Positions 1 through 64,000 of a stretch of DNA of 64,000 nucleotides are shown in pieces; within the stretch, counting starts at the first letter, position 1, and every line of letters begins with the position of its first letter. Position numbers and translations under genes: made by a program. The notes under the pieces were generated by a model. That model was not told the origin of the DNA, did not search any database, and saw nothing but the letters and a program-made list of their open reading frames with translations. Source of the DNA: Cinnamomum chago (Eukaryota; Streptophyta; Magnoliopsida; Laurales; Lauraceae); assembly GCA_038049695.1 (NCBI GenBank), contig CP142456.1, positions 67,731,922-67,795,921 of the forward strand, read 5' to 3'.

Positions 1-261
1 GGGTAAGAATCCCTAGGAAATTAAATGCATAAATGGATTCATGGACTAATGTTATGTTCATGATACACTGCATAGCGTGTTGCAGAATGCCTTGCATAAG
101 AGCATACTTGCCTCTCATCTCCATCATTTGTTCAGTGACAACACTAAATCAAGCATCGGAGAGCCTTCAGATGACGATAGTCAGGGTCTCTTATCTCTAT
201 TTCTTCTTTCCTTTCAGGTCCTAAGGCGATCTATCTTCCCCAAAGAAGCTTAAACAACAAA
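1..261. other. Unassigned sequence left of the duplicated block
   Basis: This stretch has no counterpart beside the second copy of the duplicated block. The similarity between the two copies begins near 262. I see no coding signal or repeat ends here. Confidence 0.5.
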
Positions 262-445
262 TCACAAGTCTTACACCAACCTAATCTGAGTCCTAAACTT
301 TTAGGCACCCACAAATACAATCGGAAAGAACAAAGGCGAAAGAGATAAGATCGATTATACCCACAGAAGCACCAAAATCGAAGACCTAACAAAACAGAAT
401 CACCCATAATCAAAAGAAACCCTAGAAACCACATACGATCTAGAT

Positions 446-640
446 CTAATGTGCAACAAAAAAGGCCCCAATCCGTTGGCGTCCGATCGGCCTGTTTCGA
501 ATGCGGAGGAGACAAGCGTGGGTTTGCTTGAGCTGGTGAATGCTTTTGTTGATTTGTAGGCAAAATCTGAGAAGGGATTGGGTATTGAAAAATTGGTGAG
601 AAGGCAAAGAGAAACAACGCTCGGATGAGTAACTAATGCA
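446..640 (-). pseudogene. Possible PPR-protein N-terminal fragment
   Basis: One minus-strand frame reads NKSIHQLKQTHACLLR, close to the K-x-LxQLKQIHAxLL signature near the start of plant PLS-class pentatricopeptide repeat proteins. PPR proteins act in organelle RNA processing. No repeat units follow and the frame soon runs into unrelated sequence, so this is at best a truncated remnant. The same piece lies at 50151-50360 in copy 2. The assignment rests on one short motif. Confidence 0.3.
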
Positions 641-909
641 GACTCTGTTTCTTGATGGATATGAAGATTGCCAAGAAGATGGCGGATTCTCCCAAAGTCG
701 CCAACGAAAAAAAACCTTACCCGCAAGCGAAAAAAGGGAAATGATAAAAAATGTCCTAGACACATCTTATATAAGGAGGGTTAAATTCGCCATTCCACCT
801 TTTTCGTCACGCCGTCTAGGTTTAATACAAAATAAGTCCAAGCTACTAGTTTTTTTAGGGTAAAGGTAGGTATTTTGTTATCATCCCAACAACAAACCAT
901 ATCAAAAAG

Positions 910-1531
910 ACCCTCTCCTTGGAGAAGATGAACGGTGAGGAGAGTGGCCCCATTCGGCAGACCTCCTTCTCCGGCGAAGAGCGGCAGAAGGAGCGATGGA
1001 CGGTGGCTGTCTACAAAAAACGAAAACCAGCCACCCGTACTTCTTCGATTGCTGAAGTTCTGCGATTGTCTTCTTCAAGCAGCAAATCACTTTACAAGTC
1101 CGGCAACATTAACCAGAGACCGGATCCTCTTCTCCAGTCTTCCTCTCTGCAAGCTTTCAATGGCCAAGCAAATCAGAACCCGATCTTAACTATTATGCGA
1201 TTATTCTGTAACCGGGTACCAAGCCCCAACGTCACCGGAGATCAAACAACCTTCTCTAGAATACTCAAAGTCTCCATAGACTCTGTCTCTCACTCTCTCC
1301 TCTGATCTGCAAATCAACAGAACCCAATAATATGAACCGGCAAAGAGCAGTTGTCTTCGCTCCGATCTTCTTCTCCCGTGATCTTCTGCAAATTGGTGTG
1401 GCCCACCGATCAGATCTTCTGATCTCTGCAATTCTGCAATTGATCTGGCCGGAAACCTACACCTTTGCAAATTATATCGCAAGCGGCCCACCACAGATCT
1501 CATTATCGTCCCTCTTCTCCAAGGAGAGGGT
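910..1531. repeat. Inverted-repeat-bounded element, ~620 bp (copy 1)
   Basis: The 18-mer ACCCTCTCCTTGGAGAAG at 910-927 is matched exactly by its reverse complement at 1514-1531. Weaker inverted similarity continues about 20 bp inward. I cannot find a clear target-site duplication. Short open frames inside are not conserved in register between the two genomic copies, so I treat the unit as a non-autonomous foldback or MITE-like element. The counterpart is 50663-51284. Confidence 0.5.
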
Positions 1532-1969
1532 GGTTGTGAAATATAATTTTTTGTATTTGTAAAGAAGCCCTTTTGCTTTTCTTTTATTCATTATAGGGAA
1601 GCAGTGAGAGCTGACCTGATAATTTTAAAGCAGGGACAGGGTGAAACAACATTCTCCTGTTTCAAGTCTCAGTCTGGTCCACAAGGGACCTCTCCATACC
1701 TGACCTACCTCTGGGATGAACTTCAAACAAGTACACACACAACTATTTTATTTACCATAAAAGAAGTACATACAACTATTTATTTATTTTAACTAGCACT
1801 TCACAAGGCATCTACTTCAAAGATGAATGATTAGTCTACCAATCTCCATCTACTTCAAAGATACTTTCCTGACATTATAACTACTAAAATAACTAGAGTT
1901 CTAAACAAGACATTGAATCCTTTTGATTCTGAATTATTTGTTCCAAACTCTCAGCCAATCCTTCTGTAA

Positions 1970-2272
1970 TCACTTCTTCTTGTAGCATTCCATGACCCAA
2001 GAGCCATAAGCACAGCACACAAGATTCAAGCTTGCAAAGCCAGCTCCTTTTACCAACTCCTCTAATTGTTTCTCAGTTCTTTCCTTTCCTCCAGGGTTAT
2101 AAGCTAACATAAGCATGTCAAGCTGGAAGACATATTTCGCAGTGAGATTGGTCTCAGGGGCTACCGGGAGGATCGACTCAACGATAATCATCTTTCCAGA
2201 GTCCGGAAGGGCTTTGTAACAATTCTTCAAAAGTTTCAAGCAGTGCTCATCGCTCCAATCATGAAGTATCCA
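1970..2272 (-). CDS. COMT-like: COMT-like copy 1, exon 4
   Basis: Encodes residues 268-367 and a TGA stop. It begins WILHDWSD, which contains the catalytic histidine, and carries [11 protein letters not shown] and the C-terminal [11 protein letters not shown]. The acceptor is TTGCAG. Intron 3 before it is 1.9 kb. Confidence 0.93.
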
Positions 2273-5200
2273 CTGCAATTTCGAACACCTTGTTAAATTC
2301 TAATAAAAGAGTATAAAACCCAAAAAGACGATGAAGCCCCCCTTTGGGAGGAGACAAGTAGATTAATTAATCAAGAGTCGTTTAACTACATGATGGGAAT
2401 TGCACACTTTCTTGGAAAAGGAAGGTTTTGTTATAGCAATTTCGAATTCCTTGAGACATTTTCTTGGGAGTTGATTGACTAAAGGCTTTGTCTTCCACGT
2501 GACTATCTACTTCAGCGGTTTCTCCACAAAAATATTTTTTGCTTACACCTCTTAAATTAGAGGCATGCGACAAGTCTTTCTCAAAATAAAATTCCTAAAT
2601 AGAGTTTTAGATTAGTGGCCAAGTGGGCTTTTCTTCGTTCCGATGACCATAAATCTAATTACGAAACGAGAGCGGCTGATGCCACAACACAATCTTCTCT
2701 TTCCGCATTCCTTTTTTTTTTAAGGCCGATATATCTTTATATAAAATTATGTAAAAGGACATCTACAAAAGTCTCATCCTCCCCGACTTCTTTCTGCAAT
2801 CAACCACACGGACCCCCACCCCAATCTGAAGCCTCGCCGTTGCCAGCAACCCCTCCGGTAGCACCGCTGGAGGGGGAGAGGGACAAAGACAGGGAGAGGG
2901 CAGCTAGTAGGGCGACGGGTGAAGGGTGGCGGGTAGGGAGAGGGAAAGAGAGGGAGGGAGATGGAGAGAGACAAGGAGACGGAGAGCGAGAGATAGGTTG
3001 GCGGGTAGGGTAGGGCAGGGAGAGGAGAGGAGAGGGAGGGAGGGAGAGGCAGGGAGGAGTTGAAGAGAGCGCGGCGGGCAGTGGCAGGAGAGGGAGAAAG
3101 TAGGGAAGAAGGGGAATGAACTGATAAAATGAGGGTGGAGGGGTTTGAGTATTTTGGGAACTGGTTTGTGAAGAAAGAAAATTTGAGATTTTCTTAACTT
3201 AAGTGGGGTGTGTAGAGAGAAGGCACGTGGAAAGAGGAGCTTTGGTTGTAGCATTAGCAACTCTCTTATGAAATAGCTATGTTTACTCTTTTTTTTTTTT
3301 TTTAGTTTTTGTTAAAACAGCAGCTATGTTTACTTGAAATTGGTTTTGGAAACGAAAAAAACAATCATGAGTTAGTTGCAACTTGTGGTGTACATGTCCA
3401 GACACATGAATTGTCATTTATGTGTAAAATTGGTCTTATAGATCGAATAGAAGCAAAGATGCCAATTTGCATATTTATTGAGGTCAACGTTCACCATCGC
3501 TCCTGAACGGTCATAATTATGGTCGAGCCCTTGCCCTCACTATAAAACTATTGTTCTGCTGTTTTCAATCAATAATTGTTTTGGGGGTAAGTGGTAGCTC
3601 CATAAGGTGTAAGATCCTAAAAGTGGTATCAGAGCCTGGTAAATTGGGTATTCGAGTCACATGACATGCATTTTGTGAATTGCTGTCATCGTCGTCGTCA
3701 TCATCATCAAAGCCTTGTCTCAACTTGGGTCTGCTACATGAATTCAACTTCTCCATCCCGATTTAAGATATAATGCCGAGGCAAGAGCATGTTTGGCATA
3801 GTTTTCACACAAGCCCAAATGAATATCAATCTCTGTAGATGAATTTTTCAGCCCAATGAAAAATGAGTTGGGCCGAGACAGTAACAATCTCAGGCTTATG
3901 GATAACCAGGTGTTTCTTGGGCTAAATGAACTCATCCCCAACAACCCAATTTGAAACACTGTATGGCTGTCCACCTTGGGCTATGCTTAAAACTACTGAG
4001 GTGATAAAAGAGATGCAAGGGCCCATTGCAGTGGGAAATTTAAACTATTTCCCATTGCAGTGGGTCCTCCAGACACTCATGTGATGTGTATTATGAATAT
4101 GATTTCCACACAGTTAAAAATAATTAGTTCCAAGAAACAAGATTAGTAACCAGATTGAGCTCTCACCTTCATGAAAATGACTTCACCACTTGGGACACTC
4201 ACAAACATATCTCCCCCAACATGCTCCACACCTAGTAAAGTTTGATTATAAGGAAAGGGTGAAACAATATTTCTAATATAGATTAGAAGGAAATGAGTAC
4301 AGGATCACAATCCTACCATCAAGTGCAGGTGCTCCAGCGACAACGTGTGGCAGATCGTAATTAATACCCTTAATATGTGGGTACCTAGAGATGATCGCAT
4401 TAAGTGTAGCTCCAACCCCACCACCCACATCAACCACCTCCTTAAGTCCTTCAAAGCCCTTGTATGTCTCTAGGATCTTCTTCATGACGATTGTAGTGTG
4501 ATTCAACATACCCTTATTGAAAACATTGTTGAACCTGGGGTCTGTGGCAGGGTACTCGAAGGCATTCATACCATAGGCTTTGTCGAATGGAACTCCACCT
4601 TCAAGAACTGCATCTTTCAAATAATACCTAGAATCACAGAAAATAAAGAGTGAATGTTTGCATCAAAATACCTCCTAGACTCTGAATTTCACCAGAGTAC
4701 TTATCATTGGCAAATTTATGGGAGAAAGCTTTTTATATAGTTTTTATGCATTCTAGAGATGAAAATTACCCTTTCATCTACAATAAATGCGGTTATACCG
4801 ATGAGTCTCATTTGATGTCGCCGCCTGAAAATTTGAAACAAGGATTTTCCACATTGGAAAGGAGGAATATCTTAAGCTTTTCCCATATTGGAAAAATGGG
4901 TTCTTGGATGTGGGAAATCGTAAAGCATTTCCAACATTCAAGTTTGGCAAACTAGTGACTCAAAACCCAATTTTAAAAAATTGACTCGGAAAGTCATGTT
5001 TTAAAAAATTTTATTTTTAAGTATATAAAAAATGAAATAAATACTTTATTATTATTTCTAATATACTAAAGTAGGCTTATGTTTCAAAAATTGTAGTTAA
5101 ACATATTCTAATAATTTACATTATACAAGAGGGCAAGCATGAAATTTACACATAAAATACAATGAAGATACATAGATTAGAATCCCAACCTATTGGATTT

Positions 5201-6192
5201 TAGATTAGACACCGTATTCTTTAACTCAGGTATATAAGGTCTTTACCACAACAAAATAAATAAATAAATAAATGCAAAGGACAAGTGATGGTGATAGAGA
5301 TCTCTCAATAGTTAATTCACATAGAAAAGTAAAAAGGACATGTCTGTTTTAGTCTTTTGCCTCTGGTTTATCTCATGCACTAAAGAGAGTAAAGTTCTCT
5401 TAACAACTACAGAGAGTAAAGTTCTCTTAACAACTATGGGAAAGTTTCAAGTGCAACACTTCCTTTTTTATATATGAAGATAAGAAAGTGTACCTCACCC
5501 TATGTATTTGAAAAATAACTTTTGTACTTAAAAATCTCAATTATGGAAGTGTCTCTCACCCTATGGTAAGGGATAGATGCACTTAAAACTTTCCTAACAA
5601 CTACATCTATGAATCTTTCTTTGGAACTTTTGCCACATGAGAAAGGGGGGTTGTTTGCATGAATGCACGAGGGTAAAGTGTACGGCATTAACCAATGGAT
5701 AGAAGCAAGAGAAATTCTATATGCATCCTTTTTTTGCTAAGCGCACTCACATTTAAAAAAAATCACTGTTTATAAAGGATTGTGGGTGTGCTTAGTAAAA
5801 TATATGGGTGCAAATAGAATTTCTCTAAAAGCAAGGGTGCAGAAAAAATTAGCAGATATGTAAAACCAATCCGATCCAAACTGATCTGCCGATTTTTAAC
5901 CGAATCGAAGTTTAATGGATTGGTGACGGATTGAAAATCTTATAATACATTAGCAACGGATTGGTGACAAATTTCATCCTCAATCCGCAGATTCAATCCG
6001 ATCCGTTGACATTAAATATACATAAAAAAAAAAACTTACGGCTTGTTTGGCAACTCTACCCTTAGAGTCAAGTAAGGTAAAACCCCCATTTCTATAAAAA
6101 AAAATCCCACCAAAACACTTTACTTCAAATTTCCCACCATATTTTTAAAAAAAAAAAAGTCAAAAACTAACCTCATTTCTCTACTAAAAGAC

Positions 6193-6233
<41 letters not shown>

Positions 6234-9200
6234 ACTTCACTTTTCAATGAAAAAAGTAAAAAGATTCCATTACAAACAACTAAAAATAAAATACAATTAT
6301 AACCCACTTATATTTTATTATTTATTTAAAATAACATTTACTCCACTCAACTTTATTAGTAAAGCCCTTAAACAGACCCTGATACGGGGCCTAAATATAA
6401 GTTAAGAGGTCTAAATATAAATGAAGAAGAAACTTCAAGGGAAAAAATGTAAGAGCTCAAGGTTTCAATAGATGGAATGTGATTTTTATGAATTTAACAT
6501 CATGTTTGGCTTTATTTGTTTATTAGATCTCTTTTGATTGTAATATAGATAAAAACGGCTCTTTGTATTGATCAATTGGGTAGCTTCCGGGACAAAAAAA
6601 CATATTTGTAATTTATATTTTTTCGCAGATTGTTAGCTTGTATGCTTAAACTCTTTACAACATATTTGATTTCTTTCGTTAACATTAGATTCAACGGATT
6701 GAACAGATTAGACCGATCTGATCCGATCCTCCACAAATCAGATCGGATCAGTTTGGTTTTTAATAGCCATGGATTGGTGACTGATTCCAAATCCATCAAT
6801 CCGTAAGGTAACGGATTTGAGACAGATTAGGCCTAATCCGTACCAATCCGATCCGTGTACACCCCTAGATGGAAGTATTTTTTTTACTTTTACTAATGAA
6901 ATCAGGATGAATCAAGAAGATGCAGAGAACGATTCATAAGAGTGGTTTAATATTCCATAGTTGAATGTATATATGAATAGGGAAAAAATGTTTGCATACT
7001 TGAGAAGGGGTGAGATGGACAAAATATAAAATACAGATTGCATACGGGGGCAAAGATGAACAGTTTTTCTTTCTTTCTTTCTAATTTTATTTGAATAATA
7101 TATGAAGTTTTTTGTAACTTGTTAGTAAAAAAGATGAAGATAAAGGCATGCTTGTTTCTCAGATTCTTTCTGGGTTCATCTTTTCTTTATGATCAATTAA
7201 TTTCTTTTTTTTAGTTGAAGCAGAAAGTGAATAAAGGTTCAAAAACCCTAACAAACTCATTCTTAAACAAAAAAAAAAAAAAAAAAAGATCTGTATATAC
7301 AGCTATTATATACTCAGCTAGCTCATGGGCGAAGTCAACGAGTTTTCCTACAATGCTTAAAGAAAAAGAAGTATAAAAAAAATACAAAACTTGTCCACTT
7401 CATGAAACTCACTGTGTCACCATGCATGTTACACAAAAACTCAGAACGAGTGAAGTCGGATCAGGTCTATTTTTAATCTGAGCTTCCCCTGTTTTTGACT
7501 TGGTCCCTCTTTAAAACATCATGATAAGACCAAGTCACAAGTTTTTTTTTTTTTTTGAAGAGTAATTTATATTTTTTGAAGAGTATTTTTTTTTTTTTGA
7601 AGAGTCACAAGTTGACTTCGAGTTCGCCAACCTTGCCAATATGGGAGCCATTTTCTCTATGGGAAGAAAGGGTTTACAATATGAAAAACATAAAGGAATT
7701 TCCATATGAGAAATCTCTAAAAAGACTTTCCAAAGCTAGTGCCAAAGATCTTCCTTCCCCAGCTTAGGAGCTCAAATTTTCACCAAGTTGTAGTTGAGGA
7801 AGACTACCTTTGAGAAGAAGATGATGATTGAGTTGGCTCCATATTATTTTGAGAAAAAATTTCAAAGGCTTTTCATATGGGAAAATCCCATATTTTCCCC
7901 GATTTTCAAATGGGAAAAACTCCCATACCCTGAGAACTGCCTATAGATTTTCCATAGGAGAAACCCTTCTTTCCTCGTTCCCCATATGGGGAAAATGCAA
8001 AAGATTTCCTATAAGGGCGATCCTCATTTGGAATATGGAAGAATCACTTTATGAAATTTATAGGTGGGTGGCTTAAGTAAAGTTCAACTTAGCAGGCTAA
8101 TCACTTTTAATATATGATACTCATCCTTAGAGAATATATGAAGCATTCTCTTCTGTAAATATACAAATGATACGTACTCAAACTGAGATTCAGAGTCTAC
8201 GGGATATTTTGATGAAATGTCGAAATAAAAAAAGAAATAAGAGAGCAATTAGGAAGGCTCTTTGATATCTCATCATATAAACTTTTGGAATCCGGTTCCC
8301 CAGTTTCATTGAAATTGGAAAACACTGTTTCACGCATTCCACATTCGCCACCTGCATAAAATGCATTCATGTCTTATGTTGTGTTTTGTACTGTGATGTA
8401 TGCAACTAGAAATTTAATAAAGGTGGCAAATGTGAATTGGGTGAAACAATGTTTCCTTGTTTCAACGAAATAGGAGATCCGGACTCAAATTTAAGGGCCT
8501 ATGCTTGGCTGAACATAGCACAAAGTACTGCATATCTAGTAAATCTGGGTTGGGCATGAGCTGTTGTGCAATTCTGGGCCTAATTATTGGCTGAGATAAG
8601 CAAATGGTTTGCCCTTGGACTAGCTTACTGGCCTGGTTTTATGTAAGGGTAATTTTATCTTTTTAGCAAAATATCGAGTTGTATACCTAATATAGTGGAT
8701 TTCTTTTCTTGTACATGAGACCAATGGTAAGCTATGCTAGTCATAAACTACCCTATTCAGAGTTCTAGGGTGCTCCACTTCGGCGCCCCATCATAGGACC
8801 TCCATCTGTGCTTTACCAGCGTACGCACTGCTGTAATCCACTCTATAGGACACTCCAATACGCCACCTCTGTGCTCTGCGCAGCTGCCAAAGGTGAGGTT
8901 CCTGGCAACTGTGGTGAGATTAGAGATGTCAAATGGGTGAACCGGGCCGGCCCAGCCCGCTAGTCAACGGGCCGTGGCCCGGCACGGCCCGCAAGGCACG
9001 GCCCGTGACATGGGCCGTGCTGGGCCGAGGAGGCTGGGCCCGTTGGCCCGTTTGGCCCGGGCCCGCCTGGCACGTGGGCTGCCCTCTGTGGCCCGCCAGG
9101 ATGGGCCCGCCAGGCACGGCCCGCTCCAGCCCGACTGTAGTTGGGAAAAATGGTTCTTAGCAAGTTTTGGCCAGACTTGGATTAACTCAGTCAAAGCGCA

Positions 9201-12200
9201 GTAAAGAAATGGGCCATTTGTGAAAATCTCCAATGATCTGGCCCTTGAAAGATTGACTCTCTGTCAGTAAGCCGGAGCCTGAGGCTTATCTAAACCTAAA
9301 GCATCATCCAGATGGGCCAGGGTTTTGGTCCAATCTATTCAAAATCAGAACTTCCCAGGCTCAATTGTGGCCAATGGACAGCTTGCTCTCTATCCTATCT
9401 TTCATTTGACAGAGTCCTCAAGGCCTAGAGTAGAGTCCTCTGGTGAAATATACAAATGGTAACACATTTCCCATCCTAGAGAAATCTATAGGGAGACATT
9501 GAGATCTCTATCCATCACAGTCATGTCAGTATCATCATCTTTGATTGGGATTTCAGTGTTTCCTTGTGTGGTAATTGGTATCCACCCAATTCTGATATGT
9601 GTATATCCCTCGTGACCTTATAAAATCCTTTGCCCATCCTTTGCCGAAAAGGCAATTTCAAAATGTCAGTAGTAAGATGCTTTTGGTTGATTCCTGACAC
9701 CTCTCTAACTCCACCAAACTTAACCTTTTGTGGGCCTACGAGTACAAGGTCATTACAACCTGGGAGAATGCATCAACTAAAGACTCCCAACTCCCGAGTC
9801 CACCCAAATGTGAAGATAGCTATTAGCTTTCAACTTCTTGGGCCTAAAGCAAAGGCCTTTGTGAAAGCCATTGCTTGAATGTTTCTCTGGACATTTTAAA
9901 AAGCATGAACAAAGACCCACCTAATGGCTTTATATGGATGTAATCCAGCAAGGTGGTGGCTGTGGCTCCCCTTGGTCATAATTGAACACTGCATGCTAAA
10001 TATATATAACATAATATAATCAACAAAGTTTTTTAATATTTTTAATCTTCTAAAAGTTTCAAAAATAAGAAAAATAAGAAAGAAAGAAAGAAAAAAAACA
10101 AAGAAATAAAGAAATAAAGAAAAAAAAAAAAAAAAAAACAGACCAGGCCCAGCAGGCCCGCCTGGCCCGGCCCGCTCATGGGCCGTGCCGTGCCAGGGGT
10201 TTTTCCTGGCAGGCCGTGCCGGCCCGGCCCGCTAGCTGGGGCGGGCCGTGCCAGCCCGGCCCGTGGCACGGGTGGGCCAAAACCTGAGGCGGGCCGGCAC
10301 GGCCCGTTTGACATCTCTAGGTGAGATGAGATGCCCTTTATCACTTTGGTTGTCTCTATTTCCCAAAAAAACAAAAAAGAGAAAGTTTGATTGTCCGTCA
10401 TGGTGGTGGACCTGTATTTTCAAGAGAGTCTATGGGGTTGATCCTCGATGTATATATTAACCGAGTCTCCAATCAAGAAATTTCCTGTCGTAGGCCTCAT
10501 AGAACTTCGATGCAATACTTACCCACATGAAATCACATTAACTTGTCCCAAGCTGTACATCAGGTGCTCGGATCATGGGTGTGTGAGTGAAAATGCTTGT
10601 GTTCAAGTTTCCATTGCAGGGAGAAAGAAAAATGAAAAAAAAAAAAAAAAAGGGCAAATCACAGCTTACTTGCTTTTGGTTCTCTAAACGCATTTCTTCC
10701 TCTTGATCGATCATTTTAAATGTATTATTGTTTTTATTATTTTATCCTATAAATAGTCACACAACCATGCACCGTATAACCATCCCTAACTCAGAGCTAC
10801 AAATATGGAGAGGAAGATGCCTCACCTCTAATTTACCAATGGATTGTGGCCATATACTTTGGTTACCTCACTGTAGTCTGTAGCTTACAGTTAGGTTGGG
10901 GTAGAGAAGTAAAATGGGTCGGGCTGTGCCCAGTTAACGGCCTGCACCACGGCATAGCCCGTTTCATGGGCCGAGGGAACGGGCATGGTTGACTCGTTTC
11001 GGCATGGCCCGTTGTGGAAGGGTCCCCCCCCCCCGCAATTCTCATTTCTCACAAATTTATATAATTTTGTCACTCTCAAAAGCATTCAACTCTTTCACTC
11101 TCTCTAAGAAATTATTAGAGGCCAAAGATGAAGTCATCAAGAGATAAGATTAAAGGGGCCTTCAAAAATTTAGAGGTATTTATATCATTTAAATTCGAGA
11201 TTCCATATATATAAGTTTATAATATATTATATTAACTCTCATTTTCTCTCATTTCTTATCTTAATTATCACAAAAAAGGCAATTACTATTATTATTTTTA
11301 AATTTTATTTTTTGAAATATGACTGGACGATCTTCTAGAAGAGTTCCCACAAAATCTTCTTCCATTAATTTAGGGGGAAAAGAAGATTTTATTGAATTAG
11401 AAGATGAAGTAGGTGATTTACCAGCCCCCGTTTCCAAGTAGATCCCGAAAACCATCCAAGAGGAATAGAACTTCAAAAGTTTATAATATATATGAAATGT
11501 TTGAAGTTGTTGACGACGAAAAGAAAGTTCAAAAGGCCGAATGCAAAATTTGTAATAAGATTTATGGTGCCGAATCAATAGCAGGTACCGGACATTTGAT
11601 AAGACATAGGCAAAATTGTTTAGCCTTACATAAGCCGATGGATGCAGCTGCAGGGGGCCTGATTCATAGACCCAAAATTCTATTTCTGGTGGTAGTAATA
11701 GTAGTAGTAGTTTGTGTCTTTTTTCTTCTAATGCACAAAGTGCTAGACAAAATTTTGTTAAAATAATCACTACAAGAAATCTAGGCTGTTGTGACGAAAT
11801 TTAATGACGAATTTTTTTTTTTGTCTTAAAAGACCACCCAAAGAGGACGAAATATAAATTTTGTCATTTTTTTTCATTTTTTTTCAAAAGTATAGGAGAC
11901 TAAAACAAAATTTCGTCTGCTAAAATAAGGTGCCAACTTCATTTGTATTGGCGCCAATTATTTTAGCTCATTGGAGACGAACATTGTTGTCACAAATTTT
12001 TTTTTTGCGACGAATGTAATTCGTCACCAATAAGGATAAGTTATGGAAGACGAACATATTTTGTCACCAAAATAAGGTGCCAATTTCATTTGCTTTGGCG
12101 AGAATTATTTTAGCTCATTGGAGACGAACATTTTTGTCACAAAATATAATTTGTTTTTGCGGCGAACGTAATTCGTCACCAATAAGGATAAGTTATGGAA

Positions 12201-14955
12201 GACGTATTTCGTCACCAAAATAAGGCGTCAATTTCATTTGCTTTGGTGCGAATTATTTTAGCTCATTAGAAATGAACATTTTTATCACAAAATATAATTT
12301 GTTTTTGTGACGAACGTAATTCGTCACTAATAAGGATAAGTTATGGAAGACGAAAATATTTAGTCACCAAAATAAGACGCCAATTTCATTTGCGTTGGCG
12401 CGAATTATTTTAGCTCATTGGAGAGGAACATTTTTGTCACAAAATATAATTTGTTCTTGCGACGAACGTAATTCGTCACTAATAAGGATAAGTTATGGAA
12501 GACGAAAATATTTCGGCCAACAAAATAAGGCGCCAATGTCATTCGCACTTGAGCCTATTCCTCTTTCACAAGTATTGCTTTAGAAAAGCCTTTAAAATGA
12601 CTAAAATGTCCCCCCCCCCCCCCTAAAATCCAACGCCCATTTTCCAAAACCCATTTCCCCCTTTGTCCCTTCATCTAACCCGATCTCTCTTTTCCGAAAC
12701 CCTTTTCTCCCTTTTCCAAAATCCTTTTCCAGAAGAGGAGAGAAGAACCCTTTTCCCCATTTTCCAAAACCCTTTTCCAGAAGAGAAGAGAAGAACACTT
12801 TTCCCCATTTTCCAAAACCCTTTTCCAACATCTCCCACCCATCGTCTCAGGCAGCAGCCCCATGGCCCATTGGCCCCCATCAATCATCATCACTCTCCAT
12901 CAACGCACGCAGTGCAGACCCATCCCTGATCAGTGATCCCTCTCATCTCTACTTCTCTCAGTCTCTCTCGCCCAGAACTCCCAGACGTAGCCACCATCAC
13001 CAATCACCATCATCTGCGCCCATCATCCTCCATCCGGGAGTCCGCCACCGCCAGGTACACCTACCTCTCTCAATCTCTGCTACTGTGAGAACTTGGTCCG
13101 GGCGGTACCCTTAACCACGGGGCATAGCGTGTCAACCACAAGCTTCAAACGGTAAGTCTCCATTATCCTGCATCGAAAATATCCAAATCCTGACCCTGGG
13201 CTTATAAGTCAAACTCCGTATTAACTTAGCATGAGGCCTTTTAAAACCGTGCGGCCCCGGAAATCGTAAGAACTCCGAAGTTAAGCGTGCTCAGGCGGGA
13301 GCAATACGAGGATGGGTGACCTCCTGGGAAGTCCTCGCACGTGCACGTGAGCCAAAGTGGACAATTTCATGCTGAACTAGGCGGGGCTGTGACAGTTGGT
13401 ATCAGAGCCGAGGACGACTCTATTTCTAGTGAGGGAGAATGTGAGAACTTGGTCCGGGCGGTACCCTTAACCACGGGGTGTAGCGTGTCAACTACGGGCT
13501 TCAAACGGTGAGTCTTCGTTAGCCCGCATCGGAAATATCTAAGTTCTAACCCTGAGCTTATAAGTCAAACCCCGTATTAACTTAGCATGAAGCCTTTTAA
13601 AATCGTGCAACCCCGGAAATCGTAAGAACTCCGAAGTTAAGCGTGCTCGGGCGGGAGCAGTACTAGGATGGGTGACCTTGAGTTAGGCGGAGTTGTGACA
13701 TCCTTTATAGTAAACGCGACAAAATTATTTCGTCTCTATTTCTTATATTTATGACAAAATATTTTTGTCTCTAATTCTTCCTTTAATGACAAAATATTTT
13801 GTCACTAATTACTTACAAGTATGTTCCCAATAGAGTGTATTAGAGACAAAAAAAATCGTCACAAATTTATCTTTTTCAATGACGAACTTTTTCGTCTCCA
13901 ATACCTTTTAGCGACAAAGCTTTGGCAACAAAACGGGTGACGAAAAATTTTCGTCTTAATTAGTTTCGGTGACGAAATATGCACATTTTGGGACAAATTT
14001 GTGTCGTCCTTAAACCCCAAATTTCTTGTAGTGAATTGTGTTATTCGAATTACCATTTTCTTTTGTTGAAAATGATTTCTTTGAGAAATGGGTCCAAAAA
14101 TACTGTCAACTACAATTTCACAGTATTTCAAGAAATAAAGATAGAAATCATATTATTAAACTCTGGCAGGAAGAGAAGATAAATAATAAAAACTCCCTTG
14201 CAAAAATTCCTAGTAGAATAGCAATAACTACAGATATATGAACTTTTAAATGAGATGATAGTTATCTTAACAAAGATGTAAAATGGTTTATTAATAAAGG
14301 AATAATTAGTTTTACCTGTCTTGAATGGCCACACAATGGCATTTGAATAAGTACAATTATTTTTGAAAAACTAGATGAATACAATATTAAAAAAATGTTA
14401 TATTTATAACTTTAGATAATGTCAGTAATAATATAGTAGCTATTGAACTAATGTATGCCAAAATATGTGCGTCAATCCCTCCTATCCAAGTGTGGGGAAC
14501 CACGGCTGTAAATGAATATTAGATTATTTCAATATTTGAAGTCTTTGATTCTAAATGACATGAGAATGTAATCTACTTTTGGATATGGAAAAAATTTGAA
14601 TTTGGATTCACTTTCACACATATAAGAACCATATATATGGGAGATGCTCCTATGAGAGATATCTCTCACCTTATATGAGAGATAGGGGTTGAGGCTCTCA
14701 CATTTAAGTTGTTGGCATTGGATATGGATATGAGGGCCCCTACCATATCTCTCATAATAAAGTAAGAGCATCTCTCATATGAGCATCTCCCTATATATAT
14801 AGGGAGATGCTCTTATGAGAACACCTCTCACCTTACTATACGAGATAAGGTGGGGGCCCTCACATTTTTATCAAATGCCAACAACTTAAATGTGAGGGCC
14901 CCCACATTTATCTCTCAATAATAAAGTGAGAGTGTCTCTCACAAGAGCACCTCCC

Positions 14956-14995
<40 letters not shown>

Positions 14996-16208
14996 TTTTT
15001 TTTTTTTTGACCCAAAGATCCAGAAAGAGGAATTCCTTTATGTCTTAAGGGCCTGCCTAGTTTGTGTTATATTCATATATGAGACTCTTCTTAGCTTTAG
15101 TCTTATATCAATTACTAGCCCCACTTAAATATTTAAAAAAGAGTTAAGCTCTTCTATCCACGTCTTATTTTTAATCCAAAATCGAAATCTGATACATCTT
15201 TTTTAATTGGGGGTCTGATCCAAATACAACATAGTTCCATGTTGGTCACATATCCAATCTGAGTGCCAAACCACTATAATTTCAACCCTACACAAGTAGT
15301 GTAACTTTTTTTTTTTTTTTTTTTTTTAACCTTTTATGGATATGAACGGTAGGAAGTTTATAATAATTAATCAAAAGATAATCTTTTCCCAAATAATTAA
15401 AAACACAAATTTATCTTTTCCAGATAATGAAAACTGAATACTTAATTCTGTGTGGTTCTAATTTTTCTCATCTCTTCCTGCAAAATATTTTTCTCTATGA
15501 AATGTGTCTTTAACTCATGAGGCTGATTGGGGTTTAGCTTCTAGTATCCTTTCAGCTAGGTGCCAAGTTGTTTTTTGTAGTCTTTTTGTGGGTTTATTCG
15601 AAGTTGTCCGCCTTTTCTCTTTTATTGATATTTTCATTCTACCGAAAAATAAATAAATAAATAAATCACGAAGCAGATTTGGGCTTTTGCAAGTAGATGA
15701 TTAAAATTAATAATTCCCGGAACAAACACTTTTGAGTTAATTAGAACTTAAAAGCAGCAGAAATTAAGCAAGTGGAATCGTACCAGGTTTCCATGAAGAC
15801 CTTGTCATGGTTCATAACCAAGAAGGGAGCAATAGAGAACCCATCTCCATTCTTTGTGAGGAACTTACATACGGGTGTCAGACCATAGAGTCTTTCTATG
15901 CGGCCATCTTCACCTGTGACGAGAGAGCAGGTGAGGATGGAATAGCTGGCCAGGAGCCCTAGTATGCGATCGAGCATAGTGGGTGCATCTGGGTTGTGTG
16001 TTGGGAGCTGAGAGGCCATCTGGGTCGTTGAGAGATGGGCCCCTGGGCCAGCCCTGGCCATGATCTCGAGAAGATCAAGTTCTATGGCAGCTTTCAAGGC
16101 CATGGGGACGACCGATGCACTTGCCAGCTGCATGGCAAACATGCAATCTGTATCTTCTTCTTCATGGTTGGAGGTTTTAGTGTGGTGATGGTTGGGTGTT
16201 GAAGCCAT
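1970..16208 (-). CDS. COMT-like: Caffeic acid/catechol O-methyltransferase (COMT family), copy 1, four exons
   Basis: SAM-dependent O-methyltransferase of the plant class II (COMT) family. These are cytosolic dimers that methylate catechol-type hydroxyls of phenylpropanoids or related phenolics. CDS = complement(1970..2272, 4167..4231, 4317..4627, 15784..16208), 1104 nt, 367 residues, the usual family length. All junctions are GT-AG and in phase. SAM motif I DVGGGVGA is at residues 208-215. The usual SAM ligands D233, D253 and K267 are present, as are catalytic H271 (HDWSD) and partner glutamates E299 and E331. The pocket asparagine lies in VMNHDK near the end of exon 1. The first ATG (MASTP) follows a TATA box by about 60 bp, and no in-frame ATG lies upstream. 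A/T-rich AATAAA-like motifs near 1775-1795 could end the transcript. Intron 1 is about 11.2 kb and full of transposons. The substrate cannot be read from sequence; a COMT or a related alkaloid/flavonoid OMT is possible. Confidence 0.9.
2840..3110. repeat. Purine-rich low-complexity tract in COMT intron 3
   Basis: The plus strand is dominated by GGGAGAG-type words. The minus-strand open frames here are only Pro/Ser/Leu-rich translations of this tract. Equivalent sequence lies at about 52600-52860 in copy 2. Confidence 0.7.
3587..3760 (+). repeat. tRNA-derived SINE-like unit in intron 3 (copy 1)
   Basis: An A-box-like TGGTAGCTCCATAAGG near 3592 is followed by a B-box-like TTCGAGTCAC at 3651. 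They are spaced as in a tRNA-type Pol III promoter, with non-tRNA sequence after them. Between them is TGGTATCAGAGC (3624-3635), which is also the initiator-tRNA primer-binding motif of plant copia elements. No LTRs flank it, so I favour a SINE-like origin. The copy 2 version keeps a better A box and B box. Confidence 0.4.
4167..4231 (-). CDS. COMT-like: COMT-like copy 1, exon 3 (65 bp)
   Basis: A short exon encoding [21 protein letters not shown], i.e. residues G246-K267 with SAM ligands D253 and K267. It lies only 85 bp from exon 2. Acceptor ACTAG, donor GTGAGA. Confidence 0.9.
4317..4627 (-). CDS. COMT-like: COMT-like copy 1, exon 2
   Basis: Encodes residues 142-246, from [11 protein letters not shown] through SAM motif I to [14 protein letters not shown]. 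The acceptor is TCTAG and the donor GTAGGA. The last G is shared with exon 3. Confidence 0.93.
5708..5826. mobile_element. Hairpin MITE, ~119 bp (copy 1)
   Basis: Almost the whole element is two inverted arms. AGAGAAATTCTAT at the left pairs with the end reading AGAATTTCTCT, and the CTAAGC / GCTTAG and CACTCAC / GTGGGTG segments pair further in. Its partner is at 55498-55617 in copy 2. Confidence 0.75.
5830..6866. repeat. Degenerate element rich in ATCCGATCC words
   Basis: Both ends carry many copies of CAATCCGATCC, or the reverse complement GGATCGGATTGG, arranged as long imperfect inverted repeats that end near GGTGCA and TGTACACCCC. The centre (about 6038-6385) holds a second insertion that opens CTTGTTTGGCA and closes AAACAGACCC, a typical MITE end pattern. 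A poly(A) run of about 40 bases lies at 6194-6231. The partner is about 55623-56612, where the poly(A) run is only a few bases. Confidence 0.5.
7630..8060. repeat. Cluster of CATATGGGAAA-type palindromic words (copy 1)
   Basis: Repeated variants of TTTTCCCATA and TATGGGAAAA occur in both orientations every 20-40 bp, for example CCCCATATGGGGAAAA near 7981. A smaller cluster lies at 4840-4930. Open frames through the tract are short and change between copies, so I do not call a gene. The partner is 57360-57800. Confidence 0.5.
8921..10319. mobile_element. Non-autonomous hAT element, 1.4 kb
   Basis: Terminal inverted repeats TAGAGATGTCAAATGGG and CCCGTTTGACATCTCTA are flanked by the exact 8-bp target duplication GGTGAGAT (8913-8920 and 10320-10327). 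The subterminal 200 bp at each end are GC-rich with many CGGCCCG / CGGGCC words. The 0.95-kb centre has no transposase. Copy 2 at about 58630 has the uninterrupted target, so insertion followed the block duplication. Confidence 0.93.
11930..12545. repeat. ~150-bp tandem array in the CACTA subterminal region, four copies
   Basis: The marker GGATAAGTTATGGAAGACG recurs at 12034, 12186, 12334 and 12486, giving periods of 152, 148 and 152 bp. Each unit carries several GACGAA / TTCGTC motifs and a GCGCCAAT-like segment. Confidence 0.9.
12600..13083 (+). other. Possible captured gene 5' fragment inside the CACTA element
   Basis: After a C14 run, a pyrimidine-rich segment with a 58-bp repeat of CCATTTTCCAAAACCCTTTTCC leads into GC-richer sequence that resembles a 5' UTR or first exon. 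It ends CCGCCAG followed by GTACAC, a plausible splice donor. No product can be recognised. It could equally be element-specific sequence. Confidence 0.3.
13254..13347 (+). other. 5S-rRNA-like segment in LTR1
   Basis: Matches the 3' two thirds of plant 5S rRNA, including A-box (AGTTAAGCGTGCT) and C-box (GATGGGTGACCTCCTGGGAA) regions. It lies inside the TRIM LTR and lacks a normal 5S 5' end, so it is not an rRNA gene. Confidence 0.8.
13611..13679 (+). other. Truncated 5S-rRNA-like segment in LTR2
   Basis: Same segment as in LTR1, but it stops right after GGATGGGTGACC; the CTCCTGGGAAGTCC part is deleted. Upstream it is slightly closer to plant 5S (AGTACTAGGATGG) than LTR1. Confidence 0.75.
14639..14792. 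mobile_element. MITE, ~154 bp, first of an adjacent pair
   Basis: Inverted ends GGGAGATGCTCCTATGAGA and TCTCATATGAGCATCTCCC, flanked by TATATA sequence. An internal GAGGGCCCC and CTCTCATAATAAAG are shared with the next MITE. Confidence 0.8.
14803..14955. mobile_element. MITE, ~153 bp, second of an adjacent pair
   Basis: Ends GGGAGATGCTCTTATGAGA and TCTCACAAGAGCACCTCCC. Same family and orientation as the preceding MITE and separated from it by ten bases of TA repeat. A (TA)n(TG)n microsatellite follows at 14956-14997. Confidence 0.8.
15000..15783. other. Rest of COMT intron 1, unassigned
   Basis: AT-rich intron sequence with two poly(T) runs (about 14995 and 15309). No element ends or coding signal recognised. 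Confidence 0.5.
15784..16208 (-). CDS. COMT-like: COMT-like copy 1, exon 1
   Basis: Encodes residues 1-141 plus two bases of W142: the N-terminal dimerisation half, including the LDLLEIM and [10 protein letters not shown] regions. The exon ends ACCTG before donor GTACG. This is the only exon with no partner in the second block. Confidence 0.9.
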
Positions 16209-16268
16209 TGCCTTGGCAGTTAGCTGCAGACTGCAGAGCAAATGGGATGAAAAGAGATCCTCTGCAGC

Positions 16269-16277
16269 TTATATGGG
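16269..16277 (-). promoter_or_regulatory. Putative TATA box of COMT-like copy 1
   Basis: Read on the minus strand, CCCATATAAG lies about 60 bp upstream of the ATG. That would place transcription start near 16240 and give a short leader. Confidence 0.5.
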
Positions 16278-16925
16278 ACACCCTCTCTCCAATGACATGT
16301 AAAGGTGAGTCAATAAAGTTGAACTCAAAATAACTCAGCCTGTTTCTTTGGCTGTGTGTTCTCAAAATTCATGTCCGGATAATTTAAGATTCTTCAAATG
16401 GTGTGGCCCATTTAGAAATCTAAATTAGCCTGGTCATCTAGTACTTAAAATGATGATGACTCAAAAGGCTACTTGTGACTTTTTAAATGAGTTGAAAGGA
16501 TTGAAATTCAAAATTTGAGCCAAAGAAACATGGCATTTGAAATGCCAAAGAAGCACCCAACATATTAATTAATTCCAAAATTCCCCAATAAGGACAATTC
16601 ATATTGGGAACTCTCCTAAAAGAAACATGCAGAAAGATAAAACACTCAACTCGCATGTGATCATATCTTGAGTTCTATCCTAAGAAGAGTTTTTCCCATT
16701 TCAAAGTTTACACTAATATATAAAAGTTCGGTCAATTGCAATATGGTTACTTTCATTTTAATGCCATTAGAAAGATGTTTCCAAATACTACCTTGGAGAG
16801 CTGACTCGTGCTGAGTCCAGCCCTGCGTTAAAATCACACTTAGAGAAGAAAGGATACGTGGCCAAACACCTTCCACACTCACTGCTTCTAATGTAATGCC
16901 TTGCTTCTTGATGGGTTGGTGAAGT
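16278..16925. other. COMT upstream region, unassigned
   Basis: About 650 bp between the COMT TATA box and the copia LTR. It presumably holds the promoter, but I recognise no specific regulatory site with confidence. Confidence 0.4.
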
Positions 16926-17262
16926 TTGATGTAGACTTTATTTAATTATAGGGGTTTATCTATAATATGTCGGTTTAATCTGGACCATCTATTATAAGGT
17001 CAGATCCGACAATTGTGAGTGTCTAGAGGTTTAGGGCTTCATATATTTATACTGGGTGGTGAGAGCACTGTAATTAAGGGTGAAATTGAGAGAGAACAAG
17101 AGAGACAGCGAGTGCTTGTACTCTTGTGAGAATCTCCAATAATGGTGAACGGCGTGAATCTCTCGTAGACGTAAGCAATCTTGCCTAACCACGTAAATCC
17201 GTATCTCGTGGATTGATTATTTGATTGTCTCATAGATCGTGCGTGTGTTTCCGATCCAAACA
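16926..17262 (+). repeat. 5' LTR of the truncated copia element
   Basis: Placed upstream of the primer-binding site. It ends in CA, and a TATA-like ATATATTTATA near 17041 would be the LTR promoter. The left edge is not fixed. Confidence 0.5.
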
Positions 17263-18223
17263 ACTGGTATTAGAGCTAGAGCCAAGGATTTTCCTATGGC
17301 TTGGCGTCGCGTGTGATCACGATCAAGATTGGGTTTGATCCCAAAGAAGAGATCATCTAGATCTCTTAATTTCGCCACACAGTAGATCGACGGAAGAGAA
17401 CCCATTGCAGAAACCAGGTCTGATCTGGTTTGGTTGATCTGCAGAGGAATAATCGCAAAGAGACACGTACAATCAGAGAATCAGAAAATCAGATTAGGCC
17501 ACAGTCGTCTATTACTGAAGATCGGACGATCTCTAGTGGGCCACGATAGCAGAAGACTGATCAGAGAAGGACTCGTCGCTTCTCATCATCGGAACCAGAG
17601 AAGACAGAGATGACTGGACTCGTCGCCATCGGAGCAGGAGTAGTAGAGAATCCATAACCGCCATCCACATCGCTACCCACTTGCCGTGATCAAGGAAGAC
17701 CGCCGCAGCTGTCACCAATTTCTCTTTGTCGCCGCCGTCCACCCTCCCCGCATCGTGGGAGAAGACAACCGAAGGAAAGAGGATGGGCAACGTCCTCTGC
17801 TCTATTGCATAGAAGAGTTTTCAAAGGGAAGAAGAAGACGACCAAGTTAGGTCAGTTTACAGGCCAGGTCAAGTTCAGGTCAGGTCCAGTTCGACCCATT
17901 TCAGCAGAAGCCCAGATTCAGGGTCCTTGCAAGTCAAGTTGGGTTAGTCTAGGTCGGACCGACCCTAGCTCCAGAAACCCAGCAGCAGAAGCACCCAAAC
18001 ACTAACGTCATTTGTACGGTCAACATAGGTTTGACCGTTTGAATGGCCAGATTTGATTCTTGATTTCTGAAGCCATCCGGACTCAGAATTGCACTCCGTT
18101 CTTTTTTTTTTTTTTTTTTTTTGGATTCGTATCGACGAGATCTACAAGGTAGACAGCACCGATTGATAGTTTGACAGGCGGAGAAATTCATCAAGTAGAT
18201 TGAGCTTGGTTTGAGTGTGAGCC

Positions 18224-19666
18224 ATGATGGATGACATGAAGCTCACAATTGAGAAGTTTAATGGCACAAACTTCGCGTACTGGAAGACACAGATTGAGAA
18301 TCTCCTCTACCAGAAGAATTTTTACTTACCGCTTGGGGGAAAAAACCAAGAAACCTACAACAATGTCAGATGCAGAATGAGAGGTACTTGACAGGAAAGC
18401 CTTAAGTACAGTTCGTCTCTCTCTATTAAAGTCTGTTACATTCAATATATCAAAGGAGAAAGCCACTAAAGATGTTATGGATACTCTATCACGAATGTAT
18501 GAAAAACCTTCTGCCTCAAATAAAGTTTTCTTGATGAGAAAGTTGTTTAACATTAAGATGGCTGAAGGTGGGGCTGTTGCTAAACACCTGAACGAGTTTA
18601 ACACGGTCATGAGCCAGTTATTCTAGGTTAACGTACAATTCGAAAAATGAAATTTGGACTTTGTTGGTTTTATCTTCTTTACTAAACAACTGGAATGGTA
18701 TGGTTACATCACTAAGTAATTCTTCAGGATCGACCAAACTGAAATTTGATGATGTTGTGAGTACTATCCTCGATGAGGAAATTCGCAGGAAACCTTCAAG
18801 TGAATTATCAGGAAGTGCATTGAATGTGGAAAACAGAGGAAGATCATCTGAGAGAGAGCAAAGCCATAAAAGATCAAAATCAAGGAGCAAGTCAAGATCG
18901 TCAAAAGATAAGATCGAGTGCTGGAATTGTGGCAAGAAAGGACATTTGAAAAAGGACTGCAGAGATCCACCAAAGAAAAACAAGCAAAAGAACGATAATA
19001 ATGACAATGAAGTTTCCGCAAATGTCTCAGGCGATACTGTTCGAGATGCTTTAATTCTTGCTTTTCATTATAAATCTTAATATTGGGTTATAGATTCTGG
19101 TGCTTCCTTTCATGCTACTGCACATAAAGAATATCTCAAAAATTATGTACAAGGTGACTTTGGTAAAGTTTATCTTGGTGATAATGAATCTTGTGACATA
19201 ATTGGTTAGGGAGATGTTCAGGTTAAATTGCCAAACGGCAGTATATGGCAATTGAATGATGTCAGTCATGTACCCAGCCTGAAGAAAAACATCATATCTG
19301 TTGGTTTGCTTGCTAGCTCTGGTCATGTAACTGTTTTTGCAGATGATTTCTTGAAAGTTACAAAAGACCAAAGGGAGCATGGTTGTTGCTCGCGGTAAGA
19401 AAAAATGAACTCTTTACTTGACTAACAGCTCTACAAGTTTTATAGCAATTGCAGATAAAGGCATTGACTCAAACACATGGCACTATAGACTTGGACACAT
19501 GAGTGAGAAAGGGATGAAGATTCTTCATTTTAAAAGTAAGCTGGAAGGACTCAAGTCCTTGGACTTAGAGTTCTGTGAAGACTGTGTTTTTGGAAAGTAG
19601 AAGAAAGTTACTTTCTCTAAAATAGGCAAGCCACCAAAGTCAGAAAGGTTGGAACTATGATGTGAT
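18224..19666 (+). pseudogene. Copia gag-protease-integrase remnant
   Basis: Starts MMDDMKLTIEKFNGTNFAYW, the copia gag N-terminus, then meets a TGA. The same frame family continues with EKPSASNKVFLMRKLFN and MAEGGAVAKHLNEFN. The CCHC knuckle CWNCGKKGHLKKDC is at about 18919-18960. The aspartic protease motif WVIDSGASFHAT starts near 19084. The GAG-pre-integrase segment with WHYRLGHMSEKG and CEDCVFGK is at about 19480-19600. Several in-frame stops and shifts make it non-functional. The homology ends at SERLEL, before the integrase catalytic core. Confidence 0.85.
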
Positions 19667-21322
19667 CTTTATCAATCATAAAATACCACAAGTGCACGGG
19701 TGTCTAGATGAGACAGTGGCAAGAACGGATCGAACCCACAGGGAGCTAATTAAAGAAACTTTTAAATTAAGAAAACTAATTAACTAACAATTAAGAAAAG
19801 TTTTGAGTTTTTAGATATAAAAATAAGAAACTAATTTAGAAATTTAAAATCTACTAATTAATGAAGGTAATTAGAGCATAGGAATCCAATAAGCATCCAC
19901 CAATTATTTATCAAGTAACCCTAACTTGTTCCAATTTTTACTTCAAATCAATGTTTTTAATTTGGAAATTTTAACTTTTAAAATCCCTTTTTAATCATAA
20001 AAAAACTCAAAACTCAAGACTTCCTTCATCTCATAAAAGAATAAAAATAATTTAAGCACCACCCACCAAAAGTAAGCATAAACCATTGAAAGATCTAAAT
20101 CCTAAGCATGACCTATCAAACCTAAGTATGAGTAGTCAAAAACTAATTTTTATTTTTAGAAATAAAAATAGGGATTTGCCTAGGGCACAAAGACAAGCCT
20201 ATTAATCATTAAGCACATAATCAAGGAACACAAATTAGAATTACTAAACAAATAAAAAGATAATTACTTACCTTCATCCATAACTCTAATCAAGAAAATT
20301 AGCCCGCCATTGCAAAGAATGCTTCTTGATTTATCATTAAAAATTGCATCTTTATAACTTTTCCTTCACAAATTTTCTCCTTCAAAATAAATCCTTGGAC
20401 ATGGCTCAAGGCTACAAAAAACAAAAATAAACTAATGGAAAAGAAGAAAGGAAGAGAGAAAGAAAGGAATAGAAGAAAGGGCTGAGATGCTTGGTGAAGA
20501 ATGGCTTAATTTATAGATGTTAATGCCTCCTTTTTAGCAAAGAATCTCCTCTCTTTTAGGACTTGTTTCCTTATTTGTAAAGATTTCTTGCTTAGGTCTC
20601 AAGTTAGGCTTCACACTTGGAAAAAAAATTGAATTGGAGAGGATTTGTTACTAAGTGTGCCATGTCTTGCCAAATTGAACTCCTCAAACATCTCTCAAGT
20701 TGCCAATTTTGAAAACTTTTTGTAATTCCAGCATAGAATTATAATAGCCAACTTCTAAAGGTCATATCTCCCTCGATATAGCTCCGATTTATGAAATCTT
20801 GAGCTCTACGAATATCTACTCGAAAAGAGCTTTCCAACGGTATGTAGATTGCACTAATCCGACACTCAAGTTGAAAGTTATGACCATTTCAATTTGCTAC
20901 CATTGAAAAATCCGAGAATAATTGTGCAATTAAGGGAACTTCTATTTTTGGCATCCAATGGGGTGTGTGGGACCCATCTTGGATGTTCAAGATATGTTTG
21001 GACTCTTTATTTGCTTTCTTATTTGATTATCTTCTCATATTTGGCATGCTTCCTCACTTGCAACTTTGACTAGTCAACTCTCCTTGCAAACTTTCCAATT
21101 TTCTCTTTCTTTCATGAAGGGTGACCCGCCTTTGATCTCTCTTCAAGTTTTACCAGTGCAGGTCCCACTCTTGATTTCTTCTACATATATAAAATTAAAT
21201 AATGTCAATAATAATTAAGTGTGAAGAATCTAGATTGACTATGCATGAGACCCTACATGCTTACTTAATACACTAAAAATATCTAATTTTCCAAAAATAA
21301 CACATAGTGTTAAAATTAGCAG
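19667..21322. repeat. LTR-like sequence, unclassified
   Basis: Opens with TACCACAAGTGCACGGGTG and CGAACCCACAGGGAG, phrases often seen in plant LTR-retrotransposon LTRs, and has no coding capacity over 1.65 kb. It replaces the rest of the copia element. I cannot define a target duplication, so whether it is a solo LTR is open. Confidence 0.4.
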
Positions 21323-21772
21323 CTATGCATTAGTGAAGCTAGTTGCATGGCATACAAGCATTCTTCGCCTTCAGTAGATTGCAAGGCCATGGGGGGTTTG
21401 AGGGAGCCCAATGCAAGTGTATGCTAAAAACTTTTGTGGAGGCCCAATGTTGAAGTGTCTGCAATTTATACAAACTAAGAGTTAGAGTAAAATAATAGTC
21501 CACCTCACTGAAGATAAGGGATTAGCTATTGTGGTGGCAATAACAATTCTAATGTGTAACATTAAAGTTTGGTCTGCAGATTTATTGTTTTTAGCATTAT
21601 GCAACATCTCTCTGTTTTTTTCCTCTTAAAATTGCTTTGAAATAAATAACCATTTCTAATGCACTATGCTTTCAAAAATATTTGGAGGAAAATGATTTTT
21701 TTTTTTTGTGAAAAATTAAATTTGAATCTCACTTTCTCCAATTAACTTTTTCGCAAAACATAGAGCTTGAGG
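21323..21772. other. Unassigned AT-rich sequence
   Basis: No open frame, repeat end or motif that I can support. Confidence 0.4.
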
Positions 21773-22093
21773 ACCTATAAATACCCTTTCACCCCTTATC
21801 CTCTTCAAGCCTTCAATGTGGAGACTTCCATATCTTGCTTTGAGAAAAAAGAGAAAGAGGACTAAATGGTGCTCTAAAGGCAATTTGAAAGTTTCTAATA
21901 AATGGTTTCCTTTGCCATGAGATTTGTACCAACGCAATCAACAACATACAGTAGAATGACTTTAAACCCAAAAAATCCATACAGAAAGTAGAATGACATG
22001 TGAGGGTTGGATCTTGATATATGTGTATGTAGGATCCAAATCCCCTGTTTGGTATATGTGTATGTGGGATTTAGATCCCCAGTTTGGTCCAAC

Positions 22094-22215
22094 GAGGGAA
22101 ACCTGTTTAGACCAATCAGGGGTGTCACATGGAAAGATTTTATTTTTTATGAGATGAGATTTTTTTTAGAGATGAAATATGACATCTCAACCTCTGAAGC
22201 CCTGTTTCGATCAAA
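22094..22215. mobile_element. MITE of the GGTGTCACATGG family, in unit 1
   Basis: Imperfect inverted ends around CCAATCAGGGGTGTCACATGG and GACATCTCAACCTCTG...CCTGTTTCGATC, with a T-rich middle. Relatives lie in unit 2 (about 24590-24712) and at the window end (63883-64000). Confidence 0.5.
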
Positions 22216-23209
22216 CAAGAGATCCCTCTCCTTTTTCTATCCTCGTTTTTTATTCTTTTTTGGCTAGTGCTTCGATCACATGAAAATGGTGGACCAAGGG
22301 TTCTTGTTTCAAAATTATTGATTCCACTTGTTCCACCATTCCATGTGATACATGTTTTACATTTAATTTCTCAATCTGGAGGAACTTTATTATAATATAA
22401 AAAAATGTTCAATCCAACGCGTACGGTTAATACTGCTCCACTTTAAAGACATCTTGGACCAATCATCGTCTTCTTCATTATTATAATAGAAGATCATCCA
22501 ATTTGCAGATCATTGCTCCTAGTGACAGCAAGGGATTGGGCGTGAGTGGGTGGGTGAATTAGTATTTGCCAAAGAACCCTTCTCAGGCAAGGATTACCAG
22601 TCCCGTTATGGATGATTGGGTGAGAAATAAAAGACGTGTTTGGCATCGTTGGAGCGGGATGTTTCTATGTTCTCATAAGATAAGGTTGTGAAAAACATAT
22701 TTGATATATGTAAATCACTGGTCCGAATTTTAATCTCATGGGAAGAAATCTCAAAATTTTGTCCCGCTTGCATAAGAAAATGGGAACGGAAAAACTTTAT
22801 TTTTTAAAAATCATCTCGCTTATCCTAAAGGTTGGCCCAATGTTCACAATCTCAAAGAAGATAGCCACACTTTATAATTCTTAAAAGTGGGTCACGTGGT
22901 TACAATCATAAAAGACCGGCCCCTATTATAATTCTATAATGGAAGGACCGCATTAAAAATCTTATGAATGTGGGCCCTATCTTCTAATTTATAAAGGTGG
23001 GCATCACGTTATAATTTCTGTTTAATGTATTTGATAACTTTATATATATATATATATATATTAAAGTAATAGGGATGCAGCCATAGTGAGTGCCATGTCA
23101 GCATCACAAGAGTTCTCCATTCGAAACAAAATATGCACAAAAAATATAAGTTGCTTTGACATGTCAGGTCACTTTTCTAATCTTCATCTCCTAAAATCTC
23201 TCTCATTTA

Positions 23210-23717
23210 GGGCACGTTTGTGTACACACCCTATCCGCGGAAAGAGGAAATTGCCACGTCAGCAAATTCCATAGAAATGAAAACCTCGGAAAAGGATTTT
23301 TGTAGAATTTAGAAATACATGTTTGGTGCAAAAAGAGTATCCTTATTGAATTGGTGCAGATGTTGTTTGGTACGGCTGTGGATTCCTTATAAAAAATTAA
23401 AATTTCTTATTTGGTGATATAATTTTTTGAAGAAAATAACATAACATGTATATTATTTATTTAACTTTAAATAATAATTTATATAAAGAAATAAAAAATG
23501 AAAGAGTTATAGGTTTTTGGGCTGAAATGGACAAAAGTGAGGAAAAGATGGAGAAGTTTTCCGAGGAAAACCATTTCCCATACCCCCCATGGGAAACTCA
23601 TTTCCACAATTATCAAGGAAAATGCTGACGAGGGAGGAAAACATTTCCGCAGAATTATTCCGCACCAAACGCCGGAAAAATGGGTTTTCCGCGGAAAAGT
23701 GTTACATAAACATGCCC
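23210..23717. mobile_element. PIF/Harbinger-type (Tourist-like) MITE, copy A
   Basis: 508 bp, ends GGGCACGTTTGTGTA and (inverted) AAACATGCCC, 3-bp target duplication TTA on both sides, and empty site in unit 2. The interior has CCGCGGAAA palindromes near both ends. Two relatives occur at 33939-34469 and 49401-49935. Confidence 0.9.
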
Positions 23718-24589
23718 TTAAAGTGTCACTTCTCCTAAAATCTGTCCCTAAAATCTTTAATAAAAACAAGCACTTTCTGACATCAATTCTCTACAAATCT
23801 GAAAAAAGAGGTAGGTGATACCATGTGCCTTTTGAGGGCCATCTATTGGTAAGCACAAGTATAAAAATCACTTGCTACCATAAAGTGGCTGTAAAATGAA
23901 ATTAAAGTAAAATCTTGCAACTATAACACAACAGACGTTTTGAAGGGGCCCCGTTATTCAGATGTCATGACCCAAAATTATCAACCTCTTTCACTTATTT
24001 GTTACCCCACACAAGTTTTATTGAACTCAATGAATCTAAGCCATATACCCTCTGAGTGGAACCTATTAAATAAATATTTTACTAAGTTATTTAGGATTTG
24101 ATAGGTTAAATATCATAGCCATCTTAAGTTATTAACATTATCTACGAGACTTATTTGATGAAAGATCAACATATATCTATCATGGGAAAATATTCATGAG
24201 CATCATCCATCATCATATTATGGTGAGGGACAACATAGTGGGGCCGACTTTATGATACATTCGAACCATTTACATGAATGGGACCCCCTGAATTTCATTG
24301 GATCCATTGAGTTTTCACCTATAAATACCCTTTCATCCCTTATCCTCTTCAAGCCTTCAATGTAGAGACTTCCATATCTTGCTTTGAGAAAGAAGAGAAA
24401 GAGGACTAAACGGTTCTCTAAAGGCAATTTGAAAGTTTCTAATAAATGGTTTCCTTTGCAATGATATTTGTACCTACGCAATCAACAACAAACAGTAGAA
24501 TGACTTTAAACCCAAAAAAACATACATAAAGTAGAATGACATTTGAGGGTTGAAGCTTGATATATGTGTATGTAGGATCCAGATTCCCT

Positions 24590-24712
24590 GTTTGGTCCAA
24601 ACAGGGTCAGGGGTGCCACATGGAAAGATTTTTTTTTTTTTTTATGAGATGGGATTTTTTTTAGAGATGAGATGTGACATCTCAACCTCTGATTGGTCGA
24701 ACAGGGGATCCG
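24590..24712. mobile_element. MITE of the GGTGTCACATGG family, in unit 2
   Basis: Partner of the unit 1 copy: CTGTTTGGTCCAAACAGGG at the left edge, GACATCTCAACCTCTGATTGG at the right. Confidence 0.5.
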
Positions 24713-25122
24713 TTTCCTTTTTCTATTCCTAGTTTTTTATTCTTTGTTGGCTAGTGCTTCGATCACATGAAAATGGTGGACCAAGGGCTTTTGTTTCAAA
24801 ATTATTGATTCCACTTGTTACACCATTCCATGTGATACATGTTTTTCATTTAATTTCTCAATCTGGAGGAACTTTATTATATTATAAAAAAATGTTCAAT
24901 CCAACGCGTACGGTTAATACTGCTCCAATTTAAAGATATCTTGGACCAATCATCGTCTTCTTCATTATTATGATAGAAGATCATCCAATTTGCAGATCAC
25001 TGCTCCTAGTGACAGCCATGGATTGGGCTTGGGTGGGTGGGTGGGTGTATTAGTATTTGCCAAAGAATCCTTCTCCGGCAAGGATTACCAGTCCTGTCCT
25101 GGATGATTAGGTGAGAAACAAA

Positions 25123-26401
25123 AGGCGTGTTTGGCATCGTCCTAGCCGGATGTTTCTATGTTCCTATAAGATAAGGCTGTAAAAAACATATTTGATACGT
25201 GTAAATCACTGGTTCAAATTTTAATCTCACGGGAAGAAATCTCAAAATTTTGTCCCACTTGCATAAGAAAATGGGAACGGGAAAATTTTATTTTATTTTT
25301 AAATCCTCTCACTTATCCTAAAGGTAGGCCCCATGTTTACAATCTCAAAGAAGGTAGCCACACTTTATAATTCTTAAAAGTGGGTTATGTGGTTACAATC
25401 ATAAAAGGTGGGCCCATATTATAATTCTATAAATGGAAGGACCGCATTAAAAATCCTATGAATATGGGCCCTATCTTCTAATTTATAAAGGTGGGCATCA
25501 CGTTATAATTTCTAAAGATGGATCTCATGTCTACAATCACAAAAAATGTGGCCCCACTTTATAATTCTGTAAGGTAGGTCATATGGTCGCAATCACAAAA
25601 GATGGGACCACATTGTAAGTCCTATGAATGTGGGACCACATTGTGAATACTAAGAATGTAGCCCCATGTTTAGATTTCTAAAGGTGGGTGTCACATTGAA
25701 ATTTTTTAAAAGTGGGTCCCGTGTTCACAATTACAAAATTGATGGCCCCCACATTATAATTCTTATTAAGTGGGTCCACATTGTAAATCCTATGATTGTG
25801 CTGTCCTCATGTTCAAATTTCTAAAGGTGGGCACCGCATTGTAATTTCTAAAGTTGGGTCATGTGTCCACAATCACAAAAAATGTGACTCCACTTTGTCA
25901 TTCATAAATGTGGGTCATATGGTCACGACCACAAAAGGTGGACCCACATTATAAATCCTATGGATGTGGGGCCCTATATTCTAATTTCTAAATGTGGTAC
26001 CATGTTCTAATTTCTAAAGGTGGGTCACATATTTACATTCACAAAAGGTGGCCTTACATTATAATTCCTATAAAGGTGGGCCCATGTTGTAAATCCTATG
26101 AAAATGGGTTCCATGTTTAAATTTTTAAAGGTGGACCACATTATAATTACTACAGGTGGGTCCCATGTACACGAATAATAGAGCAGCACAAACAATAAAA
26201 GGTGGGTCTCAAATTGTAAATCATACGTCCACTCTTTAAATCGAAACTTTTATAAAGTTACGAAACAAGTTTCGTACGGCATATTCTCAGTAGAGTAATT
26301 TAATATAATCATGCAAAACAAGCTCTATAGAGTATAGTCTTGGCACAACCTGATTCGAGCATAAAATTAGGAACAACGTAAGAACGATGCCAAACAGGCT
26401 C
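25123..26401. mobile_element. 1.28-kb element made of a GTGGGCCC-type tandem array
   Basis: Ends GCGTGTTTGGCATCGTCCTA and, inverted, AGAACGATGCCAAACAGGC. Between about 25315 and 26230 it is built from roughly 45-60 bp degenerate units, each with AAAGGTGGGTCCCA, CACATTATAATTCC or similar. A truncated copy sits in unit 1 (about 22640-23010). There is no coding potential. The TIR suggests a DNA transposon, but no target duplication could be fixed. Confidence 0.65.
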
Positions 26402-27048
26402 TGAGTATCCAAACATTGAGGCTACCTCTATGTTCTCAAAAGAAAGAGTTAAAGTATCGATTGATGCTTAATGTATTTGGACATGTCTGGTCACTTTTCT
26501 AATCTGCATCTCCTAAAATCACTCTCATTTAAAGTGTCACTTCTCCTAAAATCTCTCCCTAAAATCTTTTATAAAAACAACCACTTTCTGACACCAATTC
26601 TCTACAAATCTGAAAAAAGAGGTAGGTGATACCATGTGCCTTTTGAGGGCCATCCATTGGTCAGCACAAGTATAAAAATCACATGCTACCATAAAGTGGC
26701 TGTAAAATGAAATTAAAGTAAAATCTTGCAACTATAACACAACAGACGTTTTGAAGAGGACCCGTTATTCAGATGTCATCACCCAAAATTATCAACGTCT
26801 TTCACTTATTTGTTACCCCATACAAGTTTTATTGAACTCAATGAATCTAAGCCATATACCATCTGAGTGGAACCTATTAAATAAATATTTTACTAAGTTA
26901 TTTAGGATTTGATAGGTTAAATATCATAGCCATCTTAAGTTATTAACATTATCTACGAGACTCATTTGATGAAAGATCAACATATATCTATCATGGGAAA
27001 ATATTCATGAGCATCATCCATCACCATATTATGGTGAGGGACAACATA

Positions 27049-28515
27049 TCTTTAGGTTTGTTGTGAGCCACTCCAAATCTCTCCCTCTAATACTTCCCTA
27101 AAATCTCTCATCCTCCTAAAATCTCTCATTCGAATACTTACTGAAATCTCTCATCTCTCATCCTCTTAATAGGATTGAATAACTGCTCAATAGGGTCCAT
27201 ATCTCAATAGTTGTGAAACCTTATCACTCCATTTATATTTTCCTAATTTTTTTATTGATCATATCTATCCCTAAAATCTCTACGATGTGGGTAATCATCC
27301 AATGTATAGTATTGGATAACTGATTTCATTTTTTTATAAAAAAAAAAACACTCCGTGGATCTTTCAAATATTTCAACCATTAGTCCCAAAATCTATCAAG
27401 AACAGCTGGATTGATCTCGAGAATTTTATGGCCCAGTGATGGACGAACGTTCGTTATGCTGATGCAAGCTGTGAGACCATGATTTTGTGTAGTATTCTCT
27501 CACAAGAAGGACCGAAGCTATCAAAACAAGAAGCTTGGATTGGATATCAAGCTGAGGAGCCCACCAAGCAATGTCGCCAAATTAGTAACCTTCCACACTC
27601 TCAAAGGTGCAGTTCAGGTTAATATTTATGTACAATCCAAACCATTTAAGTTATGTACACCACTCTCAATCGAGAATGGCTTGAAAACGAAGGGGAGTGG
27701 ATGGGCTGATGGGGGCCGAAATATATCTAAGGCTAAGCCCAGTTAATTTAGTTTGTGGGGGCCTAATATTCATCATAGGACAGTTCACAGGCCTGAAACT
27801 AAGGCCCTGGTCAAGCCCATTTACAAACTAGATACCCTCTTTTGTATTAAGATGTTGGGTGATGCCAAGCAACCCCCACGCCATGCACACCAACACACAC
27901 GCAAAGCTACACTAATTTAAAAAAAAATCCAATAAATGTTTTCCACTACATATTCGAACAAATTTTGAATTTATAAGTAGAAATTAAGGGTCAAAGAAGT
28001 CTAATCAAATCATCTCAACTAATTATTATATAAGAATCAAAATTCAATCCAAGGTGGCCACAACACAACTGAAATTGTACGTAAGATCTCAAATAATGTT
28101 TGTGGGCTTTGTTAGTTTTTTTTTTCCTTCTAAGACGTGAAAGTCATATTATTATCCATTATATTGGGCAATTTCATTCCTTTGAATTTTTTGGATATTG
28201 TTTTTCAAAGAGATTATAATCTCATTTTGTGAATTTCATTGGGTTTTTTTTATACATTATTATTTTTTTCCAAGGAGAGCAAGATCTTATTTTTTATTAA
28301 TTTGTTAGGTTTTTTTTTCCCACATCCACTAGCATATGGTTTTTCTTCCTGTTTCTATGGATTTTCTTTTAAAAAATAAAGATATCATTTTTAGTGGATT
28401 TTATAATCCATCATAACATAATTTCTTTCATCTATTCTTTATAATATATTATTTTAGACTTACTTTTCATTAATTACATTTAAAAAATCTTAAATTTTTA
28501 TATATATTCAATTTT
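27049..28515. other. Unassigned AT-rich sequence
   Basis: Contains a small open frame at 27540-27746 without recognisable similarity and long T-rich runs. I see no supported gene or element. Confidence 0.4.
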
Positions 28516-28598
28516 GGCGCTGGGCTTGGCATGGGGCTTTGCTACTAGTGTGTGTGTGTGTGGCGTTGGGCTTGGCATGGGGCTTTGCTACTAGTGTA

Positions 28599-28633
<35 letters not shown>

Positions 28634-28640
28634 CTCTCTT
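28516..28640. repeat. Tandem 45-bp duplication with (TG)n(GA)n microsatellite
   Basis: GGCTTGGCATGGGGCTTTGC followed by TACTAGTG and a TG run occurs twice back to back. The second TG run is longer and passes into GAGAGAGAGAGA. Confidence 0.85.
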
Positions 28641-29013
28641 AAGATGCAACTTATGTTATCTCAAGCTGAAACAGTGCATCGTTGTCATTATTGTGGTTAT
28701 GTGGCTCCACACCTCCCATCTTTGAGTTGGCTGGATGGTGGACCCTACTTGATCCTTTCCACAAAGGGTTGTCGTATCATGGTCGTCCAAGGGTGCGCTA
28801 TGAGATAGATGGTCCTGATCACTAATTCGGTGGGTCATGTGGTCCCACAAATCAAAGTTTACTATCTCTGTTTTTGGCCTAACGGAATTGGAAAACGTAG
28901 TTTAGATTGGATTTACCGATTTTGGAGACGATGATTTGAGGCAGTTTACAATGGAAATGATTTTGCAGACGATTTCGATTTAGGATAAAATAAGCTGTAG
29001 CTTATGAGAGCCC

Positions 29014-29044
<31 letters not shown>

Positions 29045-29109
29045 AGCGTTGCCGCCAATTTTCTTCGTTATTTAAGCGACGATATTGTTGTTCTTTTCGG
29101 TTGAGCAAT

Positions 29110-29410
29110 AATTTCGCCTTGTCTCTTCTTCTTCCTCTTCTCCCACCAATAATCTTGACTTTTCTCTCTTTATGTTCCCTGATACACCTCGCCCACCCAA
29201 ACACACCCTTCTACCCCTGGTCCTCAACCACAACAAACCAAGTACTGACCTCTAGTTGTTTCAGTGGAGTGGGAGATTTTTGACGATTCACCTATAAATG
29301 GATTGACAATAAGTCTAGTTCTTCCTCTTCTCCCACCAATAATCTTGACTTTTCTATGTTCCCTCTTCTCCCACCAAACACACCCTTCTACCCCTGGTCC
29401 TCTCCCACCA
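29110..29410. repeat. Imperfect direct duplication
   Basis: TTCCTCTTCTCCCACCAATA through CACCCTTCTACCCCTGGTCC appears at about 29129-29222 and again at 29320-29402, with a small internal deletion in the second copy. Just upstream, (TA)n runs lie at 29013-29043. Confidence 0.8.
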
Positions 29411-30240
29411 AAGTCGTGTTAGGAATGCTTGCAACCTAGCGGGCCCTTAGGGTTTTGGGTAGATCAATATTGACACAAGTCATTGGATGATAATTGGCTA
29501 GATATAACACACAAATTTGTAATATCACTCTTCCTCATAATTAACTTACATATTCCACTATTATGTTCCGCTTAAACATATATAACCTTGGGTAAAAATA
29601 TCCTGATAACTTTAGTTAGTTCAGCAATCTAACAATAATTTGATATTTTGATTTTAGTTATTCCTTCTAGAATCGAGTACTAATGGTTCGACAAACTATT
29701 ATAAGGTAAGGGCATTTTCATAGTTTAGTAGATATCAATTAGGGGTGTTTGAGGAAAAAGCCCCTTAAATTTTATAAAAATGACGAAGAGCCCAAAGACT
29801 TCATATTGACAGCAGAGGACCTTTATTTTATGACATCGTAAAATAACCTAAATAACCTAGCATTCTTTGATATCATTGAGTAACCTGCATGCAAATTTTG
29901 ATGAAAAAAGTATATTCCATGATATCATGGTATTATCTACCATCATTACGAAGTTTTTTGGCCCGCGATCTTTCTTTCTTTATTTATAAAATCCCCTACT
30001 AATTAAGTCCATATGATGAAAGACACAATGCAGACTAATAGTTATTGGTTGAAATTGTCTCATTTTTTTTTATAAAAGTCCCAATTAAAATTATTTGTTG
30101 AAATTGTCTGGCAAGAGTATAAGTAATCATAAAAGCCAAAATACAGAAAATTATTTGTAAATATATATTAGAAACAGTAAACTGTCATATGTAGATTTTC
30201 CTCTGGAAAAGAGTATAACAAAATCTTGCTCATGACAAGC
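29411..30240. other. Unassigned AT-rich sequence
   Basis: No coding signal or recognisable element. Confidence 0.4.
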
Positions 30241-30243
30241 TTA

Positions 30244-30704
30244 GGCTCCGTTTGGGAAGGGGGGAGGGGAGGGGAGGGGAGGGGAGGGAAAATTTGAGGG
30301 GGAAGGAAAATGAAGGGGAGGGGAGAAAAAATTAATTTTCTCGCCTCTTGTTTGGAAAGTAAAAAAGTAGGGGGAAGGAAAGTGAAAAAGTATAATTTTA
30401 AAGACTATTTTACCCTTGCTTTTGAAAAAAGTTCAAATAAAGTAAAATGACAATATGGTCATGTGGCCCCTTTCTCCTCACTTTCCCCTCATTTTCCCCC
30501 CTATTTTGGGGGGAAAATTTTTGAGGCAACTCCCCCCCATTTTCCCTCTATTTCCCCGCCCCTATTTTTCCTCCCCCCTTCCCAAACACCCTCCAAAAGC
30601 ACTTTCCCTCCACTTTCCCTTCTTTTTTTTCCTCCCCCCATTTTCCCCCCTTCCCAAACAGACCCTTAATGACCCTCCATTTTCCCCCCTTCCCAAACAG
30701 ACCC
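30244..30704. mobile_element. G-rich MITE (PIF-like, TTA flanks)
   Basis: Ends GGCTCCGTTTGGGAAGGGGG and CCTTCCCAAACAGACCC, with TTA directly outside both (30241-30243, 30705-30707). The left arm carries GGGGGG followed by five A-separated G runs; the right arm is C-rich. The last 39 bp of the right end are tandemly repeated (30666 and 30705). Confidence 0.75.
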
Positions 30705-31129
30705 TTAATGACCGGTGCCAAATGTGATAGAATATTGTTAGGGAAATGAAGACAATTTTGAAATGTAGAACAAACCAATAAGGATAGGAGACGTCTCTTT
30801 CGAGAGAGGTGGGAGAAAAACAAAATCAGGGAGAGTCCATGCGGTATCAACAATAAGATGACAATTGAAAATAGTGGGATTCGCGTGAGGACATTGAGGA
30901 GAAAAGAAAAGTTGAAAGGGTTATTGGAGAGACTAGTTTTTTGTCTATAAAAGCCAGAAAAAGGGGAAAAAACACTAATACAAGGCCAAAGAGTTTTTAC
31001 AGAGATCCTCCAAATTCCTCCAAAAATCGAAAAGCCAAACAGGTTTTATAATAACTTATAATTGCGGACTGCTGAAGTCTCAATGCGCATGATACACGGA
31101 AAGGGTACTTTTGGGAATTCAGTTTGATA

Positions 31130-31340
31130 AACAATCGTACGACCGGTAGAGTCATTTTGGTCCATACAGCCTACACTCTACAACGTCAGAAATCATGTTT
31201 GGTACATACATCAGTGATAGGACCAGTCACACTGAAATTATGTTTGGCACATACGTCAGTAGAGTCATTTTGTTCCATACAGTCTACAATGTCAGAAATT
31301 ATGTTTGGTACATACGTCAGTGATAGGACCAGTCACACCC
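31130..31340. repeat. ~115-bp direct repeat
   Basis: GTAGAGTCATTTTG, then TCCATACAG, TACA...GTCAGAAAT, TATGTTTGGTACATACGTCAG and GATAGGACCAGTCACAC, occurs twice, with an extra partial TGTTTGGCACATACGTCAG between the copies. Confidence 0.75.
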
Positions 31341-32690
31341 AAAAAAAAAGAAAAAAATAAATAAAAGGAGCATAAATGTACCTGTGTAGGGTGACACAAG
31401 AGGCAATCTCAACGGGCACTTTGAAACCCTACTAATTGAGTTATGTGGAGTAAAGTTAATTTTATAGAAAAAATAAAAAATAAATAAATTATAATGTTAT
31501 TTTGCTTTTAGTTATTTATTATGAAATTTTTTTGACTTTTTGTATGGAAAATTAATTTTTTTTTTGTATTTTAATAGATAAAGGTAGTTGTTCTTTTACT
31601 TTTTATATCAAAAAGATTGGACCGGTAGATCAGCTATGTATCAAAATTGAATCAAAATTTTGATTGGTTACTTTTGGCTTTATAATATTATATATGAGAA
31701 TAGGAAGTCGAAAGAATATTGTTTATTTACGGAGATGGCCAATTACATAATTTCTTTTGTCTGAGGGGGCCCACCTGATGTCCTTCCATCTTCCACATTA
31801 CATATTTTAGGGCCGTTAACGAGTCGGATCCGGTTTCATACCGGGCATGAGTTCATTTACCATTGAGGAAGTAGAATCTAAATCCCCATCATAGTCTCCA
31901 TACGCTAGGATTTCAGTACTCCAACTTGGAAACGGAAGGACTCCATGTGTCTTCCATCTAAGACCATTACTCTAAGTATGAACTTTATAAAAAAAAAAAT
32001 AAACTACTAAAAAAATCTTCTTTCATTAGAGTGCTAGTAGTTTTTTAGTTCATGCAAGCAACCATCAAAATCACTATAGCAAACTATTAAAAATTAATGA
32101 AATTTCCTTACGGGCAGGTTGGGCTGAGCCTGGATGGGCCGAGCCTGTTCTGTCCATTCTCAGTCCCATTTTGACAGGGCTCGAAACTCATTGTCCAAGC
32201 CCAACCCGTTGGGTTCAAATTTTTTTTAAAAGTCTTGTATTATCGTGCTTATGACGGGCCGGGCCGGATTTCCATTTCGATGGGCTCAATTGACAGGTTT
32301 AGCCCCATGAGCTTTTTCATCAAAATTATTGTATCCAACAGTTAACACCGTTGCATATGATCACACATGCTCTCAGGGGACTTGTATTGTAAGACTAATT
32401 AACATCCAATATCCTCATGCCGAAAACAATTGATCTACGAGTGGAGTGGAGTGCGGTACATGCAGCCATGTTATATGGGGACTATTCGTATTTTCATCTT
32501 TTAATGTAGCATCAAGCTTATTGAACTTTCATTGTCGGCTGTATATTGACATAGTAATTTTTCAAAGGGAAGCTCTATACAGCGCCCCCACAAGTTTTGA
32601 AAAGAAAAACGCGATGTGAGTTTTATCGATGAGAAGAGAACGGACATTTATTGCATTGAATGGGCTGTCATATAAAAAAAAGTACAACAA
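31341..32690. other. Unassigned sequence with hAT-like GC patches
   Basis: Around 32110-32300 there are GGGCCGAGCC and GGGCCGGGCCGG words like the subterminal parts of hAT elements elsewhere in the window, but no ends or target duplication can be defined. Confidence 0.35.
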
Positions 32691-32699
32691 CAGTTTGCA

Positions 32700-33520
32700 C
32701 ATTGAGCGACGAAAATTTTTGTCGCCAAAAGCTAAAAAACGTCGGTAAACGCCTTTATCGACAAAACAAAGACGTGGACAAAAACTTTTACCGACAAAAT
32801 ATATTTCCCCAAAACTTATATTTTTACCGACGATTATCTGACTTTTACAGACGTTTTAAACGTCGGTAATTTTATTTTATTTTTCTAAATATTTAATATA
32901 AATTTTACCGACGTTTTTTTTCGTCAGCAAAAATAAAAAGAAAAATGAATAAAAAATAAATACTTTTGCCAACGTTTCTTTTCGTCGGCAAAAAGAAAAA
33001 TGAAAAATAATTAAAAAACTAAAATACTTTGGCCAACAGTTTTTTTTCTTCAGCAAAAAGAAATTTGAAAATTAAAAAATAAAATACTTTTTACCGACGT
33101 TTTTTTCGTCAGCAAAAAGAAAAAAGAAAATTAAAAAAATAAAATACGTTTTACAGACGTTTTTTGTTCGTCAGCAAAAATAAAAAATAAAAATAAAAAA
33201 ATATAATACTTTTTACCGACGTTTTGTTTTCGTCGGTAAAAAGAAAATAGAAAGATAAATAAAAAAATAAAGTACTTTTTCCGACGTTTGTTTTCATCGG
33301 TAAAACTAAAAAAAAAAATTAAAAAAATAAAATACTTTATACCGACATTTTTTTTTGTCGGCAAAAAAATAAATAAAAAATAAAGTACTTTTGCCGACGT
33401 TTATTTTCGCTGGTAAAAAGAAAAAATAAAATTAAAAAATAAAATACTTTTTATCGACGCTTTCTTTTCTTCCGAAAAAATAAAATACTATTACCGACGT
33501 AAAAACGTCGGTAAAGGTAT
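32700..33520. repeat. ~60-bp ACCGACG tandem array (left)
   Basis: About eleven units each contain CCGACG, a T run and CGTCGG (or a variant), separated by A/T-rich spacers. Unit starts near 32908, 32963, 33026, 33088, 33147, 33208, 33274, 33337, 33388, 33447 and 33490 give 43-66 bp spacing. This looks like the subterminal repeat region of a CACTA element. The same word recurs at 48350-48586. Confidence 0.8.
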
Positions 33521-33530
33521 TTTATTTTTT

Positions 33531-33938
33531 TAAAAAAAATATTATATTTGTTTTTTTCAATATAATTTTCCTATAAACCTGTTTGTACATATGTATCAAA
33601 AAATAAACATGTTCGTATACCTACATTCAATATAAAAAATGCATGCAAACAAAAGTTGGTAAATAAACAAACCATCGTCATTTTTCATCAAATCATTCAT
33701 CTCATTATACAAACATTATAATCAATAATGATACAGTCTCCAAACCATTGATAATTCCCTTAACAGCAGAAAATGTTGAGCCAGGAATCCAAAAGAGACC
33801 TATCCTCGTCTCAGCTTACAGTCCTTGCCAAGTACACATCAACTCAGCCTTACAAATATCCATCTCAGACAAACACAAGGTTGAACCATGCCTGGCGACA
33901 AGCTCTGTTTCCAAACTCTGTAGACATCATTTTCTCAA
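33531..33938. other. Unassigned sequence between array and MITE
   Basis: AT-rich then mixed sequence. Two short plus-strand frames near 33750-33970 overlap in different registers and share no known motif. Confidence 0.35.
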
Positions 33939-34469
33939 GGGCATGTTTGTGTAACACTTTTCCGCGGAAAAGTTGACGATTTTCCTCGGAAAGCCCATTT
34001 TTCCGGCGTTTGGTGCGGAACAATTCCGCGGAAATGCTTTCCTGCCTCGTCAGCATTTTCCTTGATAATTGTGGAAATGGATTTCCCATGGAGGTATGGG
34101 AAATGGTTTTCCTCGGAAAACTTCTCCCTCTTTTCCTCACTCTTGTCTATTTCAACCCAAAAACCCTATAACTTTTTCATTTTTTATTTCTTTATATAAA
34201 TTATTATTTAATGTTAAATCAATAATATACATGTTATGTTATTTTTCTTCAAAAAATTATATCACCAAATAAGAAATTTTGATTTTCTATAAGGAATCCA
34301 CAGTCGCACCAAACAACATCTGCACCAATTCAATGAGGAAACTCTTTTTACACCAAACATGAATTTCTAAATTCTACGGAAATCCTTTTCCGAGGTTTTC
34401 ATTTCTATGGAATTTGCTGACGTGGCAATTTCCTCTTTCCACGGAAAGGGTGTGTACACAAACGTGCCC
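33939..34469. mobile_element. PIF/Harbinger-type MITE, copy B (reverse orientation)
   Basis: 531 bp, same family as the copies at 23210 and 49401 but inverted. It starts GGGCATGTTTGTGTAACAC and ends TGTACACAAACGTGCCC. The flanking triplets (CAA, TAG) do not match, so the target duplication has decayed or the ends were rearranged. Confidence 0.85.
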
Positions 34470-35053
34470 TAGGACTCCAAACAATTCTCAGCCTACAGCC
34501 ATTTGTGCTGTCAAATCTGTCACGAAGACAAATCCATGTTAACAGAAAATAAACTCTATTTCTAGTATAAGGAATTAAACTAATCCCCTATTTCTCTAAT
34601 CCAATTTACAGTTCATTTGTAGAGCAAAGTCACTTGACTCAATATATAATAACTGGGTTGAATTTACTCGGATCAATAAATTTGAAAAAGTGGTCCAAAA
34701 GGCTCACCATTTCAGTGTAGCCACATGCCGTGTTGGTGTAGACTCCTCCTTTGTAGAACCGGAAACCTTCGACAACCTCAAATGCAACACTCACTGGACC
34801 AATACTGCCCACAGCGTTTTTCAGTTCATCTTCGTCACCCTATGCACAAACACCAAAACCAACAGCCAGAGTAATGTGAGTGGTGTTGAGCAAGTCTATC
34901 AACCCTGTGAGTATTGAAACGAGTGAAAGGACCAAAAGGGCTTTACCGGTGTAATGTTAACTGAGTCAAGGACCTTAATAGCTACTTCTTCAGGTTTTTA
35001 AACCTGCAGAATCCTTCCACTCCAGTATAAGGATATGATTCCTCATTGTCAAG

Positions 35054-35082
35054 GCCGCCATTGTACTTTATGTATTCAAATG
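35054..35082. repeat. 29-bp perfect direct repeat, left copy
   Basis: Identical to 38346-38374. It is part of the aleurain FEYIKYNGG coding segment (minus strand). The two copies bracket the BEACH-containing insert. Confidence 0.9.
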
Positions 35083-35099
35083 TCAAAACATTAACAGTT

Positions 35100-36070
35100 A
35101 GTTACAATACACAAAGATGTGCTTATAAAGTTATAATCATGAAATGCTGAATATGAAGGAAGAGAATGAGTGAATGAGATATTGAGTCACCATTAGGAAT
35201 TATATGGTCCTCAAGGATATGCATAATGCGTCGGTCTTAACTCTATACAAATAGTTCTCATGTCACAATCATCAAGAATACATATCTTGTGGGCCTTACT
35301 GTGGATGTATCATTGTTTGTCAGTTCTACTTAACTACAACCATTTGTAGCCATGTTTTCAGCAACTACATAACCCATTGCCTCTTTGCTCACTACTTCAA
35401 TTAAGGTCTTAACTGGCCTTCCTGTTTAGTTCCTTAAACATGGAATCCTTCATTATAGACATCTTAGAGGAGCTATCAGGTCTGCTATGGTTAAGACAAC
35501 TTAACTGAGACTGACAGCATCAAGTATACAGTTGCAAAAGAACTACAGCACAAGTCCACAACAAAAAATTGTCAACTTTTTATCATGAGGTTTTCCAAAC
35601 CCTTTGGAGTTGGTTCAAGATATCGTCTAACGACATTGAGGCATAAAGAGATGAATTGCTCAACCAACCAAAAAGAGGGTAGCAAACTCTAGCTCGATGA
35701 TACTAGGGTCGAGACAAGGATTGTACAATTCCTCCATGAAATGGTTCCCAAAGAACTTGATTACTGAAAAAAATAAAAAAGTGATATGCCAACTTTAACA
35801 ACCACGAGCACTCCAATTAAAACATGAACATTACAAGAGCACATCTTCCGAATAGAGAGCAAAACTAATTTAGATACAGTTCAAGTGCAAAGCAATGAAA
35901 TCAATAAGAGAGTTATAAGGGTAAACAGGTGTATGCAACATACCACTAGTTCCATGATAAATGTCCTCCACATGTCAATCAAACATTACAGAATAAAAAT
36001 GACCTTGCTTTTTTAAGGAAAAAGACCACAGAAAAGATATTATGATGAGCAAAATAAAAGAATTACTCAC
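35100..36070. other. Unassigned part of the 3.3-kb insert
   Basis: A minus-strand stretch near 35660-35760 reads IKFFGNHFMEELYNPCLDPS after a CAG acceptor-like site and may be another captured exon. I do not recognise its family. The rest shows no signal. Confidence 0.3.
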
Positions 36071-36096
36071 GCTCAGTGACAAGAGTAGTTAAGCAC

Positions 36097-37843
36097 TGAA
36101 CCTCTTGGGTTAGCACTGAGGTATTTTTGTATTTGCAATTTGATGGATGCTTTTTCACTTTAGCATCATTTGAATTTTCACACTTGCATTGTTTTAGAAA
36201 ACCTTGAAATCTGGTTTTATACATGCATTGCTTTTAAGATTTGAAAAAGTTTTGTTTTATGCATGTTTTATTTTTATACTTGGATGCATTGATTTTAGAA
36301 TTCAAACTCTTTTGAAAACCTAATTCTTTGTGCATTACTTTTGAGAAATCATATTGAGAATTTAGGTTTGTGCCTTGCATACATTCATCACTTTCAGAAT
36401 CATTTTTGTATGCATTTTTATGTGAAAAGAGTTTTATCAAATCAAGCTAGCCTTTGGTTTTAAAGTTTCAAATCATTTTAGGCTTTTTGTGTTTCATGTT
36501 TTTAAACATCTTCGTTTGATTTAAAACATGTTTCCAAGCTTGGTTTAGTGGCCCAAAAATCCCCACAAAGAGAAACCTTCAAATATGCAAAAGTTGGGAA
36601 TTTTTGTCCCAGGCGGTGGTCCGGCAGTGTCGCCGGTCGACCGGCCCAGAGGTCCCAGTCGACCGGGAACACTGCAGGCCATCTGGGCCCCTGGAGCCCC
36701 AACGGTCATTTTTCTGACCGTTGTGTGATCTCGGTCGGCCGAGACCTGTTTGCAGGTCGACCGAGGACTAGCCGTTGGACTGTTTTCTAGTATAAAGTCC
36801 ATTCATTTCCAACCTTTTTCAAGGCTTGAACCATGAACCTTTGAGACCATTTTGGAGCCAAAGAAAGGGGAAGAAGTTGGAAAGGCTAAAGGGCTATTTG
36901 GAAATCAAATGCTTGAGTTTTAAAAAGGTAGATCTTTACTTGTATTTTGATTTCCATTAAAATGAAATCCATGCATGCTTAAATATTTGTATTTTCACTT
37001 ATGCATGATTTCTAGAGTTGTGTTGTAAACTCAATATCATCTTTGGTAAATTAGTTTGGTTTGCAAACTATCTTATCCTAATCACATGTGTTCTTAGACT
37101 TTAACATTCATACAACTTGTTTGTTTCATTTCTTCAAAGTTGTTTGAATCTTTTATGTGATTAGTTTTCTCTTCAATCATCATTTTATAAGCTTTGATTT
37201 TAAAATGCATCATGCATTCATTTAAGAGCTTCATTGTTGAATTTGATTGAAGAAAAGCATTCATACACTTGTGCACACACTTTAGCTTGTTTTAGTGTAT
37301 GCTTGTAATTTGTTTTACACTTTCATATGAGCCTATTTAGAGGCAATACAATTGTGCTTAAATTGTATTTCTTAGAGTGATCTTTTGTGAAGATACCATC
37401 TTAGAGAAATCTTTATTTGTAAATGTTATTGCTTAGCCTAAGAAAAGCATTGTGTAAAGGTTATTGCTTAGCCTAAGAAAAGCATCTTGTAAAGGTTATT
37501 GCTTAGCCTATAAAAGCACATTGAGAGGTTGTTGTTTAGCCTAGAAAAACAACATTGTAAGGGTTATTGCTTAGCCTAGTAAAAAGCATAAATAGTGGAA
37601 ATCCGGTGGGGTGATTGGATCACAAGCCGGTAGTGGACGTAGGCATTGAGGCCGAACCACTATAAACCTTTGTGTTGTGGTGTATGCTTGTGGTGATTCA
37701 TTATTAGCTTCCGCATATTGTTTGATTAATCATCACATGTGACTAGTTTATGTTAAGAAGTTAAAATTTGTTTAAATTGGTCATAATTGTAGCTCACCAT
37801 ATTCCCCCCCCCCCCTCTCGGGTTAGGATCCCAAGGACTTTCA
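36097..37843 (+). mobile_element. Solo LTR of a Ty1-copia element
   Basis: Starts TGAACCTCTTGGG, ends GGACTTTCA, flanked by the exact 5-bp target duplication AGCAC (36092-36096, 37844-37848). Near the 3' end the phrase CTCACCATATTCCCCC and the polyC/CTCTCGG block are typical of plant copia LTR ends. It contains paired GGTCGACCG-type words (36630-36775), TATAAAG at about 36793, and a short array of TTATTGCTTAGCCTA (37425-37580). Confidence 0.88.
37425..37585. repeat. ~37-bp tandem array in the solo LTR
   Basis: TTATTGCTTAGCCTA followed by AGAAAAGCAT-like sequence recurs about five times between 37425 and 37590, with small length changes. Confidence 0.8.
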
Positions 37844-38345
37844 AGCACAAGAATAATTTCAGCAGGATGTCCAGCAGAGCAGCCTACAAGTACATCCTCA
37901 AAATCTGATGCATACTCTGCACTAGATGTAGTCTCTGGTAACTGGACAGGTTCCCAGTTCTTATATACACACAGGAAATGCATAAGAAAGACTTGCAATA
38001 ATCTTCTCTTTTCCACCTGTGAATTATCAACCAAAGAAATTCATATTTTGAGAAATTATTGCAAGAAAGACTATCATAGGTTCCAACCAACCCATAACCC
38101 CATACATGACTTACACGATTCAACTCCTATGAGTTCCTAATTAAACCCCAGGTCAGAAAACTATGCTTGAATGCTTCTAGGGCTGTTCTGGATCCTTTAA
38201 AGAACTAGGATGTCTCAAAACCAAAGATTTGTACTAAGTACTAATTGACATGTAAAAGGTCCACACTCCTGTCACCCCATCATTACAGTCATACTTTATA
38301 AAAAATCAACAATCAACCGAAGTTGTTGAAATGCTTGGGGTGACA

Positions 38346-38374
38346 GCCGCCATTGTACTTTATGTATTCAAATG
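38346..38374. repeat. 29-bp perfect direct repeat, right copy
   Basis: Identical to 35054-35082. To its right the aleurain exon continues towards its N-terminal side (CSGGLPSQ). Confidence 0.9.
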
Positions 38375-38404
38375 CTTGGGAAGGCAGTCCCCCAGAGCAC
38401 ATCT

Positions 38405-39999
38405 CAACCACTTGTCATTACCATTAAAAGAGAGATGAAAAACACAAGCAACAAACAATACAAACCTTGTGGTCCCCTTCACCAACAAACTTGGATCAGA
38501 ATCCATTGGTCATTCCGCCAATGGATGTTGCGAACAAAGGGGCTGAAGCTGTCAAGGAGTACTGGTTCGAGTGCCGAACTCAACCAAATAACAAAAATTC
38601 TAGTTCTACGATAACTTGTAGCACAAGGCGATGAACCGAGTCGTTTCTTGAGGATCAAAGTACCAATTAAACCAAATTACAGTAAAACAAAAGGGGGGGG
38701 GGGAGGATTATGTATGCAGAATATAAATGCAAGAAATAAATGTAAGAAAAAATATCAAATTGTAAAGCAACCAATCCAAGAAACTGTCAGAAATCAAGTT
38801 GGCTTTTCATCGAACACTTAACATGCATCTGGATTGAATTAATTGGTTAAGCTATGATTGACTAAAATCTCTGCATCAAATACAAAGAATTCTTTACTAG
38901 ACAATCACATAGAATTTAACTAACAAACGATTCATAAACCTGCAATCGCTAGATCCATACAACCTATGCTAGTTTAACACCCAGGATTCAATTAACCTAG
39001 ATTAGCAAATCTGCCAACCTAACCCTCTTCAATTCATATGACTAAACCACAATTAATCAATCACAATCTAATCACAAATCTCAATTAAGAATAAGGATCC
39101 AATCAGATCACATCACACAACAGAAATCTCTAATCATGCAATTCGAAATCCCAATCATTAGAAGAAGGAAACAATTAATTCAATTCAGAATCAAAATTGG
39201 ATACAGAATCTCAAAGCTAAAACAAAATTTCCTCCAGATCCTTGGATTGGTCTGGAATGTTTAGCCCTCCATGGCTACAGTACTTGGGTTGCAAAAACAA
39301 GAGAAACAAAAGAAAAACCTATCCACAAGAATGTATATCCCGTTTTCCCCTTTTTTCCTCCTCTTTATACAAAACCAACCGACTATAAGAAGTTTTGTTG
39401 TGAGTATTCCCCTTTTGCCCCTAAGTTAAAGTTAACCCTCGGCCTCTTAGCTTTCTTTGGCCACTGAAATCACCTGATTTGGGCTTAAAATGAGAGAGTT
39501 ATGCCCAAATCACTCTCAATGGGCCTCTGGACTCGTTGGCCGACTGCACAGGGGTAGAACACCATCAAAACATTGTATTTCCAATTGGTAGTCTTCATAA
39601 GAGTTTGAGCCCCTTTTGTGTAAGTTCCAACGGGACTGGTTTCAGCTCCAAAAGACCTCTACAGCCCAAGTTATGGACCAATCAGTGAATGCTGCTCGGG
39701 TTCCAGCAACAGAACCCTTGTTCTGACTTCCAAGCCCAATCCGGCCCACTAGAAATCTGATTCAGCTCTGGGACTCTTCATGAAAGTTGTAGATCTCTCT
39801 CTTATCTTTCCTGCAAGGCAAGATACATAATTTTCAGATATCTAGAGCTCAAGATATGGCTGAAATACAAAAACAGTGTAAAATCCTAATAATGCTGGAA
39901 AAATCAATTAAGCCCAATTTGAGCCCAAACTTACAAAACATGGCCAAGCTCAAACAATTAAGTACATGGAGAGTGTAAAGGACTAAAAATGAAGGTTTA
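38405..39999. repeat. LTR-like sequence, unclassified (probably antisense)
   Basis: Phrases such as GAACCGAGTCGTTTCTTGAG (about 38632) and the GAGCTCAAGATATGGCTGAA segment (39846) resemble plant LTR interiors. A G11 run lies at 38691-38703. No coding frame or clear ends are seen. Confidence 0.35.
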
Positions 40000-41237
40000 T
40001 TAATGTATGAAATCTGTGATTATCAAGTACATAGCAAAGAGGGGGCTGGACATTTTAGTGGCAGAAGAAGATAGAAGTATGCTCGAAGCAAATGACTAAT
40101 CTCAAACTGGTTGGTGGTCACGCAGCACCTCGTGGTTGAATAATTGGGTGTCGACAGTTTCTGAGAGTGTGTCAGGATACATGGGAACAGGGGCCAAAGC
40201 TCATAGAGACCCATTTCTAGATCAGCAGTTATGATTTCTTGATCCTGATTTTCCCAGTATATCCTTTGGCTTTCTTTTCATGTATATAATGCTGACTAGA
40301 AAACCAACCACATTATGAGTCTTCCCTCAGAGTACTTTTGAGAATTAAATGTATATTCTTGGGGGATAAAATTTGTGCGATTCATTAAACAACATTGCAA
40401 CCATAAACTCAAGCACCACTGTGAATCCCTGGACCAAAATTTGGTGTCCAGTGTAGCCACAGATAACTCCACATTCAATTTTCTCACAAAATGAACAGTG
40501 CCATGCAATGCAATAAAATATACATCTGTGATCTCTACACCTCCACATTGACATAAGCAATATACGAATGTAACTCACCTGTTTCAAATTTTTTTGGGAT
40601 TTTAGAAGAATTGCCTATGCTGCCTCTGTGGCCTGTTTGCTTGGACTGAACCTTATGAACGGAGTTGTAAATTTTTTTGTTGAAAAAAGTACTGAGCATT
40701 TATCATTAACCCACTTTTGATCAGCCAGGCTATTACCTATTATTAGTGAGAAAAAAAAAAGAAAAAAAAAAAAAAGAATTGGTCAGAGTTCAACATTAGC
40801 CATTATGGAGATGCATAAAAATTTATGTGGCCTGTTTCCTAATTATTTGGGGATGACAGATGCGCTGAACATGATAGAAAATTCAGATGTATGTTTTTGA
40901 CTCACAACTAGAACACAAGATTCAGATGAGAGACGCTTTGTACCTAACTGTCGGTATATTTTTTGACGCCATTTTGTGAACATCAAATGTAGGAATTATT
41001 AGTGAAGGTATAGACTATAAATTATCAAATATCTTATACTTATGGTGCATTATAACATACCTTCTCATCATTGAAGTCATACAATTCAGCATCTGCAGAA
41101 CACACCAGATGATCATGACAAAAAAAAGAGTAAAGTCAAAATCTTCAACTCAGTGTTCTAACAAGCCACAAACACAAAAGACCACCACATAGCTCCCAAT
41201 AGAGATGCTTACTTTTTTGCTCAGCCAATCTGCCTTG
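40000..41237. other. Unassigned region with one possible captured mini-exon
   Basis: On the minus strand, 36 bp at about 41067-41102 read DAELYDFNDEK between a CAG acceptor and a GTATGT donor. I do not recognise the protein. An A-rich run lies at 40750-40777. The rest shows no support for a gene. Confidence 0.3.
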
Positions 41238-43148
41238 TTGAAAAAGGATGAGTATCAAATTTACAGGTCTAAAAGGAAGTCGTTGTGAGCTGAGAGTGCC
41301 AGTAGCCAGTGACACATGCCTCTCTTTTGGATGGTGGTATTTGCAGGTTGATCCATATTTGCAACTGCCAGTGATCATGTAATAATGACACTCTGGTCGG
41401 TCTGATCTCTCAGGGAAATGTTAGACAGAAGTTAACAGCGATCCACTACGAACAGGGTCACCAAGATGCTTGGAGTAAGGATGAAAATAGCGGCAACGCC
41501 CACCGCCAAACCGCTACGAAGCGGGTGATACATAGCGTAATGGGGATACGTAGCAGCGTAGCGATGCGATTTGAAAAAATCGCCAAAAAAATCTGAATTT
41601 TTTTTAGAAAATCCAAAAAATTGTAAAATGAAAGAAAATGTGATTCTTTTCCAAAACTAAGTAACAAAAGGGGGCGTAGCGGCACCCTTAATAGATGAGG
41701 TCCTGTATCGCTATATAAATAGAAAATAATAATGAGTATTTTTTTCACATGTATTCATGTTTCTAGTACTGCTAACTTAGAAAGTAATGAAAAGATCATA
41801 AATATTTTTCTGTTAAAAATTAAATTTGATTAGAGCCTATTTCCTATTAAAATGAAAAGGGCTCATTTTCTATTAAGGTGTACTTTGGTCAAGGCCTTAT
41901 GTTAGTATTTCCTATTAAATTTGGCTAAAACCTATTTCCAATTAATGTGAAACTTGGCTGGAGCCCATTTCTAGTTAGTGTTAAAGTTTACTATGGCCCT
42001 ATTTTCAATTAGAGTGAAATTTTATTGGGTTGTATTTCTAATTAAAGAGAAACTTGGCTAAGGCTCTAATTTCAATTAAGTTGTATTTTGTTAAGACATG
42101 CCCTTTTTATTTAATACTTGGGCATCAATGTGGAGCCCATCAAAGGTTAAGAAGACTAACAACTTTTGAGGGGCTATTTATATTTTATCTAAACCTTTTA
42201 TAAGGTGGGCTACTATGGGGGCCATAAATCCCTTAACTAAATCAGATGGAAGGGCCCTGCCCGCTGCCCAGTGCACTATTTCATGTGAAATGAAGGATCG
42301 AGAGATAACGGGAGAAGGGGGAAAGGAAAAGGAGGGAAAAGAAAAGAAAAGAAAAGTAGGGAAAGGAAAGGAAGAAGAAGAAGAAGGAAGAGGAGCTCCT
42401 GCCGTTGCTGCCTTCGCCTGCTGTTGTTGCTGTTGCTGGCTTGCTGCCGCCACCACCACCTGGTATGTTCTCTCTCTCTCTCTATCTCTCTTCCTGTTTT
42501 CCTCTTCTTCTTCTTCTTTTTTTTCCTTTCCTTTCTTCTTCCTTTACTGTTCACTGTCTTTATTTTCCCCCTTTCCTCCTGTTTTCCTCTTCTTTTTTTC
42601 CTTTCCTTTTTTCTTCCTTTACTGTTTACTGTAGCGGCGCCATAGTAACGTGGCGGCCTGTATCGGTCGCTACGAATGCATAGCGGCCGATACGGGCCGC
42701 TACGGTTGCGATACCCAATTTTTCCCAAATAGCGTGGTGGCCACTGCCGCCACGGCCGATATATCAGCCGCTACATAGATTTTCATCCATGGCTTGGAGT
42801 AGTATACAAGATTAGTTGAAAAAGGATGAGTATCAAATTTACCGGTCTAAGAGGAAGTCCTTGTGAGCTGAGAGTGCCAGTAGCCAGTGGCACATGCCTC
42901 TCTTTTGGATGGTGGCATTTACAGGTTGATCCATATTTGCAACTGCCAGTGATCATGTAATAACGACACTCTGGCCGGTCTGATCTCTCAGGGAAATGCT
43001 GGACAGAAGTTAACAGCGACCCACTAGGAACAGGATCACCAAGATGCTTGGAGTAGTATACAAGATTAGTTGTAATTGTATCAAATGAGGAGCCAGGGCT
43101 TAAAGCACTCTGATCGGTGGTGAAACATGGCTCGGATACATGTAACAA
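41238..43148 (-). pseudogene. CCCH zinc-finger protein (ZFN-like) exon, partly duplicated and interrupted
   Basis: The fuller copy (42843-43148) reads [18 protein letters not shown] then [19 protein letters not shown] and SSQGLPLRP. This is the C-x8-C-x5-C-x3-H finger and linker of plant ZFN-type RNA/DNA-binding proteins, and it ends at donor GTAAAT. A 254-bp tandem duplicate of the end of this exon lies at 41238-41477 plus 42802-42815, and a Mutator-like element is inserted in it. No other fingers are found nearby. With the intact copy alone the exon would be usable, but no neighbouring exons can be joined, so I call a fragment. Confidence 0.75.
41478..42791. mobile_element. Mutator-like non-autonomous element, 1.3 kb
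   Basis: Flanked by the 10-bp direct repeat GCTTGGAGTA (41468-41477, 42792-42801), fitting a 9-11 bp MULE target duplication. Ends are AGGATGAAAATAGCGG and, inverted, CATGGATGAAAATCTATG. Subterminal TAGCGGC / GCCGCTA words abound. The interior has (CAG)n-like, polypyrimidine and CT microsatellite sequence (42340-42640) that makes long but low-complexity open frames on both strands. No transposase. Confidence 0.8.
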
Positions 43149-43149
43149 G

Positions 43150-45036
43150 TGAAATAATACAGCGTGTCATGTGAAATGTAAATTTAAGATTGTACAGCAA
43201 AAGATTAACAATGTGATGCAAGCAAAAGGGTCAGAACAAGCTCTAGTTGCTATCTTTTTCACACTTACAAAATAGTCCAAAAACCATGAAACTAACATTG
43301 AATTGAATACCCAGCAGATAACAATATATTTCATAAGGTAAAACTTCTACAAAACGTACCCACAATCCTCCAACACACAATGATTACTTTAGCAGGTTCG
43401 CAAGAATTCTAGTTCTAGTAACTATTGATGTAATCTTGATTCTTCATGTTCCCTCGCACTTCAGGAAATTCAAACTCTGTGATTCCCCTCTCTTTGGTAA
43501 TGTTCTTAAAACTTTTTGCAGGCATAGCTTAATTGGCCAATGATTTTAAGTTTTTGTTTGCTACATTGTTTCTTGGTCATCTTAACTAATAGGGGTGTGG
43601 ACCTTATTGCATCTTTTTGCAACAAGTATCAAACGTCAGACGATGAATTGAAGAAGACAATGGAGAAAGCTAACAATATAATTGTTTACATTTTGAAGAA
43701 AAAACCACAATTGGCCTCTGATTGTAAATCAGAGAACCTAGATAATATCAATACATGTATATTTTAATGAACGATGGATGTAAAAAAAAAAAGGTAGCAA
43801 CTCACGGTACCAACAATATTCACTAGTTCGTTGGAATACATTCATGGAGTTATAGGACTGATTTTTATTATTATTATTATTATTATTATTGGTGTTTGTA
43901 CCTAAGGAGTAGATCTTTCCATCATTCCCCTCACCAATTTTCTTACCTATGTTATGCCAAGTGTGATGCTTTAACAGATCAGCATCCATTATGTCCAACA
44001 TAAAGTATACTTAAAAAGTAAATAACATCAATATACCCTAAAAGGATATTTTTATTAATCTGGGCTTGGTAGTAAACTCTAACCTTGATTAAAATGTAAT
44101 GATGGAATTTAGATGGGATGACTAGGCCTGTACTCCAAACAGGCAGATTCAGACCTCAATAGGCCCCTGTCCAAGCCGGACATAGGCTCGAACTCCTCAA
44201 TTGTGAAGGAAGTTGGTCGGGCTTCAACATAATATGTGAAATTGGTACATTCTATTCCTAGCCTCTCTCTCAACTTATGGCAAAAAGGGGCTTTTTTATT
44301 TTTGAAACATAAGCTGCTACTGGAAAGTGAGCTCTACTTGTAGAGAGTATAGTTGCTAGAAGAAGCCATATAAATTGTTAGTTAATGATAGTGTTAAGCG
44401 TGCTGCCCTGAGGCCTGAACACAATCTTAGATATATAGAATCCGCTTTGCGAACACACATGGTCGAGTGGTGGTTTCTATCACATACATGCCCAGCTCAC
44501 CGAGTCCTACCCGAGTACAACCTGTATAACCTAGAGCTGACTAGATCAACCTGAATTTCAGCAATCCTGGTGATGATCTGATGATTAAAAAGAAAAATAA
44601 ATCATACATAAAAAAACAGGCCAAATCATTATCCAATCCAATATCAAAATCAGTATTCTCAAATCGTGTTCCCTAAATCAATACCCATATCACATTGTAG
44701 CCATCCAACCATGAGGTTTGACAATATGCAGAGTAATAAGAATTGGCAGAAATGGTCAGAAAGGAGTTTCTACTCCAACAACTAACTAGGCCAAGATCTT
44801 ATGTCCTACTATCCATTTAACATTGGTCTCTCTCTCTCTCTCTCTCTAAAACGTTAGATCTCAATAATAATGATGATGATAACATCACTTCAAAAAATTC
44901 AGAGCTTGAATGTTGTTTCATTGCTCTGATGAGACTAAACAGATTTTTATGTTTAACATTCTCAAAGGCTTTACATTACATTGCATAGGAATAGGATATA
45001 CAGAAAACTTACTTAAAAATCCTATTTACTTTGCAG
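43150..45036. other. Unassigned sequence with microsatellites
   Basis: Contains (TTA)n at 43866-43890 and (CT)n at 44828-44847. A small plus-strand frame at 43540-43767 is not recognisable. No MATE N-terminal exon is found here. Confidence 0.4.
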
Positions 45037-45786
45037 GGCCGGTGATACCAACAATTTTATTATGGTACCCATCTTAAAGATCCGGATTCACTGCATTGCT
45101 TCACCTCTTCATAAGTTGGGTTCTTGCATTTAAATCTGGACCGGGCAACAAAGGTGCTGCCTTGGCCAACTCCATCTCTTATTGGATCAATGTGGTTTTG
45201 TTGGCCTTTTATGTCAAGTTCTCTCCTGCCTGCAAGAAGACTTGGACTGGTTTTTCAAAGGAGGCCTTACATGATGTCTTCAACTTCATAAGACTTGCCA
45301 TTCCTTCAGCAGTTATGGTTTGGTGAGTTGTAGTATTCCTGCTTTCAAAGCCGTTCCATTGGAAAGATCATGGTTTTCTTTTCCTTCTTCCACTCCACTT
45401 ACTGTCTTTGAAAGTTGAGGTATTTTTGTTTTTATTCTGCTTTGAAAAACTATATGCATGGCATTTGTTTTGGTATTCCATTCATACACCTAATCTTGTT
45501 TGAGCTTCGGTATATTGTCACATTTCTAATTTGAATTTTCAATATATATTTTAGTAAGTGTATTGTTTGAATGACTTGAGACAGCTTGGAATTTTGGTCA
45601 TTTGAGCTCCTAGTTCTCTTGTCTGGCCTCCTTCCCAATTCAAAGCTTGTAACATCGGTTCTATCAATCAGGTTGGCATTCCCTCTAACTCTTTAGATTT
45701 TCTTGGAATTTATAGATCGCACTTGGTTTACTAAAATGTTAATATGCATTTACCAGCTAATGTGTCACAAACAGTAGTCATACCAT

Positions 45787-45973
45787 CAGGGGCGGACCCA
45801 AATACAATCATGTGGGTGCGGTCGCACCCGTTAAACCGCGTGCGCTTTAAAATTTTCACAAAAAATTACAAGTCCACCCTCAAAATCCACATGAAAATCT
45901 TCGATTTGGCACTTAACCCAAACTACCTATTAAGGTCCGCACCCATCAAACTAAAATCTTGGGTCCGCCACTA
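45787..45973. mobile_element. hAT-type MITE, 187 bp, in a MATE intron
   Basis: Ends CAGGGGCGGACCCAA and TTGGGTCCGCCACTA are inverted repeats. The 8-bp target duplication CATACCAT is exact (45779-45786, 45974-45981). Confidence 0.92.
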
Positions 45974-46614
45974 CATACCATAATATTGTGCATATAAATG
46001 TTCACCGTATACAGTCCATGCATATGCACATCTATTTTTGGCATTGCTTTCTCCACCTCCATTTCTTACTGACATAAGATAATAAAGCTTTTAGAAGCTG
46101 TATCATTTAATTTCCACATGTTTTAAAGGGCATACGGAGTTAGTTATGGCTATTGACAATTCAGATCATTCACAATAATTCATACATGATTCTAATATTC
46201 GGTCTAACTATTCATAATCTATGCAGCCTTAACACATGCTCGATTCTATTTATGATCCCATTTGGTCTTGGCGGTGCAGTAAGGTCAGTTCAGCTAGATG
46301 TCAATGTTTTCTCTCCATGTTCTTCTCCATACCTTTATAGCATGCCCTGTTTCACTTTTCAGTACAAGGGTGTCAAATGAATTGGGTGTTGGGCGTCCAC
46401 AAACTGCGCGCTTAGCAGTCATGGTTGTGGTAGTTGTGGATGTTACAGTGGGCGTGATAGTTGGGTTGACCATGATTTTAGTGCGTGGAATCTGGGGCTA
46501 CGCATATAGCAATGAGGGGGGGGAAGTGGTGAGATATGTGGCAGTCATGATGCCAGTTCTTGCAACCTCTAACTTCTTGGATGGAATCCAATGTGTGCTC
46601 TCAGGTCTGAACTA

Positions 46615-47066
46615 CTTTTTTTTTTTTATTATCAATAACGATAAATTATAGTAAATTATATTATAAGAGAAAGCAAGATACAAGAAGCCCACCAAACAAA
46701 AGAAAAGAAAAGAAGCACAATGGTATAAAAGAATTATACCATGAAAAGGATAAGGAAAAAATAAAGAAACGTCACACAGTGAAAGCCACCAAATTAGAAG
46801 ACTTATCCACCCCTTGCTTAGCTAACGATTCAGCAAAACCATTTGCCGACCAGCATTAACAGCATGGGAACAATAGCATTATTTTTCATGAACTAGTCAT
46901 CAAATTGCCTCCTTATTATGCCATTAGCTCAGTTGGCTTAGGCCTTCCCTTAGGCTCCAGCTTTTGCAAGTAGCTTTTAATCATCTTTGCTCATTTATAT
47001 GAAGATTGTTTTGAGTTAAATTGAATAATGGATTACATCATCTTAATGGGTTTCTTCAAAATTTAG
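46615..47066. other. Insert-like AT-rich intron sequence
   Basis: This MATE intron begins with a T13 run and contains A-rich sequence and a CATTAGCTCAGTTGG phrase (about 46921) resembling a tRNA A box. There is no matching B box or cloverleaf. Confidence 0.3.
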
Positions 47067-47639
47067 GCATTGCAAGAGGGTGTGGTTGGCAGAAGATTGG
47101 CGCATATGTTAATCTGGCAGCTTATTACATTGTGGGCATTCCTTCTGCTGTTCTTTTAGCTTTTGTCCTCCATTTTGGAGGAAAGGTGGGTGTTCTCATC
47201 CTTTTTGTCGAATGCCTATGATATTTAGATTGTTGGAATGAAAGATGATGTTTGTGCTTGTTCTCAAAATTGTTGCAAACAGGGGCTTTGGATGGGGATT
47301 GTATGTGGGCTTATGGCACAAGTGCTAATGCTTTCAACGATAACATTATGCACTAACTGGGAGCAAGAAGTAAGTGATGGCCTCCCATTTCAGTGATTGA
47401 TTTATTTTATTTTTTTCTCTAGAAGAATTTTTAGCGGAGCTAGCTAAGATAATGAGTAGGATTGAATGTGGATCAGGCTGGGGCCTGTCCAAGCCCAACT
47501 AACAAATTGAGTACATCCAAGCTGGTAAAATAAGGTAAACAGTAACTAGTTTAATGCATGCATCTCACTCCAATCTGGCATAAAAATAAAAAAAAAGCAA
47601 TAAAGACCGTGACAATTAAAGGCATCCATTGATGCTCAT

Positions 47640-48339
47640 TTTACAAGAAACATGTAATCTGAGAAGGGGGAAATACCTGAGTTTTCAAGGCAGCAAGTTT
47701 TTTCTTCATCTTTTCCTCCTCTTCTTCGTTCCCTTCCTTCGTTTTATGTTGCCTGGAAAGCGAGAGAGAGAGAGAGAGAGAGTCAAGAGAGTTCACTTGC
47801 TCGCCAAAGAGGTTGTAGGAGAAGGTCTGAAACACTTTTGATTTGGGGGTTTTCGAATGGAGAGGGTTTTCGATGATGGGATGGACGATGGTTCAAGAGA
47901 GACGAGGGTAAGGGTTGGAGATTTGGGGGTTTTCGAATGGAGAGGAATTTTAGTCGGATCGGCTGAGAGAGTGGGAGTGATGTGCCAGCGCAAGGGTTGC
48001 AGGGGATGGAAAGGACGGCGAGATGATGGAGAGGGCCAGAGAGATGAAGGGTTGTAGCTAGGGGAGAGACAGTGAGAGAGTGAGAGAGAAGAGATGGGGA
48101 GGGCTGCGCAAGGGAGAGAGAAGAGATGGGGAGGGCTGTGCAGGGGAAATGAAGGGTTACAAGGGGGAGACGGTGAGAGAGAAGAGATGGGGGAGGGCTG
48201 CGCAGGGGAGAGATGAGCGAGAGAATGAGAGAGCAAGAGAGAGAGAAGATCGAGAGAAAGAGCAGAGAGATCGATCTAGAGAGAGCGGAGAGAGAGAGAG
48301 GATAAATTAAAGAGGGAATTTGGTGGCGGGAGAGGGAAA
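47640..48339. repeat. GA-rich tract with a possible minus-strand exon
   Basis: 47770-48300 is dominated by GAGAGA and GGGGAGGG words, partly as a ~50-bp duplication around GAAGAGATGGGGAGGGCTG. On the minus strand about 47675-47755 reads GNEEEEEKMKKKLAALKTQ between AG and GT sites. That may be a charged coiled-coil exon fragment, not identifiable. Confidence 0.4.
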
Positions 48340-48586
48340 AAAGTAGTGGGAAAAAAAGGTCTTTACCGACCTTTTAAAATAAACTTCGGTAAAAAAAATT
48401 CCGACGCTAATTTTCATCGGTAAAAAAATGAATTCGTCGGTAAATGTCTCTGATTTTAAATTTTCTTAAAAATTAAATTAAATTTTACCAACGTTTTACA
48501 AGAAACGTCGCTAAAATAAAATTGAACTTTACCGACGATTTTACCGACATTTTGTAATTCGTCGGTATTTTTGTAGGGAAAATCAA
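48340..48586. repeat. ACCGACG repeat region (right) with possible CACTA end
   Basis: Carries the same TTTACCGACG / CGTCGGTAAA words as the left array and stops at CGGTATTTTTGTAGGG. Read in reverse this begins CCCTACAAAAATACCGACG, one base away from a canonical CACTA terminus. Confidence 0.6.
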
Positions 48587-48589
48587 TTT

Positions 48590-49400
48590 CTTAGGACCCG
48601 CGGAAGTGATAAATCAATTGAAGAATTAAAGAAGGAAAACCAAGGTATTGAAGCTCTGCATGAGGTCCACACTACTGCAGTTGGAAGATTCAATTCAAGC
48701 CAAACAAAGAAGAAAACAAAAATGCAAAAGAAAATCCAGCCATATGAAGGACATCCAAGGTAAGGGAATTTCAAGCATTGCACACAGAAGTGGGGCCCAT
48801 CATGTGTTCCAATTGATAATACAAATCTGAGTTTCATATTAGGAATTAGATGTAATTTGAGCAATTTCTTAATAGAAGAAGTGGGCCTAAATTTGGATAG
48901 ATTCAAGCAAATTTCAGAGTCCTAAATAGAGAGGGTAGTAACCCAGAAGTGGCAAGATAAATTCAAATCCAAAGAGTCCAGGTTTTCTTAAGAACTCTAC
49001 GAGTTGGATTTTCAGTCAAGATATATTTTCAAATATTTGGAAACTTTTGCAAGCCAAGAAGCTATCCAAAGGAGATATCACACGTCCTTTGCCTTCCCAA
49101 GCTTCTCCATTCCAAGTTGGACGTCCAAGCCATGATTGAAGATAAAATTTAAGATTCAAATTTTGAATCTTGAATCAAGAAAGAAAATAAAACAACGTAA
49201 ACAAAAATCCAAAAAAGGCTTTACACGTCTAAAGCCATGAAGGTTCAAGATGATACACTCCAAGTGGGGTCCAAATGCATTCAAATTAGAATTGCATCAG
49301 AAACCGGCACGAGCACTTCACTCGAGGGTAGAGTAAATTGTAGGAACTGACGGTTCGCAAATAGGATTAGAAGCAAAAACATCGGATTTTCCAACACTTA
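48590..49400. other. Unassigned sequence
   Basis: No open frame over 110 codons and no motif recognised. The phrase ACGAGCACTTC at about 49309 recurs at 50000, on the other side of the MITE at 49401-49935. Confidence 0.35.
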
Positions 49401-49935
49401 GGGCACGTTTGTGTACATACCCTTTTCGTGGAAAGAGGAAATTGCCACGTCAGCAAAATCCATAGAAATAAAAACATCGGAAAATGATTTTCGTAGAATT
49501 TAGAAATTCATGTTTGGTGCAATAAGAGTTTCCTCATTGAATTGGTGCAGACGTTGTTTGGTGCGGCTGTGGATTCCTTATAGAAAATCAAAATTTCTTA
49601 TTTGGTAATATAATTTTTTGAAAAAAAATAACATAACATGTATATTATTTATTTAACATTAAATAATAATTTATATAAAGAAATAAGAAATGAAAGAGTT
49701 ATGAGGTTTTTGGGTTGAAATGGATAAGAGTGAGGAAAAGATGGAGAAGTTTTCCGAGGAAAACCATTTCCCATACCCCCCCCCATGTGAAACTCATTTC
49801 CACAATTATCAAGGAAAATGCTGACGAGGCAGGAAAGTATTTCCGCGGAATTGTTCCGCACCAAATGCCGGAAAAATGAGTTTTCCACGGAAAACCGTCC
49901 ACTTTTTCGTAAAAAAGTGTTACACAAACATGCCC
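49401..49935. mobile_element. PIF/Harbinger-type MITE, copy C
   Basis: 535 bp, ends GGGCACGTTTGTGTAC and AAACATGCCC, TTA target duplication on both sides. It sits about 80 bp left of the second COMT block. Confidence 0.9.
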
Positions 49936-50150
49936 TTAGGCTCGAAAACGGCCAGCCGAGGGCCCGGAACGGAAAACGGCCCCCGAAAAAATCAGAAACT
50001 AGTACGAGCACTTCGCAAGTCATACACCAACCTAATCTGGGTCCTGAACTTTTAGGCACCCACAAATACAATCAGAAAGAACAAAGGCACAAGAGATAAG
50101 ATCGATTATACCCACAGAAACACCAAAATCAAAGACCCAACAAAACAGAA

Positions 50151-50360
50151 TCACCCATAATCAAAAGAAACCCTAGAAACCACATACGATCTAGATCTAA
50201 TGTGCAACAAAAAAAAGGCCCCAATCCGTTGGCATCCGATAGGCCTGTTTTGAATGCAGAGGAGACGAGTGTGGGTTTGCTTGAGCTGGTGAATGCTTTT
50301 GTTGATTTGTAGGCAGAATTTGAGAAGGGATTGGGAATTGAAAAATTGGTGACAAGCCAA
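50151..50360 (-). pseudogene. Possible PPR N-terminal fragment, copy 2
   Basis: Minus-strand frame reads SLLKFCLQINKSIHQLKQTH then TRLLCIQNRPIG, the partner of the fragment at 446-640. It is still truncated soon after the HQLKQTH motif. Confidence 0.3.
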
Positions 50361-50662
50361 AGAGAAACAACGCTCGGATGAGTAACTAATGCAGACTCTA
50401 TTTCTTGATGGATATGAAGATCGCCAAGAAGATGGCGGATTCTCCCAAAGTCGCCAACGAAAAAAAAAACCTTACCCGCAAGCGAAAAAAGGGAAATGAT
50501 AAAAAAAGTCCTAGACACATCTTTTATAAGGAGGGTAAATTCGCCATTCCATCTTTACCGTCACGCCGTCTAGGTTTAATACAAACTAAGTCCAAGCGAC
50601 TAGTTTTTCAAGGTAAAGGTAGGTATTCTGTTATCATTCCAACAACAAAACATATCAAAAAG

Positions 50663-51284
50663 ACCCTCTCCTTGGAGAAGATGAACGGTGAGGAGAGTGG
50701 CTCCATTCGGCAGACCTCCTTCTCCGGCGAAGAGCGGCAGCAGGAGCGATGGACGGTGGCTGTCTACAAAAACCGAAACCCAGCCACCCGTACTTCTTCG
50801 ATTGCTGAAGTTCTGCGATTGTCTTCTTCAAGCAGCAAATCACTTTACAAGTCCGGCAACATTAACCAGAGACCGGATCCTCTTCTCCAGTCTTCCTCTC
50901 TGCAAGATTTCAATGGCCAAGCAAACTAGAACCCGATCTTAACTATTATGCGATTATTCTGCAACCGGGTACCAAGCCCCAACGTCACCGGAGATCAAAC
51001 AACCTTCTCTAGAATACTCAAAGTCTCGATAGACTCTGTCTCTCACTCTCTCCTCTGATCTGCAAATCAACAGAACCCTAGAATATGAACCGGCAAAGAG
51101 CAGTTGTCTTCGCTCCGATCTTCTTCTCCCGTGATCTTCTGCAAATTGGTGTGGCCCACCGATCAGATCTTCTGGTCTCTGCAATTCTGCAAATGATCTG
51201 GCCGGAAACCTACACCTTTGCAAATTATATCGCAAGTGGCCCACCACAGATCTCATTATCGTCCCTCTTCTCCAAGGAGAGGGT
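50663..51284. repeat. Inverted-repeat-bounded element (copy 2)
   Basis: Same 18-bp inverted ends as 910-1531 at 50663-50680 and 51267-51284. Confidence 0.5.
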
Positions 51285-51731
51285 TGTTGTGAAATATAAT
51301 TTTTTGTATTTGTAAAGAAGCCCTTTTGCTTTTCTTTTATTCATTATAGGGAAGCAGTGAGAGCTGACCTGGTAATTTTAAAGCAGGGACAGGGTGAAAC
51401 AACATTCTCCTGTTTCAAGTCTCAGTCTGGTCCACAAGGGACCTGTCCATACCTGACCTATTTACATCCTCTCTTGGATGAACTTCAAACAAGTAAACAC
51501 ACAACTATTTTATTTACCATAAAAGAAGTACATACAACTATTTATTTATTTTAACTAGCACTTCACAAGGCATCTACTTCAAAGATGAATGATTAGTCTA
51601 CCAATCTCCATCTACTTCAGAGATACTTTCCTGACATTATAAATACTAAAATAACTAGAGTTCTAAACAAGACATTGAGTCCTTTTGATTCTGAATTATT
51701 TGTTCCAAACTCTCAGCCAATCCTTCTGTAA

Positions 51732-54417
51732 TCACTTCTTCTTGTTGCATTCCATGACCCAAGAGCCATAAGCACAGCACTCAAGATTCAAGCTTGCAAA
51801 GCCAGCTCCTTTTACCAACTCCTCTAATTGTTTCTCAGTTCTTTCCTTTCCTCCAGGGTTATAAGCTAACATAAGCATGTCATGCTGGAAGACATATTTC
51901 GCAGTGAGATTGGTCTCAGGGGCTACCGGGATGATCGACTCAACGATAATCATCTTTCCAGAGTCCGGAAGGGCTTTGTAACAATTCTTCAAAAGTTTCA
52001 AGCAGTGCTCATCGCTCCAATCATGAAGTATCCACTGCAATTTCGAACACCTTGTTAAATTCTAATAAAAGAGTATAAAACCCAAAAAGATGATGAAGCC
52101 CCCTTCGGGAGGAGATAAGTAGATTAATTAATCAAGAGTTGTTTAACTACATGATGGGAATTGCACACTTTCTTGGAAAAGGAAGGTTTTGTTATAGCAA
52201 TTTCGAATTCCTTGAGACATTTTCTTGGGAGTTGAATGACTAAAAGCTTTCTCTTCCACGTGACTATCTACTTCAGTGGTTTCTCCACAAAAATATTTTT
52301 TGCTTACACCTCTTAAATTAGAGGCATGCGACAAGTCTTTCTCAAAATAAAATTCCTAAATAGAGTGTAGATTAGTGGCCAAGTGGGCTTTTCTTCGTTC
52401 CGTTGACCATAAATCTAATTACAAAACGAGAGCAGCTGATGCCACAACACAATCTTCTCTTTCCGCATTCCTTTTTTTTTATTTTTTATGACCGATATAT
52501 CTTTATATAAAATTAAGTAAAAGGACATCTACAAAAGTCTCTTCCTCCCCGACTTCTTTCTGCAATCAACCACGCGGACCCCCACCCCAACCTGAAGCCT
52601 CGCCGCTGCCAGCAACCCCTCCGGTACTAGCACCGCTGGAGGGGGAGAGGGACAAAAACAGGGAGAGGGCAGCCGGTAGGGCGACAGGTGGAGGGTGGCG
52701 GGTAGGGATAGGGAAAGAGCTGAAGGGAGATAGAGGGAGACAAGGAGACGGAGAGCGAGAGATAGGTTGGCGGGCAGGGTAGGGCAGGGAGAGGAGAGGG
52801 AGGGAGGGAGAGGCAAGGAGGAGTTGAAGAGAGCGTGGCGGGCAGTGGCAGGAGAGGGAGAAAGTATGGAAGAAGGGGAATGAACTGATAAAATGAGGGT
52901 GGAGGGGTTTGAGTATTTTGGGAACTAGTGTGTGAAGAAAGAAAATTTGAGATTTTCTTAACTTAAGTGGGGTGTGTAGAGAGAAGGCATGTGGAAAGCG
53001 GAGCTTTGGTTGTAGCATTAGCAACTCCCTTACAAAATAGCTATGTTTACTCTTTCTTTTTTAAGTTTTTGTTAAAACAACAGCTATATTTACTTGAAAC
53101 CGGTTTTGGAAACGTAAAAACTATTGTGATTTACTTGCAACTTGTGGTGTACATGTCCAGACACATGAATTGTCATTTATGTGTAAAATTGGTCTTATAG
53201 ATCGAATAAAAGTAAAGATGTCAATTTGCATATTTATTGAGGTCAACGTCCACCATCGCTCCTGAACGATCATAATTGTGGTCGAGCCTTTGCCCTCACT
53301 ATAAAACTATTGTTCTGCTGTTTTCAATCACTAATTGTTTTGGGGTAAGTGGTAGCTCAATGGGGTGTAAGATTCTAAAAGTGGTAGCTCAATGGGGTGT
53401 AAGATCCTAAAAGTGGTATCAGAGCCTCGTAAATTGGGCGTTCGAGTCCCATGACATGCATTTTGTGAATTGCAGTTATCGTCGTCGTCATCATCATCAA
53501 AGCCTTGTCTCAACTTGGATCCGCTACATGAATTCAACTTCTCCATCCCGATTTAAGATATAATGCTGAGGCAAGAGCATGTTTGGCATAGTTTTCACAC
53601 AAGCCCAAATGAATATCAATCTCAGTAGATGTATTTTTCCGCCCAATGAAAAATGAGTTGGGCCGAGACAGTAACAATCTCAGGCTTATGGATAACCAGA
53701 TGTTTCTTGGGCTAAATGAACTCATCCCCAACAACCCAATTTGAAACACTGTATGGCTGTCCACCTTGGGCTATGCTTAAAACTACTGAGGTGATAAAAG
53801 AGATGAAAGGGCCCATTGCAGTGGGAAATTTAAACTATTTCCCATTGCAGTGGGTCCTCCAGACACTCATGTGATGTGTATTATGAATATGATTTCCACA
53901 CAGTTGCAAATAATTAGTTCCAAGAAACAAGATTAGTAACCAGATTGAGCTCTCACCTTCATGAAAATGACTTCACCACTTGGGACACTCACAAACATAT
54001 CTCCCCCAACATGCTCCACACCTGGTAAAGTTTGATTATAAGGAAAGGGTTAAACAATATTTCTAATATAGATTAGAAGGAAATGAGTACAGGATCACAA
54101 TCCTACCATCAAGTGCAGGTGCTCCAGCGACAACGTGTGGCAGATCGTAATTAATACCCTTAATATGTGGGTACCTAGAGATGATCGCATTAAGTGTAGC
54201 TCCAACCCCACCACCCACATCAACCACCACCTTAAGTCCTTCAAAGCCCTTGTATGTCTCTAGGATCTTCTTCATGACGATGGTAGTGGGATTCAACATA
54301 CCCTTATTGAAAACATTGTTGAACCTGGGGTCTGTGGCAGGGTACTCGAAGGCATTCATACCATAGGCTTTGTCGAATGGAACTCCACCTTCAAGAACTG
54401 CATCTTTCAAATAATAC
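51732..54417 (-). CDS. COMT-like: COMT-family O-methyltransferase, copy 2, exons 2-4 (partial)
   Basis: Exons complement(51732..52034, 53957..54021, 54107..54417) match copy 1 exactly in length, phase and splice sites and encode residues 142-367 without stops. SAM motif [13 protein letters not shown] and both catalytic glutamates are kept. Replacements relative to copy 1 include H185P, E205V, L301I, L318H, V352E and Y364N. Position 318 corresponds, from memory, to a substrate-pocket isoleucine of alfalfa COMT. Exon 1 is not found up to 64000, so intron 1 would exceed 9.5 kb, or the gene lost its 5' end in the duplication. It could be a functional paralogue or a headless copy. Confidence 0.8.
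53344..53555 (+). repeat. tRNA-derived SINE-like unit (copy 2) with duplicated A-box segment
   Basis: GTGGTAGCTCAATGGGGTG occurs twice in tandem (53350 and 53381), followed by TGGTATCAGAGC and the B-box-like GTTCGAGTCCC near 53440. Better matched to tRNA promoter boxes than copy 1. Confidence 0.45.
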
Positions 54418-55497
54418 CTAGAATCACAGAAAATAAAGAGTGAATGTTTGCATCAAAATACCTCCCAGACTCTGAATTTCACCAGAGTATTTATCATTTG
54501 AAAATTTATGGCAGAAAGCTTTTTAGATAGTTTTTATGCATTCTAGAGATGAAAATTACCCTTTCATCTACAATAAATGCGATTATACCGATGAGTCTCA
54601 TTTGATGTCGCTGCCTGAAAATTTGAAAAAATGATTTTCCACATTGGAAAGGAGGAATATCTTAAGTTTTTCCCATATTGGAAAAATGGGTTCTTGGATG
54701 TGGGAAATCGTAAAGCATTTCCAACTTTCAAGTTTGGCAAACTAGTGACTCAAAACCCAATTTTAAAACATTGACTCGGAGAGTCATGTTTTAAAAAAAA
54801 ATTATTTTTAAGTATATAAAAAATGATATAAATACTTTATTATTATTTCTAATAAAGTAAAGTAGGCTTATGTTTCAAAAATTGTAGTTAAACATATTCT
54901 AATAATTTACATTATACAAGAGGGCAAGCATGAAATTTACACAGAAAATACAATGAAGATACATAGATTAGAATCCCAACCTATTGGATTTTAGATTAGA
55001 CACCGTATTCTTTAACTCAGGTATATAAGGTCTTTACCACAACAAAATAAATAAATAAATAAATGCAAAGGACAAGTGATGGTGATAGAGATCTCTCAAT
55101 AGTTAATTCACATAGAAAAGTACAAAGGACATGTCGGTTTTAGTCTTTTGCCTGTGGTTTATCTCCTGCACAAAAGAGAGTAAAGTTATGTTAACAACTA
55201 CGGAAAAATTTCAAGTGCATCTATCTCTCACTATAGGGTAAGGGACACTTCCTTTTTTGCACATGAAGATAAGGAAGTGTACCTCACCCTATGTACTTAA
55301 AAAATAATTTTTGTACTTAAAAATTTTCAATTATGAAAGTATCTATTACCCTATGGTGAGGTATAGATGCACTTAAAACTTCTCCAACAACTACATCTAT
55401 GAATCTTTCTTTGAAACTTTTGCTGCATGAGAAAGGGGGGTTGTTTACATGAATGCACGAGGGTAAAGTGTACATCATTAACCAATGGATAGAAGCA

Positions 55498-55617
55498 GGG
55501 GAAATTCTATATGCATCATTTTTTTGCTGAGCACACTCACATTTTAAAAAAATCACTGTTTATAAAGGATTGTGGGTGTGCTCAGCAAAATATGTGGGTG
55601 CATATAGAATTTCCCTA
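55498..55617. mobile_element. Hairpin MITE (copy 2)
   Basis: Partner of 5708-5826. Arms read GGGAAATTCTATATGCAT and (inverted) AGAATTTCCC, with TGCTGAGC / GCTCAGCA inside. The arms pair better here than in copy 1. Confidence 0.75.
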
Positions 55618-55622
55618 AAAGC

Positions 55623-56612
55623 AGAGGTGCAAAAAAAATCAGCGGATCTGTAAAACCAATCCGATCCAAACCGATCCGCCGATTTTTAACCGAATTGGAG
55701 TTTAATGGATTGGTGACGGATTGAAAATCTTTTAGTACATTAGCAACGGATCGGTGACAGATTTCACCCTCAATCCGCGGATTCAATCCGATTCGTTGAC
55801 ATTAAAGATACATAAAAAAAAATCTTACGGCTTGTTTGGCATCTCTACCCTTAGAGTGAAGTAAGGTAAAACCCCCATTTCTATACAAAATCCCACCAAA
55901 ACACTTTACTTCAAATTTCCCACCATATTTTTAAAAAAAATCAAAAAGTAACCTCATTCTCTACTAAAAGACAAAAAAAAAACTCCACTTTTCAATAAAA
56001 AAGTAAAAAGAATCCATTACAAACAACTAAAAATAAAATACAATTATAACCCACTTATATTTTATTATTTATTCAAAATAACATTTACTCCACTCAACTC
56101 GATTAGTAAAGCCCTTAAACAGGCCCTGATAAGGAGTCTAAATATAAATTAAGAGGTCTAAATATAAATGAAGAAGAAACTTCAAGGAAAAAAATGTAAG
56201 AGTTCAAGGTTTCAATAGATGGAATGTGATTTTTATGAATTTAACATCATGTTTGGCTTTATTTGTTGATTAGATCTCTTTTGATTGTAATGTAGATAAA
56301 AACAGCTCTTTGTATTGATCAATTGAGTAGCTTCCGGGACAAAAAAGCATATTTGTAATTTATATTTTTTCGTGGATTGTTAGCTTGTATGCTTAAACTC
56401 TTTACAACATGTTTAATCTCTTTCTTTAACATTAAATTCAACGGATTGAACATATTAGACCGATCTGATCCGATCCTCCACAAATCAGATCGTATCAGTT
56501 TGATTTTTAATAGCTACGGATTGGTGACTGATTTCAAATTCATCAATCCGTAAGGTAACGGATTTGAGACATATTTGGCCTAATCCGCACCAATCCGATC
56601 CGTGTACACCCC
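55623..56612. repeat. ATCCGATCC-rich degenerate element (copy 2)
   Basis: Partner of 5830-6866, with the central poly(A) run reduced to a few bases. Confidence 0.5.
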
Positions 56613-57359
56613 TAGATGGAAGTCCTTTTTTTACTTTTACTAATGAAATCGGGATGAATCAAGAAGATGCAGAGAACGATTTATAAGAGTGGTTTAATAT
56701 TCCATAGTTGAATGTATGAATAGGGAAAAAATGTTTGCACACTTGAGAAGGGGTGAGATGGACAAAATATAAAATACAGATTGCATACGGGGGCAAAGAT
56801 AAACAATTTTTCTTTCTTTCTTTCTTTTATTTGAATAATATATGAAGTTTTTTGTAACTTGTTAGTAAAAAAGATGAAGATAAAGGCATGCTTGTTTCTC
56901 AGATTCTTTCTGGGTTCATCTTTTCTTTATGATCAATTAATCTCTTTTTTGAGTTGAAGCAGAAAGTGAATAAAGGTTCAAAAACCCTAACAAACTCATT
57001 CATAAACAAAAAAAGAAATCTGTATATACAGCTATTATATACTCAGCTACCTCATGGGCGAAGTCAACGAGTTTTCCAACAATGCTTAAAGAAAAAGAAG
57101 TATAAAAAAAATACAAAACTTGTCCACTTCATGAAACTCACTGTGTCACCATGCATGTTACACAAAAACTCAGAACGAGTCAAGTCGGATTAGGTCTATT
57201 TTTAATCTGAGCTTCCCCTGTTTTTGACTCGGTCCCTCTTTAAAACATCATGATAAGACCAAGTCACAAGTTTTTTTGTTTTTTTTTGAAGAGTATATAT
57301 ATTTTTTGAAGAGTATTATTTTTTTTTTTTTTTTTTAAGAGTCACAAGTTGACTTTGAG

Positions 57360-57800
57360 TTCGCCAACCTTGCCAATATGGGAGCCATTTTCTCTATGGG
57401 AAGAAAGGGTTTACAATATGAAAAACATAAAGGAATTTCCATATGAGAAATCTCTAAAAAGACTTTCCAAAGCTAGTGCCAAAGATCTTCCTTCCCCAGC
57501 TTAGGAGCTCAAATTTTCACCAAGTTGTAGTTGAGGAAGACTTTCTTTGAGGAGAAGATGATGATTGAGTTGGCTCCATATTATTTTGAGAAAAATTTTC
57601 AAAGGCTTTTCATATGGGAAAATCCCATATTTTCCCCGATTTTCAAATGGGAAAAACTCCCATACCCTGAACTGCCTATAGATTTTCCGTATGAGAAACC
57701 CTTCTTTCCTCTTTCCCCATATGAGGAAAATGCAAAAGATTTCCTATATGGGCGATCCTCATTTGGAATATGGAAGAATCACTTTATGAAATTTATAGGT
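57360..57800. repeat. CATATGGGAAA palindrome cluster (copy 2)
   Basis: Partner of 7630-8060. A 94-codon frame (57531-57815) passes through it here, but copy 1 breaks it and its composition only mirrors the repeat. Confidence 0.5.
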
Positions 57801-59218
57801 GGGTGGCTTAAGTAAAGTTCAACTTAGCAGGCTAATCACTTTTAATATATGATACTCATCCTCAGAGAATATATGAAGCAATATTCTTCTGTAAATATAC
57901 AAATGATACGTACTCAAACTGAGATTCAGAGTCTACGGGGTATTTTGATGAAATGTCGAAATAAAAAAAGAAATAAGAGAGCAATTAGGAAGGCTCGTTG
58001 ATATCTCATCATATAAACTTTTGGAATCCGGTTCCCCAGTTTCATTGAAATTGGAAAACACTGTTTCACGCAATCCACATTCGCCACCAGCATAAAATGC
58101 ATTCATGTCTTATGTTGTGTTTTGTACTGTGATGTATGCAATTAGAAATTTAATAAAGGTGGTAAATGTGAATTGGGTGAAACAATGTTTCCTTGTTTCA
58201 ACGAAATAGGAGATCCGGACTCAAATTTGAGGGCCTGTGCTTGGCTGAACATTGCACAAAGTACTGCATATCTAGTAAATCTGGGTTGGGCATCAGCTGT
58301 TGTGCAATTCTGGGCCTAATTATTGGCTGAGATAAGCAAATGGTTTGCCCTTGGACTAGCTTACTGGCCTGGTTTTATGTAAGGGTAATTTTATCTTTTT
58401 AGAAAAATATCGAGTTGTTTTCTTTTCTTGTACATGAGACCAATGGTAAGCTATGCTAGTCATAAACTACCCTATTCAAAGTTCTAGGGTGCTCCACTTC
58501 GGCGCCCCATCATAGGACCTCCATCTGTGCTTCACCAGCGTACGCACTGCTGTCCACTCTATAGGACACTCCAATACTCCACCTCTGTACTCTGCGCAGC
58601 TCCCAATGGTGAGGTTCCTGGCAACTGTGGTGAGATAAGATGCCCTTTATCACTTGGGTTGTCTCTATTTCCAAAAAAAACAAAAAAGAAAAAGTTTGAT
58701 TGTCGGTCATGGTGGTGGACCTGTATTTTCAAGAGAGTCTATGGGGTTGATCCTCGATGTATATATTAACCGAGTCTCCAATCAAGAAATTTCCTGTCGT
58801 AGGCCTCATAGAACTTGGATGCAATACTTACCCACATGAAATGACATGAAATCACATTCACTTGTCCCAAGCTGTACATCAGGTGCTCGGATCATGGGTG
58901 TGTGAGTGAAAATGATTGTGTTCAAGTTTCCATCGTAGGGAGAAAGAAAAATGAAAAAAAAAAAAAAGGGCAAATCAAAGCTTACTTGCTTTTGGTTCTC
59001 TAAGCACATTTCTTCCTCTTGATTGATCATTTTAAATGCATTATTGTTTTCATTATTTTATCCTATAAATAGTCACACAACCATGCATCGTATAACTATC
59101 CCTAACTCAGAGCTACAAATATGGAGAGGAAGATGCCTCACCTCTAATTTACCAATGGATTGTGGCCATATACTTTGGTTACTTCACTGTAGTCTGTAGC
59201 TTACAGTTGGGTTGGGGT

Positions 59219-61930
59219 AGAGAAGTAAAATGGGCCGGGCTGTCCCTAGTTAACGGCCAGCAGCACGGCACAACCCGTTTCATGGGCGGAGGGAACGGGC
59301 ATGATTAACTCGTTTTGGCATGGCCCATTGTGGAAGGGTAGGCCAGCCAGGCACGAACGGCAAAAAATGGCCAGTTTTTTAAATTGTCCATTTTAAACAC
59401 ACCCCCCCCCCCCCCACACACACACACACACACACACACAAAGGTCATATAAGGGGTATTTTTTTGTCATTTTCAATTTTACAAAGTTTATTAATACTCT
59501 AACCCTCCCATTCTCATTTCTCACAAATTTATATAATTCTGTCACTCTCAAAAGCATTCAACTCTTTCAATCTCTCTAAGAAATTATTAGAGGGCCAAAG
59601 ATAAAGTCACCAAGAGATAAGATTAAAGGGGCCTTAAAAAATTTAGAGGTATTTATATCATTTAAATTCGAGATTCCATATATATAAGTTTATAATATAT
59701 TATATTAACTCTCATTTTCTCCCATTTCTTATCTTAATTATCACAAAAAAGGCAATTACTATTATTATTTTTAAATTTTATTTTTTGAAATATGACTGGA
59801 CGATCTTCTAGAAGAGTTCCCACAAAATCTTCTTCCATTAATTTAGGGGGAAAAGAAGATTTTATTGAATTAGAAGATGAAGTAGGTGATTTACCAGCAC
59901 CCATTTCCAAGTAGATCCCATAAACCATCCAAGAGGAATAGAACTTCAAAAGTTTATGATATATATGAAACGTTTGAAGTTGTTGACGACGAAAAGAAAG
60001 TTCAAAAGGCCGAATGCAAAATTTGAAATAAGATTTATGGTGCCGAATCAAAAGCGGGTACCGGACATTTGATAAGACATAGGCAAAACTATTTAGCCTT
60101 ACATAAGCCGATGGATGCAGCGGCAGGGGGCCTGATTCATAGACCCGAATTTCTATTTCTGGTTGTAGTAATAGTAGTAGTAGTTTGTGTCTTTTTTCTT
60201 TTAATGCACAAAGTGCTAGAAAAAATCTTGTTAAAATAATTGTGTTAATTGAATTACCATTTTCTTTTGTTGAAGATGATTTCTTTGAGAAATGGGTCCA
60301 AAAATACTGTCAACCACAATTTCACAGTATTTCAAGAAATAAAGATAGAAATGATATTATTAAACTCTGGCAGGAAGAGAAGATAAATATTAAAAACTAC
60401 ATTACAAAAATTCCTGGTAGAATAGCAATAACTACAGATATATGAACTTCTAAAGGAGATGATAGTTATCTTAATAAAGATGTAAAATGGGTTATTAATA
60501 AACGAATAATTAGTTTTACCTGTCTTGAATGGCCACACAATGGTATTTGAATAAGTACAATTATTTTTGAAAAACTAGATGAATACAATATAAAAAAATG
60601 TTATATTTATAACTTTAGATAATGTCAGTAATAATATAGTAGCTATTGAACTAATGTATGCCAAAATATGTGTGTGGTAAGGCGTATCAGCTATAAAAAT
60701 ACCCAAAGAGGTAGAACATAGATGAAATTCTATGTATGATTTGTTAAACAATGCAACTGACATGAAAACAGTTTTAAATGAATTTTATGCTTCTCATGCA
60801 CAACATTTGCTGATGAATGATGAACATTGGGAGCTGTGTGCCATATAAGAGATTTATTAGAAGTCTTTTATAATTCAACATTATTTTTTTCTAGGATGTA
60901 TTATCCCACATCTAATGAAACTTTAATAAAGCTTTTTCAAATTACTTTACAACTCAATAGATTTAGAGAACATTTTTTACAAAATAACACTATTGAGAAA
61001 CATGGAAGAAAATTTTAATAAATATTAGAAAGACGTTCCAATGACATTTTCTTTAGCTGCTGTATTTGTTCATATGTTAAAATTAAGTGGTGTAGAGTTT
61101 TTTTTTATTCATGGAATAAATAAAAATATGCATTATCAAGATTTAAATATTTTTTCAAATATAAGGGCAAAATTACAAGCACTTTTCAATTTTATTGTGA
61201 GTAAGTGGGTACAATTGGAGTTAGTATAACCCCTTCAGAAGTCCAGCAAATAGGTGAAGCTGTGTGGGAAGTGTGGTATTCTTCCATGTCCACTGGCATG
61301 GCATTCAGCTCAAGTTCAAGTAACACAGTGACGGAGTTATCATCGTATCTTGATGTCGGTGTAATACGGGTATACATGATGCATCTAGTTTTGACATTTT
61401 AGTCTGGTGGAAGCAACAAGAAAGCATTTATCCAGTGTTAGCTGTCATAGCTCGTGATCTATTAACTATTTCAATGTCTTTTATAGCTTCAGAACAGGCT
61501 TTTAGTGCAAGTGGATGTGTGGTGGATGACAAAATGACAAATCTGCCTGAAGAAGCGGTGAAGTATTGTGTTTGCCTATGAGACCGGTATTTGGCAGATA
61601 AGAGAAAGCAAGAGTTGACAGCAATGGAAGATTATGATCCAGCATAATACATTAGTAGACTCCACATCTGAGTTTTTACTTTTTCCTTCATTGTAATTTA
61701 TAAATATACAAGCTTTTCATTCTTTTTTATTTTTATTCTCTAAAATGATTGTAAGGTTTTGAAGGTAATCCTATTTACAAACTTTCAAGAAGTGAAGATC
61801 CAATATTCTTTGTTATTCTCTGTGCTTTGTTCTATTTTAATTTTTAATTTTAATATTGAAAAGTTAATAGAATTAATTGGAATTTTTTTTTTTAAAAGGC
61901 ACACGCGGCCTGGCATATTTGACATGCCTA
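59219..61930 (+). mobile_element. Old full-length hAT element, copy 2
   Basis: Both ends are flanked by the exact 8-bp duplication GTTGGGGT (59211-59218, 61931-61938). The left end AGAGAAGTAAAATGGGCCGG and right end ATTTGACATGCCTA are degenerate hAT terminal repeats. It carries a 1.85-kb decayed transposase. The same left end in copy 1 shows it inserted before the block duplicated. Confidence 0.85.
59792..61647 (+). pseudogene. hAT transposase pseudogene, copy 2
   Basis: From [13 protein letters not shown] through a BED-type finger, now with a stop in place of the second Cys and a Tyr in place of the last Cys. Then [18 protein letters not shown] and an RNase-H-like core, the NRFREHF segment, and a recognisable C-terminal dimerisation domain. 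That domain reads WWKQQESIYPVLAVIARDLL then FIASEQAFSASG and DKMTNLPEEAVKYCVC. Many stops and shifts. This copy keeps the 3' half that copy 1 lost. Confidence 0.88.
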
Positions 61931-61938
61931 GTTGGGGT

Positions 61939-63660
61939 GCCATTCTTTCTAAGTATTGTTAGAGTAAGGGCATTTTTTTTATAGCTTTTTTTTTTTTTTT
62001 TTTTTTTTTTCTCTAATCATGTTTCCATGCATTTTGGGGTCTTCACCAGCCGACACTGAATTATTACAACAACGACTTATAAGAGGACTAATAAAGCTCC
62101 TTTGGGGGAAAGATAAAAATGTCACAATCTTTAGTGCAGGTTTGTTGGGTGGGCAGTGGGCATTAGATATCAACTTTTGTCATTTTACAACGATTGTGGC
62201 TGAAGTTCTTTTATTTTCATCCAAATTAATCAATCTAAGTTTTTCTCATAGACTGGTGTGACATGATTATCATTCAACATAATTGATGTTAAAATCCAAC
62301 TTCTAAAATCTAAAAAGAATCTAAATAAGGGCTTGAATTTCAAAACTTTCCAAATGAGGACCTAAGTTTTTCACTAGATTTTCAATTAAGGACAACTAGA
62401 GAGTTAAAGTTATTTTCCTGCGAGTTTTTCCCTTTTTTTTTTAAATACCTGAATTGCCGTTCATTTAAAGCTATGGAATTCTTTGGACAACCACAATATG
62501 ATGTCAATTGCTTTGGGGACGTTGCTTGTTGTCGATTGCTGTGGGGCAACTGGTGAAAGAACGAAGGAAAAATGACAGAAGTGAAGGTGAGTTTCACTTT
62601 AATGAAGGACAATTTAGGTATTGTAAAAGAATTTAGCGAAAAAGTCATTGAAAGAAAACTTAAAATGGGTGGGTGTCCTTAATGGAAAACATACCGGAAA
62701 ACTTAGGCACTAATTTAGAGAGTTTGTAAACTTGGGTGTCCTTTTTTGAAATATATAAAAGATTTAAGACCTTATTTGAAATATTTTCAAAATCTAATAT
62801 GATATATTTTTTTTATCTAGCTATATAGGGGGTTGGGGCCCCTCTCTCGGGTGAGGGTAGTAGACCTCGAATGAGGTTATGGGACCCTTCGGTGAGGGAA
62901 TGGACCTCAGATGAGCTGAGAGAGCCCTTAGGTGACGGAAGGTGGCATGTACAAGTGAGAACGCCTGAGGCAGTTCTCGATATCATTGACTTAATTACTA
63001 TATAGAATAAATGTTTAATGTTGCAAATCACTTCAATTATAATGATATCATTGGTTTGAATGATTTACATGAAGAAAGGAGTGAGTGTGATATATCATCA
63101 TCAGCGTCATGGTATAATGGATGAATTGTTTTCATATCTGGATTAGATATTTATCTAGTGCTTGTACTATTTTGGAATATATTCATTCTTTAGTTGGCTG
63201 CATCTCATGCAAGCATTAGAAAAATCGACTGATATGCAGCGTTGTGAGTTTCTATCATTCCATGCAAAGCAATTTTTGAGCCTGCATCCCATGAGTGGGA
63301 TGTGCAGAGCTCCACCATGGAGCTAATTTTTTGATAATTCCGCCATTCAAAATGGTTACATTCCCCTAGCATATCCTCAAATTTACAATATTAGTTGTTT
63401 GTCCCATTACAAGATTAAGCACAGAATTAATAATGGGATTAACACATTATGTACCATTAATTATGTATAGGATTGTTCTAATCACATTTTCATGATGTTC
63501 TCAATCTTACAATGTAACAATCTCCTATTAAAATAAAAATTCAAGATATGAAATTTGAAGGGATTTAATTCATTTTCAGTGGAATTCACTGTGGATAGGA
63601 GTGGGATTCGGACTCTTTTGACTTTCAGAAAAATTGATAACAGACAAATCAATTATTCAT
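61939..63660. other. Unassigned sequence right of the hAT element
   Basis: Should be the continuation of COMT intron 1 or unrelated flank. No exon 1 similarity is visible. A small GGTGAGGG / GACCTC repeat patch lies at 62850-62940. Short frames are unremarkable. Confidence 0.4.
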
Positions 63661-63679
63661 GTCTTCCCTGTCAACATGC

Positions 63680-63830
63680 TGTACAAATAGACTACTCAGG
63701 GAAGATACCCTGAGTGGTGCAAACCGGGGGTGTCACATGGGAGATGAGAATTTTTAAAGACTCGTAATTTTTTTTTTTTTTTAAGAAATGGATGTGACAT
63801 CTCAACCCTAATTGGCCCTTTCCTTATTTA
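63680..63830. mobile_element. Degenerate MITE of the GGTGTCACATGG family
   Basis: GGGGGTGTCACATGGGAGATG at the left and GATGTGACATCTCAACC at the right surround a T-rich core. It is related to the copies at 22094 and 24590 but the ends are less clear. Confidence 0.4.
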
Positions 63831-63882
63831 ACATGTGCTCCTTTACCCTTTTCCCCCACGGTTAAGGGATCCGGATCACCTG

Positions 63883-64000
63883 TTTGGTCCAAACAAGGAG
63901 TGCCACATGGAAAGATGGATTTTTTAAGGAGATGGGATTTTTTTTCCAAGAGATGGGATGTGACTCCTCTTCCCATGTGGCACCCCCTGTTTGGTCCAAA
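63883..64000. mobile_element. MITE of the GGTGYCACATGG family at the window end
   Basis: Inverted ends TTTGGTCCAAACAAGGAGTG(CCACATGG) and (CCATGTGG)CACCCCCTGTTTGGTCCAAA run about 28 bp each with few mismatches. The right end may continue outside the window. Confidence 0.7.

What the first reader, a model, noticed from the sequence alone, without database searches (positions are those of the whole stretch)
32700..48586. 16-kb mosaic of four broken genes between matching CACTA-type repeat arrays
Exon-intron pieces of an aleurain-like protease, a BEACH protein, a CCCH zinc-finger protein (all minus) and a MATE transporter (plus) sit between two blocks of the same ACCGACG subterminal repeat. The right block ends TTTTTGTAGGG, close to a CACTA terminus. 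Seen: the repeats and the gene pieces with correct exon borders. Known: CACTA elements can capture several gene fragments. Inferred: one giant Pack-type element. If right, it would be unusually large and would carry four unrelated genes.
Basis: partly seen in the sequence, partly recalled or inferred. Interest (0 to 1): 0.78.

Follow-up and report, generated by a model that had tools for sequence, protein, structure and literature searches.

The report
Truncated CACTA carrying captured gene fragments
This stretch of a plant chromosome is an old, broken copy of a cut-and-paste jumping gene (a CACTA transposon) that has picked up pieces of several unrelated plant genes; the kind is known, but this copy and its relatives show how pieces were added and lost one after another.

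Summary
The genome (1.06 Gb, 14 contigs) holds many relatives. One (C9:18.30 Mb) is a complete 12.7-kb element with CACTACAACAAA/TTGTAGTG ends and an AAT target duplication. The window's left block is that family's left end, with CACTA decayed to AAGTA at 32680. The right block is not a terminus: in seven relatives the sequence runs on through TTTTTGTAGGG, and in the complete one the right end lies about 1.6 kb past where the window copy stops. The block is a truncated internal relic of a right end. The window copy stops at 50012-50016, where a copy of window 262-20223 begins; its right terminus is missing. About 5.8 kb of the 17.3 kb is six nested insertions, so it is not giant. MATE traces to a gene cluster with unbroken MATE exons, aleurain to a candidate gene pair; the CCCH domain is confirmed, the BEACH label is not. 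Pieces recur together, in window order, at 25 other loci (0.4 expected at random); among places scored, only the window has all six. Steps of capture and loss are visible. New member of a known kind.

The parts
32680..33737 (+). Left end of the CACTA element: decayed terminus AAGTACAACAACAG... at 32680, subterminal ACCGACG/CGTCGGT array to about 33540, then about 200 bp of family-specific inner sequence
   Evidence: 69.5% over 548 bp to C9_18 7644-8172, whose terminus is CACTACAACAAACTGCA; 33485-33735 is 83% identical, inverted, to the right side of that relative; terminus alignment with three relatives
33940..34468 (.). Nested MITE 1 (529 bp); an inverted copy is MITE 2; no clean target duplication seen
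   Evidence: 92% to 49399-49937; borders
34543..35082 (-). Aleurain-like papain protease fragment (introns kept)
   Evidence: Pfam Peptidase_C1; 96% to C11:53585901-53586438 and 80% to C11:53597778-53598334, both matches ending at 35082
35083..38345 (-).
   Evidence: 29-bp aleurain repeat on both sides (35054-35082 and 38346-38374); pieces collinear at C7:35.898, C12:35.626, C10:44.127, C3:98.357 Mb
36117..37843 (.). Nested LTR-type insertion (TG...CA, TSD AGCAC, 1727 bp)
   Evidence: Empty site in relatives L043 and L047; start set from the alignment, which replaces the 36097
38346..38394 (-). Second part of the aleurain exon; its first 29 bp repeat 35054-35082
   Evidence: 100% to C11:53585881-53585929, adjoining the first part on C11
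38563..40025 (.). Nested solo LTR (1463 bp, TG...CA, TSD AGTAC)
   Evidence: 23 near-full rows at 87-98%, six pairs of them 9.2-9.6 kb apart; TSD
40301..43792 (-). Module with CCCH zinc-finger gene piece (exons in 42786-43166; tandem copy at 41237-41477)
   Evidence: zf-CCCH; collinear at C3:72521834-72524422 minus; tandem duplication
41479..42789 (.). Nested MULE-like insertion (GGATGAAAAT TIRs, 9-10 bp TSD GCTTGGAGTA)
   Evidence: Borders; its place is closed at C3:72.52 Mb by hit coordinates
44241..45076 (.). Further piece of unknown identity, ending exactly at the MATE junction
   Evidence: 89% to C5:4972380-4973264, match ends at 45076
45077..47498 (+). MATE transporter gene fragment, introns kept
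   Evidence: MatE; 94-97% to a tandem cluster at C10:62.84-62.91 Mb whose exon is open across the capture point; both junctions read at base level
45787..45973 (.). Nested hAT-like MITE (187 bp, TSD CATACCAT)
   Evidence: Missing from source loci and relatives; copies elsewhere
47499..49400 (+).
   Evidence: 87-90.5% to seven relatives running through 48578; L045 and L046 carry the same array out to CACTA-type right termini
49401..49934 (.). Nested MITE 2 (534 bp)
   Evidence: Missing in the C8 and C9_18 relatives
49935..50016 (+). Last element sequence; the right 1.6 kb with the true terminus is missing. Similarity to the duplicated segment starts at 50013, so the join lies in 50012-50016
   Evidence: Matches C9_18 18637-18718, whose terminus is at 20327; from 50013 on the sequence is a copy of window 262 onward

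Best explanation
Window 32680 to 50012-50016 is a dead, right-truncated member of a multicopy, Pack-type CACTA transposon family. Shown: the family has CACTA ends, subterminal arrays and a 3-bp target duplication in one complete relative; it carries pieces of unrelated host genes with introns; different relatives carry different subsets of the pieces in the same order; other transposons are nested in this copy; its right terminus is gone. Inferred: members were moved by a transposase supplied from elsewhere and gained pieces in steps, by joining of neighbouring elements (leaving the truncated internal right-end array) and by insertion of filler DNA during break repair (the segment set into the aleurain piece between 29-bp repeats). 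Loss of the right end, with or after the segmental duplication, left this copy unable to move by itself.
For: Complete relative with AAT duplication; left-end homology; right module continuing past 48578 in seven of seven relatives compared; true right termini on the same array in L045 and L046, 2 of 3 loci fetched for that test; MATE source cluster with unbroken MatE exon and base-level junctions; candidate aleurain source pair on C11; 25 other loci with two or more modules in window order on one strand (strands), against 0.4 on average and 4 at most in 1000 random placements; empty site for the LTR insertion.
Against: The window copy has no right terminus and a decayed left one, so its own target duplication cannot be tested. 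Of six relatives read over about 30 kb, only C9_18 shows both ends with matching flanks; C7 has both ends but flanks cta/tca; C8, C9_72 and C10 show only a right end and C4 neither within the stretch read. The third locus of the right-end test, L044, has the internal junction, not a terminus. No relative was read from its left end into the aleurain piece, so that link rests on adjacency in the window. No transposase source was sought. The staged-capture mechanism is inferred from junctions.
Confidence: 0.87

Rival explanations
1. The window copy is a recombinant of two subfamilies: a left half (aleurain, unnamed segment, CCCH) joined to a right half (MATE, internal array), rather than an ancestor-like copy that once held everything. 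This is a variant of the best explanation, not an alternative to its CACTA nature.
For: In one search the aleurain-side pieces and MATE are together only in the window. CCCH is whole at the aleurain-side loci C3:72.52 and C6:13.14 Mb but in a deleted form at the MATE-side loci. The MATE left flank in the window differs from that of the C1, C4 and C7 copies.
Against: The window MATE piece starts within about 10 bp of the others and keeps slightly more of the gene, as an older state would. Searches scored at most 40 candidates each, so other full copies may be missed.
Confidence: 0.4
2. Two separate CACTA elements with host DNA between them, never moved as a unit.
For: The right block does derive from a right end, and elements with true termini on that array exist.
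Against: Left-end and right-block sequences lie in one element with an AAT duplication at C9:18.30 Mb; the pieces between recur together elsewhere.
Confidence: 0.06
3. Segmental duplication or scattered pseudogenes, with transposon repeats there by chance.
For: A real segmental duplication adjoins the element at 50013.
Against: The matches of that duplication cover 262-20223 and 50013-83128, not 32680-50012; pieces recur at dispersed loci on several contigs in one order.
Confidence: 0.03

Closest known systems
Tgm-Express1, soybean CACTA with five unrelated gene fragments in 5.7 kb (PMC1947982, abstract and section list seen)
   Same: CACTA element carrying exon-intron pieces of several unrelated host genes
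   Different: Tgm-Express1 sits in a known mutant gene and its pieces were seen in transcripts; the window copy lacks its right end and is full of nested insertions
Pack-CACTA elements (PMC8903248, passages and section 9 read; PMC13317346, passages)
   Same: Gene pieces from several loci; internal damaged end as in the neighbouring-element fusion model
   Different: Here arrays of about 60-bp and 172-bp repeats, and a 29-bp-flanked insertion inside an earlier captured piece
Tgmt*, 20.5-kb soybean CACTA (PMC2613891, passages)
   Same: CACTA ends, 3-bp duplication, subterminal repeats, similar total size
   Different: Tgmt* encodes a transposase; none was found in the eight frames of the complete relative that were scanned
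Chenopodium Jozin CACTA elements with captured gene pieces and satellite arrays (PMC8978399, passages)
   Same: Gene fragments and satellite-like arrays inside CACTA elements
   Different: There the satellite array lay near the 3' end; here a neighbouring family member (83127 onward) carries an array of a unit related to the family's subterminal spacer, on its left side

Membership tests
CACTA superfamily | Terminal inverted repeats starting CACTA | tested here: met
   Met for the family: CACTACAACAAACTGCA / TGCATTTTATTGTAGTG at C9_18 7643 and 20327. The window copy itself has AAGTACAACAA on the left and no right end.
CACTA superfamily | 3-bp target site duplication | tested here: met
   AAT/AAT at C9_18. 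Not testable in the window copy; the C7 relative does not match (cta/tca).
CACTA superfamily | Subterminal direct and inverted repeat arrays | tested here: met
   Arrays at both ends of C9_18 and at 32740-33540 in the window.
Pack-CACTA | Host gene fragments inside, with identifiable source genes | tested here: met
   MATE from the C10:62.84-62.91 Mb cluster, with an open 196-codon MatE exon across the capture point at both loci checked; aleurain from candidate loci at C11:53.586 and 53.598 Mb, not read themselves. CCCH source not separated from element copies; BEACH label unconfirmed.
Pack-CACTA | Multicopy element moving with the gene pieces | tested here: met
   25 other loci with two or more modules in window order.
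Pack-CACTA | No transposase of its own | tested here: inconclusive
   Eight reading frames of C9_18 scanned: an ABC transporter piece and a sub-threshold CCCH match, no transposase. Not all frames were scanned.
Pack-CACTA | Both ends present, so that this copy could move | tested here: not met
   Right terminus missing at 50012-50016, left CACTA decayed: a dead member of the family.
BEACH-domain gene piece | Similarity of 37843-38016 minus to a BEACH protein | tested here: inconclusive
   No Pfam or PDB match; genome searches for it unanswered.

The most novel reading that the evidence does not exclude
The family preserves the stages of multi-gene capture: a fossil right end left inside the element by fusion of neighbours, a filler segment set into an already captured gene piece between 29-bp repeats, and later loss of a captured gene leaving a scar of about 46 bp. 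If trees confirm the order, capture in CACTA elements would use both element fusion and templated break repair within one lineage, with the window copy as the only member scored here that holds all six modules.
Probability: 0.35. Interest if true: 0.55.

Novelty: new member of a known kind. Interest (0 to 1): 0.4.

Why it matters
How transposons pick up several host gene pieces is still being worked out. A family with many members holding different subsets of the same pieces, with source genes in the same genome, lets the order and junctions of capture be read directly. It also warns that such loci can be mistaken for genes or for single giant elements.

Tried and rejected
Right block as terminus: rejected, since seven of seven relatives continue through it. 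Left terminus CCCTACAAAAATACC: not present. Right end further along C6: not found up to window coordinate 94000 as part of this element; the CACTA end at 83127 is a second element in left-end orientation, inserted after cacataat, with window 20223 as its empty site. A second copy of the element on C6 from the duplication: none among the places scored for MATE and aleurain. L047 (C6:56.053 Mb) as source gene of the unnamed segment: rejected, it also holds the aleurain exon. BEACH identity: Pfam and PDB gave nothing. LTR start first placed at 36097, corrected to 36117.

Co-occurrence count: a first count on selected rows gave 23 loci of 71 clusters; the fuller one gave 29 of 94 clusters from 159 rows. 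From the 29 I set aside the window itself, the C11 gene pair and C7:31.145 Mb (both match two queries only because both queries hold aleurain sequence) and C1:107.01 Mb (two parts of one segment), leaving 25. Rows of the answers not entered: 6 second rows at loci already entered, 4 such rows, 9 rows of the nested MITE and 15 of an intron repeat, 2 second rows, all rows except the six of the 40301-41240 module (mostly the solo LTR; the two rows of the unnamed segment re-enter), 22 second rows. Three CCCH places were added. Counts are lower bounds because each search scored at most 40 candidates. The random control placed single positions per locus uniformly on one line and uses rounded module counts, so it is rough.
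Full report
The window is G000:C6:67731922-67795921 of a 1.06-Gb plant genome in 14 contigs. Its borders, its size and one gene label do not.

Observation. ACCGACG occurs 13 times in 64 kb (0.87 expected; 0 of 100 shuffles reached 13), 12 of them in the two blocks. Of ten frames sent to Pfam, Peptidase_C1 (one), zf-CCCH (two) and MatE (one) pass the curated cut-offs on the strands stated; a second Peptidase_C1 and a second MatE exon fall below them.

The family. A search with the right block gave 46 matches from 40 scored of 444 candidates. Six of these loci were fetched with about 30 kb each. At C9:18.30 Mb a complete element runs from 7643 to 20327 of the joined stretch, with CACTACAACAAACTGCA and TGCATTTTATTGTAGTG ends and AAT on both sides. 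Of eight of its frames sent to Pfam, one is an ABC transporter piece, one a sub-threshold CCCH match, none a transposase. Its left array matches window 32684-33178 at 69.5% over 548 bp; 33485-33735 matches its right side inverted at 83%; window 47451-49402 matches at 88%. Of the other five loci, C7 has both ends but non-matching flanks (cta/tca), C8, C9_72 and C10 show only a right end, and C4 neither within the stretch read.

Left end. Aligned with three left ends that keep CACTA, window 32680 reads AAGTACAACAACAGTTTGCACATTGAGCGACG where C9_18 reads CACTACAACAAACTGCACTTTTAGCGACG. This is a decayed CACTA terminus; the predicted CCCTACAAAAATACC does not exist on the left.

Right block. All seven relatives compared continue through TTTTTGTAGGG to about 49400 at 87-90.5% identity. 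Three further loci with weaker matches were read to see where the array ends. In two, L045 and L046, the same array runs on 329 and 200 bp past the CGGTA at which the window departs, to CACTA-type right termini (TTGTTGTAGTG and TTGTTGTATTG). The third, L044, has the window's internal junction. So in the window's family the block is the stump of a right end, cut after TTCGTCGGTA and joined to other DNA, with the working right end further out. Whether TTTTTGTAGGG is a mutated terminus or chance cannot be told. A damaged internal end is what the neighbouring-element fusion model predicts (PMC8903248 section 9; PMC13317346 passages; the original paper, Catoni 2019, is not held).

Where this copy ends. 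Family sequence stops at 50012-50016. From 50013 the window repeats its own 262-20223 in direct orientation (pieces at 93.7-98.1%, spread over 50013-83128 with insertions). By eye the join shares one to a few bases. The right 1.6 kb of the element, terminus included, is missing; no second MATE or aleurain copy on C6 was among the places scored. The simplest reading is loss of the right end by a break and rejoining at the duplication border; the order of events is open.

Nested insertions. Six total 5751 bp: LTR-type 36117-37843 (TSD AGCAC, empty site in L043 and L047), solo LTR 38563-40025 (TSD AGTAC), MITEs 33940-34468 (no clean TSD), 45787-45973 (TSD CATACCAT, missing from source loci and relatives) and 49401-49934 (missing from C8 and C9_18), and a MULE-like element 41479-42789. 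The element's own DNA is therefore about 11.6 kb of 17.3 kb, not giant: Tgmt* of soybean is 20.5 kb (PMC2613891 passages), and Tgm-Express1 holds five gene fragments in 5.7 kb (PMC1947982 abstract).

Gene pieces. MATE 45077-47498 matches a tandem cluster at C10:62.84-62.91 Mb at 94-97% (four copies) and 82-83% (two), introns included. At the two loci checked, L033 and L034, a 196-codon MatE exon is open across the point where the window piece begins (E 1.4e-26 and 1.7e-26), so these are good source genes. The right junction reads CCTAGCCCAA in the genes before CTAACAAATT in the elements; three relatives without MATE (C8, C9_18, C10) keep its last 46 bp or so, so they most likely lost it. Its left flank in the window differs from that in the C1, C4 and C7 copies, and matches C5:4.97 Mb at 89% up to exactly 45076. 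Aleurain 34543-35082 matches C11:53585901-53586438 at 96%, and 38346-38394 matches C11:53585881-53585929 at 100%. The two parts overlap by 29 bp on C11, so 35083-38345 appears to have been inserted into the captured piece with a 29-bp duplication; by hit coordinates the piece is uninterrupted at C7:31.145 Mb. The C11 loci were not themselves read.

Recurrence. Taking matches of the six modules within 30 kb of each other, 29 of 94 clusters hold two or more (159 rows). Setting aside the window, two clusters that arise from aleurain sequence alone and one that holds two parts of one segment, 25 remain; in all 25 the listed strands and positions agree with window order. Random placement gives 0.4 on average and at most 4 in 1000 trials (a rough control). 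Only the window has all six among the places scored. Aleurain-side pieces and MATE occur together nowhere else in that list, so the window copy is either nearest to an ancestor holding all pieces or a recombinant; the data do not decide.

Gaps. No relative was read from its left end into the aleurain piece. The genome search was mostly unavailable, so BEACH genes, the left-block copy set and a transposase source were not examined. On re-checking I lowered the count of loci from 26 to 25 and the confidence from 0.88 to 0.87, because most of the six relatives show only one end in the stretch read.

Verdict. A dead, right-truncated Pack-type CACTA element: a known kind, with unusually readable stages of capture.

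Noticed in passing
window 11768-14033: Complete 2.27-kb CACTA element with other ends (CACTACAAGAAATCTAGG...CTTGTAGTG), AAT on both sides and its empty site near 60238 in the duplicated segment.
   Followed up: yes
window 262-20223 and 50013-83128 (beyond the window in L028-L030): Direct segmental duplication (pieces at 93.7-98.1%) with several presence/absence differences (8925-10319, 60676-64264, 65632-76555, 76767-78947); by eye, from recall, it holds an O-methyltransferase-like exon at 51732-52040 minus.
   Followed up: partly
L028-L030, window coordinates 83127 to beyond 94000: A second element with the same kind of left end, in which a roughly 172-bp unit related to the family's subterminal spacer forms at least 9.7 kb of satellite-like array; reading frames with similar repeats appear in the C7 relative at 3439-4955.
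   Followed up: partly
C8_59108000 1073-1816 and 9450-10177 (L021): A roughly 9-kb insertion in the C8 relative bounded by inverted repeats of about 750 bp at 93%, missing from C9_18.
   Followed up: no
C7:38839110-38861238 (L009-L011): 22.1-kb relative with CACTA-type ends but non-matching 3-bp flanks, holding Copia-like reading frames (recognised by eye) at 9320-13557 of the joined stretch.
   Followed up: no
window -6187 to -5491 and -382 to 314 (L027): A further direct repeat of 697 bp at 90% next to the start of the segmental duplication.
   Followed up: no
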